Shown here in pieces: positions 1-39,685 of a stretch of DNA of 39,685 nt. This DNA comes from Streptomyces coryli. GTDB lineage: Bacteria; Actinomycetota; Actinomycetes; Streptomycetales; Streptomycetaceae. The position numbers were made by a program, and so were the translations under genes. The stretch lies in NCBI RefSeq assembly GCF_011044975.1, contig NZ_JAAKZV010000049.1, positions 1 to 39,685 of the forward strand, written 5' to 3'. The first letter of the stretch is position 1. The number at the start of each line of letters is the position of its first letter. Below the pieces are notes generated by a model, which worked only from the letters and a program-made list of their open reading frames with translations, did no database searches and was not told where the DNA came from.

Positions 1-1113
1 CACCGCGCCCCCGGCGCTAGGCACCAACGACGCCACCCCCACCGCCAACGGCCCCGCCGCACAAGGCAGTCGCAGCTCACCCGCCGGTGTCCACCACCCC
101 GCCCCCGGCAGCCACCCAGGCGGAGCCGCGTAATGGCTCAGCTCGCGTCCGGACGGCCGCCACAGGCCCACCCAGCTGCCGGCCGGCCCGTCCAAGCGCA
201 GCGCTACCCCGCAGCTCTCCGGCATCAAAGCCTGCCCAGGTTGCACGGCGAACGGCGCCATCACCGCGCCCGCCAGCGGCGAGTCCGCACCGCCGCCGCC
301 CGGCTTCAGCGCCTCCGGGAAGCGCACCGGACGCGAGCTGCCGAGCACACCCCATCCCAGCCGGTCGTGGCCAGGGGCGTCGGACAGGACCAGCAGCAAG
401 CCGCTGTCCGGATCCGACAGCAGCAGCCGGTCGTTGCTGTTCTCCGTGATCTGCAGCAACGGAGAGACCTCTCCCGTGTGGCGGACGTCCACCGCCACCG
501 CCTTCGTACGGCCCTCCAGCTCGCGGTCCACCGCGAGCAGTCCGCCGGCCAGGTCCAGCCAGCGGCCCCCCGTGCACCGCCCCTGGACCTCCGCGGCCAG
601 CTCCAGGGAGCCCGAGCCGCCGCCGTGCACGAGCCAGACCGCCGTCGAGCGTTCGCCGGGCGCCAGCGCGTACACCTCGGTGCTCGCCGCCGCCGGCGGC
701 ACCAGCAGGAGCTCGCCGCCCGGGCCGGTGTCCACGCTCCCCAGTTCGACCTCGCTCGTCGCCGGACCCGAGGGGTACAGCAGCGAGAGGTGATGCCGCC
801 CCGCGGCGGGGTCGACGAGCCGGCGGATCAGCACCCGCCCGTCCCGCAGCGGGACGACGCTGCTCGCCGGTTCCTCGGGCTGCGCGCAGGGGAGCGGCAC
901 GGCATACGGCTCGGGCCCGCCGAGCGTCCAGCGCTCGGGGTACCAGTGGCCGCCGCTGTCCGTAGCCAGACAGGCGGCATACGACCCGTCCGCGGAGAGC
1001 ATGAACCCGGCCCGCTGCACTCCGGTCCCGGTACGGCCGGCCGCGCTCTCCGCACCGGCGTCCGGAAGGTTGCCGCCCCCCGTGGCGGTGGTCTCGTCCG
1101 CAACGGCTGTCAT
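1..1113 (-). CDS. Unidentified protein, C-terminus beyond the window edge
   Basis: An open minus-strand frame of 371 codons begins at the ATG at 1113 (first residues MTAVADETTATGGGN) and is still open at base 1, so the C-terminus is missing. A GGAGGTGAG ribosome site lies about 11 nt upstream of the ATG. There is no signal peptide or membrane segment. The protein consists of short beta-like stretches with repeated aromatic/glycine turns (GGHWYPERW, GRVLIRRL, DSGLLLVLSDAPG), suggesting a beta-propeller-like or beta-rich fold, but I do not recognise a family. It is divergent from the Nif3-like gene, and the 198 bp between them should carry both promoters. Function unknown; that the frame is coding is fairly sure from its length and codon bias. 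Confidence 0.7.
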   Translation of the reverse strand, partial: MTAVADETTATGGGNLPDAGAESAAGRTGTGVQRAGFMLSADGSYAACLATDSGGHWYPERWTLGGPEPYAVPLPCAQPEEPASSVVPLRDGRVLIRRLVDPAAGRHHLSLLYPSGPATSEVELGSVDTGPGGELLLVPPAAASTEVYALAPGERSTAVWLVHGGGSGSLELAAEVQGRCTGGRWLDLAGGLLAVDRELEGRTKAVAVDVRHTGEVSPLLQITENSNDRLLLSDPDSGLLLVLSDAPGHDRLGWGVLGSSRPVRFPEALKPGGGGADSPLAGAVMAPFAVQPGQALMPESCGVALRLDGPAGSWVGLWRPSGRELSHYAAPPGWLPGAGWWTPAGELRLPCAAGPLAVGVASLVPSAGGAV

Positions 1114-1311
1114 CGCTCGCCTCACCTCCGACGCCGAACGTAGGCTTCGCACTTCCTGCCGAACAACGCGAGTAGGTGCTCGTCACACAAAGGGGTGGGG
1201 ATTCATTCATTCCGCTGTGCCGCGCCGAGGCGATGTGCTCCCGCGGTGAGCACGCGCACCCGTCCCCCGCCACCCGCGCCCGGCCCGCGCCCGGGAGGTA
1301 ACCTCTCCCCC

Positions 1312-2190
1312 GTGCCCGCACTCTCTGACGTCATCGCCGCCCTCGACGCCCTCTGGCCCGCCGACCGCGCGGAGGACTGGGACGCCGTCGGTACGGTCTG
1401 CGGCGACCCGGATGCCGAGGTAACGCGCGTGCTCTTCGCCGTCGACCCGGTGCAGGAGGTCGCCGACGAGGCGGTACGGATCGGTGCGGGGCTGCTGGTC
1501 ACGCATCATCCGCTGTATCTGCGTGGCACCTCCACCGTCTCGGCGGGGACCCACAAGGGCCGGGTCGTGCACGACCTGATCAAGAACGACGTGGCCCTGC
1601 ACGTCGCCCACACCAACGCCGACCGCGCCGACCCGGGCGTCTCCGACGCCCTCGCCGGCGCTCTCGGTCTGCGGGTCACCGGTCCGCTCGTACCGGACGA
1701 GACCGATGCGGACGGGCGGCGCGGGCTCGGCCGGCTCTGCGAGCTCGATGCCCCGATGAGCCTGGCCGCCTTCGCCGACCGGGCCGCCCAGTCGCTGCCG
1801 GGTACGGCCGCGGGCATCCGCATCGCCGGCGACCCGGAGGCCGAGGTCCGTACGGTCGCGGTCTGCGGCGGCTCCGGCGACAGCCTGATCGAGACCGCCG
1901 GCCGGGCAGGGGCCGACGCCTTCCTCACCGCCGACCTGCGGCACCACCCCGTCTCGGAGGCGCAGCAGAAGTCGCGGGCGTCCGAGGGGCGCCCGTTCCT
2001 CCTCGACGCGGCACACTGGGCCACGGAGTGGCCCTGGTGCGAGCAGGCCGCGGCCCAGCTCGACCAGATCTCGGACCGCCACGGCTGGGGCTTGCGTACG
2101 CACGTCTCCCGCATCCTCACCGACCCCTGGACGTACCGATCCGGCACTCCAGCCAACTCAGCCCCACACACCCAGGAGCAGCCAGCTTGA
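1312..2190 (+). CDS. Nif3-like dinuclear metal center hexameric protein
   Basis: A 292-aa member of the Nif3/YbgI (DUF34, 'GTP cyclohydrolase I type 2') family, cytosolic toroidal proteins that bind two metal ions. The exact reaction is not settled for the family. Visible metal-ligand motifs are THHPLY at residues 64-69, HTNAD at 100-104 and DAAHWATEWP at about 232-241. The GTG at 1312 is chosen because GGAGGT sits 12 nt upstream and the homologous start (ALSDVIAALDALWP) follows at once; a longer in-frame extension exists upstream but is compositionally noise. Its stop overlaps the start of the zinc-ribbon gene (TTGA), indicating translational coupling. The order Nif3, zinc ribbon, RNase H-phosphatase is conserved in actinobacteria, including mycobacteria. 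Confidence 0.93.
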   Translation: MPALSDVIAALDALWPADRAEDWDAVGTVCGDPDAEVTRVLFAVDPVQEVADEAVRIGAGLLVTHHPLYLRGTSTVSAGTHKGRVVHDLIKNDVALHVAHTNADRADPGVSDALAGALGLRVTGPLVPDETDADGRRGLGRLCELDAPMSLAAFADRAAQSLPGTAAGIRIAGDPEAEVRTVAVCGGSGDSLIETAGRAGADAFLTADLRHHPVSEAQQKSRASEGRPFLLDAAHWATEWPWCEQAAAQLDQISDRHGWGLRTHVSRILTDPWTYRSGTPANSAPHTQEQPA

Positions 2191-2930
2191 ACGCCGCGTC
2201 CGCCGACCAGATCCGCCTCCTGGACGTCCAGGCCCTCGACGTCCGGCTCACGCAGCTCGCGCACAAGCGCAAGAACCTTCCCGAGCACGCCGAGGTGACC
2301 ACCCTCGACGCCGACCTCACCCAGCACCGCGACCTCCTCGTCGCCGCGCAGACCGAGGACTCCGACACCGGGCGGGAGCAGACCAAGGCCGAGCAGGATG
2401 TCGACCAGGTCCGCCAGCGCGCCGCCCGCGACCAGAAGCGCCTCGACTCCGGCGCCGTGACGTCGCCGAAGGACCTGGAGAACCTGCAGCGCGAGATCAC
2501 CTCCCTCGCCAAGCGGCAGGGCGACCTCGAGGACGTCGTCCTGGAGGTCATGGAGCGCCGTGAGGCGGCCCAGTCCCGGGTCGCCGAACTGACCGAGCGG
2601 GTCCAGTCCGTCGAGGCCAAGCTCGCCGACGCCGTCACGCGCCGCGACACGGCGTCGAGCGAGCTGGACGCCGAGGCGGAGGAGGTCCGCAAGGAGCGCG
2701 AGGGCATCGCCGGCGAGATTCCGGCCGATCTCCTCAAGCTCTACGACAAGCTCCGCGACCAGCAGGGCGGCGTCGGCGCCGCGAAGCTCTTCCAGCGCCG
2801 CTGCGAGGGCTGCCGGCAGGAGCTGCCCATCACCGAGATCAACGAGATCCGCGCCGCGGCCCCCGACACGGTCGTCCGCTGCGAGAACTGCCGCCGCATC
2901 CTCGTCCGCACGCCGGAGTCGGGTCTGTGA
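2187..2930 (+). CDS. C4-type zinc-ribbon coiled-coil protein
   Basis: A 247-aa protein with a long charged coiled coil (about residues 10-190, rich in Glu/Arg/Leu/Ala heptads) followed by a C-terminal zinc ribbon whose ligands are C206, C209, C232 and C235 (CEGC and CENC). Family members are annotated as C4-type zinc ribbon proteins (DUF164/CsdX group); a nucleic-acid or protein-scaffold role is assumed, not demonstrated. The TTG at 2187 overlaps the Nif3 stop and has AGGAG 8 nt upstream; an upstream in-frame start at 2028 would overlap Nif3 by 160 bp and is rejected. The gene ends directly at the left arm of the 183-bp palindromic element, so the insertion did not touch its coding sequence. 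Confidence 0.88.
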   Translation: MNAASADQIRLLDVQALDVRLTQLAHKRKNLPEHAEVTTLDADLTQHRDLLVAAQTEDSDTGREQTKAEQDVDQVRQRAARDQKRLDSGAVTSPKDLENLQREITSLAKRQGDLEDVVLEVMERREAAQSRVAELTERVQSVEAKLADAVTRRDTASSELDAEAEEVRKEREGIAGEIPADLLKLYDKLRDQQGGVGAAKLFQRRCEGCRQELPITEINEIRAAAPDTVVRCENCRRILVRTPESGL

Positions 2931-3113
2931 GCTGGGAGCCTGTCTTCGGCCCCCCGCCTGCGCCCCGACGCCCGGCACGCACGCTCGCCGCACGCCGCCC
3001 CCGGACAGGTGGCTCCGCCACATGACCGGGGACAGCGCACGCCGATCGCACGCACCGGACGCCGCTGCGCCGCGCTCCGCGCGACGACGGGGGGCCGAAG
3101 ACAGGCTCCCAGC
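2931..3113. repeat. 183-bp element with 25-bp perfect terminal inverted repeats (MITE-like)
   Basis: Bases 2931-2955 (starting GCTGGGAGCCTG) are the exact reverse complement of 3089-3113, with 133 bp between. A small hairpin (GTGGC-TCC-GCCAC, 3009-3021) lies at the centre. The left arm begins on the base after the zinc-ribbon stop codon and the right arm ends two codons before the conserved RNase H core begins. This architecture matches a non-autonomous miniature inverted-repeat element. No obvious target-site duplication is visible and there is no second copy in the window, so mobility is inferred only from structure. Confidence 0.6.
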
Positions 3114-4248
3114 CCGCTTCGTCATCGAGGCGGACGGCGGGTCCCGCGGCAATCCGGGTCCCGCCGGTTGCGGCGCGGTGGTGCGCGATGCCGCGTCCGG
3201 TGAGGTGGTCGCCGAGCAGGCGGCGTATCTGGGCGTGGTGTCGAACAACGTGGCCGAGTACCGCGGCCTGATCGCGGGCCTGCGGGCGGCGGCCGCCATC
3301 GATGCCGGGGCTTCGGTGCTCGTACGGATGGACTCCAAGCTCGTCGTGGAGCAGATGTCCGGGCGCTGGCAGATCAAGCACCCGGCGATGCGGGAACTGG
3401 CGCGCGAGGCCCGGGAGATCCTCCCGGGGGAGCGGGTCACGTACGAGTGGATCCCGCGGGCGCAGAACAAGCACGCCGACCGGCTTGCCAACGAGGCGAT
3501 GGACGCGGGCGCCGCCGGGCGGGAGTGGAGCCCGGCGGAGTCGACGGCCCAGCTCGAGGCCGACCAGCTCAAGCCGCAGGAGCCCGCCCCGGCCGCCGGC
3601 TGGCCCGCCGACCTGGGTACCCCGACCACGCTCGTCCTGCTGCGGCACGGCGAGACCCCGCTGACGCCCGAGAAGCGCTTCTCCGGCAGCGGCGGCTCCG
3701 ACCCCGCCCTCTCGGCGGCCGGGCGCCGCCAGGCCGAGGCCACCGCGGAGCTGCTGGCCGCGCGCGGCTCCGTGCAGGCGATCGTCACCTCCCCGCTGCG
3801 CCGCTGCCGCGAGACCGCGGAGACGATCGCGGCGCGGCTGGGCCTCGGCATCCACGTGGAAGAGGGCCTGCGGGAAACGGACTTCGGCTCCTGGGAGGGC
3901 CTGACCTTCGGAGAGGTCCGCGCGCGCTACGAGACCGACCTGACGGAATGGCTCAAGTCCCCGTCGGCGACGCCCTCCGGCGGCGGCGAGTCCTTCGAGG
4001 CGGTGGCGGAGCGGGTCACGGTGGCCCGGGAGACGCTGCTGGCCCGGCACCCGGGCGAGACGGTGCTGGTGGTCTCGCATGTCACGCCGCTGAAGACCCT
4101 CGTACGGATGGCGCTGGGCGCGCCCGCCGAGTCGCTGTTCCGGATGGAGCTGTCGGCGGCGTCGCTGTCCGCGGTGGCGTACTACGCGGACGGCAACGCC
4201 TCCGTACGGCTGCTGAATTCGACCGAGCACCTCACAGCACGGCGCTGA
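3022..4248 (+). CDS. Bifunctional RNase H / histidine (acid) phosphatase
   Basis: A 408-aa fusion. Residues about 32-165 form an RNase HI-type domain that cleaves RNA in RNA:DNA hybrids, with carboxylates visible at D38 (EADGGSRGNPG), E79 (NNVAEYRG), D104 (RMDSKLVVE) and D153 (NKHADRLANEA). Residues about 200-400 form a histidine-phosphatase/CobC-like domain with catalytic RHGE at 208-211, a conserved SPLRRCRETAE segment and second histidine H353 (VVSHVTPLK). The same fusion is known in mycobacteria (RnhC, Rv2228c type). The first 31 residues are basic and low complexity and are encoded by the right half of the 183-bp inverted-repeat element; the ATG at 3022 (AGGTGG 9 nt upstream) is the only usable in-frame start. 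The 3' end overlaps eda, on the opposite strand, by 17 bp. Confidence 0.92.
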   Translation: MTGDSARRSHAPDAAAPRSARRRGAEDRLPARFVIEADGGSRGNPGPAGCGAVVRDAASGEVVAEQAAYLGVVSNNVAEYRGLIAGLRAAAAIDAGASVLVRMDSKLVVEQMSGRWQIKHPAMRELAREAREILPGERVTYEWIPRAQNKHADRLANEAMDAGAAGREWSPAESTAQLEADQLKPQEPAPAAGWPADLGTPTTLVLLRHGETPLTPEKRFSGSGGSDPALSAAGRRQAEATAELLAARGSVQAIVTSPLRRCRETAETIAARLGLGIHVEEGLRETDFGSWEGLTFGEVRARYETDLTEWLKSPSATPSGGGESFEAVAERVTVARETLLARHPGETVLVVSHVTPLKTLVRMALGAPAESLFRMELSAASLSAVAYYADGNASVRLLNSTEHLTARR

Positions 4249-4876
4249 GGCCCTCCGCCGCCTCGACCGCCAGGCCGCGGATCCGCTCCCAGTCGCGGGC
4301 GGCGATCGCGTCCGGCGGCAGCATCCAGGTGCCGCCCACGCAGGCCACGTTGGCAAGCGCCAGATAGTCCCGCGCCGACTCCGCCGTGATCCCGCCGGTG
4401 GGGCAGAAGCGCGCCTCCGGCAGCGGCGAGGCGAGCGATCGCAGGTAGGGGGTGCCGCCCGCGGCCTCCGCCGGGAAGAACTTCATCTCGGTGACGCCCT
4501 TCTCCAGCAGCGTCACCACCTCGGACGTGGTGGAGACGCCGGGGAGGAAGGGGACCCCCGACTCGCGCATCGCGCCCAGCAGGCGCTCCGTCCAGCCGGG
4601 GCTGACGAGGAAGCGGGCGCCCGCGTCGACGGCCTCCTCGACCTGGTCGGGGCGGAGCAGCGTGCCCGCGCCCACGGTGGCCTCGGGGACGTCCGCGGCG
4701 ATGGCGCGGATCGCGTCGAGCGCGGCGGGGGTGCGCAGGGTGATCTCGATCGCCGGCAGGCCGCCCGCGACGAGGGCGCGGGCGAGGGGGACGGCGTCGG
4801 CCACATGGTCGAGGACGACGACGGGTATGACAGGGGCGGGGGTGTTGTCCAGGAGCTGATCGGTCACGCCTGACAT
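4232..4876 (-). CDS. eda: 2-dehydro-3-deoxy-phosphogluconate (KDPG) aldolase
   Basis: A 214-aa class I aldolase that splits KDPG into pyruvate and glyceraldehyde-3-phosphate, the last step of the Entner-Doudoroff route; it may also act on 4-hydroxy-2-oxoglutarate. The TIM-barrel motifs are EITLRTP (E44, R48), VGAGTLL, FLVSPG, MKFFPAE with Schiff-base lysine K132, and CPTGGI. Length is normal for the family. The ATG at 4876 is preferred; a GTG three codons inside is an alternative because neither start has a strong ribosome site. It lies 49 bp downstream of yaaA on the same strand, with a 9-bp hairpin between. A gluconate uptake/kinase module occurs about 30 kb away and could feed phosphogluconate towards this enzyme. 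Confidence 0.93.
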   Translation of the reverse strand: MSGVTDQLLDNTPAPVIPVVVLDHVADAVPLARALVAGGLPAIEITLRTPAALDAIRAIAADVPEATVGAGTLLRPDQVEEAVDAGARFLVSPGWTERLLGAMRESGVPFLPGVSTTSEVVTLLEKGVTEMKFFPAEAAGGTPYLRSLASPLPEARFCPTGGITAESARDYLALANVACVGGTWMLPPDAIAARDWERIRGLAVEAAEGLSAVL

Positions 4877-4896
4877 CCTGCGCGGGGATACGTGCC

Positions 4897-4918
4897 CTGC
4901 GCAACAGTCGTTGCGCAG
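4897..4918. promoter_or_regulatory. Perfect 9-4-9 dyad between yaaA and eda
   Basis: CTGCGCAAC-AGTC-GTTGCGCAG is a perfect palindrome 20 bp upstream of the eda start and 8 bp downstream of the yaaA stop. A further GCGCAA follows on the yaaA side. It can be read as an operator for eda or as a T-tract-less terminator/attenuator hairpin for yaaA; the sequence alone does not decide. Confidence 0.55.
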
Positions 4919-4925
4919 CGCGCAA

Positions 4926-5705
4926 TCACAGCTCCGTGACGATGACGTCCAGTTTGTTCGCGGCAGGGGCCTCGACCTGGTAGCCGAGGTCCCGCAGGGC
5001 ATCGCCCAGCGCCGCCGGGGTCCGCGGATTCGCGCCTTCCGTCAGCAGCGAGCGGAGCAGCCGGCCCTTCGTCGCCTTGTTGAAGTGGCTGACGACCGTC
5101 CGCTTCTCGACGCCGCCGACGATCTTCGACTGCAGCACCCGCACCGTGGCCGTGCGCGCCGCGAGCTCGCCCTTCGGCTTCCATAGATTCGCGTACGCCG
5201 AGGAGCGCAGGTCGAGCACCAGCCCGCTGCCGGCGGCCTCCGGCATGACGGCGTCCATGTGCGTACGCCAGAAGGCCCCGAGCCCGCCGATGCCGGGCAG
5301 CGCGACGCCGCCGGAGCAGCGGTAGGCGGGGATCCTGTCGCCGATACGGACCGCGCCCCACAGCCCCGAGAAGATCAGCAGCGACTTGGCGGCGCGGCGC
5401 TTGGCGGCGGCGTCGAGCGTCGCGAGGCCGAGCGCGTCGTAGAGCACGCCGGTGTAGATCTGCCCGGCGGGGCGGGTGGGCGCGGTCCGTAGCCGGGCAT
5501 TCTTCGCGATCTCGCCGCGCAGCCCCTCGCTGAGGCCGAGCACCTCGCGTGCCTTGTCCTCGTCGGCGGAGCAGAGTGCGACGAGCTCGTCGAGTACGGT
5601 CTCCCGCGCGGCCGTCAGTCCGGGCAGGGACAGCGCCGCGAGGTCGAGCGGTGCGCCGCGATGGCCCTCGGCCTTGCCCTCCGAGGGCGGCAGGAGCACG
5701 AGCAC
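4926..5705 (-). CDS. yaaA: Peroxide stress protein YaaA (DUF328)
   Basis: A 259-aa member of the YaaA/DUF328 family. In E. coli YaaA limits intracellular iron and protects against hydrogen peroxide, and related proteins bind DNA; no enzymatic residue set is agreed. Characteristic motifs visible are LLPPSEGK at the N-terminus, GQIYTGVLYDALGL, FSGLWGAV, IPAYR, LVLDLRSSAY and VVSHFNK. The GTG at 5705 is clearly the start: AAGGAG sits 7 nt upstream, with a TAGGCT -10 box (5750-5755) about 45 nt upstream. A much longer in-frame extension across the RNB gene is spurious. Divergent from the RNB ribonuclease and co-oriented with eda. Confidence 0.93.
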   Translation of the reverse strand: MLVLLPPSEGKAEGHRGAPLDLAALSLPGLTAARETVLDELVALCSADEDKAREVLGLSEGLRGEIAKNARLRTAPTRPAGQIYTGVLYDALGLATLDAAAKRRAAKSLLIFSGLWGAVRIGDRIPAYRCSGGVALPGIGGLGAFWRTHMDAVMPEAAGSGLVLDLRSSAYANLWKPKGELAARTATVRVLQSKIVGGVEKRTVVSHFNKATKGRLLRSLLTEGANPRTPAALGDALRDLGYQVEAPAANKLDVIVTEL

Positions 5706-5749
5706 GATGGGTCTCCTTCTTACGTTCCTTGCGTCTGCGCGCCGGATGA

Positions 5750-5810
5750 AGCCTACGCAACGCCGCGCGCGCAGCGGGCGCCCCACCTCCCGGACGCCTA
5801 CGCTGGCAAG
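5750..5810. promoter_or_regulatory. Divergent promoters for yaaA and the RNB ribonuclease gene
   Basis: On the minus strand TAGGCT (5755-5750) is a plausible yaaA -10 box, giving a leader of roughly 35-40 nt that contains the AAGGAG site. On the plus strand TACGCT (5799-5804) ends 6 nt before the RNB ATG, the spacing typical of leaderless actinobacterial transcripts. No convincing -35 hexamers were identified for either. Confidence 0.5.
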
Positions 5811-7292
5811 ATGCCGCATCGTCTGATGAGCTGCAGCGACGCAGCGGACTCCCCGCTCAGCCAAGCCCTGCGGGAGCTCAGGGAACGGGAGCAGGTGCCC
5901 GCCGAGTTTCCCGCCGAGGCGCTCGCCGAGGCGGAAGCCGTGGTCAAGGCGCCGCCGATCGCCGTCGGGGTGCAGGACGCCACCGACATTCCCTTCTTCA
6001 CCGTCGACCCGCCCGAATCCATGGACCTCGACCAGGCCATGCACCTCTCCCGCCGGTCCGGGGGCGGCTACCGGGTCAGATACGCCATCGCCGACGTCGC
6101 CGCGTTCGTCACCCCGGGCGGGGCGATCGACGCCGAGGCGCACCGCCGCGTCACCACCCTCTACTTCCCAGACACCCGGGTCCCGCTGCACCCCGAGATC
6201 CTCTCCGAGGGCGCCGCCAGCCTGCTCCCCGACCAGACCGCCCCGGCCCTGCTGTGGGACATCGACCTCGACTCCAGCGGCGCCGTGGCCGCCGTCCGCC
6301 TTGGCCGCGCGCTCGTCCGCAGCATCGCCAAGCTCGACTACGCCGGCGTGCAGCAGACCATCGACGAGGGCACCGCCGAGGAGCCCGTAGCGCTCCTCCG
6401 GGACATCGGGATGCTGCGCGAGGAGATCGAGAAGGCCCGCGGCGGCATCTCCCTCGGCGTGCCGGAGCAGGAGGTGGTCGAGCGCTCCCCGGGCCACTAC
6501 GGCCTGGAGTACCGCGCCCCGCTCCCCGCCGACGGCTGGAACGCGCAGATCTCCCTTCTCACCGGCATGGCCGCCGCCGACCTGATGCTGACGGCGGGCT
6601 TCGGCATCCTCCGTACGCTGCCGCCCGCGCAGCGCAGCGCGGTCGAATACCTGCGCCGGGTCGCCAAGGCGCTCGACGTCGACTGGCCGAAGGACACCGA
6701 CTACGCCACCGTCATCCGCACCCTCAACCCCCAGCGCGCCAACCACGCCGCCTTCCTCCAGGAGTGCACCACGCTGCTCCGCGGCGCCGGCTACACCGTC
6801 TTCGACGGCACCCCGCCGGAACAGGCCGAGCACGCGGCGGTCGCCGACGAGTACACCCACTGCACCGCCCCGCTGCGCCGCCTCGTCGACCGCTACTCCG
6901 GCGAGCTCTGCCTGGCCGCCGTCGAGGGCCGCGAGCCCCCGCAGTGGGTGCGCGACGCCATGCCGGCCCTGCCGGAGGAGATGGCCGAGGGCAGTGCGCG
7001 CGCCAACCGCCTGGAGCGCGAGTGCGTCGACCTCGCCGAGGCGGCGCTGCTACGGGACCAGGTCGGCGAGGTCTTCGACGGCTACGTCATCGACGTCAAC
7101 GACCGCAAGGACCCGGTACGCGGCACCGTCCAGCTCTACGAGCCCGCCGTCATCGGCCGCGTCGACGCCACGCCGGACGCGCCCGAGCTGTCGCTCGGTC
7201 ACCGGCTCCGGGTGCGGCTGACCGAGGCGGAGCCGGGGGAGTCGGCCGTACGCTTCGTGCCGGCCACGGCGGACGCGGGGTCGTCTGCGTAG
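5811..7292 (+). CDS. RNB-domain 3'-5' exoribonuclease (RNase II/R superfamily)
   Basis: A 493-aa protein whose RNB catalytic domain starts near residue 58: the metal-binding motif DPPESMDLDQA holds D66, D72 and D74, followed by YAIADVAAFV and a conserved TLYFPDTRVPLHPE segment. The actinobacterial short form lacks the clear cold-shock and S1 domains of full-length RNase R, which fits this length. It should degrade single-stranded RNA 3' to 5' in the cytosol. The ATG at 5811 is preferred because TACGCT lies 6 nt upstream (leaderless); an ATG five codons later is possible. The final 94 bp overlap, on the opposite strand, the end of the downstream membrane-protein gene. Confidence 0.92.
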   Translation: MPHRLMSCSDAADSPLSQALRELREREQVPAEFPAEALAEAEAVVKAPPIAVGVQDATDIPFFTVDPPESMDLDQAMHLSRRSGGGYRVRYAIADVAAFVTPGGAIDAEAHRRVTTLYFPDTRVPLHPEILSEGAASLLPDQTAPALLWDIDLDSSGAVAAVRLGRALVRSIAKLDYAGVQQTIDEGTAEEPVALLRDIGMLREEIEKARGGISLGVPEQEVVERSPGHYGLEYRAPLPADGWNAQISLLTGMAAADLMLTAGFGILRTLPPAQRSAVEYLRRVAKALDVDWPKDTDYATVIRTLNPQRANHAAFLQECTTLLRGAGYTVFDGTPPEQAEHAAVADEYTHCTAPLRRLVDRYSGELCLAAVEGREPPQWVRDAMPALPEEMAEGSARANRLERECVDLAEAALLRDQVGEVFDGYVIDVNDRKDPVRGTVQLYEPAVIGRVDATPDAPELSLGHRLRVRLTEAEPGESAVRFVPATADAGSSA

Positions 7293-8095
7293 AAGCGGAC
7301 CGGGCCCTGGATTGCGGCCACCTTGCCCAGCGGCCGGACGAAGCGCAGCGGCTCGCCCTCGGTGAGCTCCACCGTCACCGTGGTCTGGCTGCTGACCGCC
7401 AGGTCGAGCGACCCGTCGTCGCGCACCAGCGCCGGGCCGCCGCCGTCGGGGAAGCAGCGGTCGGTGCGGACCCGGGCGATGCGGTCGGCAGGGATACGGA
7501 GCCCGAGCAGCACGCCGTAGCGGAGGTGCAACGAGCCGTCGGCGGCGATCACATGGGGGCGCACGGCGCAGGAGGCGTGCAGGGCGATGATGAAGTAGAT
7601 GCCCCAGATGTCGATGACCAGGAAGGTCAGGTGCACCACCGGCCACGGGATGATCAGGGCGAGGGCGACGGTCTCGATGACGGAGACGAAGAGGAAGCCC
7701 CAGATCACGAAGGACTGACCGGCGGCGTATGTCACCGCCGCGTCCCCCGGGCCGACGCCGTGCGGCGGGCGGCGGGTGATCCAGCGGCAGAAGCTGGTGA
7801 AGAGCTTCAGCTCGTGGACGGTCAGGCGGCGGACGGTGGCCGGGGCCGTGTCCCGTACCGCCGCCAGGAGGGCTTCGCGGGGCGGGAGTCCGGCCGCGCG
7901 GTGGCGCCGGTGGTCCGCGGCGAGCACGGTGGCCGCGGCGGCGAAGAGCGCGAGGGTCAGCGCTTCCACGGCGCGCTGCACCGGGGCGGGTATGGACGCG
8001 CCCGAGACCAGGCAGATGACCAGGACCAGCTCGCCCGGGACCGCCGCGAGCATTCCCCAGCGGACGACCCTGCGCAGCGCGTTCACCGGTTCCAC
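7199..8095 (-). CDS. Unidentified multi-pass membrane protein
   Basis: A 298-aa protein with hydrophobic segments around residues 13-33, 45-60, 126-146 and 150-175, followed by a soluble C-terminal portion (LRYGVLLGLRIPADRIARVRTDRC) that resembles the PH-like domain often found after membrane helices, although I cannot assign it firmly. Its start overlaps the end of the MerR gene by 13 bp, so the two form a coupled operon transcribed from the MerR promoter. The membrane protein is therefore the probable regulatory target or partner of that MerR protein. The last 94 bp run antisense to the RNB gene. Function unknown. Confidence 0.8.
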   Translation of the reverse strand: MEPVNALRRVVRWGMLAAVPGELVLVICLVSGASIPAPVQRAVEALTLALFAAAATVLAADHRRHRAAGLPPREALLAAVRDTAPATVRRLTVHELKLFTSFCRWITRRPPHGVGPGDAAVTYAAGQSFVIWGFLFVSVIETVALALIIPWPVVHLTFLVIDIWGIYFIIALHASCAVRPHVIAADGSLHLRYGVLLGLRIPADRIARVRTDRCFPDGGGPALVRDDGSLDLAVSSQTTVTVELTEGEPLRFVRPLGKVAAIQGPVRFYADDPASAVAGTKRTADSPGSASVSRTRSR

Positions 8096-8877
8096 CGCTC
8101 TTGGAACAGGTCCATCGCGCGGCGCAGGGCCTCCGCCTGGGCGGGGGCGAAGTCCGCGAAGATGGCCTCCGCGAACCCCCCGCCGTCCTCGTCCGCCGCG
8201 GCGCCGTCGGGCGGCGGCTGGAACATCTCCGCGGGCATGCTGTCCGCGACCATCCGCGCCACTTCCGGGATGCGCGGGTCGTCGGCGGCGGCGTCGGCGA
8301 GCTCGTCGAGCCGGGCGTAGATCTCGTACGCCCGCTCCATGGCCTGCTCATCGGCGCTGAGGGTCTGGACGAGGCCGAGCATCCACGACCGCTGCCCCTC
8401 GTCCGCGGTCGTGTCCAGCAGCGCCAGCAGCTCGCGCTCCTTCGCCGCCATCGCGGGCTCGGGGCCTTCGCGGCGCGCGGTGGTACGGGCCATGTCGTCG
8501 AAGACCGCGGCGAGTTGGGGGGAGACCGGGCCCTCGGGCGGCAGGCCGCCGGCGTCCGCGCGCCGCAGCAGCTCGGCGAGCCGGGCGCGGCGCTGCCGGA
8601 TGGCCTCCTCCTGGCGGGCCAGGTCGGCGTCGAGCTCGGCGAGGATCTCGCGCAGGTCCTTGCCGGCGTCGTCAGCGAGCGCGTCACGCACCTCGTCGAG
8701 GCTGAGCCCGAGCTCGGTCAGGCGCCGGACGCGGGCCAGCTCGACGGCGTCGCGCATGCCGTACTCGCGATAGCCGTTGGGCTGCCGGGCGGGCTCGGGC
8801 AGCAGGCCGATGCGGTGGTAATGCCGCACCGTACGGGGGGTGACGCCGGCGATCGCGGCGAGCTCTCCGATTCGCAT
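8083..8877 (-). CDS. MerR-family transcriptional regulator
   Basis: A 264-aa regulator. Residues 1-70 are a typical MerR winged helix-turn-helix (MRIGELAAIAGVTPRTVRHYHRIGLL, then PNGYREYG), followed by a long helix with EEAIRQRRARLAELLRR for dimerisation. The C-terminal 150 residues are helical and acidic, without an obvious metal-binding cysteine cluster, so an organic ligand or multidrug-type effector is more likely than a metal. The ATG at 8877 lies 6 nt from a -10 box, indicating a leaderless transcript. The promoter has the 19-bp spacer with centred dyad that MerR proteins twist, strongly suggesting autoregulation together with the overlapping membrane-protein gene. Confidence 0.92.
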   Translation of the reverse strand: MRIGELAAIAGVTPRTVRHYHRIGLLPEPARQPNGYREYGMRDAVELARVRRLTELGLSLDEVRDALADDAGKDLREILAELDADLARQEEAIRQRRARLAELLRRADAGGLPPEGPVSPQLAAVFDDMARTTARREGPEPAMAAKERELLALLDTTADEGQRSWMLGLVQTLSADEQAMERAYEIYARLDELADAAADDPRIPEVARMVADSMPAEMFQPPPDGAAADEDGGGFAEAIFADFAPAQAEALRRAMDLFQERWNR

Positions 8878-8883
8878 GCCCCC

Positions 8884-8914
8884 AGTAGAAACGTTGTCGT
8901 TGCGACAAGGTCAA
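8884..8914 (-). promoter_or_regulatory. MerR-type promoter: 19-bp spacer with centred dyad
   Basis: Read on the minus strand, TTGACC (8914-8909) and TCTACT (8889-8884) are separated by exactly 19 bp. The spacer contains the perfect dyad TTGTCG-CAA-CGACAA (8908-8894). The -10 box ends 6 nt before the merR ATG. This is the classic elongated-spacer layout of MerR-activated promoters. Confidence 0.8.
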
Positions 8915-8923
8915 GCGGCGCGC

Positions 8924-8972
8924 TTGACGGCTAACGCTGTTAGCCGTACGGTTCTGGTTAACGGTGTTAGCC
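8924..8972 (+). promoter_or_regulatory. TetR-type promoter with two operators
   Basis: TTGACG (8924-8929) and TACGGT (8947-8952) are 17 bp apart. The perfect 7-3-7 dyad GGCTAACGCTGTTAGCC (8929-8945) fills the spacer. A second, near-identical copy GGTTAACGGTGTTAGCC (8956-8972) follows at a centre distance of 27 bp, over the expected transcription start. Both are natural operators for the TetR protein encoded second in this operon; occupancy would block RNA polymerase. Confidence 0.78.
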
Positions 8973-8993
8973 AGGAACTCCCGAGGAGGACCC

Positions 8994-9440
8994 ATGAGCG
9001 CCACGACCACGACCGCGATCCGGCCGCAGCCCCGAAGCCGGACCCGGGCCCGGACCGTCACCCGCCGCTTCGTCCGTACCGCCTGGGCCGCGAGCGCCCT
9101 CTTCTGGGGCGCCCTGGCGGTGATGGAGGGCATGAACCACGGCGCGCTCGCCTACCTCTTCGCCGCCGTCTTCTTCATCGCGCCCGACCTGACGTTCCTC
9201 GTCGCCGTCCGGGACGCCCGCACCGCCCGTCCCGGCCAACTGCCGCCCCGCGCGGTGCCGTTCTACAACGCCGCCCACCGGGCGCTCGTCCCCGTCGCGC
9301 TGCTGGTGATCTACACGTACGCGCCGATCACGTGGGCGCCGATCCTCGCGGCGCTGTCCGGCTGGATCGCGCACATCTCGATGGACCGCGCCTTCGGCTA
9401 CGGTCTGCGGACAAAGGAAGGATTCCAGCGTGCCCACTGA
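8994..9440 (+). CDS. DUF4260-like small membrane protein
   Basis: A 148-aa protein with an Arg-rich N-terminus (about 25 residues) and four hydrophobic segments. The C-terminal signature WIAHISMDRAFGYGLRT strongly resembles the HIGxDRxxGYGLKY motif of DUF4260 membrane proteins; the family has no established biochemical role. The ATG at 8994 is preceded by GAGGAGG at an ideal distance. It is the first gene of an operon with tetR, whose GTG start lies 11 bp inside its 3' end. Expression is presumably repressed by that TetR through the two upstream dyads. Assignment to DUF4260 is from motif memory only. Confidence 0.85.
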   Translation: MSATTTTAIRPQPRSRTRARTVTRRFVRTAWAASALFWGALAVMEGMNHGALAYLFAAVFFIAPDLTFLVAVRDARTARPGQLPPRAVPFYNAAHRALVPVALLVIYTYAPITWAPILAALSGWIAHISMDRAFGYGLRTKEGFQRAH

Positions 9441-9969
9441 ACCGGTTGCCGGCCTGCAGCTCAGCCCCCGCGCCCGGCAGATCGTCGGCGCCGCCCGCGA
9501 ACTCCTGGAGAAGGAGGGCGAGGACGCGCTGACGATGCGCCGGATCGCGGACCGCATCGGGGTCAAGGCCCCGTCCCTGTACAAGCACTTCCCGGACAAG
9601 ACGGCCGTGGAGGTGGAGCTGATGGCGATCCTGCTGGAGGAGATGGCCGCGGCGCTGGAGGCGGCGGAGGCCGCGGCGCCGGGGTCGCTGGAGGCGCTCT
9701 TCGAGGCGTATCGCGGCTACGCGGTGGCGCATCCGGGACTGTACCGCCTCGGCACCCAGAAGCCGCTGCCCCGCGAGTCGCTCCCCGCGGGCCTGGAGGA
9801 GCGGGCCGCCGCGCCGCTCTTCCGCGAGCTCGGCCTGGACGAGCACACCGGGCGGGCGGCGTGGGCGTTCGCGCACGGGATGGTGGTGCTGGAGCTGGCC
9901 GGCCGCTTTCCCGACGGCGCCGACCTGGACGAGGCGTGGCGGGTAGGGGCGGCGGCGTTCACGCGCTGA
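9430..9969 (+). CDS. TetR/AcrR-family repressor
   Basis: A 179-aa protein. Residues about 13-60 are the TetR DNA-binding domain (RQIVGAARELLEKEGEDALTMRRIADRIGVKAPSLYKHF), followed by a helical ligand-binding domain resembling the TetR_C_33/WHG-like C-terminal domains (HPGLYRLGTQKPLP). The GTG start at 9430 overlaps the upstream gene by 11 bp and has AAGGAAGGA upstream. Tandem dyads at 8929-8945 and 8956-8972 in the operon promoter are its likely targets, giving autorepression. The inducing ligand is unknown. Confidence 0.9.
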   Translation: MPTEPVAGLQLSPRARQIVGAARELLEKEGEDALTMRRIADRIGVKAPSLYKHFPDKTAVEVELMAILLEEMAAALEAAEAAAPGSLEALFEAYRGYAVAHPGLYRLGTQKPLPRESLPAGLEERAAAPLFRELGLDEHTGRAAWAFAHGMVVLELAGRFPDGADLDEAWRVGAAAFTR

Positions 9970-9992
9970 CGGTCTTTACGCCCGTACGAGGT

Positions 9993-10466
9993 CTACGCGC
10001 TGACGATCGGCTGGACCCGGACGGGAAAGCGTACGGAGTTCGTGACGAAGCACTTCTCGCGCGCGGCGTCGTGCAGCTTTGTCGCCATGTCCACCATGGC
10101 CGGGTCCGCCACCCGCACCCGCGGCCGCAGCGCCACCTCGCTGAAGTGGTCGGGCTCGCCGCCGCGTTCGGAGAGCAGCCCGCGGGCGTGATCCTCGTAC
10201 GACGTGACGACGACGCCCTCGGCGGCGCACAGATGCAGATACCAGAGCAGATGGCACTGGGCGACGGCCGCCGTCAGCAGCTGCTCCGGATTCCAGCGGG
10301 CGGCGTCCCCGCGGAAGGCGCCGGTGTCGGCGCTGCCGGCGATGGGGGTGTGCGGACCTGGCGCGGTCACGGTGTGGTCGCGGGCGTAGCCCTCGTGCCC
10401 GCTGGTCCCGCTGCCGCGGTCGCCGGTCCAGGTGACGGTGATGTCGTACGGAAATTCCGTGGTCAC
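9993..10466 (-). CDS. OsmC-family peroxiredoxin-like protein
   Basis: A 157-aa OsmC/Ohr superfamily protein. The family reduces organic hydroperoxides with two conserved cysteines; here they appear in AAVAQCHLLW and AREKCFVTNS. The N-terminal beta region (DITVTWTGDRGSG) and the NPEQLLTAAVAQC helix are typical. The GTG at 10466 is preferred over an ATG 7 codons upstream because a TACGCT -10 box (10479-10474) lies 7 nt before it, implying a leaderless message. It diverges from the AraC gene with only 29 bp between starts, so the two may share regulation. Confidence 0.88.
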   Translation of the reverse strand: MTTEFPYDITVTWTGDRGSGTSGHEGYARDHTVTAPGPHTPIAGSADTGAFRGDAARWNPEQLLTAAVAQCHLLWYLHLCAAEGVVVTSYEDHARGLLSERGGEPDHFSEVALRPRVRVADPAMVDMATKLHDAAREKCFVTNSVRFPVRVQPIVSA

Positions 10467-10495
10467 GCCGCCGAGCGTAAAGCACAATGCGGCCC
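10467..10495. promoter_or_regulatory. Compact divergent leaderless promoter (osmC-like / araC-like)
   Basis: Minus strand: TACGCT (10479-10474) followed after 7 nt by the GTG of the OsmC gene. Plus strand: CACAAT (10483-10488) followed after 7 nt by the ATG at 10496. Both -10 boxes fit in 29 bp, leaving no room for leaders, so the upstream promoter elements must lie inside the opposing coding sequences. Confidence 0.5.
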
Positions 10496-11341
10496 ATGAC
10501 AGCCGCCGCCTGCAGCGATCGCCGGGAGCACGCCGCGTATTCGCGGGCCGCGCTCGGCACCGGCGGCGAGGCGCTCGGCCTCCTCACCGCGTGCTTCACC
10601 GAGCACCGGTTCGCGCCGCACAGCCACGACGAGTTCAGCATCGGGATGTGGACCGGCGGGCTCGAGGTCATCGACTATCGCGGCGGGCAGATGTACGCCG
10701 GGCCCGGCACCGTCGTCGTGCTGGCCCCGGGGGAGATGCACACCGGCCGCCCGGCGGGCGACGACGGGTACGCGTACCGCGCCTTCTACCCGCGTCCTGA
10801 GCTGTTCACGGACGGCACCCGCGGCGCCCCGCACTTCACCGAGGGCGTCTTCCACGACCCCGAGCTCGCCGACCGGCTGACCGCCGCGCACCGCGAGATC
10901 AGCCGGTCCGCGGATCCGCTGGAGGCAGAGTCGCGAGTGCCGTGGCTGCTCACGGCGCTGGCGCGGCGGCACGGCCGGGCGGGGACCGTACGGGACGCGC
11001 TGCCGGGGGCGGGGGAGCTGGCGCGGGCGGTCCGCGACCGGCTCGCCGACTCGGTGCTCGCCCCGCCGTCGCTCGCCGACATCGGCTGCGAGCTCGGCCT
11101 GTCCCGCTACCAGGTGCTGCGCGTCTTCCGCGACGCGATGGGCCTGCCGCCGTACGCCTGGCTGGCGCAGCACCGGGTCGCGCGGGCGCGCGGGCTGCTG
11201 GAGGCGGGGCGGACGCCGGCGGAGGCGGCGGCGCTGGTGGGGTTCGCGGATCAGGCGCATCTGACGCGGTGGTTCCGGCGGGTCATGGGGGTCACGCCCG
11301 GGGCGTATCGCAACAGCGTTCAAGACGGGGTGCCCTGCTGA
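10496..11341 (+). CDS. AraC-family transcriptional regulator
   Basis: A 281-aa protein. The N-terminal cupin-like sensor domain (HSHDEFSIGMWTGGLEVIDYRGG, then APGEMHTGRPAG) is followed by a C-terminal AraC double helix-turn-helix (LADIGCELGLSRYQVLRVFRDAMGLPPYAWLAQHRVARAR and VGFADQAHLTRWFRRVMGVTPGAYR). The ATG at 10496 is favoured over the ATG three codons upstream because of the -10 box spacing. The immediately downstream EamA-type exporter, 16 bp away, is co-transcribed and is the most likely target, an arrangement common for AraC-controlled LysE/EamA exporters. Confidence 0.92.
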   Translation: MTAAACSDRREHAAYSRAALGTGGEALGLLTACFTEHRFAPHSHDEFSIGMWTGGLEVIDYRGGQMYAGPGTVVVLAPGEMHTGRPAGDDGYAYRAFYPRPELFTDGTRGAPHFTEGVFHDPELADRLTAAHREISRSADPLEAESRVPWLLTALARRHGRAGTVRDALPGAGELARAVRDRLADSVLAPPSLADIGCELGLSRYQVLRVFRDAMGLPPYAWLAQHRVARARGLLEAGRTPAEAAALVGFADQAHLTRWFRRVMGVTPGAYRNSVQDGVPC

Positions 11342-11357
11342 GGGTGAGGGTGCGGGC

Positions 11358-12302
11358 ATGAGCGCACGCGGTTGGATTCTCTTCGTCGGTCTCGCGGTGG
11401 TGTGGGGCGTCCCGTACCTGATGATCAAGGTGGCGGTGGGCGAGGTCTCGCCGTCGCTGGTCGTCTTCAGCCGGTGCGCGATCGGGGCGGCGCTGCTGCT
11501 GCCGTTCGCGCTGCGGCAGGGCGGCATGGGGCGCGTGGTCCGGCGGCACTGGCTGCCGCTGCTGGGCTTCGCGGCCTTCGAGGTGCTGGGCCCGTGGTAC
11601 CTGCTCAGCGACGCCGAACGCCACCTCTCCAGCGGCACGACGGGCCTGATCGTCGCGGCGGTCCCGGTGCTGAGCGTCTTCGTCGCGCGGCTGCTGGGCA
11701 GCTCGGAGCGGCTGGGCGGGGTGCGCTGGCTCGGCCTGGCGGTCGGCTTCAGCGGGGTGGCGGTGCTGTCAGTGCCGACGATGTCCGGCGGCGGGGTGTG
11801 GCCGGTCACGGAGGCCCTGCTCACGGCGGTCGGCTACTCGATCGCCCCGCTGATCGCGGCCCGCTACCTGTCCGAGGTGCCGACGCTGCAGGTCATCGCG
11901 CCGTGCTTGCTGCTGGCGACGTTCTTGTACGCGCCGGCGGCGGCGCTGACGTGGCCGTCGTCGGTGCCGTCGGCGGAGGCTCTGATGTCGCTGGTGGGCC
12001 TGGGCGCGATCTGCACGGCACTCGGCTTCGTGATCTTCCTCCAGCTGCTACGGGAGGTGCCGCCGTCGCGGGCGATGGTCTTCGTGTATCTGACCCCGGT
12101 GGTGGCGGTGACGGCGGGCGTGGCGTTCCTGGACGAGGAGATCACGTGGTGGGTGCTGGTCTCCTTCGTGCTGACACTGGCGGGGTCGGTGCTGGCTACG
12201 GCGCGGTCGAAGGCGGCGGCTACGTCGGCAGGGCTGGACGAAGGTCCTGCGCTCAATCGCCGGCCGACTCGGCCCGACGCCGCAGCTCAATCAGCGGAAT
12301 GA
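11358..12302 (+). CDS. EamA/DMT-superfamily transporter
   Basis: A 314-aa polytopic inner-membrane protein with ten predicted hydrophobic helices arranged as two EamA repeats (starting at WILFVGLAVVWGVPYLMIKVAV and at about residue 150, VTEALLTAVGYSIAPLI), typical of drug/metabolite exporters. The second repeat ends with the conserved VFVYLTPVVAVTAGVAFLDEEI segment. It follows the AraC regulator after 16 bp and is presumably controlled by it. Substrate unknown. The last 50 bp overlap the convergent deazaflavin reductase gene. Confidence 0.9.
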   Translation: MSARGWILFVGLAVVWGVPYLMIKVAVGEVSPSLVVFSRCAIGAALLLPFALRQGGMGRVVRRHWLPLLGFAAFEVLGPWYLLSDAERHLSSGTTGLIVAAVPVLSVFVARLLGSSERLGGVRWLGLAVGFSGVAVLSVPTMSGGGVWPVTEALLTAVGYSIAPLIAARYLSEVPTLQVIAPCLLLATFLYAPAAALTWPSSVPSAEALMSLVGLGAICTALGFVIFLQLLREVPPSRAMVFVYLTPVVAVTAGVAFLDEEITWWVLVSFVLTLAGSVLATARSKAAATSAGLDEGPALNRRPTRPDAAAQSAE

Positions 12303-12717
12303 GCCGGCCGGCCCGCTCCTGGTGCTCGGTGAAGAAGGGGGCCTGCTGGATCAGTTCGCCCCAGAGCCGCTCGCGCTCGTCGGCGGAGGCGACTGCGGCG
12401 ACGGCGTCGTAACGCTCGGGGCCGAGCTCCACGACGACCTCGTCAGGGTGGGCGACGAGGTTGTGGAACCAGTCCGGGGCCCGCGGCGCGCCCATGGCCG
12501 AGGCGACGATGAAGACGCGGCCGCCATCCAGCCGCCAGAAGCCCAGGGGGGTGGTCCGCCGCTTTCCGCTGCGGGCGCCGGTGTGGGTGACGAGCACCAT
12601 GCGGTCGGCGTGCATCATCTCGCCGATCTTCCCGCTGCCGCCCTGAGCCCGGAACTGCTCGGCGACCTGCTGGTTGAGGGCGTTTCGCTGCTCGGTGGTC
12701 ATCGAGAGGGGATCCAT
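12253..12717 (-). CDS. Nitroreductase/quinone-reductase family deazaflavin (F420)-dependent protein
   Basis: A 154-aa protein of the Ddn-like split-barrel family (PF04075) that uses cofactor F420H2 to reduce quinones or nitro compounds. Motifs are MVLVTHTGARSGKRRTTPLGF and APDWFHNLVAHPDEVVVELG. F420 use is inferred from the family. The ATG at 12717 is preferred (CAGATT -10 box 7 nt upstream, leaderless) over an ATG three codons earlier. The 3' end overlaps the EamA gene by 50 bp antisense. A second, divergent member of the same family occurs at 16035. Confidence 0.88.
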   Translation of the reverse strand: MDPLSMTTEQRNALNQQVAEQFRAQGGSGKIGEMMHADRMVLVTHTGARSGKRRTTPLGFWRLDGGRVFIVASAMGAPRAPDWFHNLVAHPDEVVVELGPERYDAVAAVASADERERLWGELIQQAPFFTEHQERAGRLIPLIELRRRAESAGD

Positions 12718-12756
12718 GCGCCCCAATCTGCCAGATCACCGGGCCCCGGGCCGGGG

Positions 12757-12820
12757 GATCACGCAGGCTAACCCGCGCGATCACGCAGGCTGAACCGGGC
12801 GATCACGGCAGGCTAAGATG
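12757..12820 (+). repeat. Three 22-bp tandem repeats carrying the rnpB promoter
   Basis: Copies begin GATCACGCAGGCT at 12757, GATCACGCAGGCT at 12779 and GATCACGGCAGGCT at 12801, a strict 22-bp period. The third copy has become TAAGAT (12814-12819), a good -10 box 8 nt before the 5' end of RNase P RNA. TGAACC (12791-12796) in the second copy sits 17 bp upstream in the -35 position. The promoter therefore appears to have been built from, or duplicated within, the repeat. Confidence 0.65.
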
Positions 12821-12826
12821 TCCGTA

Positions 12827-13250
12827 CGGCGGACGAGCCGGCCGGGCGGCCGCGTCGGTCCCTCTCACGAGGGGCCGCCGAGGAACGTCCGGGCTCCACA
12901 GGGCAGGGTGGTGGGTAACGCCCACCCGGGGTGACCCGCGGGACAGTGCCACAGAAAACAAACCGCCGGCGGCCCTCACGGGTCTGCCGGTAAGGGTGAA
13001 ACGGCGGTGTAAGAGACCACCAGCGCCCGAGGCGACTCGGGCGGCTAGGTAAACCCCACCCGGAGCAAGGTCAAGAGGGGCCCTCGGAAACGAGGACCCT
13101 GCGCGAGCACTCGAGGGCAGCCCGCCCGAGCTCGCGGGTAGACCGCTAGAGGCCGACGGCAACGCCGGCCGTAGATGGATGGCCGCCTCCCCCGGCGCCG
13201 CAAGGCCCCGGGGAGACAGAACCCGGCGTACAGGCCGACTCGTCCGCCGC
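12827..13250 (+). ncRNA. rnpB: RNase P RNA, bacterial type A
   Basis: The catalytic RNA that removes tRNA 5' leaders. The ends pair: CGGCGGACGAG at 12827-12837 is the perfect complement of CTCGTCCGCCG at 13239-13249 (helix P1). Conserved core segments are visible in order: GAGGAACGTCCGGGCTCC, ACAGTGCCACAGAAAA, GTAAGGGTGAAACGG with GTGTAAGAGACCACC, and TAGATGGATGG near the 3' end. The molecule appears complete, with a length of about 424 nt. Its last 34 nt are duplicated exactly at 14865-14898, marking the boundary of an island. Boundaries are accurate to a few bases. Confidence 0.95.
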
Positions 13251-13252
13251 CT
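13219..13252 (+). repeat. Putative attL: 34-bp direct repeat at the rnpB 3' end
   Basis: These 34 bases (GAACCCGGCGTACAGG...) lie over the 3' end of rnpB and are repeated without mismatch at 14865-14898. Similarity continues 11 bp further left (13208 versus 14854) with three purine transitions, making 42 of 45 identical. This is the signature left when a site-specific element integrates into an RNA gene while restoring its end. Confidence 0.75.
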
Positions 13253-13754
13253 AGGTCTTTGACGGTGCCAATGCTCTCCCTGCCGTCGAGGTGCCGGGCA
13301 TTGCGCAGGCAGGCGCACAGCGACGCCCGCCGTCACCAACGGGACGCCGAGCCCTACGCGCACATAGTGAGGCACATGTGCACGTCGTGTGCCCGCATTC
13401 GTTCACATGCTGTCCGCGAGATCATCTCATCGAGCATTTTTGGGTGATGTAAAGAAATCGTCCACTGTTACTCCACGTGAGGCCGGAATATCTGGCTCCG
13501 CTTCTTCAGGAATTATTAGTGCACGTCGAAGCCCGAACTCCCCTTCCCTGGTCAACGAGATTTCCGTTACGGTGATCTCGACCAAGGCACAGCCGAGGGT
13601 CCATCGTTGGGGGAACAACGGGGGATTGGCTGCGTGCGGAGCGATTGACCACGCCTGCGCACAGCCGAATCAACGTGTATTGGCGTGTCCAAAGGAATGC
13701 GTGGACACGTCGCCACTTCCCATGTCTTCCCGTGCGCGGATCCTTTGCTGCGCC
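13253..13754. other. About 500 bp without a convincing gene, AT-richer
   Basis: This left part of the island has reduced GC and A/T runs (for example GAGCATTTTTGGGTGATGTAAAG near 13433). Short open frames exist on both strands: 13389-13832 on + and a 63-codon frame at 13427-13618 on - starting with TTG. None has a ribosome site or the high third-position GC of real genes here. The minus-strand frame is the least implausible as a relic. Confidence 0.5.
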
Positions 13755-13789
13755 CAAAAAACCCCGTGGTGTCCTACCACCACGGGGTT
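13755..13789 (-). terminator. Strong intrinsic terminator for leftward transcription
   Basis: AACCCCGTGGTG (13760-13771) and CACCACGGGGTT (13778-13789) form a perfect 12-bp stem with a 6-nt loop. On the minus strand the stem is followed by a run of T residues (13761-13755 region), a canonical rho-independent terminator. On the plus strand there is no T tract. No minus-strand gene lies upstream of it within the island. Confidence 0.75.
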
Positions 13790-13818
13790 GACACTCACTC
13801 CCTTGGGAAGGGGCAGAT

Positions 13819-14577
13819 GTGAGCATTCGTAGTATGGCGCGGTCAGCCGGCGCAGGCAAGACCGCCCTGGTCGCCGCCGCGCTCATCGGCAGCATGATGG
13901 GCACCGTGACGTCCGCCGGCGCTGCCGACGCACCGAAGGCCGACGTGGCAAAGCCGACCGCCGCCGAATATGTGGCCTGGCTCGACAGTCAGAACACGGC
14001 CGAAGCCGACCAGACCGCGACCCAATTCAAGGAGCTGTCGGCTGAGAACCAGCAGAAGTTCCTCAACTACATCTCCGACCCGGAGATAGCCAAGGCACTG
14101 GCAGGCCAAAAGGGCGACCCCAACGCCGATCCGGACTTCGAAAGCAAGCGCACCGCCACCGGCGAAAGAACCAGCACGACGCTCGCCGGCGGCGATGTCG
14201 TCGTTTCGTCGGAATCCGGCGTTACGCCGCCGGCCAGCAGGGGCTCCGCCGGAGACTGGTCCTGCTATTACTGGGTCAACAACACGGTCCTCGGTATCGA
14301 GATCACCAAGCACACGCTCACGCAGACATACCACTCAACCTCGACCGAAGTTGACAAGGTGTACAGCGCGCGTGCCAGCCATAAGAACCTCAACCCCGGC
14401 GTGCAGGTCGACAACCAGCCCGAGGATCAGTGGATCTCGGCTGCGGGGAACGCCCTGGCCTACGTGACGTGGAACGTCGACTTCGTCTACAGCGGCAGCC
14501 AGATCCACATGGACAAGCTGCAGCACGTCCGTTGCGACGAGACGGGCTTCCGCGAGGGCTATATCAAGGACGCCTGA
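13819..14577 (+). CDS. Unidentified secreted protein on the rnpB island
   Basis: A 252-aa protein with a Sec signal peptide (basic MSIRSMARSAGAGK, hydrophobic core TALVAAALIGSMMG, likely cleavage after SAGA/ADA near residue 37). The mature protein begins with a helical, Gln/Ala/Glu-rich region (residues about 47-95, YVAWLDSQNTAEAD and LSAENQQKFLNYI). A linker follows, then a C-terminal domain rich in Trp/Tyr/Thr with beta character and two cysteines (WSCYYWVNN and QHVRCDETG) likely to form a disulfide. The GTG at 13819 has GGGAAGGGG upstream. I do not recognise a family. It is followed after 41 bp by a 52-aa membrane peptide in the same direction. Codon third positions are less GC-rich than neighbouring chromosomal genes, consistent with acquisition. 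Confidence 0.85.
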   Translation: MSIRSMARSAGAGKTALVAAALIGSMMGTVTSAGAADAPKADVAKPTAAEYVAWLDSQNTAEADQTATQFKELSAENQQKFLNYISDPEIAKALAGQKGDPNADPDFESKRTATGERTSTTLAGGDVVVSSESGVTPPASRGSAGDWSCYYWVNNTVLGIEITKHTLTQTYHSTSTEVDKVYSARASHKNLNPGVQVDNQPEDQWISAAGNALAYVTWNVDFVYSGSQIHMDKLQHVRCDETGFREGYIKDA

Positions 14578-14618
14578 GCAGACGAGCGCACGAGAGATCC
14601 GCGTAGAAAGGCAATCGG

Positions 14619-14777
14619 ATGGAAAGACGCATGAGCGCACGACGCCCGAGTCCACGCCCGAGGATCCCACGATCGCTGATCTGGTTCTTCGTCGTGTTGA
14701 TCGGTCTCATCGTGGTGGCCGGCGTCGCCGGGATGATCTACTACGCCGGTCTCGAAGACGTGACGACAACCAAGTAA
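14619..14777 (+). CDS. 52-aa single-pass membrane peptide
   Basis: ATG at 14619 to TAA at 14777. The sequence is a very basic N-terminus (MERRMSARRPSPRPRIPRS, eight Arg) followed by one strongly hydrophobic helix (LIWFFVVLIGLIVVAGVAGM) and a short tail ending DVTTTK. The ribosome site GAAAGG lies about 8 nt upstream. By the positive-inside rule the Arg-rich end stays in the cytoplasm. It is co-transcribed with the secreted protein and ends just before a hairpin. Possible roles include an immunity or anchoring partner, or a small toxin/holin-like peptide; nothing in the sequence decides. Confidence 0.7.
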   Translation: MERRMSARRPSPRPRIPRSLIWFFVVLIGLIVVAGVAGMIYYAGLEDVTTTK

Positions 14778-14783
14778 GCCAAT

Positions 14784-14830
14784 GGCCCTTGCCGGTTGAC
14801 GAGGCCCGCACCCCGCAATCGGCAAGGGCC
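14784..14830 (+). terminator. 11-bp hairpin after the island operon
   Basis: GGCCCTTGCCG (14784-14794) and CGGCAAGGGCC (14820-14830) are perfect complements around a 25-nt loop, starting 7 nt after the membrane-peptide stop codon. There is no T tract, so it is a T-less actinobacterial-type terminator candidate. It marks the end of the island's two-gene unit. Confidence 0.55.
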
Positions 14831-14864
14831 GCGGCACGAGCCAGGCGGGGATACCGGGAAGGCG

Positions 14865-14898
14865 GAACCCGGCGTACAGGCCGACTCGTCCGCCGCCT
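14865..14898 (+). repeat. Putative attR: second copy of the rnpB 3' end
   Basis: Exact 34-bp copy of 13219-13252. Only the rnpB 3' end is present; the rest of the RNA gene is absent upstream (the imperfect homology fades at 14854). It is followed directly by the promoter region of the topoisomerase gene, so the pre-insertion chromosome probably had rnpB adjacent to topoisomerase IB. Confidence 0.75.
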
Positions 14899-14938
14899 TT
14901 GTCGTCTTGACCTGCGTTTCTTAGCAGGTGCTGGTGGA

Positions 14939-14967
14939 CACCCCGGTCGCGGGAGGCGATCGGGGTG
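14939..14967 (+). promoter_or_regulatory. Hairpin sequestering the topoisomerase start codon
   Basis: CACCCCGGTCGC (14939-14950) pairs with GCGATCGGGGTG (14956-14967) over all 12 positions with one G-U pair. The 5-nt loop GGGAG is part of the ribosome site, and the right arm ends exactly on the GTG start codon. In mRNA this would hold the start codon in a stem, a layout suited to translational control. Confidence 0.55.
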
Positions 14968-16014
14968 CCCGAGTCAGGCAGCAAGATGTCGTCCAGGCTG
15001 CGGACCAGTGATCCGAATGGACCCGGCTTCGGGCGGCTGCGTTGCGGGCGTGGTTTTCGGTATCTCGATCCGCAGGGGCGGGCGGTCGCCGACGACCATG
15101 TGAAAGCGCGGCTGAAGAGCCTCGCGATTCCGCCGGCCTGGACGGATGTGTGGATCTGCCCCTGGTCCAATGGGCACCTGCAGGCCACCGGGACGGATGC
15201 CGCCGGGCGCAGGCAGTACCTCTACCACGAGAAGTTCCGTGCGCGGCAGGAGCGGGCCAAGCACGAGCATGTCCGGCAGGCCGCGGCGGCGCTGCCCGGT
15301 CTGCGGGACCAGGTCGGCAAGGATCTCGTGCAGCGTGGCCTGACGCGTGACCGGGTGCTGGCCTGCGCGGTGCGCCTGCTGGATCTGGGCTTCTTCCGTG
15401 TCGGCAGTGACAGTTATGCGCGGGCGAATGACACGTACGGGCTGACGACCTTGCTGCGGGACCACGCCGCCTGCCGCGGCGGCGAGATCTGCTTCCGTTA
15501 CCCGGCGAAGAACAGCAAGGCACAGGTCCGCGCCCTCGTGGACTCGCGGGCGTACGAGACCGTGCGTGCGCTGTGCCGCCAACGCCCGGCCGGGCAGCGG
15601 CTCTTCGCCTACCGGGATGGCGGTGGTTGGCGTGAGCTGCACAGCGACGACCTCAACGAAGGCCTGCGGCGCCTGTCCGGCACCGCCCTGACCGCGAAGG
15701 ACTTCAGGACCTGGCACGCCACGGTCCTGGCCGCCGTCGCCCTGGCCGTCTCCGCCCCCATGGCACGCACCTCGCCGGACGCCCGCACCCGGGCCATCTC
15801 CCGGGCGGTACGGGAGGTGAGCGACTACCTGGGCAACACCCCGGCGACCTGCCGCCACTCCTACATCAACCCCAGGGTCATCGAGCTCTACGAGGAGGAC
15901 GTCACCATCGCCTCCGATCTGGAACGTCTCGGTGAGCACGGGCGCTTCGGGCTGCCTGCTACGCAGGGGCCGGTCGAGGCGGCGGTGTTTCGGCTCCTCG
16001 AGCCAGTACGGTGA
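14965..16014 (+). CDS. DNA topoisomerase IB
   Basis: A 349-aa bacterial/poxvirus-type topoisomerase IB, which nicks one DNA strand through a 3'-phosphotyrosyl link and relaxes supercoils. The N-terminal DNA-binding part has the hallmark RLRTSDPNGPGF, GRGFRYLD, IPPAWTDVWIC and GHLQATGTDAAGRRQYLYH. The catalytic domain follows, with DLGFFRVGSDSYARANDTYGLTTL, AKDFRTWHAT and the nucleophile Y300 in CRHSYINPRVIELYEE. The GTG at 14965 has GGAGG 8 nt upstream, though both lie in a hairpin. The downstream deazaflavin reductase begins about 20 bp after the stop. It sits just outside the right repeat of the rnpB island, so I treat it as chromosomal; topoisomerase IB is common in Streptomyces. Confidence 0.94.
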   Translation: MPESGSKMSSRLRTSDPNGPGFGRLRCGRGFRYLDPQGRAVADDHVKARLKSLAIPPAWTDVWICPWSNGHLQATGTDAAGRRQYLYHEKFRARQERAKHEHVRQAAAALPGLRDQVGKDLVQRGLTRDRVLACAVRLLDLGFFRVGSDSYARANDTYGLTTLLRDHAACRGGEICFRYPAKNSKAQVRALVDSRAYETVRALCRQRPAGQRLFAYRDGGGWRELHSDDLNEGLRRLSGTALTAKDFRTWHATVLAAVALAVSAPMARTSPDARTRAISRAVREVSDYLGNTPATCRHSYINPRVIELYEEDVTIASDLERLGEHGRFGLPATQGPVEAAVFRLLEPVR

Positions 16015-16034
16015 GCGCGGCGGAGGGTGGAGAC

Positions 16035-16412
16035 ATGGTGCTTTCAAGGCGCGTTGCCCGCTTCAATCGCGTTGCGACCAATCGGGTGTCGAAGTATGTG
16101 GTCGGCTGGGCGCCGGGGTTCGGCATGATTGTTCATAAGGGGCGGAAGTCCGGGACGGAATACCGTACGCCGGTCAATGTCTTCCGGGCCGCGGACGGCT
16201 TCGTCGTCGCGCTGACTTATGGGCCGGGTGCGGACTGGGTGAAGAATGTGCTGGCTGAGGGTGGCTGCACCGTAATTACCCGGCGGCGGAGCCACCGTGT
16301 GTACGATCCGGAACTCGTTCATGACGAGACGCGGCAGCTCATGCCGCCGGTGGTGCGGCAGATCCTCGGGCTGCTCGACGTGCAGGATTTTATGGTGCTG
16401 CGGCGCGAATAG
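16035..16412 (+). CDS. Nitroreductase family deazaflavin-dependent oxidoreductase
   Basis: A 125-aa Ddn-like split-barrel protein (PF04075) with the family core GFGMIVHKGRKSGTEYRTPVNVF followed by ALTYGPGADWVKNVLAEGGC. By family it should use F420H2 to reduce an unknown substrate. The ATG at 16035 is chosen for the GGAGGGTGGAG site just upstream; a GTG at 16011 overlapping the topoisomerase stop would add eight residues. Probably co-transcribed with topoisomerase IB. Distinct in sequence from the other family member at 12253-12717. Confidence 0.86.
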   Translation: MVLSRRVARFNRVATNRVSKYVVGWAPGFGMIVHKGRKSGTEYRTPVNVFRAADGFVVALTYGPGADWVKNVLAEGGCTVITRRRSHRVYDPELVHDETRQLMPPVVRQILGLLDVQDFMVLRRE

Positions 16413-16488
16413 GGCCTCCGAGCGACAGAGCGAGCGGCCGCCCCGGATCGGTCCCCGGCGCGGCCGCGTCCCTTCGCCTCTCCAGGGC

Positions 16489-16845
16489 CTAGATTCGTCC
16501 GCCCGTGAGCCGGGTCAGCGGGCCGCCGCCGCGCGTCGGTGCGCGTCGTCGCCCCGCGGCGTAGCCGAGGCCGCCGACAGCCGCCAGCGCGGCGGCGGAA
16601 GCGCCGATGATGAGCCCCTTGCGGGCCGTCATCAGGCTCCATACCGTCCCCGCGAGCGCCGTGGCGCCGCTCACCGCCGAATTCACGTTGCGCGTCACGG
16701 ACTGCCCCGTGACCGCCGCCTTCGAAGCCGTTTCACGTGCCCGCTCCGCACCCGCTTCGGGTACGTCGCGTGCCGATCGCGCGGCCGCGGCCACCCCTGC
16801 CGACGCTTCGTCCTTCGGTTTCGTGGGTCTCTTGGACTGTGTCAT
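16489..16845 (-). CDS. Small unidentified membrane-anchored protein
   Basis: A 118-aa protein with a hydrophilic, Ala/Arg/Glu-rich N-terminal 50 residues likely to form an amphipathic helix (AAAARSARDVPEAGAERARETASKAA). A hydrophobic region at about 73-97 follows (GLIIGASAAALAAVGGLGYAAG), then a basic tail RRRAPTRGGG. It is isolated between convergent and divergent neighbours. I do not recognise a family; similar small Ala-rich proteins with one helix are common in Streptomyces. Confidence 0.65.
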   Translation of the reverse strand: MTQSKRPTKPKDEASAGVAAAARSARDVPEAGAERARETASKAAVTGQSVTRNVNSAVSGATALAGTVWSLMTARKGLIIGASAAALAAVGGLGYAAGRRRAPTRGGGPLTRLTGGRI

Positions 16846-16925
16846 GGGCGGCGTGTAACCGTCGGCGCCCGAAGGAAACCAGCCGTACCGGGAAGGAAGC
16901 CCGCCCCGCCCCTAGGCTGGGTCGC

Positions 16926-17333
16926 ATGCTGAGGCTCGGGATTCCTGTGATCGGTGTGACGGACCTTGACCGCGCGGTCGCCTTCTGGACCGCGGCCCTC
17001 GACCTGGTCGCCACCGAGGAATGGGAAAGCGATACGTGGCGGACCCTCTACCACGCCGATGGCTCCGGCCGGGCGCTCGGCCTGCTTCGCAGCGCGTCGC
17101 CGGCAGAGCCGCGGCCCCGGCTGCACCTGGATCTGTTCACTGACACCGCGGATGAACAGGACGCCGAGGTGCGGCGGTTGACCGGCCTCGGTGCCCGGCT
17201 GGTCGACTGGGACCTCTACCCGCCCGAGCCCGACTTCGTCGTACTCGCCGATCCGGACGACAACATCTTCTGCGTCGTCGACCTCAGCAACGCGCCGAGC
17301 GGCGGCAGCGAACAAGGAGGAGGCCGAGGGTGA
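16926..17333 (+). CDS. VOC (glyoxalase/dioxygenase) family protein
   Basis: A 135-aa vicinal-oxygen-chelate fold protein with two beta-alpha-beta-beta-beta units: IPVIGVTDLDRAVAFWTAALDL starts the first and HLDLFTDTADEQDAEVRRLTGLGARLVDW the second, with the conserved VLADPDDNIFCVVDL at the end. The substrate cannot be read from sequence. A TAGGCT box lies 7 nt before the ATG at 16926, indicating a leaderless message. The stop overlaps the next gene's start (GTGA), so the VOC protein and the alpha/beta hydrolase are translated together and may act in one catabolic or detoxification step. Confidence 0.88.
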   Translation: MLRLGIPVIGVTDLDRAVAFWTAALDLVATEEWESDTWRTLYHADGSGRALGLLRSASPAEPRPRLHLDLFTDTADEQDAEVRRLTGLGARLVDWDLYPPEPDFVVLADPDDNIFCVVDLSNAPSGGSEQGGGRG

Positions 17334-18154
17334 ACTGGACACTGCCGGAGGAGTTCGAGACGCCGGACGGGACCGTACGCTGGCGGCGGCTCGGCAGCGG
17401 AGACCCGGTCGTGCTGGTGCACGGCACCCCGTACTCCTCCTACCTCTGGCGGGACATCGCGCCCGCTCTCGCCCGCACCCGCACCGTCTTCGTCTTCGAC
17501 CACCTCGGCTTCGGCCAGTCGGACCGCCGCGAGGGCCAGGACCTCAGCCTGGCGGCCCACGCGCGCAACTTCGCCCAACTCCTCGAGCACTGGGAGCTGC
17601 CCCAGCCCAGCGTCGTCGCCCACGACATCGGCGGCGCCGTCGCCCTGCGCACCCTGTTGCTGGAGAAGCGGAGCTACCGGGACCTGACCCTCTTCGACGC
17701 GGTCAGCGGCGGCGCGTGGGAGCGCGGGCTCTTCCAGCTCTTCCTGGAGCACGCCGAGGTCTTCCAGCAGCTTCCGGATTACGCACACGAGGCGCTGGTC
17801 GCGAGCCATCTGCGCCACGCCACGCACGTCGGATTCCGGCCAGGAGTCCTGGACGCCTTCCTCGCACCATGGCGCGGGGCCGCCGGACAGGCCGCCTTCT
17901 ACCGCCAGTACAGCCAGATCAGGCAGGCGGACACCGCCCCGTACGAACACCTCCTGGGCGAACTCTCCCTCCCGGTCCGGCTCATCTGGGGCCGCGAGGA
18001 CCGCATTCTCCCCCCGAAATACGCCACCTGGCTGCACGAACGCATCCCCCACGCCGAGCTGCACTGGATCGACGGCGCCGGCCACCTCCTCCAGGAGGAC
18101 GCCCCGGGGCAGCTGCTGGTCCACCTCACCGCCGGGTTCCCGTCGGGTACCTGA
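17330..18154 (+). CDS. Alpha/beta hydrolase, haloalkane dehalogenase/epoxide hydrolase-like
   Basis: A 274-aa alpha/beta hydrolase. The oxyanion-hole motif is HGTPYSS (31-37). The nucleophile elbow AHDIGGA places Asp99, not serine, at the nucleophile position, which is typical of dehalogenases and epoxide hydrolases that form an alkyl-enzyme ester. The remaining triad members are probably D224 (GREDRILPP) and H252 (GAGHLLQED). It overlaps the upstream VOC gene by 4 bp. The physiological substrate is not predictable; many such actinobacterial proteins are uncharacterised. The acid-nucleophile reading is direct from sequence, the chemistry is inferred. Confidence 0.9.
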   Translation: MNWTLPEEFETPDGTVRWRRLGSGDPVVLVHGTPYSSYLWRDIAPALARTRTVFVFDHLGFGQSDRREGQDLSLAAHARNFAQLLEHWELPQPSVVAHDIGGAVALRTLLLEKRSYRDLTLFDAVSGGAWERGLFQLFLEHAEVFQQLPDYAHEALVASHLRHATHVGFRPGVLDAFLAPWRGAAGQAAFYRQYSQIRQADTAPYEHLLGELSLPVRLIWGREDRILPPKYATWLHERIPHAELHWIDGAGHLLQEDAPGQLLVHLTAGFPSGT

Positions 18155-18191
18155 GGGAAGGCGGAATCCTGCCCCAGTAGGGTGGTTTCGC

Positions 18192-19094
18192 ATGACCGAC
18201 TCCGAGATCGAGATCACTGCGGGCCTGGTTCATGAGCTGTTGCGGGAGCAGCATCCGGACCTCGCGGGACTGGCCGTCCGCGAGGTAGTGGGTGGGTGGG
18301 GCAATCAGATGTGGCGCCTCGGGGACGACCTGGTCGTGCGCGTGCCGCGTACCGCAGACGCCCCGGAGCTGCTGCGCAAGGAGCAGCGGTGGCTGCCCGT
18401 CCTGGCCCCGCGGCTGCCGCTTCCGGTTCCCCGTCCCGTACGGATCGGTGAACCGTCCGCGCGCTTCCCGAAGCCCTGGACCGTCATGACGTGGGTCTCC
18501 GGCGCGCCGCTGGACCACAGCTCCATCAGCCGCGGCGAGCACGCGGCCGGCGCGCTGGCGGGCTTCCTCAAGGCGCTGCACGTCGCGGCGCCCGAAGACG
18601 CGCCGATCATGGCGGACCGCGGTGACCACCCCAGGAAGTGCACACCCGGCTTCGACCACTTCTTCGACGCCGTCGTCCCCGACGACCTCGCCGACGGCGT
18701 ACGGGCCGTCTGGGACGACGCCGTCGCGGCGCCCGAGTGGGAGGGCCCGCCGGTCTGGGTGCACGGCGACCTGCATCCCGCGAACGTGGTCGTCTCGGAC
18801 GGGACGCTCGCCGGCGTGATCGACTTCGACGCCATCTTCGCCGGTGATCCGGCCTGGGACCTCGCGGCCGCGTGGATCGTCCTTCCCGACGGCGCCGCCG
18901 CACCCTTCTTCGCCGCCTACGGGCAGGCGGACGAGGGAACGATCCGGCGCGCCCGCGGACTGGCCGCCCTGAAGAGCCTGTTCCTCATGGCTATGGGCCA
19001 GGCCGGCGACCGAGGTCTTCCCGGCGGCAAGCCGGCCTGGGGACCGGCGGGCCGGGCAGCGCTCGAACGTGTTCTGCGCGGCGATTCGAAGTAG
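18192..19094 (+). CDS. Aminoglycoside phosphotransferase (APH) family kinase
   Basis: A 300-aa protein kinase-like phosphotransferase. The catalytic loop WVHGDLHPANVVV has D193 and N198, and the metal-binding loop is VIDFDAIFAGDPAWDLA (D211, D213); upstream is a nucleotide-binding N-lobe with DLVVRVPR. The family includes antibiotic kinases but also many kinases of small metabolites, so no resistance is claimed. TAGGGT lies 8 nt before the ATG at 18192, suggesting a leaderless transcript. Standing alone between the hydrolase and the convergent DinB gene, it gives no contextual clue to its substrate. Confidence 0.9.
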   Translation: MTDSEIEITAGLVHELLREQHPDLAGLAVREVVGGWGNQMWRLGDDLVVRVPRTADAPELLRKEQRWLPVLAPRLPLPVPRPVRIGEPSARFPKPWTVMTWVSGAPLDHSSISRGEHAAGALAGFLKALHVAAPEDAPIMADRGDHPRKCTPGFDHFFDAVVPDDLADGVRAVWDDAVAAPEWEGPPVWVHGDLHPANVVVSDGTLAGVIDFDAIFAGDPAWDLAAAWIVLPDGAAAPFFAAYGQADEGTIRRARGLAALKSLFLMAMGQAGDRGLPGGKPAWGPAGRAALERVLRGDSK

Positions 19095-19112
19095 GCACGG
19101 AGCGGCCGGGCC

Positions 19113-19640
19113 TCATCCGGCCGAGGCTGCGCGGATCATCCGTAGCTGGCCGATTTCGGCGACGTTCTTCATCAGCTCGGCGTTGAGCCAGGCGATCATG
19201 TGCCCGACGGTGTTGTCCGGCGGGGTCTGCCACGGGAGGGTGGCAGTCGCGTCCAGGTCGGCGTCGGTGAGCTTGTCGAGGACCGCCAGCCACTGCGTGC
19301 GCAGGTCCTGGAGCCAGGCGATGGCTGCCGGTCCGCTGCCGGGCCAGGTGATGTCCGTACGGTCGCGGGGCGCGCGTCCCTGGGCGTGATCGATAGCGGT
19401 GCTCCACCACCAGCCGATGTGCCAGCTCACCCAGCCGATGGTGGGGACGGGAACGGGGTCGGGCTCGGTGTCGGCCCAGTCCGGCCGCCACGTGCCCCCG
19501 GGGTCCTGGCGCACCGTCCACGACAGATCGGCGGGCTGCCACAGGAAGTCTTCGGGCGTCAGCCGCTCCTGGTGGTACTCGAACAGCGACCAGGTCATGT
19601 CGAACTGCCAGCGCAGCAGCTGGCAGCGGGGATTGCTCAT
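19113..19640 (-). CDS. DinB-superfamily protein
   Basis: A 175-aa protein of the DinB/mycothiol-dependent enzyme fold, a four-helix bundle that usually binds a metal through three histidines. Candidates are visible in WVSWHIGWWW, and HMIAWLNAELMKNVAEIGQLR has the typical C-terminal helix signature. The N-terminal RCQLLRWQFDMTWSLFEYHQERLTPEDFLWQPA is characteristic of the actinobacterial branch. The ATG at 19640 has GAGGATC upstream; a much longer frame running to 20102 is a spurious extension. It lies 23 bp downstream of a MerR gene on the same strand and is likely in its operon. Confidence 0.87.
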   Translation of the reverse strand: MSNPRCQLLRWQFDMTWSLFEYHQERLTPEDFLWQPADLSWTVRQDPGGTWRPDWADTEPDPVPVPTIGWVSWHIGWWWSTAIDHAQGRAPRDRTDITWPGSGPAAIAWLQDLRTQWLAVLDKLTDADLDATATLPWQTPPDNTVGHMIAWLNAELMKNVAEIGQLRMIRAASAG

Positions 19641-19663
19641 CCGCCGATCCTCACATACCGGGA

Positions 19664-20026
19664 TCACGAAAGCGTGAGCGGTGCGACCGCTATGACGGCG
19701 TCGAGGAGGTCGCGTGAGGCCCGCAGCTCCTCGATGGCGTGGGTGAGGCGGTCGCGCTGCCGGCGCAGGTCGTCGGTGGTCTCCGGGCAGACAGGGACGA
19801 GGTTGCCCGCCTTGATGCGTATGCAGGGCAGTACTTGCGCGATGGTCTCGGTGTTGAGGCCGGCCGACAGCAGGCGGCGGATGCGCAGGACGGTGTCGAT
19901 GTCCGATTCCTGGTAGTGGCGGTAGCCGCTGGGCGCCCGCTCCGGCCAGAGCAGGCCCTGCTTCTCGTAGTAGCGCAGCAGCCGCTCGTGAACACCGGTA
20001 CGACGCGACAACTCCCCGATCAGCAC
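19664..20026 (-). CDS. MerR-family transcriptional regulator
   Basis: A 120-aa MerR protein: the winged HTH (LIGELSRRTGVHERLLRYYEKQGLL, then GYRHYQESDIDTVLRIRRLLSAGL) is followed by a short dimerisation helix containing DDLRRQRDRLTHAIEELRASRDLLDAVI. Two cysteines (LPCIRI and PVCPE) are too sparse to call it metal-responsive. The GTG at 20026 has GGAGG 5 nt upstream and is better than the ORF start 8 codons earlier. It is divergent from a methyltransferase gene whose promoter has the long-spacer dyad layout expected for MerR control. Confidence 0.9.
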   Translation of the reverse strand: MLIGELSRRTGVHERLLRYYEKQGLLWPERAPSGYRHYQESDIDTVLRIRRLLSAGLNTETIAQVLPCIRIKAGNLVPVCPETTDDLRRQRDRLTHAIEELRASRDLLDAVIAVAPLTLS

Positions 20027-20037
20027 GGCGCCTCCAC

Positions 20038-20069
20038 TTGACTCTGACACGGATGTCAGACCCTAGCCT
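20038..20069 (+). promoter_or_regulatory. MerR-type promoter for the methyltransferase gene
   Basis: TTGACT (20038-20043) and TAGCCT (20064-20069) are 20 bp apart, longer than a normal promoter. The spacer begins with the perfect dyad CTGACA-CGGA-TGTCAG (20044-20059). The adjacent divergent MerR gene starts 12 bp away. The layout suggests activation by DNA untwisting. Confidence 0.7.
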
Positions 20070-20100
20070 GCCGTCCTCCGGCCCACAGTGAGGAAGATCC

Positions 20101-20880
20101 ATGACCGAAGCCGCAGACCACTACGACCGGTTGCTCGCCCGGCACTACACCTGGATGCTCGGCGGTGACCTGGCCGCCCTAGCCGCGGAGCAGGCGGACC
20201 TGCTGCGCGGCGTCGGTGTCGCTCCGAGGACAGCCGCGGCCACCGCCGTCGACCTCGGCTGCGGGCCCGGCAATCAGAGCCTGGCCCTGGCCCGGCTCGG
20301 CTTCTCCACCGTGCTGGCCGTCGATACGAGCGAGACGCTGCTCGGCCAACTGACCGCCGCCGCCGACGGCGACCCCGCGATCCGTACCGTCCAGGCGGAC
20401 ATCCGCGGGGTGCTCCCGCGCATCACCCGGCCCGGTGCCGTGGACACCATCGTCTGCATGGGCGACACGCTGACCCACCTCCCCGCCAAGGACGACGTGA
20501 CCGCCCTGCTCAGCGACATCGCCGCCGCCCTCGCCGAAGGCAGCCGACTCGTCATCACCTACCGCGACCTCACCCGCCCGCTGACCGGCACCGACCGCTT
20601 CATCCTGGTGCGCGGCACCGCCGACCAACTGCTCACCTGTTTCCTCGATTACGGCGACGGCGGCGACGGCGAAACCGTCCTCGTACACGACATGCTGTAC
20701 ACCCGTACCGGCGACGACACCTGGACCCAACAGCTCAGCACCTATCCCAAGCTCCGTATAGCCGCCGACTGGCTCACCGCCCAATGCACCGCGGCCGGAC
20801 TGACTGTCCAACGCAACGAGACCGGCCCACGCGGCATGCGCCTGCTGACCGCCGTGAAGGCAGGCCGAACAGCTTCCTGA
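20101..20880 (+). CDS. SAM-dependent class I methyltransferase
   Basis: A 259-aa Rossmann-fold methyltransferase. SAM-binding motif I is VDLGCGPGNQSLAL (from residue 50), motif II region VLAVDTSETLL, and the acidic loop VQADIRGVLPR with DTIVCMGDTLTHL. The substrate is unknown. GAGGAAG precedes the ATG at 20101. Divergent transcription from the MerR gene and the intervening long-spacer dyad suggest that a small ligand sensed by MerR induces it, as in other MerR-methyltransferase pairs. The next gene, a broken GNAT acetyltransferase, starts 22 bp downstream. Confidence 0.9.
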   Translation: MTEAADHYDRLLARHYTWMLGGDLAALAAEQADLLRGVGVAPRTAAATAVDLGCGPGNQSLALARLGFSTVLAVDTSETLLGQLTAAADGDPAIRTVQADIRGVLPRITRPGAVDTIVCMGDTLTHLPAKDDVTALLSDIAAALAEGSRLVITYRDLTRPLTGTDRFILVRGTADQLLTCFLDYGDGGDGETVLVHDMLYTRTGDDTWTQQLSTYPKLRIAADWLTAQCTAAGLTVQRNETGPRGMRLLTAVKAGRTAS

Positions 20881-20902
20881 CCGATCTGCGAAGCTGCGCC
20901 GC

Positions 20903-21432
20903 ATGGCCGTGCGTCTCGAACCTTGGTCGGAGTCCGCGCTCGCCCTGCTCCGACGGATCTACACCCCGGAGATGCGCCGCCACGTCGGCGGGCCGGAAGC
21001 AGCGGACGAACTGCTCGCCCGGCACCGCCGCTATCTCGCGATGCCGGAGGCCGGCCTCGGCCGCATGTTCGCCGTGCTGCTCGGCGACGAGATGGTCGGC
21101 AGCATCGCCTACCACCAGCGCGACTGGCAGGGCGAAGCGATCTACGAAGCCGGCTGGAACGTCCTGCCGCCCTACCAGGGCAGGGGCATCGCCGCCGCGG
21201 CCGGCACCGCCCTGATCGACGTCGTGCGCGAAGCCGCCCGGGAGCCCGGCGCCTCCGCACTCTGCACGCCTTCCCCTCGGTCGACAACGCCCCGTCGAAT
21301 GCCCTGTGCCGCCGCCTCGGCTTCCTCCTCGTCGGCGTCTGCGACTTCGAGTACCCGCGGGGCAGCGGCACGCTGTTGCGCAGCAATGACTGGAGTTACG
21401 AACTCGGCGACTCCGGGTGCCAGAGATGCTGA
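20903..21432 (+). pseudogene. GNAT N-acetyltransferase interrupted by a frameshift
   Basis: The frame beginning at ATG 20903 encodes a GNAT domain (VGSIAYHQRDWQGEAIYEAGWNVLPPYQGRGIAAAAG, the acetyl-CoA motif QGRGIAAAAG included) as far as about 21259, then becomes meaningless Ser/Ala repeats. Meanwhile the next frame (ending at 21432) continues the family sequence LHAFPSVDNAPSNALCRRLGF, then WSYELGDSG. Removing two bases from the CTCT at 21260-21263 restores GASALHAFPSVDN in one frame. Either a natural inactivating mutation or a sequencing error. An intact product would be about 176 aa. Confidence 0.8.
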
Positions 21433-21607
21433 GGCTATGTCGCGCGCCCTGGGGTGAACGGGCGGGGGCGCCCTGGTGAGCGGTGCTCAACCGGGAGGCG
21501 AAATGCCGTAATTCAGGGCAACTCTCGCCGGTGGTGGCCGGTCTTCCTCGTGCGACGTCTCCGCGTCCGCGGAGCGGCACCTTTCAGGGAGAGGATCACT
21601 GATCCGT

Positions 21608-22717
21608 ATGGGAGTCAGGGGAAAGGGACGTCTCGTCGCCCTGTGTGCGGCGGGGGTCATCGCCGTATCGGCAGGGCTCGTCACGCCGTCCGCCGCCGTC
21701 GGTACGACGCCCGGGTGGGAGATCTCCGCCACCGGTGACGACGTGCCCGTCGACCACATCAGCTCGGTCACCGCGGCCGGCAGCCGGACGGCCTGGGCCG
21801 CGGGCAGCAACCATCGCAATGTCACGCCGGAGAGCGTCATGCTGCGCTGGGACGGCCGGCGGTGGAGCGAGGACACCGCGCCCGGGCTGCCCGAGACGTC
21901 CTACTGGTACTCGGTCAACGCCGCCTCGGCGAAGGACGTGTGGGCGTACGGCTGGGGGCAGGAGGGCGAGTACGCGGTGCACTTCGACGGGCGGCGGTGG
22001 CGCGACACCGCGCTGCCGAAGCTGCCCGACGGCAGCTTCCACAACTTCGCCGAGCTCGCCGCCGTGCCCGGCCGCGCCTGGCTGGCCGGCGACCGGTGGA
22101 TCAGCACGTACGAGAACGGCGCCTGGTCGGCCACGGACATCGGCGCCGGCCGCTCGATCCAGGACATCCACGCCCGCTCGCCGCGCGACGCGTGGGCGGT
22201 GGGCTACCGCACCGCCGCCGGGACCGACAGCCCGGCGCTGGCGCTGCACTGGGACGGCCGCAGCTGGCAGGAGGTCGAACTGCCGGTGATGCCGGCCGGG
22301 TTGTCCAGCGTGTACGCGGAGTCCGCCCGCAGTGTGTGGGTGGCCGGTCATGTCTGGGACGAGGACGCCGGTGTCACGCCGAAGGTGCTGCACTACGACG
22401 GGCGTACGTGGAAGGACGTCACCGGTCCGGTGGCGGACGTCTCCGCGGCCGCGCTGAGCGGGGACGGCCACGGGACGGTGTGGCTCTCCGGTGACGAGGA
22501 GGGCTTCACCGAGCCGCCCGTGTTCTGGCGTCACGACAAGCGCGGCTGGACCAAGGTCCGCGGCCCTGCGGGTCCCGGCACCACCCACGGTCACCAGATC
22601 AGCGATCTCGCGCCGCAGGGGCGCGACGGGCGGATGTGGGCCGTTGGCTCGTATTCCCGGGCCGTCAGCGAGACGGAGGCCTTGGAGCGGGGGCTGATCG
22701 AGCGGTCGGGGCGCTGA
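21608..22717 (+). CDS. Secreted beta-propeller-like protein
   Basis: A 369-aa exported protein: signal peptide MGVRGKGRLVALCAAGVIAVSAGLVTPSAAVG, cleavage probably after SAA. The mature part contains at least five repeats ending in an aromatic strand of the type LRWDGRRW, HFDGRRW, YENGAW, HWDGRSW and HYDGRTW, each preceded by a DVWAYG/DAWAVG/SVWVAG-like strand. This is the pattern of Streptomyces propeller/galactose-oxidase-like secreted proteins. No catalytic residues recognised. The 175 bp upstream lack a clear promoter, and no strong ribosome site is seen before the ATG. Role unknown, perhaps cell-surface binding. Confidence 0.85.
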   Translation: MGVRGKGRLVALCAAGVIAVSAGLVTPSAAVGTTPGWEISATGDDVPVDHISSVTAAGSRTAWAAGSNHRNVTPESVMLRWDGRRWSEDTAPGLPETSYWYSVNAASAKDVWAYGWGQEGEYAVHFDGRRWRDTALPKLPDGSFHNFAELAAVPGRAWLAGDRWISTYENGAWSATDIGAGRSIQDIHARSPRDAWAVGYRTAAGTDSPALALHWDGRSWQEVELPVMPAGLSSVYAESARSVWVAGHVWDEDAGVTPKVLHYDGRTWKDVTGPVADVSAAALSGDGHGTVWLSGDEEGFTEPPVFWRHDKRGWTKVRGPAGPGTTHGHQISDLAPQGRDGRMWAVGSYSRAVSETEALERGLIERSGR

Positions 22718-22774
22718 GCCCCGCCGCTGACCGCTGACCGGCGACGGTGACCGATGGCCGGCCACCGGCACGGC

Positions 22775-23638
22775 TCAGGCGACGGCCGACAGCAGCTCCG
22801 TCACGCGGCCGGCTGTCCCCGCGTCCCGCGCCGCCGTGAAGGGCAGGGCGTTGCCGCCCGTAATGCTGACCGGGCTGCCGGTGCGGGAGCTGTGCGTGCC
22901 GCCTGCCTCTTCGACCAGGAGGAGGCCGGCGGCGTGGTCCCAGGCCAGTTCCCAGGTGAAGGCGATGGCGTCGGCGGTGCCGCGGGCGATGGCCAGGTAT
23001 TCCAGGCCGGCCGAGCCGCAGGGGCGGGGGGCCATCCCTTCCGTGCGGAGGCCGGAGAGGGCGTGCTTCTCGGCGGCCGTGGTGAAGTCGGGGTGCGAGG
23101 TGGCGATCCGCAGGTCGGTGGCGGGCGACGGGGCGCCGGCGTCCAGCACCCGGCCGTTCAGGCGCGCGCCCCGGCCGCGTACGGCCACGGCCAGCTCTCC
23201 GAGGGCGGGGGCGTATGTCCAGGAGGCGAGGACGACGCCGCCCAGCGCGAGCGAGACGAGGGTGCAGAAGCCGGGGTCGCCGTGGACGAACTGCCGGGTG
23301 CCGTCGACGGGGTCGACGATCCAGACCGGGGCGGTGCCCCGGATCGCCTCGTACACCCGCGGATCGGCGGCGACCGCCTCCTCGCCGACGACCACGGAGC
23401 CGGGCAGCAGGGCCGCGAGCTCGCGGGTGAGGTGCTCCTCGGCGCGCCGGTCGGCGATGGTCACCAGGTCGTGCGGGCCGCTCTTCTCGGCGATCTCGTC
23501 GGCGCCGAGCTGCCGGAAGCGCGGCATGATCTCGGCGGCGGCCGCGGCCAGCAGCACGCGCTCGACCTCGGCCAGGAGGTGGTTGTCGACCTTGCGGATC
23601 AGAAAGTCATCGATGCTTTCCGTAATGGATTCGATCAT
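22775..23638 (-). CDS. Inositol monophosphatase-family phosphatase
   Basis: A 287-aa lithium-sensitive phosphatase superfamily member. Metal-binding motifs are GEEAVAAD (E86/E87), WIVDPVDGTRQFVHG (D109, D112) and LAWDHAAGLLLVEEAGG (D234). The substrate could be inositol phosphate, histidinol phosphate or a 3'-phosphonucleotide, and sequence alone does not separate these. The ATG at 23638 is chosen for the GGAG site 4-7 nt upstream; an upstream in-frame start would add 20 unconserved residues. It stands alone between the secreted propeller protein and a DUF4235 gene. Confidence 0.92.
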   Translation of the reverse strand: MIESITESIDDFLIRKVDNHLLAEVERVLLAAAAAEIMPRFRQLGADEIAEKSGPHDLVTIADRRAEEHLTRELAALLPGSVVVGEEAVAADPRVYEAIRGTAPVWIVDPVDGTRQFVHGDPGFCTLVSLALGGVVLASWTYAPALGELAVAVRGRGARLNGRVLDAGAPSPATDLRIATSHPDFTTAAEKHALSGLRTEGMAPRPCGSAGLEYLAIARGTADAIAFTWELAWDHAAGLLLVEEAGGTHSSRTGSPVSITGGNALPFTAARDAGTAGRVTELLSAVA

Positions 23639-23759
23639 GTCTCCATGAGAACGCATCCCGCTGACATCGGGCGATCGGAAGATGAACAGCGGGTGCAATC
23701 GGGATGAAACCGACGTTCCGGCAGGCCGCGGTCGGCCCCCGGCCCGGCCCCCCGGCCCG

Positions 23760-24026
23760 TCAGCCCGGCCAGGTGCCCGTAAGACTGCGGGTCGCGGTGG
23801 CGCCGGTGCGGTCGACGGCGGCCTTGACCACCGCGAAGATCGCGCCCTGCAGCGCCGCGGAGACGAGGATCTCCTGCCAGCCGCGGTCCTCGTCGGTGGC
23901 GTCCGGAGCGTCCTCCTCGTGCGCCAGCAGCTTCCAGGTCTGCCGGAAAGCCGCTCCGGCCACCATCCCGCTGACGGCGCCCAGCGCGAGTCCGACGGGC
24001 TTGTAAGCGATCTTTGCCGTATTCAC
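23760..24026 (-). CDS. DUF4235-like small membrane protein
   Basis: An 88-aa protein with two hydrophobic helices: YKPVGLALGAVSGMVAGAAFRQTWKLL near the N-terminus and EILVSAALQGAIFAVVKAAVDR near the C-terminus, separated by an acidic loop (HEEDAPDATDEDRGW). This is the typical layout of actinobacterial DUF4235 proteins, whose role is unknown. It lies 45 bp downstream of the PAP2 gene on the same strand and may be co-transcribed with PAP2 and YihY membrane proteins. Confidence 0.85.
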   Translation of the reverse strand: MNTAKIAYKPVGLALGAVSGMVAGAAFRQTWKLLAHEEDAPDATDEDRGWQEILVSAALQGAIFAVVKAAVDRTGATATRSLTGTWPG

Positions 24027-24071
24027 CGGCGCCTCCGTATGTGACGGCCCGATTCCTCGGGGGCGTGATGG

Positions 24072-24659
24072 TCAGTGCTGCTCATCTCGTCTCACCTGCC
24101 TCTTCATACGTCGCGCGCCGATCCGTACCAGCACGGCCGCGCTCAGGCCGACGGCGACGCCGGCGGCCACATCGGTTGGGTAGTGGGCGCCCGAGTGCAC
24201 CCGCGCGAGCGCGGCCATCCCCGCCGGGACCGCGCACGCCGCGGCCGCCTTGGGCCAGGTCGGGGCGACGCCGGCGGTGAAGGCGACGGCGGCGGCGGTG
24301 TGGCCGGAGGGGAAGGACGAGCTGTCCGGGCGGTCGCCGCCGCCGCGGTTCCACTCCTTGGGCGGCCGGGACCGGCTGGTCAGCTTCTTGCCCACCGTAT
24401 TCGTGGCCAGCTGCGCCACGCCCAGGCTCGTCAGGCCAGCGGCCGCCGCCGTGCGGCCGCGCCGGCCGCCCCAGACCGACATCGACGCCGCCACGACGAA
24501 CCACAGCCGGGACCACTCGACCGCCGCCTCCGCCGCGGGCAGCGCCCGCCGGGCCCAGAGCGATTCCCAGGCGGCGATGCGCCGTGTCATACGGGCCTCG
24601 TGGCCGTGCCGCTTGCCGCCCCGGGATCCGCTACGCCGCGCCGCGCCGGTCTTCTTCAT
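24072..24659 (-). CDS. PAP2-family membrane phosphatase
   Basis: A 195-aa type 2 phosphatidic acid phosphatase-like protein. The three catalytic motifs are present: KKLTSRSRP, SSSFPSGHTAAAVAF with the catalytic SGH, and ARVHSGAHYPTDVAAG with the second histidine. Such enzymes dephosphorylate lipid phosphates such as undecaprenyl pyrophosphate or phosphatidic acid at the membrane. The start is uncertain: the ATG at 24659 overlaps the YihY gene by 29 bp; an ATG at 24590 (MTRRIAAWESLW) and one at 24689 are alternatives. Context with YihY and DUF4235 suggests an envelope-related cluster. Confidence 0.9.
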   Translation of the reverse strand: MKKTGAARRSGSRGGKRHGHEARMTRRIAAWESLWARRALPAAEAAVEWSRLWFVVAASMSVWGGRRGRTAAAAGLTSLGVAQLATNTVGKKLTSRSRPPKEWNRGGGDRPDSSSFPSGHTAAAVAFTAGVAPTWPKAAAACAVPAGMAALARVHSGAHYPTDVAAGVAVGLSAAVLVRIGARRMKRQVRRDEQH

Positions 24660-25674
24660 CCCACTTGGTCGTATCGCGCGGCTGGACATAGGGCTCCTCC
24701 CCGGCCGGGTGGCCGCCGGCGACAGCGCGCTGGCGGGCCATTTCGGCGTCGAATTCCAGGCCGAGGAGGATCGCCAGGTTGCTGATCCACAGCCAGACCA
24801 GGAAGACGATGACGCCGGCGAAGGCGCCGTAGGTCTTGTTGTACGAGCCGAAGTTGGCCACGTAGAACGCGAAGCCGGCCGAGGCGATCAGCCACAGCAG
24901 CAGCGCCACGAAGCCGCCCGGGGTGATCCAGCGGAAGCCGCGGACCCGGGCGTTGGGCGTCGCCCAGTACAGGATCGCGATCATGAGGGTGACCAGCAGG
25001 GCGAGCACCGGCCATTTCGCGATCGACCAGACCGCCAGCGCCGTGTCCCCGATCCCGAGCGCGGCGCCGGCCTGGCGGGCCAGACCGCCGGTGAACACCA
25101 CGATCAGGGCGCTGACCACGGTCAGCAGCATCAGCACCACCGTCACGCCGAGCCGGACCGGCAGCACCTTCCAGACCGGGCGGCCCTCCGGGATGTCGTA
25201 GACCGCGTTGGAGGTGCGGATGAACCCCGCCACATAGCCGGACGCCGACCACACGGCCAGCAGCAGACCGACGACCGCCAGCACCGAGCCGACTCCGGCG
25301 CTGCCCTGCAGCTGCTGCACGGCGTCGCGGATGACGTCGCGTACGGAGCCGGGGGCGAGGCTCTGGACATTGTCCAGCACCCGCTCGGTCGCCGACGCGC
25401 CAGCGACGCCCAGCAGGGACACCAGCACCAGCACGGCGGGGAAGAACGCCAGCACGGCGTAGTACGTCAAGGCGGCGGCCCGGTCGGTCAGTTCGTCGTC
25501 CTTGAACTCCTTGACCGTGCCCTTGAGCACCGCCCACCACGAGCGCTTCGGCAGCTGGGTCGGCTCGTCGGGCGCGCGCCGCTCCACGCGCTCGTCGGGC
25601 CCGGCGTTCTCGTCGTGCCCGTCGTGCGCGTCGTGCCCTGTGTCAGGCATACGAGGCTTCATGGTCCGTGACAT
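24631..25674 (-). CDS. YihY/BrkB-family membrane protein
   Basis: A 347-aa protein with about six transmembrane helices and cytosolic, acidic N- and C-terminal tails (His/Asp-rich start MPDTGHDAHDGHDENAGPDE, end TTKWDEEDRRGAA). Family motifs include VKEFKDDELTDRAAALTYYAVLAFFPAVL and WKVLPVRLGVTVVLMLL, then GAFAGVIVFLVWLWISNLAILLG. The family was once called RNase BN in error; its function is uncertain, with a transport role suspected. Its 3' end overlaps PAP2, implying an operon. Several ATGs occur in the first ten codons, so the exact start is open. Confidence 0.9.
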   Translation of the reverse strand: MSRTMKPRMPDTGHDAHDGHDENAGPDERVERRAPDEPTQLPKRSWWAVLKGTVKEFKDDELTDRAAALTYYAVLAFFPAVLVLVSLLGVAGASATERVLDNVQSLAPGSVRDVIRDAVQQLQGSAGVGSVLAVVGLLLAVWSASGYVAGFIRTSNAVYDIPEGRPVWKVLPVRLGVTVVLMLLTVVSALIVVFTGGLARQAGAALGIGDTALAVWSIAKWPVLALLVTLMIAILYWATPNARVRGFRWITPGGFVALLLWLIASAGFAFYVANFGSYNKTYGAFAGVIVFLVWLWISNLAILLGLEFDAEMARQRAVAGGHPAGEEPYVQPRDTTKWDEEDRRGAA

Positions 25675-25734
25675 GGAGTGCGAGTTACCGGCCGGGCGCC
25701 ACCCATGCCACCCGACCGACCGCGCGTCCGCCGG

Positions 25735-27825
25735 CTACCCGTCGCCCAGGGCGTAAGCGAGCGCCTCGGCGTGGCTGCGATTGCGGCCTTCCGCCACCGC
25801 CGCCCGGAACGCCGCGTCGCCGAGCAGCTCGCGCGCCCGGGGCTCGGCCTTGCTGCGGATCATGGCCAGGCCCGCGTAGCCGAGGCCGGCGGAGTCGGCG
25901 AGCTGCCGGGCGATGCCGAGCAGCTGGGCGGCGCGGGCGGCGTCGCCGGCCGCCACCGTGGCGCCGGCCAGGGCGTCGATGGCCAGGCACTGGCCGAGGA
26001 TGTCGCGCATCCGGATCTTGGCGCGCAGCGAGGTGAGGGCGAAGCGGGCGGCGGCGGCGTGGTCGCCGATCGCCAGCTCCGCGTTGACCTGGTAGAAGTC
26101 GACGTAGGAGCGGGCCCATTCCTCGCCGGAGACCTCGCACATCGAGCGGGCCACCTCCAGCATGCCGATCGCGTCGCCCGGGCGGTCCAGCCGCAGGAAC
26201 GCCGTGCTGAGCACGCTCAGCGCGAACGGCAGGCCGATGACCCGGTCGCCGCGGCGGCCGTGCAGGTCGGCGGCGCGCTGCACCAGGTCGACGCTCGCCT
26301 CGGCGTCGCCGTAGAACGCGTGGTGGACGCCCTGGAGGAACAGCGCGTACCCGGCGGCCTCCGGGTCGTCGATCCGTTCGGCCACGGCGCGGCCGCGGGC
26401 GGCGAAGTCGGCGGTGCCGTCGGGGTCGTTGAGGACGACGGCCACCCAGGAGCGGGCCCACAGCGCGCGGGCGCGTTCCGGGGTGGCGTCCCCGGGGGTC
26501 TGCAGCGCGCGGTCGAGGTGCAGGCGCCCCTCGGTGGCGGCGTAGGCGAGCCAGAGGAAGACCAGCCGTCCGGACAGGTCGAGCGCGGCGTGCGTCTGGC
26601 CGGGGGCGGAGAGGGAGAAGTCCATGGCCGCGCGGATGTTGGGCAGTTCTGACTGCAGCCGGAGCAGCCAGCTGAGCTGTTCGGGGCCGCGCCAGCCCGC
26701 GTCGAAGTCCTGGGCCAGCCGCAGATAGTGATCGCGGTGCCGGGTCTGCTGCCTGACCTCCTCCGCGCCCAGTCGTACGAGCCACGACCGCCCGTATTCG
26801 CGCAGCGTGTCCAGCTGCCGGAAGCGCAGCCCGGCCGGCGACTCCTGGCTCATCAGGATCGACTTGCCCACCAGCGCCGAGAGCAGCCAGGAGATCTTGC
26901 CCGGCGGCAGCTGCTCGTCCCCGCACACCCGCTCGGCGGCCTCCAGGTCGAACTCGGCGGGGAACACCGACAGCCGCGTCCACAGCAGCCGTTCGAGCGG
27001 GGAGCACAGCTCGTGGCTCCAGCCGATCGTCGTACGCATCGTCTCGTGCCGCGGCAGCTCGGCCCTCGTGCCGCCCGCGAGCAGCTGAAAGCGATCGTCC
27101 AGCCGCTCCGACAGCTGCTCGACCGACAGCGTCGACACCCACCCGGCGGCCAGCTCGATCGCCAGCGGCAGGCCGTCGAGGCGGCGGCACAGCCGCACCA
27201 CGGCCGCCTCGTTGCGCGCGTCGAGCCGGAAGGCCGGCTCGGCCTCGGCCGCCCGGTCGGCGAAGAGCCGCACGGCGTCGTGCGATGCCGCCGCCATCGG
27301 GTCGTAGTCCGGGGCGTCCGGGTCCGGGACGGACAGCGGCGGGACGAGGAACACCTGCTCGCCGACGATGTTCAGCCGCTGCCGGCTGGTCGCCAGGATC
27401 CGCAGGCCGGGCGCGGCCCGTAGCAGCACCTCGGCGAGCAGGGCGCAGGCGTCCACCAGGTGCTCGCAGGTGTCCAGGATCAGCAGCAGCCGCTTGTCGG
27501 CCAGGAATTCGGTGACCACGTCGAGCTGCGGGCGGCTCGTCTGGTCGGCGAGCTGCAGCCTCTCGGCGATCGCGTGCGCCAGCAGGTCGGGATCCTGCAG
27601 CCCGGACAGCTGCACGCACCACACACCGTCGGGGAACTCCGCCCGCTCCGCGGCCAGCCGCAGCGCGAGCCGCGTCTTGCCGGAGCCACCGGCACCGGTC
27701 AGCGTCAGCAGCCGCGTCCCGGTGAGCAGCTCCGCCGCATCGGCCAGTTCGTCCCGCCGCCCGATGAACGTCGTAGCCTCCGGCGGCAGATAGCCGAGCT
27801 GCGCCTCACCGGCCCTCTCGTCCAT
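25735..27825 (-). CDS. AfsR/LuxR-type STAND ATPase without a DNA-binding domain
   Basis: A 696-aa NB-ARC-like signalling ATPase. The P-loop is GAGGSGKTRLAL (K50), Walker B is RLLLILDTCEHLVDA (about 109-123), the sensor motif LATSRQRLNIVGE and GLPLAIELAA mark the ATPase core, and residues about 420-690 are TPR-like helical repeats. Proteins with this core in Streptomyces usually carry a BTAD/OmpR domain at the N-terminus or a LuxR HTH at the C-terminus; here neither is present. The protein starts right at the ATPase (YLPPEATTFIGRRDEL) and ends at ALAYALGDG, the usual junction to the HTH. The stop is TAG, with only 60 bp to the next gene. Confidence 0.9.
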   Translation of the reverse strand: MDERAGEAQLGYLPPEATTFIGRRDELADAAELLTGTRLLTLTGAGGSGKTRLALRLAAERAEFPDGVWCVQLSGLQDPDLLAHAIAERLQLADQTSRPQLDVVTEFLADKRLLLILDTCEHLVDACALLAEVLLRAAPGLRILATSRQRLNIVGEQVFLVPPLSVPDPDAPDYDPMAAASHDAVRLFADRAAEAEPAFRLDARNEAAVVRLCRRLDGLPLAIELAAGWVSTLSVEQLSERLDDRFQLLAGGTRAELPRHETMRTTIGWSHELCSPLERLLWTRLSVFPAEFDLEAAERVCGDEQLPPGKISWLLSALVGKSILMSQESPAGLRFRQLDTLREYGRSWLVRLGAEEVRQQTRHRDHYLRLAQDFDAGWRGPEQLSWLLRLQSELPNIRAAMDFSLSAPGQTHAALDLSGRLVFLWLAYAATEGRLHLDRALQTPGDATPERARALWARSWVAVVLNDPDGTADFAARGRAVAERIDDPEAAGYALFLQGVHHAFYGDAEASVDLVQRAADLHGRRGDRVIGLPFALSVLSTAFLRLDRPGDAIGMLEVARSMCEVSGEEWARSYVDFYQVNAELAIGDHAAAARFALTSLRAKIRMRDILGQCLAIDALAGATVAAGDAARAAQLLGIARQLADSAGLGYAGLAMIRSKAEPRARELLGDAAFRAAVAEGRNRSHAEALAYALGDG

Positions 27826-27892
27826 CGGCGCCTTCCACCCCCGGTAGTCGCAACGCTCCGATGCGTACGCTCTTCGATCCTATGCAGTGTGG

Positions 27893-28357
27893 TCAGTCGG
27901 GGGAGTAGCGGTTGGCCAGGTCCTCGCAGTCTGTGAGCCGTTCCGCCGTGTTGGTTTGCGGGGTGGCGGTGGACTTGGGGGCGAGGGTTGGGACCGACGT
28001 TGCGCGTTGTTTCTCGAGTTTGCGGGCCAGGCGGACGCATGGGGCCAGGGGGCCGGAGGGTGGCTGGTGGCGGGCGCGGGTGAGCTCGGACTTGCAGTCG
28101 CCTGAGATCGAGTAGGCCTTCAAGGTGATCGGGCCGGAGCCCCAGTTCGCCGCTTCGCGGATCTCGTCCGCGTACAGCGTCTGCCGGAAATCGGCGGCGG
28201 CCTCCTCGCAGTTCTCCGCGCCCGTACCCGAAGGGGACTCTCGCGCCTCCGGAGCCGCCGGCGGACCCTCCGGCACCCCTGGGCGGCCCGACAGCACCAT
28301 CGCCACCGCGACGGCCAGCGCGGCCACGGCTACGGCGGCCGCGCGGCTAGCGGACAT
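27893..28357 (-). CDS. Unidentified secreted or membrane-anchored Cys-containing protein
   Basis: A 154-aa protein with a signal-like N-terminus (MSASRAAAVAVAALAVAVAMVLSGRPG), a Pro/Glu-rich linker and an extracytoplasmic helical domain containing four cysteines (AENCEEAAADF, SGDCKSELTRAR, LAPCVRLARKLE, LTDCEDLANRY) that could form two disulfides. No family recognised. The ATG at 28357 lies 11 bp inside the end of the upstream gene, so the pair is translationally coupled. Export is clear; function is unknown. Confidence 0.75.
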   Translation of the reverse strand: MSASRAAAVAVAALAVAVAMVLSGRPGVPEGPPAAPEARESPSGTGAENCEEAAADFRQTLYADEIREAANWGSGPITLKAYSISGDCKSELTRARHQPPSGPLAPCVRLARKLEKQRATSVPTLAPKSTATPQTNTAERLTDCEDLANRYSPD

Positions 28358-28799
28358 GCCAGCCGCCCCCCTGTACGTACGCGACGACGAGCAACGTCAT
28401 CACGATCACCACCGCCGTCGTCACCAGCCAACTCCGGTCCTTCTTCGGCCTGGACCCCCGCCGCGCCGGCCGCGGCAGCGGTTCGAAGTCCGCGCTCGCC
28501 GGGATCTCCGCGAGCAGCGCCCGGCAGCACGCCGCCAGCGCCGCGGCGTCCGCCGCCCGCGGCACCGAAGCCTCCGCCCGCGCCGGCGCCGTCGTCCCGC
28601 CGTCCAGCACCCGCCCGGCCCGGACCCGTACCGCATCGGTGCCGGCCGAAGTGAGCGATATCCAGCGCCCGGCGCGCTCGCTCCGCACCACCAGCGTGCC
28701 GCCGCGTTCACGATAGACCGTGTGGTCCCGCCAGAGCGTCGCCGCCAGCTCGCCGGCCAGCTGTCTGAGGTCGGTCCGCGGCCGTCCGTCGGTAGCCAA
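28347..28799 (-). CDS. Unidentified C-terminally anchored membrane protein
   Basis: A 150-aa protein with a TTG start at 28799 supported by GGAAGGGA six nt upstream. The N-terminal 110 residues are soluble (RQLAGELAATLWRDHTVYRERGGTLVVRSERAGRWISLTSAGTDAVRV, a beta-rich stretch), then a basic stretch RRGSRPKKDR precedes one transmembrane helix (WLVTTAVVIVMTLLVVAYV) close to the C-terminus. The soluble part should face the cytoplasm. It is coupled to the exported cysteine protein downstream, and the two may form a membrane-spanning pair. No family recognised. Confidence 0.72.
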   Translation of the reverse strand: MATDGRPRTDLRQLAGELAATLWRDHTVYRERGGTLVVRSERAGRWISLTSAGTDAVRVRAGRVLDGGTTAPARAEASVPRAADAAALAACCRALLAEIPASADFEPLPRPARRGSRPKKDRSWLVTTAVVIVMTLLVVAYVQGGGWHVR

Positions 28800-29095
28800 A
28801 CTTCGTCCCTTCCCGGGGTGGTTGACGCGCGCCGCGGGACTTCCTACGCGCCATCACGCCGTCACGGCAACCGGGCATGAGGGGACACACGCCCCGTACC
28901 GCCTATGCCGGTCGTGACGCTGGTCACGGTTGTACGGGCGGAGGTCACGATCACATCGCGTTGGCGGTCAACGACTGGGCAAAGATCCGGGCGAAAGTAT
29001 GGCCAGACCTCCGGCGGCTCGATTGGATCTCCCCGCAGAGAGGCAGTAATTGAGTGCCGCCGTCAGGGCGGCCGGCCGAACAAGGGGGATCCCTG
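28800..29095. other. Divergent intergenic region with a 6-4-6 dyad
   Basis: This 296-bp interval separates the divergent membrane-protein pair from the secreted hydrolase. It holds the perfect dyad CGTGAC-GCTG-GTCACG at 28913-28928, and part of it recurs as GGTCACGATCAC at about 28944. The GTGACN4GTCAC form resembles sites bound by Crp/Fnr-type regulators, but a match to any known regulon is not claimed. No clear -35/-10 pair was found. Confidence 0.5.
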
Positions 29096-30745
29096 GTGAT
29101 ACGTAAGGCAGCGCTAGGCGCTGCAGCAGTGATAGCGGCCTCCGCCACCCTCGCGGGCGCGCTGTCCGGGGCGAGCGCCACCGCGCAGCCGTCCCAGCAG
29201 GGGCAGAGCGGAAGCGGCAAAGCCGAGGCGCGGGGCGCGGCGATCGCCGCCGCGGCCGCCGCCAAGCGCGGCATCGACTGGCAGACATGCCCCGAGGACT
29301 GGGGTCTCGACCCCAAGGTCCAGTGCGGATACGTGACCGTGCCGGTCGACTACGCCAAGCCGCACGGCAAGAAGATCAAGCTGGCCGTGGACCGGGTCGG
29401 CAGCACGGGCACCAAGGAGCAGCGCCAGGGCGCGCTGGTCTACAACCCGGGCGGACCGGGCGGTTCGGGCCTGCGCTTCCCGCTCCGGATCACCACCGGC
29501 AACCCGCTGTGGAAGAAGGTCGCCGAGGCGTACGACTTCGTGGGCTTCGACCCGCGGGGCGTCGGCAAGTCCGCCGCCATCTCCTGCATGGACCCGCAGG
29601 AGTTCGTGAAGGCGCCGAAGATGGATCCGGTGCCGGACGATGAGGCTGACAAAGACGCGCAGCGCAAGCTGGCCGCCGAGTACGCCGAGGGCTGCAAGGA
29701 GCGCACCGGCGCGGCGAAGCTGCAGCAGATGACCACCCCGAACACCGCGCGCGACCTGGACGTCATCCGGGCCGCGCTGGGCGAGAAGAAGCTCAACTTC
29801 CTCGGCGTCTCGTACGGCACCTACCTGGGCGCCGTGTACGGAACGCTGTTCCCGGGGCACGTCCGCCGCATGATCACGGACAGCGTGGTCAACCCGTCGC
29901 GGGAGAAGATCTGGTACCAGGCCAACCTGGACCAGGACGTCGCCTTCGAGATGCGCTGGAACGACTGGACCGCGTGGGTGGCCAAGCACCACGACACGTA
30001 CGGCATCGGTGACACCCAGGCGAAGGTGCAGCAGGCCTGGGAGGAGCTGCGCGCGACGGCGAAGAAGGAGCCGATCGGCGGCGTCGTCGGGCCGGCCGAG
30101 CTGGTCGGTCTCTTCCAGGGCGCGCCGTACTACGACTCGGCGTGGGCGTCGGTGGCCGAGGTCTGGGCCGCGTACCGCAAGGGCGACACCCAGGCCATGG
30201 TCGACGCCGCGGGCCCGGACATGTCCGACACCGCGGGCAACGCCGCGTCGGAGAACGGCAACGCCGTCTACACGGCGGTGGAGTGCACCGACGCCAAGTG
30301 GCCGCGGGACTGGGCGACATGGGACCGCGACAACACCGAGCTGCACCAGGACTATCCCTTCCTGACCTGGTCCAACGCCTGGATGAACCTGCCGTGCTCC
30401 ACCTGGGGCGTACGGCAGCAGACCCCGGTCGAGGTCGGTACGGGCAAGGGCCTGCCGCCGGTGCTCATCGTGCAGGCGGAGCGGGATGCCGCGACGCCGT
30501 ACGAGGGTGGCGTGGAACTGCACAAGCGGTTCAAGGGCTCGCGTCTGATCACGGAGAAGGACGCCGGCTCGCACGGCGTCACGAACCTGCAGAACGAGTG
30601 CATCAACAAGCGGGTTGACGCCTATCTGTTGAAGGGCGAGCTGGACTCGGCCGACGTGACGTGCGAGCCGCACGCCACGCCGACGCCGACGGCGGCCAAG
30701 GCCGCCGGGGGCTCCGGGAAGGCTGACCTCCCAGCGGTGCCGTAA
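29096..30745 (+). CDS. Secreted tripeptidyl aminopeptidase-like alpha/beta hydrolase (SlpD/SlpE type)
   Basis: A 549-aa exported serine hydrolase. Signal peptide: MIRKAALGAAAVIAASATLAGALSGASATA. The catalytic triad is read as S239 (FLGVSYGTYLG), D464 (QAERDAATPYEGG) and H493 (AGSHGV), with the oxyanion motif YNPGGPGGSG. The C-terminal region matches the TAP-like C-terminal domain of Streptomyces tripeptidyl aminopeptidases, which trim tripeptides from secreted substrates. The GTG at 29096 is preferred because AAGGGGGA lies about 6 nt upstream and the signal peptide starts there; an in-frame start at 29054 would bury the signal. A strong terminator follows. Length is within the family range. 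Confidence 0.93.
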   Translation: MIRKAALGAAAVIAASATLAGALSGASATAQPSQQGQSGSGKAEARGAAIAAAAAAKRGIDWQTCPEDWGLDPKVQCGYVTVPVDYAKPHGKKIKLAVDRVGSTGTKEQRQGALVYNPGGPGGSGLRFPLRITTGNPLWKKVAEAYDFVGFDPRGVGKSAAISCMDPQEFVKAPKMDPVPDDEADKDAQRKLAAEYAEGCKERTGAAKLQQMTTPNTARDLDVIRAALGEKKLNFLGVSYGTYLGAVYGTLFPGHVRRMITDSVVNPSREKIWYQANLDQDVAFEMRWNDWTAWVAKHHDTYGIGDTQAKVQQAWEELRATAKKEPIGGVVGPAELVGLFQGAPYYDSAWASVAEVWAAYRKGDTQAMVDAAGPDMSDTAGNAASENGNAVYTAVECTDAKWPRDWATWDRDNTELHQDYPFLTWSNAWMNLPCSTWGVRQQTPVEVGTGKGLPPVLIVQAERDAATPYEGGVELHKRFKGSRLITEKDAGSHGVTNLQNECINKRVDAYLLKGELDSADVTCEPHATPTPTAAKAAGGSGKADLPAVP

Positions 30746-30762
30746 TCGGCGCTGCGGACATG

Positions 30763-30797
30763 ACGCGGCCCCGGCACTCCGCCGGGGCCGCGTTTTT
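30763..30797 (+). terminator. Intrinsic terminator of the secreted hydrolase gene
   Basis: ACGCGGCCCCGGC (30763-30775) and GCCGGGGCCGCGT (30781-30793) form a perfect 13-bp stem with loop ACTCC, followed by a T5 run (30793-30797). This is the clearest rho-independent terminator on the plus strand. The T tract abuts the stop codon of the convergent VOC gene. Confidence 0.92.
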
Positions 30798-31147
30798 CAG
30801 CTGTCCTGCATGATGCCGAGGACATTGCCGTCGGGGTCGGTCACCGTGGCGACCCGGCGGCCGGGGCCGACCTCGTGCGCGGGCTCCTTCACGGTGGCGC
30901 CGGCGGCGGTCAGCTCGGCGAGCTTGGCGTCGAGGTCCGCGACCTGCCAGTGCGCGACCGGCGCGGTCATGCCCTGCTGAGCGCCGCCCGGGACCAGGCC
31001 GATGTGCTGCCCCGCGACGTCGAAGCCGACGTAGTACTCGGAGTCGGCCGTCGGCTCGGTGCCGAGGAGGGCGGTGTAGGTCGCCTTGGCCTTCGCCAGG
31101 TCGGAGACGGGGTGCAGGACGATCTTGATGCCATCGGTGCCGGTCAT
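30797..31147 (-). CDS. VOC-family protein
   Basis: A 116-aa glyoxalase-fold protein: KIVLHPVSDLAKAKATYTALLGTEPTADSEYYVGFDVAGQHIGLVPGG, then VAHWQVADLDAKLAELTAAGATVKEPAHEV and the terminal VATVTDPDGNVLGIMQ. GGGAGAAATC gives a good ribosome site before the ATG at 31147. Its ATG overlaps the MFS gene stop (ATGA), making it the last gene of a VOC-MFS-VOC operon. The same domain type at both ends of the operon suggests related ligands, such as drug-binding or lactoylglutathione-like chemistry; the substrate is unknown. Confidence 0.9.
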   Translation of the reverse strand: MTGTDGIKIVLHPVSDLAKAKATYTALLGTEPTADSEYYVGFDVAGQHIGLVPGGAQQGMTAPVAHWQVADLDAKLAELTAAGATVKEPAHEVGPGRRVATVTDPDGNVLGIMQDS

Positions 31148-32454
31148 GATTTCTCCCGATTGTTTTGGTTAGCGGTGCATTCCGTTGCTTTTACGCTAGC
31201 CGGGGACCGGCGTCCAGGGCTTCTCCGATCCTGACCGGTACGCGTACGCCGCGCCGCCAGCAGCGCCACGCACGCCGCCACCCCCAGCGCCACCGTCGCC
31301 AGCCCCGAGACGCCGAGGGTCGCGCGCGGGCCCAGGGCCGTGGTGAGCGGGCCGCCGAGGGCCGTGCCGAGCGGGGAGGCGGTGAGCAGCGCCGCGCTGC
31401 GGGCGGCGAGCATCGCGGGGAGGTGCTCGGGCGGGGACGTTGTCTGCATCAGCGTGACGGAGAAGGCGACGAACGGGCCGTAGATCATGCCGCCGAGGGT
31501 GAAGGACACGATCGTGGCAGCCGTCGGGACCGTGCTCGAGGCGAAGGGCAGCAGCGTCAGCCCCCAGCCGATCACGATGCCGACCGTCACCGGCCACAGC
31601 GGCAGCCGCCGCAGCGCGCCGACCGCGAGGCCGCCGACCACCGCGCCGGCGCCGAAGAGGATCCAGTACAGGGCGAGGAGCGTGCCGGGGCCGTCGAGGT
31701 CGTCGGTCACGTGCAGCGGGAGGGCGACCTCCACCGGCCCGTAGAGGAAATTGAAGAACCACGTCAGCGCCAGCAGTCCGAGCAGCTGCGGATGCGAGCG
31801 CAGCAGGGCGAAGCCGCCGCGGGCCGCGGCCTGGTCGACGGGGGCGGCGGCCGGGCGCGAGTCCGGCAGCCGGGTGCGCAGCAGGATCACCGCCAGGAAG
31901 ACATACGTGAGGGCGTCGATGCCGATCACCAGGGCGGTGTTCACGTAGGTCACGAGCACGCCCGCGATCGCCGGTCCCGCGATGGTCGCGCCGAAATTCA
32001 GCGACGAGATGAGGGAGTTGGCGGCGAGCCGCTGATCGTCCGGCAGCAGCTCGGCGACGATCGTGTACTTGCCGGCGCTGCCCCACGCGTGCAGCAGCGA
32101 CGACGCCGCGAGCAGCACCACGTACAGCGGCGGCGTCAGCACCCCGGCGAACCACGCGAGCGGCACAGCGCCGAGGAAGATCGCCCGCGCCGTGTTGTCG
32201 AGCAGCAGCAGCCGCTTGGCGGGCAGCCGCCGCAGCCGGCGGCCGAGGACCAGCGCGCCGATGACGCCCGGCAGCGTGGCCGAGGCGACCGCGGCCCCGA
32301 CCCACAGCCCCGCGGTCGCCTCCGGCGCCAGCTCGATGGCCAGCCACGCCACCGCCACGAAGCTCATCCCGTCCCCGAGATACGAGACCACGAAGCCGAG
32401 GATCAGGCGGCGGAAGACCCGGTTGGCGAGGACCGGGCGGTAGGCGTTCTTCAC
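31144..32454 (-). CDS. MFS transporter (enterobactin exporter EntS-like subgroup)
   Basis: A 436-aa 12-helix major facilitator of the EntS/MdtH-like group: NRVFRRLILGFVVSYLGDGMSFVAVAWLA at helix 1, the loop GRRLRRLPAKRLLLLDNTAR between helices 2 and 3, and DDQRLAANSLISSLNFGATIAGPAIAGVLV in the middle of the first half. It is an exporter by family, substrate unknown. The GTG at 32454 overlaps the upstream VOC stop (GTGA). The last about 35 residues (SPGRRSPASVKATECTANQNNREKS) are hydrophilic and unlike the family, and the underlying DNA is AT-richer and promoter-like, so the natural stop may have been lost. Confidence 0.9.
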   Translation of the reverse strand: MKNAYRPVLANRVFRRLILGFVVSYLGDGMSFVAVAWLAIELAPEATAGLWVGAAVASATLPGVIGALVLGRRLRRLPAKRLLLLDNTARAIFLGAVPLAWFAGVLTPPLYVVLLAASSLLHAWGSAGKYTIVAELLPDDQRLAANSLISSLNFGATIAGPAIAGVLVTYVNTALVIGIDALTYVFLAVILLRTRLPDSRPAAAPVDQAAARGGFALLRSHPQLLGLLALTWFFNFLYGPVEVALPLHVTDDLDGPGTLLALYWILFGAGAVVGGLAVGALRRLPLWPVTVGIVIGWGLTLLPFASSTVPTAATIVSFTLGGMIYGPFVAFSVTLMQTTSPPEHLPAMLAARSAALLTASPLGTALGGPLTTALGPRATLGVSGLATVALGVAACVALLAARRTRTGQDRRSPGRRSPASVKATECTANQNNREKS

Positions 32455-32855
32455 CGGAGCTCCCGGATCCGGAGCAGATTGCCCGCCGGGTCGCGCACCG
32501 CGCATTCCCGCCCGCCGTCCGGCTGTTGTACGGGCCCGTGGACGACCTCCGCGCCGGCCGCCAGCAGCCGGGCGAAGGCGGCGTCGAGGTCGGCGGTGGC
32601 CAGCTCGACGGCGGCGTACGTGCCCTTGGCCATCATCTCCACGATGGTGCGCCGCTCGGCGGCGGTGACGCCGTGCTCGGCGCCCGGCGGCCGCAGGACG
32701 ATGGACGGGTCCTGCTTGCCGGGCGGGCCGACGGTTATCCAGCCGTCGTCGGCGCGGACCTCCCGGACCTCGAAGCCGAGTGCGTCGCGGTAGAAGGCCA
32801 GCGACACGTCCGGGTCTTCATGCGGCAGGAAGCTCGCGTGAATGGTGATGTCCAT
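32451..32855 (-). CDS. VOC-family protein, first gene of the MFS operon
   Basis: A 134-aa glyoxalase/bleomycin-resistance-fold protein: DITIHASFLPHEDPDVSLAFYRDALGFEVREV begins the first repeat and AAVELATADLDAAFARLLAAGAEVVHGP the second, ending ECAVRDPAGNLLRIREL. The ATG at 32855 is preferred because TAGCGT (32868-32863) lies 7 nt upstream, a leaderless -10 arrangement; an ATG three codons earlier is possible. Divergent from an AraC-type regulator 128 bp away, which is the likely controller of the operon. Confidence 0.9.
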   Translation of the reverse strand: MDITIHASFLPHEDPDVSLAFYRDALGFEVREVRADDGWITVGPPGKQDPSIVLRPPGAEHGVTAAERRTIVEMMAKGTYAAVELATADLDAAFARLLAAGAEVVHGPVQQPDGGRECAVRDPAGNLLRIRELR

Positions 32856-32983
32856 GACGGTCACGCTAGAAGCGGCGGGGGCCGGAGTGCTTCTCGGATC
32901 CTGACGGACCGGCCCATGGTCCTGGTTTGCTCCCTTCTTTCGACCTAGACCGTGTCCCTGGAGCCTCGTGCGACACTGAGCCG

Positions 32984-33394
32984 GTGAGCAGCGGTCAGAA
33001 CCTCGAAGACCTGCGCCGCCTGCGCCGGGCCCGCGACCGGATGGACCGCGACTACGCCGAGCCCCTCGACGTCCCCGCGCTGGCGCGCGAGGCGCTGATG
33101 TCGGCGGGCCACTTCCAGCGCAGCTTCCGCGCGGCCTACGGCGAGACCCCGTACAGCTATCTGATGACGCGCCGGATCGAGCGCGCGAAGACGCTGCTGC
33201 GGCGCGGCGACCTGTCGGTGACCGAGGTATGCATGGAGGTCGGCTGTACGTCGCTGGGGTCGTTCAGCGCCCGCTTCACGCAGCTGGTGGGGGAGACCCC
33301 GAGCGCGTACCGGGAGCGCGACCACGCGGAAGGGGCCGCGATCCCCGCGTGCATCGCGAAGCTCTACACGCGGCCGGTGAAGGGGGACAAGTAA
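32984..33394 (+). CDS. Short AraC-type regulator (DNA-binding domain only)
   Basis: A 136-aa protein consisting of little more than the AraC double HTH: LDVPALAREALMSAGHFQRSFRAAYGETPYSYLMTRRIERAKTLL and VTEVCMEVGCTSLGSFSARFTQLVGETPSAYR. There is no sensor domain, so ligand input may come from elsewhere. The GTG at 32984 follows GACACT by 6 nt, suggesting leaderless expression. A VOC gene begins on the base after its stop codon, so the two are coupled, and the operon on the other side also carries VOC genes. Short AraC-VOC pairs are common in actinobacteria. Confidence 0.9.
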   Translation: MSSGQNLEDLRRLRRARDRMDRDYAEPLDVPALAREALMSAGHFQRSFRAAYGETPYSYLMTRRIERAKTLLRRGDLSVTEVCMEVGCTSLGSFSARFTQLVGETPSAYRERDHAEGAAIPACIAKLYTRPVKGDK

Positions 33395-33781
33395 ATGGTC
33401 TCGGTCCTGCAGAACGTGGCGATCGACTGCGCGGACGCGTACGAACTGGCCGGATTCTGGAGCCAGGTGACGGGCTGCCCGCTGGACCCGGAGGACAAGC
33501 CCGGCGACCCGGAGGTCACGGTGCTGCTGCCGGAGGGCCCGCTGCTGCACTTCAACGAGGTGCCGGAGCCGAAAACCATCAAGAACCGTGTGCACCTGTG
33601 CCTGCGCCCGGAGGAGCTGCGCGAGGTGGAGGTCGAGCGGCTGCTCGCCCTCGGCGCCACGCTGGCCGTCGACCGGCGAAATCCGGACGGGACGGGCTGG
33701 GCGGTGCTGCAGGACCCCGAGGGCAATGAATTCTGCGTGCTGCGCAGCGCCGGGGAACGCGCCGCGCAGCACGCGGACTGA
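33395..33781 (+). CDS. VOC-family protein coupled to AraC regulator
   Basis: A 128-aa glyoxalase-fold protein with the actinobacterial signature VLQNVAIDCADAYELAGFWSQVTGCPLDPEDKPGD, then LLHFNEVPEPKTIKNRVHLCLRP and the closing WAVLQDPEGNEFCVLR. The ATG follows the AraC stop codon without a gap (TAAATG). It may supply a ligand-binding function for the sensor-less AraC protein encoded just upstream; that is a hypothesis from gene order. It ends 4 bp before the convergent gluconate permease gene. Confidence 0.9.
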   Translation: MVSVLQNVAIDCADAYELAGFWSQVTGCPLDPEDKPGDPEVTVLLPEGPLLHFNEVPEPKTIKNRVHLCLRPEELREVEVERLLALGATLAVDRRNPDGTGWAVLQDPEGNEFCVLRSAGERAAQHAD

Positions 33782-33785
33782 GGCG

Positions 33786-35189
33786 CTAGATCACCAGCGA
33801 CAGCAGCAGCACGAAGACGATCGACACCACCGAGATGATGGTCTCCATCAGCGACCACGTCTTGATCGTCTCGCCGACCTTCATGCCGAAGTACTCTTTC
33901 ACCAGCCAGAATCCGGCGTCGTTGACGTGGCTGAAGAAGAGCGACCCGGCGCCGATGGCCAGCACCAGCAGCGATACGTGGGCCGTGCTCATGTCCGCCG
34001 CCAGCGGCGCGACCAGGCCCGCCGCCGAGATGGTGGCGACCGTCGCCGAGCCCGTGGCCAGCCGGATGCCGACCGCGATGAGCCAGGCCAGCAGCAGGGC
34101 CGAGATGTTCCAGTCCTTCGAGACATCCATGATCATCTGACCCACGCCGACGTCGATCAGCGTCTGCTTGAAGCCGCCGCCCGCGCCGACGATCAGCAGG
34201 ATGCCGGCGATGGGGATCAGCGACTTCTCGACGGTGGTCGCGATCCGGTCCTTGCCGAAGCCGGCCGCGCGGCCGAGCGTGAAGAGGCCGACGACGACGG
34301 CGGCGAGCAGCGCGATCAGCGGGTTGCCGATGACGTCGAAGGTGCGCTGGACGGTGTCCTCGGGGTCGTCGATGACGATGTCGACGAGGGACTTCGCCAG
34401 CATCAGCACGACCGGCAGCAGCACGGTGGCGACCGTGGCGGCGAAGCCGGGGCGCTTCTCCAGGTCCTCGGACGGGCGCTGCGGGACCAGGCCCTCGGGC
34501 GGCGTGACGTCCACCCAGCGGGAGGCGTAACGGGCGAAGAGCGGCCCGGCGATGACCACCGTCGGGATGGCGACCAGCACGCCGAGGGCGAGGGTGACGC
34601 CGAGGTTCGCCTTCACCGCGTCGATGGCGGCGAGCGGGCCCGGGTGCGGCGGCACCAGGCCGTGCATGACCGACAGGCCGGCCAGCGCGGGGATGCCGAT
34701 CCGCATCAGCGAGTGCCCGCCGCGCTTGGCGACCAGCAGCACCACCGGGATCAGCAGCACGATGCCGACCTCGAAGAAGAGCGGCAGGCCGATGATGCCC
34801 GCGATCAGCGCCATCGCCCAGGGCATGGCGCGGTTGCTCGCCCTGGCGAGGATGGTGTCGACGACCTGGTCGGCGCCGCCGGAGTCGGCGAGCAGCTTGC
34901 CGAGGATGGCGCCGAGCGCGATGAGCACGCCGACGCCCGCGGTGGTGGTGCCGAGGCCGGTGGTGAAGCTCGTGATGACCTTGTCGAGCGGCGCCCCGGC
35001 TATCGCCCCGAGCGCGAGCGAGCCGACGATCAGGGACAGGAACGCGTGCAGCTTGAACTTGGTGATCAGCAGCACGATGACGGCGATGCCGAGCAGGACG
35101 GCGACGGCGAGCTGAGCGTGGCCGGCGGAGGTGATCGGCTCCACTGGAGCCGGGCCCGCCGCCAGCATCTCGGCGCTGAGATGCGGCAT
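33786..35189 (-). CDS. gntP: Gluconate:H+ symporter, GntP family
   Basis: A 467-aa polytopic permease of the GntP family that imports gluconate with protons. Family features: LLITKFKLHAFLSLIVGSLALGAIAGAPLDKVITSFTTGLG at the N-terminus, GLPLFFEVGIVLLIPVV in the middle and RLATGSATVATISAAGLVAPL with FFSHVNDAGFWLVKEYFGM near the C-terminus, the last two being typical GntP signatures. A good ribosome site AAGGAAC precedes the ATG at 35189. It is downstream of gntK in the same direction (41 bp) and under the same operator as gntR, so gluconate uptake and phosphorylation are co-regulated. Confidence 0.94.
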   Translation of the reverse strand: MPHLSAEMLAAGPAPVEPITSAGHAQLAVAVLLGIAVIVLLITKFKLHAFLSLIVGSLALGAIAGAPLDKVITSFTTGLGTTTAGVGVLIALGAILGKLLADSGGADQVVDTILARASNRAMPWAMALIAGIIGLPLFFEVGIVLLIPVVLLVAKRGGHSLMRIGIPALAGLSVMHGLVPPHPGPLAAIDAVKANLGVTLALGVLVAIPTVVIAGPLFARYASRWVDVTPPEGLVPQRPSEDLEKRPGFAATVATVLLPVVLMLAKSLVDIVIDDPEDTVQRTFDVIGNPLIALLAAVVVGLFTLGRAAGFGKDRIATTVEKSLIPIAGILLIVGAGGGFKQTLIDVGVGQMIMDVSKDWNISALLLAWLIAVGIRLATGSATVATISAAGLVAPLAADMSTAHVSLLVLAIGAGSLFFSHVNDAGFWLVKEYFGMKVGETIKTWSLMETIISVVSIVFVLLLSLVI

Positions 35190-35230
35190 GGGGAGTTCCT
35201 TGCTTTACGGGATGGGGGGACGGGTGGTCG

Positions 35231-35761
35231 TCAGGCGGCCTGGGGCCGGCAGAGTGCCGCGGCCGCCTGTTCGGTGAGGGTTTCGGGGGCGGCGTCGACG
35301 CTGAGGGCGACGCCGGGCTCGTCGTCCTGGAGCGGCTCCAGGGCGGCGAGCTGGGAGTCCAGCAGCGAGGTCGGCATGAAGTGGTCCTTGCGCCCCGCGA
35401 GGCGGGCCGCGATCAGGTCGCGGTCGCCGGTGAGGTGGACGAAGAACAGCCGCGGTTCGGCCGCGCGCAGCCGGTCCCGGTAGGCGCGCTTCAGGGCGGA
35501 GCAGCTGACCACCCCGCCGGTGCCCGCGCGCTCGTGGGCCCAGGCGCCGATGGCGTCGAGCCAGGGGGCGCGGTCCGTGTCGTCCAGGGGCTGGCCGGAG
35601 GCCATCTTGGCGATGTTGTCCGCGGAGTGGAATTCATCCGCCTCCGCGTACGGGACGCCGAGCCGGCCGGCGAGCAGGCCGCCGACGGTGGACTTGCCCG
35701 TACCGGACACGCCCATGACGACCACGACGGGACTGTCGTCCGTGGAGAGCACTGGGAGCAC
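35231..35761 (-). CDS. gntK: Gluconokinase
   Basis: A 176-aa carbohydrate kinase that phosphorylates gluconate to 6-phosphogluconate. The P-loop MGVSGTGKSTVG (K23) starts a shikimate-kinase-like fold, followed by EADEFHSADNIAKMASGQPLDDTDRAPWL (gluconate site) and SCSALKRAYRDRLR with the late HLTGDRDLIAARLAGRKDHFMPTSLLDSQL. The GTG at 35761 is chosen since GAGGA lies 8 nt upstream and the result matches family length; the reading frame extends another 44 codons into the operator region, which cannot be coding. With gntP it forms the utilisation operon under gntR. Confidence 0.92.
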   Translation of the reverse strand: MLPVLSTDDSPVVVVMGVSGTGKSTVGGLLAGRLGVPYAEADEFHSADNIAKMASGQPLDDTDRAPWLDAIGAWAHERAGTGGVVSCSALKRAYRDRLRAAEPRLFFVHLTGDRDLIAARLAGRKDHFMPTSLLDSQLAALEPLQDDEPGVALSVDAAPETLTEQAAAALCRPQAA

Positions 35762-35807
35762 CTCGCTGTCCTCGCTGTCTTCTTCGACTGCGGCGCCACT
35801 CAACGCT

Positions 35808-35854
35808 ATATGTATGACGTATTCAAGAGGCTGTGATGTAAACGTCATACATAT
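35808..35854. promoter_or_regulatory. GntR operator: 13-bp inverted repeats
   Basis: ATATGTATGACGT (35808-35820) is the exact reverse complement of ACGTCATACATAT (35842-35854), separated by 21 bp. The right arm touches a possible gntR -35 (TTGGGT 35854-35859; -10 TAGGAT 35876-35881). The left arm covers TATAGC/TAGCGT of the gntK side. Two bound dimers would block both directions. Confidence 0.75.
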
Positions 35855-35891
35855 TGGGTAGCGGGTGCCCACCCGTAGGATGTGTAACGCC

Positions 35892-36614
35892 ATGGAGACC
35901 AGCCGTCAGGGCCTGCACGCCCACCTGCTCGCAGCGCTCGGACCTGCGATTACGTCCGGGGAGCACCCACCGGGCTCGGTGCTGCGCACGGACGAGATGG
36001 AGGAGCGCTTCGGCGTCTCGCGCACCGTCGTCCGCGAGGTGATCCGGGTGCTGGAGTCCATGCACCTCGTCGAGTCCCGCCGCCGGGTAGGGGTCACGGT
36101 GCTGCCGCCCGAGCGCTGGAACGTCTTCGACCCGCAGGTCATCCGCTGGCGCATGGCCGGCTCCGACCGCCCCCGCCAGCTGCGCTCGCTGACCGTGCTG
36201 CGCTCCGCCATCGAGCCGGCCGCGGCCGCGCTGGCCGCCCGTAACGCCACCGCCGAGCAGTGCGCCGAGATCACCCGCCGCGCGATGGACATGGTGGCGA
36301 CGTCCCGCGGGCACCAGCTCAAGGCGTATCTGGTGCACGACATCGCGCTGCACCGGGCGCTGCTGCAGGCGTCGGGGAACGAGATGTTCGCGCGCCTCGG
36401 CGACGTGGTCAGCGAGGTGCTGACCGCGCGCACCGAGCATCAGGTGATGTTCGAGGACCCGGACCCGCCGGCCGTCACGCTGCACGTACGGCTCGCGGAG
36501 GCGATCCGCGAGCGAGACCCGGAGCGGGCGGAGCGGGTGGCCCGGGAGATCACTGTGGGGGCGATGGGGGAGCTGGACATCCTGGAGCCGGTGCCCGAAG
36601 AGCCCGGGCCCTGA
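35892..36614 (+). CDS. gntR: GntR/FadR-family repressor of gluconate genes
   Basis: A 240-aa regulator. The N-terminal winged HTH is HAHLLAALGPAITSGEHPPGSVLRTDEMEERFGVSRTVVREVIRVLESMHLVESRRRVGVTV, and the helical FCD effector domain follows (LRSAIEPAAAALAARNAT, then HDIALHRALLQASGNEMF with metal-binding-type Asp/His residues). The ATG at 35892 follows a TAGGAT box by 10 nt, so the leader is very short. It is divergent from gntK-gntP, with inverted 13-bp repeats between; gluconate or a phosphogluconate is the probable inducer. The last 65 bp overlap the convergent membrane-protein gene. Confidence 0.93.
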   Translation: METSRQGLHAHLLAALGPAITSGEHPPGSVLRTDEMEERFGVSRTVVREVIRVLESMHLVESRRRVGVTVLPPERWNVFDPQVIRWRMAGSDRPRQLRSLTVLRSAIEPAAAALAARNATAEQCAEITRRAMDMVATSRGHQLKAYLVHDIALHRALLQASGNEMFARLGDVVSEVLTARTEHQVMFEDPDPPAVTLHVRLAEAIRERDPERAERVAREITVGAMGELDILEPVPEEPGP

Positions 36615-37665
36615 AGGCCTTCACGGGGTAGTAGCGGTCGTGCAGCGTCGTGAGCAGGCTGATCATGACCAGGAAGAAGAACGTCGCGCCGGCGTCGAGG
36701 CGGTCCTTCCCGCCGCCGAGGAGCAGCTCGGCCACGAGCACGAACGCGATGTTGAACAGCAGCCGCACGCCGAACAGCAGCACCGTCGACCGGAAGCTCA
36801 CCTCGCGTCGGGCCCAGAACAGCGCCACGCCCGCGTTCACGACGACCACGACTCCGGCGGCGGTGAACAACTGGAGGTTCGACGTGTGCACGCCCGGCAC
36901 GGTCTGCGCGAAGATCACCGAGATCAGCCCGATCAGCACGACCTTTTCGAGGGTCGCCATCGACCGGACGGCGCTGTGCCGCGCGTGCCAGTCCGCCCCT
37001 TGCTCGGGCCGGTCCATGCCCTCCGGCAGCGGATCGGCGGCGAACCGCCACCCGTGGTCGGCCGGACGCAGCCGCGGCTTGATCACGAACCAGAAGACCA
37101 GCGCGGCTACGACGACGAGGGCCGCGAGCAGCGGCGCCGCCCATGAGTTATCGGCCATGAAGTCGGTGAAGTCGAGCTGGGCAACGTGGATCCACCACTC
37201 CTGCGGCAGCTTCACGAAGATCCAGATCACCGCCGCGGTGGTGAGCCACCAGCGCATCTTGTAGAGCACGGGGGCCCAGCGGGACCGGATGGCCTCGTAG
37301 GCGATGAAGAAGTACTCGAAGGTGTTGGGGAAGATCAGCAGCAGCATGCGGACGTGGGAGAGCTCGAAGGCGACCACGCCCACGAGGCGGAAGAAGTAGA
37401 GGAACCGGCCGACCGAATACGCCGACAGCTCCTGCCAGTTGCGCAGCGTCGACAGGTAGGCGATGGCCAGGTAGAAGACGTCCATCGCCTTGTCGTAGCC
37501 CTGGTAGCCCGGCGGGTCGTAGCCGAACGCCTGGAAGATGCTCTGGTCGGCGGCGTCCAGCACGAGGCACGCGAGCACGGCGGGCAAGGGGTAGCGGGGG
37601 ATCGCCAGCGGCACCAGAAAGCGGGCGCCCACCACGATCCAGAGCACGATCGTCACGCCGTCCAT
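36550..37665 (-). CDS. Unidentified polytopic membrane protein
   Basis: A 371-aa protein with about nine hydrophobic helices: GVTIVLWIVVGARFLVPLAI at the N-terminus, VGRFLYFFRLVGVVAFEL, MRWWLTTAAVIWIFVKL, AAPLLAALVVVAALVFWFVIKPRLRP and others up to FLVMISLLTTLHDRYYPVKAF. A cytosolic loop near residue 210-235 is charged (PEGMDRPEQGADWHARHSA). The C-terminus is Pro/Ala-rich and overlaps gntR antisense by 65 bp. No family recognised; aromatic and Asp pairs in loops (DAADQSIFQAFGYDPPGYQGYDKAMDVFYL) may be functional. It diverges from the response-regulator gene. Confidence 0.8.
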   Translation of the reverse strand: MDGVTIVLWIVVGARFLVPLAIPRYPLPAVLACLVLDAADQSIFQAFGYDPPGYQGYDKAMDVFYLAIAYLSTLRNWQELSAYSVGRFLYFFRLVGVVAFELSHVRMLLLIFPNTFEYFFIAYEAIRSRWAPVLYKMRWWLTTAAVIWIFVKLPQEWWIHVAQLDFTDFMADNSWAAPLLAALVVVAALVFWFVIKPRLRPADHGWRFAADPLPEGMDRPEQGADWHARHSAVRSMATLEKVVLIGLISVIFAQTVPGVHTSNLQLFTAAGVVVVVNAGVALFWARREVSFRSTVLLFGVRLLFNIAFVLVAELLLGGGKDRLDAGATFFFLVMISLLTTLHDRYYPVKAFRARALRAPAPGCPAPPSPPQ

Positions 37666-37755
37666 CGCTGCGGAGACTTCACCTCACACCTCCCCCTGCG
37701 GGTGAGACGTTCCGGCTCGCTCGGGTGCCCGACAGTCTGTCAGCGGGGAGGGGTC

Positions 37756-37791
37756 CCGTATACGGAGCTGCTTGATGGTTTCCGTATACGG
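37756..37791. promoter_or_regulatory. Two CCGTATACGG palindromes 26 bp apart
   Basis: The perfect 10-bp palindrome CCGTATACGG occurs at 37756-37765 and 37782-37791. Each is followed by AGC(T/C)GC, so the unit is also a 16-bp direct repeat with one difference. The copies lie on the upstream side of both the membrane-protein gene (-) and the response-regulator gene (+). A dimeric regulator binding two turns apart is likely. Confidence 0.6.
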
Positions 37792-37882
37792 AGCCGCCTG
37801 AAAGGGACTTGACGTCGCGGAGTTACGGGAACGACTCCACCGCTCACCCACCGCAACATACCCTGGTGCCAGTACGCGACGC

Positions 37883-38455
37883 GTGCGTGCTTTGCTGGGG
37901 GCCAGGTTGCACAGGACCAAGATTCTTCTCGTGGACGACAGGCCGGAGAACCTGCTGGCCCTGCAAGCGATGCTCGAGGACCTCGAGCAGGACCTGGTGA
38001 CGGCCTCGTCCGGCGACGAGGCCCTCAAGGCGCTGATGGTCGACGAGTTCGCGCTGATACTGCTCGACGTGCAGATGCCGGGCATGGACGGCTTCGAGAC
38101 GGCGGAGTGCATCAAGGCCCGCGAGCGCACCCGGGACATCCCGATCATCTTCCTCACCGCGATCGACGCCGACCCGAAGCACGCCTTCCGCGGCTATTCG
38201 ACGGGCGCCGTCGACTTCCTCACCAAGCCGATCGACCCGGTGGTGCTACGGACCAAGGTCGGCGTCTTCGTCGCCCTGCACCTGAAGGCGCTGCGGCTGC
38301 GCGACGAGATCAGGGCGACGGAGGCGGCCGGCGCGGATCAGCTGGCGCGGGCGCTGGCCGGGTTGCGCAAGGCCGTGGAGGTGCTGGGGCCGCAGGCCGA
38401 CGTCAGCCATGTGCTGTTCCCGGAGCGGTCGGACGGGGCGCCGCGGGAGGTCTGA
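37883..38455 (+). CDS. Receiver-only response regulator
   Basis: A 190-aa protein with a CheY-like receiver domain: acidic pair D18/D19 ([10 protein letters not shown]), phosphoacceptor D62 ([13 protein letters not shown]), T92 (FLTAIDADP) and K115 (DFLTKPIDP). The remaining about 60 residues form a helical tail ([38 protein letters not shown]) without an output domain, resembling stand-alone receivers that interact with hybrid histidine kinases. No kinase gene is adjacent. The GTG at 37883 is the longest reasonable start; a TTG at 37907 is an alternative. The twin palindromes upstream may control it. Confidence 0.9.
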
Positions 38456-38477
38456 GCGGGTTGTTAACCTCGGCGGT

Positions 38478-39047
38478 GTGATCACCCCAGAGCTCTCCTT
38501 TCGTACCGCCGCCCCCGAGGACGCGCCGGAACTGGTGCGCCTGATCGAGTCCGCCTATCGCGGCGACTCCAGCCGGGCCGGGTGGACCACCGAGGCCGAC
38601 ATTCTCGACGGGCAGCGGACGGATCCCGCGGGGGTGCTTGCGGTGCTGAAGGATCCGGAGAGTCGGATGGTGGTGGGGTCGCTTGATGGTGGGCTCGATG
38701 GTGGTCTTGAGGGTGATCTCGTCGCCTGTTGCCAGCTGGAACGGCGGGGTGCGGCCGCGTACTTCGGGATGTTCGCCGTGCGCCCGGGGCTGCAGGGCGG
38801 CGGCGTCGGCCGGCGGGTGCTCGCCGAGGCGGAGCGGATCGCGGCGGCGGAGTGGGGGGCGCGCGAGATGCACATGACGGTGATCTCGGTGCGGGACGAC
38901 CTGATCGCCTGGTATGAGCGGCGCGGGTATCGCCGTACGGGAGAGATGACCCCCTTCCCGTACGGCGATGAGCGCTTCGGGATTCCGCGGCGGGATGATC
39001 TGCAGTTCGAGCTGCTGGTCAAGCCGATCGCCGCCGGACCTGCGTGA
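38478..39047 (+). CDS. GNAT-family N-acetyltransferase
   Basis: A 189-aa GNAT enzyme: LSFRTAAPEDAPELVRLIESAYRG starts the fold, motif A is YFGMFAVRPGLQGGGVGRRVLAEAERIA with the acetyl-CoA loop QGGGVG, and VRDDLIAWYERRGYRRTGEM closes it. The GTG at 38478 has TAACCT 7 nt upstream, so a leaderless transcript is likely. A run of three 12-bp units (38682-38717) encodes the repeat SLDGGLDGGLEGD in a loop between strands, where codon choice is less GC-rich than elsewhere in the gene. The substrate is unknown. Converges with the AlaRS-like gene, 4 bp apart. Confidence 0.9.
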   Translation: MITPELSFRTAAPEDAPELVRLIESAYRGDSSRAGWTTEADILDGQRTDPAGVLAVLKDPESRMVVGSLDGGLDGGLEGDLVACCQLERRGAAAYFGMFAVRPGLQGGGVGRRVLAEAERIAAAEWGAREMHMTVISVRDDLIAWYERRGYRRTGEMTPFPYGDERFGIPRRDDLQFELLVKPIAAGPA

Positions 39048-39051
39048 GCAA

Positions 39052-39685
39052 CTAGCCCTGCTCCACCAGCCCTTGGACCAGCTCCCGCGGGAGGCCGTGG
39101 GTGTCGTGGAGGTAGTGGTAGTCGTCGTCCGTCAGGCTCCGGTGGCGATAGCCGGGGCGGGAGAGGACCTGGCGGCCGCGGTCCAGCAGGCTGCGGAAGC
39201 GGCGCTCCTCCTGGTGGAGGGTGTTGAGGACGGGGCGCGGGTCGACCTCCTGGTGGAAGTGGGACCGGGTGCCTTCGAGGAGCTCGGGCGGCAGGTCGGT
39301 GAGGGTGCGGGTCGGGTCGTCGCGCCAGAGGGTGGTGAGGGTGCGGCGGATCAGGCGGCGCGGTACGTAGCCGCGGCCGGTGTTGGACGGGTGGACGCCG
39401 TCGCCGTGGATCACGGTGAGCGAGCGCAGGTGGTCGCAGACGAGCCGGAGGTCCTCGCTGCTGCTCAGGCCCCACAGCCGGGTGAGGTGGCGCAGCCAGG
39501 GCTCGAAGAGGTCGGTCTCGTAGACGGAGTCCTTGCCCTGCAGGATCGTGACGAGGCGTTCGAGGCCCATGCCGGTGTCGACGTTCTGCTGGCGGAGCGG
39601 GGTGAGGGTGCCGTCGTGGTGGCGGTGGTGGCGCATCATGACGTGATTCCAGACCTCGACCCAGCGGGGGTCGGTGGTGGGGGTG
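39052..39685 (-). CDS. Alanyl-tRNA synthetase-like protein lacking the editing region (N-terminus beyond the window)
   Basis: The reading frame is open to the right edge (WVEVWNHVMMRHHRH...), so the N-terminal catalytic motifs are missing. The visible 210 residues match the end of the AlaRS aminoacylation and tRNA-recognition region: VDTGMGLERLVTILQGKDSVYETDLFEPW, then CDHLRSLTVIHGDGVHPSNTGRGYVPRRLIRR. The sequence ends LHDTHGLPRELVQGLVEQG just after the position of the AlaRS LYDTYGFP motif. A full AlaRS runs on for several hundred residues (editing and C-Ala domains), absent here. It is therefore a stand-alone AlaRS-like paralogue, not the housekeeping enzyme. Confidence 0.85.
   Translation of the reverse strand, partial: TPTTDPRWVEVWNHVMMRHHRHHDGTLTPLRQQNVDTGMGLERLVTILQGKDSVYETDLFEPWLRHLTRLWGLSSSEDLRLVCDHLRSLTVIHGDGVHPSNTGRGYVPRRLIRRTLTTLWRDDPTRTLTDLPPELLEGTRSHFHQEVDPRPVLNTLHQEERRFRSLLDRGRQVLSRPGYRHRSLTDDDYHYLHDTHGLPRELVQGLVEQG

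Follow-up and report, generated by a model that had tools for sequence, protein, structure and literature searches.

A putative integrase-less genomic island at the RNase P RNA gene of Streptomyces coryli, and recurrence of the rnpB 3' end as a landing site in actinomycetes

Downstream of the RNase P RNA gene (rnpB) of Streptomyces coryli, the last 34 bp of this gene occur a second time, and the locus raises the question of whether the DNA between the two copies is an island that used rnpB as its attachment site. An original prediction, made from the letters of the window alone (the window being the whole stretch of 39,685 bases that was analysed), had proposed such an island. This reading is supported by the repeat, by the composition of the interval, by the lack of its cargo gene in 60 further rnpB loci and by parallel cases elsewhere that bear an integrase.

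Target gene and flanking repeat

The target gene and the repeated sequences are located as follows:

12834-13246, plus strand: rnpB, bacterial RNase P RNA class A, the target gene (Rfam RF00010, 258.6 bits)
13219-13252, plus strand: putative attL core, the last 34 bp of rnpB (exact repeat)
14865-14898, plus strand: putative attR core, an orphan copy of the rnpB end (exact repeat, without an RF00010 match)
13208-13257, plus strand: extended repeat, left, with 45 of 50 bases identical to its right partner
14854-14903, plus strand: extended repeat, right, partner of 13208-13257

As had been predicted, the 34-mer at 13219-13252 is repeated without a mismatch at 14865-14898, with a start-to-start distance of 1,646 bp. 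Alignment also agrees with the imperfect extension of the repeat that had been described, identity being 42/45 up to the end of the 34-mer and 45/50 over the full 50 bases. This pair is the sole exact direct repeat of at least 20 nt in the window, and a 35-mer with up to three mismatches gave 0 matches in 100 shuffles. In the arrangement typical of islands at structural RNA genes, rnpB is intact and its displaced 3' end lies beyond the interval in the same orientation. We infer that both 34-bp copies have served as att sites.

Composition and anatomy of the island

The features within and beside the island are as follows:

13253-13818, strand not assigned: left portion of the island (59.2% GC), which seems not to code for protein (ORF checks, no integrase relic)
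13760-13789, minus strand: perfect 12-bp hairpin with a T-run, terminator-like, which would fit the end of a leftward gene
13819-14577, plus strand: predicted secreted protein of 252 aa, cargo gene 1 (GTG start, N-terminal hydrophobic stretch)
14619-14777, plus strand: single-span membrane peptide of 52 aa, cargo gene 2 (hydrophobic 19-mer at 2.79; a small transmembrane ORF also lies downstream of other homologues)
14784-14830, plus strand: strong terminator-like hairpin past the cargo genes (z -3.41)
14893-14990, plus strand: structured, terminator-like DNA past the right copy, possibly the displaced downstream flank of rnpB (z -3.61)
14965-16014, plus strand: DNA topoisomerase IB, the first gene right of the island, in the flank (Pfam PF01028, PF21338)

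The island has a GC content of 62.2%, compared with 71.6% for the window, so that the description of the interval as AT-richer than its surroundings (0.622 versus 0.716) held. Among 697 sliding windows of the island's size, all placed outside it, the lowest value was 0.666, and the island lies below all of them. Its left part appears to be non-coding: none of the five ORFs overlapping 13253-13818 has a Pfam match, and coding-like GC at the third codon position (GC3) is absent (0.48-0.58) from those that lie inside this part or cross its right end. The fifth of these ORFs begins within rnpB. No leftward gene matching the minus-strand hairpin at 13760-13789 is evident. Only two ORFs of the island join high GC3 to conserved or supporting evidence, namely the cargo genes, each of which is preceded by a purine-rich sequence; neither matches a transfer family.

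A recombinase was sought throughout. Neither a tyrosine integrase nor a relic of one was found in the island, the best signal (E 0.83) being obtained with a profile of the integrases found beside rnpB ends, with filters off and stops masked; integrases of these rnpB-adjacent kinds were found nowhere in the window. The island ORFs contain no serine recombinase as judged by Pfam, Pfam matched none of seven further island ORFs (five over the left part, two over the cargo genes), and the two cargo genes themselves gave no recombinase match. The gene content that had been described (a secreted protein, a 52-aa membrane peptide and no integrase) was recovered.

Flanks of the island

For rnpB with the left flank, the closest match was 88% (searches in 150, 4 and 394 genomes, the last two with strict E limits); for the right flank it was 74% in 392 Streptomyces genomes. 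These genomes thus included no close relative and yielded no empty site between the same flanks, which is counted against the explanation preferred below. In relatives, most intact rnpB genes are followed by a terminator-like inverted repeat (judged by eye), so the right flank of the island may be the displaced native one. Folding is consistent with this, with a z of -3.61 after the right copy versus 0.77 after the left copy. When the right flank was compared with intact terminators, a fraction of 0.065 of random stretches was equally good, which is weakly suggestive. The topoisomerase gene was not found in the 60 fetched loci downstream of rnpB, so the right flank is only possibly the ancestral one.

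The sequences beside the cores were also compared with those of other copies. For the 60 bases that follow the left copy, an arm similarity looked significant on a self-picked panel of other occupied sites (0/2000 random stretches as good); it was rejected, having gone once the core-adjacent bases were removed. In the trimmed test, 641 and 257 of 4000 random stretches were as good for the left arm, and 89 and 257 of 4000 for the right flank, which is equal or closer to the integrase-side arms than the left. As the trimmed similarity is not beyond chance, the arms tie the island to no particular integrase lineage.

The rnpB 3' end in other genomes

With a 26-base pattern taken from the rnpB end and at most one mismatch allowed, matches were obtained in 318 of the 392 Streptomyces genomes (0 for a reversed-pattern control), and 34 of the 392 hold at least two copies (manual count of the table; second rnpB genes could account for some of them). 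From 60 of 147 matched Streptomycetaceae genomes, the sequence following rnpB was fetched over up to 19 kb, several contigs ending sooner; the sample consisted of the first 65 by similarity to the window, minus G415, G417, G455, G509 and G522. The rnpB end was recognised by script in 55 of the 60 loci, five of which contain further copies downstream with 1 to 4 mismatches, all on the rnpB strand, at distances of 1,139 bp (G507), 4,838 bp (G449), 6,099 bp (G523), 8,333 bp (G469) and 15,637 bp (G436). No copies on the opposite strand, and none of the reversed or complemented pattern, occurred in the 943,947 bases searched. G507 has been retained as the weakest case, its rnpB keeping the terminator-like repeat.

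Copies on the same contig as rnpB are also found in Streptosporangiales, at 774 bp in Microbispora (G003) and 14,642 bp in Planotetraspora (G002), while Microtetraspora (G001) has rnpB and further copies in series, 6,997, 838 and 2,337 bp apart. Other pairs that include rnpB are spaced by 4,802 bp (G004), 5,463 bp (G052) and 21,227 bp (G189), and distant ones by 70,036 bp (G355), 74,981 bp (G089), 97,006 bp (G171) and 115,734 bp (G377). RF00010 confirms rnpB at one end in G449, G004, G436, G002, G507, G189, G052, L088, Microbispora and Microtetraspora; for G355, G089, G171 and G377 the identity of rnpB rests on scripted rnpB motifs.

Because these repeated copies share the strand of rnpB and because integrases adjoin such copies (see below), rnpB is taken to be a recurrent attB. 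The rnpB end is a recurrent landing site for mobile DNA in Streptomycetaceae and Streptosporangiales. The original prediction had regarded use of rnpB as uncommon, which is not borne out in these two groups, given the 34/392 Streptomyces genomes with at least two copies, the 5/55 Streptomycetaceae loci and the pairs in Streptosporangiales.

Two further candidates were rejected. G331 was removed from the rnpB list, as neither copy flanking its 22.8-kb interval is at rnpB. Plasmid pNKL of S. noursei (12 kb), which carries a piece of the rnpB end, was considered as an integrating plasmid; no tyrosine integrase was found in it, and the best resemblance of its large protein, at 31.9 bits (just short of the 33.2 cut-off), is to Rep_1 replication proteins.

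Integrases and integrase loss at rnpB ends

In eight loci, no more than about 110 bp separates a tyrosine integrase ORF from a copy of the rnpB end: four (L086, L087, L088 and L089) are among the five loci that came from a viral-contig collection, and the others are L154 (G171), L158 (G089), L162 (G002) and L225 (G438). A ninth ORF lies about 420 bp from its copy (L166, in G452). Seven of the eight close integrases are full length (353-478 codons from stop to stop), the exception being L162, where a 275-aa frame matches PHROG integrases at the C-terminal end only. PHROG integrase families match L154, L158, L088, L089, L086 and L162, and Pfam Phage_integrase matches L154, L166, L225 and L087. 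Identities are 49-91% among L154, L158, L087, L088 and L089, and L086, L166 and L225 share 21-28% with those five where aligned; from this diversity it follows that several integrase lineages occur at rnpB ends. The integrases may recognise the rnpB end that they adjoin. For the integrase-bearing elements that had been named as a check on the island reading, these nine loci offer parallels, with an integrase beside the same sequence.

Intervals in which the integrase is alone, reduced or missing were also observed. The 1.3-kb interval of G438, whose rnpB end was among the five missed by the survey script, has as its sole recognised gene a 352-aa tyrosine integrase ending at the orphan copy. 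In G355, only the last 35 codons of an integrase are left beside the copy, in two frames, and C-terminal integrase fragments survive both within the 774-bp interval of Microbispora and next to a copy in Microtetraspora. When eight genomes were scanned for PF00589 and PF00239, neither was found inside the rnpB intervals of G189, G052, G004, G436, G449 and G507 (6/6), which span 1.1-21 kb, and the island of the window is grouped with these. Of the other two genomes, G438 showed its integrase, and G331, with neither copy at rnpB, gave a partial match to PF00239 where its interval ends.

The cargo pair

No fitting Pfam, NCBIfam, PHROG or PADLOC family was found for the 252-aa protein, nor did a defence model or, at E 1, a solved structure match it; Pfam matched none of 18 aligned members of its family. 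The 52-aa peptide gave weak matches only, below the curated cut-offs where such exist. Homologues of the 252-aa protein were detected in 26 of 392 Streptomyces genomes (E 0.001, best 51%), and relatives in nine Streptomyces plasmid records and in no phage. A scan of GTDB contigs, which detects close relatives only, returned no relative, and the 150 genomes of the family gave none at E 1e-12, an empty answer that is not conclusive in that search.

Around 30 homologues the loci were fetched with about 1.5 kb on each side, and none holds a copy of the rnpB end with up to six mismatches of 30. Seventeen of these loci together with the window make up the 18 aligned members. In 7 of the 18 (window included), a small ORF with one transmembrane span follows within 250 nt, versus 5 of 420 control genes, the 250-nt criterion having been tightened after an earlier, looser look. 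Given this enrichment over control genes, the cargo pair looks like a real unit, a secreted protein with a membrane peptide, that is sporadic in other Streptomyces. Its function can be guessed from the gene arrangement as that of a secreted antagonist with a membrane partner.

The 252-aa protein is encoded in 0/60 of the loci fetched downstream of rnpB, where a positive control was detected, so the cargo unit is not core in the surveyed loci. Conservation of the two-gene unit as core, which had been named as evidence against an island, was therefore not observed.

Origin of the island

In our judgement the interval is probably an integrase-less genomic island at the 3' end of rnpB, a CIME-like unit of 1,646 bp (13219-14864) formed by site-specific recombination, whose integrase was most likely lost by internal deletion. 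An element whose attP held the rnpB 3' end of another lineage would have recombined with the host rnpB, the left copy completing the gene and the right copy representing the displaced end. Integration was presumably the work of a tyrosine integrase of one of the kinds that adjoin rnpB ends in other genomes. The integrase and other mobility genes would then most likely have been lost by internal deletion, so that attL and attR were left with the two-gene cargo and some 570 bp of DNA that appears not to code for protein. Re-mobilisation could occur through an rnpB-specific integrase acting in trans or after accretion.

The original prediction had offered two origins, a decayed larger element and a minimal cargo island moved in trans, and both remain. 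We favour decay, because partial integrases are seen at rnpB elsewhere; this preference draws on those parallels, the island itself being without a relic. That a minimal cassette never had an integrase and depended, for its movement in trans, on rnpB-specific integrases supplied by resident phages, ICEs or stand-alone integrase elements appears rather unlikely. It would accord with the six rnpB intervals that lack a recombinase match, with the G438 interval and its lone full-length integrase, with the 838-bp interval with one recognised gene in the Microtetraspora series and with the full 34-bp core kept by both copies in the window; however, decay predicts the same intervals too, 566 bp of the island look non-coding and include an orphan minus-strand terminator, and a near-identical cassette was not found in a second genome (the best protein match being the 51% homologue, and none appearing at the strict limit of the family search). 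A broader form of this idea, which we consider quite unlikely, makes the actinomycete rnpB the anchor of a modular system, somewhat like a gene-cassette platform resting on a structural RNA gene. Cassettes without an integrase, holding anything between one or two genes and a whole defence system, would have the rnpB 3' end in common as their att site, would be acted on in trans by rnpB-specific tyrosine integrases that are either stand-alone or carried by phages, and would accumulate there in tandem.

Tandem accumulation also enters the proposal, very unlikely in our view, that the island belongs to a larger array as one of its units and that the sequence beyond 14898, from topoisomerase IB onward, is a second element. 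Microtetraspora has copies in series, G331 has a pair away from rnpB, and the topoisomerase gene is not beside rnpB in the 60 surveyed loci, but the whole window holds no third copy of the 34-mer within nine mismatches of 34. It is extremely improbable that the right copy arose by partial duplication or gene conversion of the rnpB end, with site-specific recombination playing no part: partial duplications need no recombinase, and the further copy 1.1 kb downstream in G507, where rnpB keeps its terminator-like repeat, would suit such an event, yet the exact repeat extends to the rnpB terminus, the DNA between the copies is foreign in composition, the five survey copies are all on the rnpB strand and integrases adjoin such copies.

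Relation to known elements

The closest known class is the CIME (cis-mobilizable element), defined by the loss of integration and transfer genes and the retention of attL and attR (PMC5704250). CIMEs occur in streptococci, and the term has already been applied to a Streptomyces element, TR1 at aviX1 (PMC8369830). The island in the window likewise retains two putative att sites (the 34-bp exact repeat, 42/45 when extended) and has neither an integrase nor transfer genes. CIMEs can, moreover, stand in tandem with complete elements. It differs in its target, the RNase P RNA gene, and in its size of only 1.65 kb, and no related complete element or transfer was seen. As to the origin of CIMEs by module loss from an ICE or IME, the window contains no relic, and stubs are present in parallel intervals elsewhere.

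Islands of the type catalogued by Islander share with it an intact RNA gene and, past the island, a displaced 3' fragment that keeps the orientation of the gene, whereas here the target is rnpB rather than a tDNA, there is no integrase and the length is below 2 kb. According to PMC4383910, that survey looked at tRNA and tmRNA genes, admitted only candidates with an integrase and discarded those of less than 2 kb; from these filters for target, integrase and length, as described there, Islander could not have shown this island, and similar surveys would miss others of its kind.

The genes of AICEs include an integrase, a replication initiator and an FtsK-like translocase, and AICEs and prophages usually have a tyrosine integrase next to an att copy. 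The rnpB elements found elsewhere resemble them in having a tyrosine integrase that adjoins the att copy, whereas no integrase, replication or transfer gene was detected in the island of the window, neither cargo gene matching a replication-initiator or translocase family.

Among the matches listed, no paper of the open-licence literature describes integration at rnpB or RNase P RNA; in the portions available of PMC10383233, PMC10763512, PMC2516327, PMC8776855, PMC2386152, PMC2705793 and PMC12884075, either is absent or mentioned for other reasons. As far as this literature search reaches, the rnpB target is new. The RNase P RNA gene thereby joins the structural RNA genes used by mobile DNA as landing sites, recurrently so in two actinomycete groups, and the rnpB-adjacent integrases indicate an attB for strain engineering that is conserved and, as a rule, present in a single copy.

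Genes carried in other intervals

The interval of G189 contains BREX genes (PglZ, BrxC/PglY, PglX, BrxD and BrxHI), and a BREX-bearing island at rnpB makes this site worth searching for defence and competition genes. Between the two orphan copies of G331, genes for Cas10, Csm3/Cas7 and a Csx10-like protein are found. Genes of other kinds occur as well: a hydrolase, an NmrA-like protein and regulators in the interval of G052, and a radical SAM protein together with a regulator in that of G004. From G436, the large protein that was tested has a ricin-type lectin domain.

Additional intervals bounded by rnpB-end copies

In genome G438, an interval of 1.3 kb lies at rnpB (16957-18246 of the fetched stretch L225). 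Its sole recognised gene encodes a full-length tyrosine integrase, the end of which meets the orphan copy of the rnpB end. A larger interval of 21.2 kb was identified at rnpB in genome G189, extending from position 408 of stretch L232 to position 9635 of stretch L233. It contains the BREX genes PglZ, BrxC/PglY, PglX, BrxD and BrxHI as well as a PDC-S27 candidate, and near-identical terminator-like sequence follows both of its rnpB-end copies. No match to a tyrosine or serine recombinase was found within these 21.2 kb.

The interval of genome G331 (contig C1, 2124143-2146979; stretch L237) is bounded by two orphan rnpB-end copies, neither of which is located at rnpB. It carries Type III-D CRISPR-like effector genes together with a CorA-like gene, and one partial match to a serine recombinase; another such match occurs in a 571-aa frame just beyond one of the copies. 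In Microtetraspora (G001, stretch L163), a series of additional rnpB-end copies was observed downstream of rnpB, one inter-copy interval being 838 bp in length and containing a single recognised gene. Positions 11670-11746 of this stretch match a group II intron.

rnpB sequences on plasmids and the region upstream of rnpB

A complete rnpB (L007, 7627-8036) is borne by the 1.05-Mb linear plasmid NZ_CP108665.1 of Streptomyces globisporus. The 12-kb circular S. noursei plasmid pNKL (NZ_CP007575.1) possesses a 40-bp piece (L006, 7364-7403) that is 85% identical to the rnpB 3' end; a search of pNKL for a tyrosine integrase found none. Two long rnpB matches were identified within genome G416 (contigs C31 and C7), which could reflect a second gene or contamination.

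Among several relatives, the homologue of window positions 5661-7292, which we take to encode an RNB-type ribonuclease, terminates immediately upstream of rnpB; in the window, 5.5 kb of other genes (7293-12833) separates the two.
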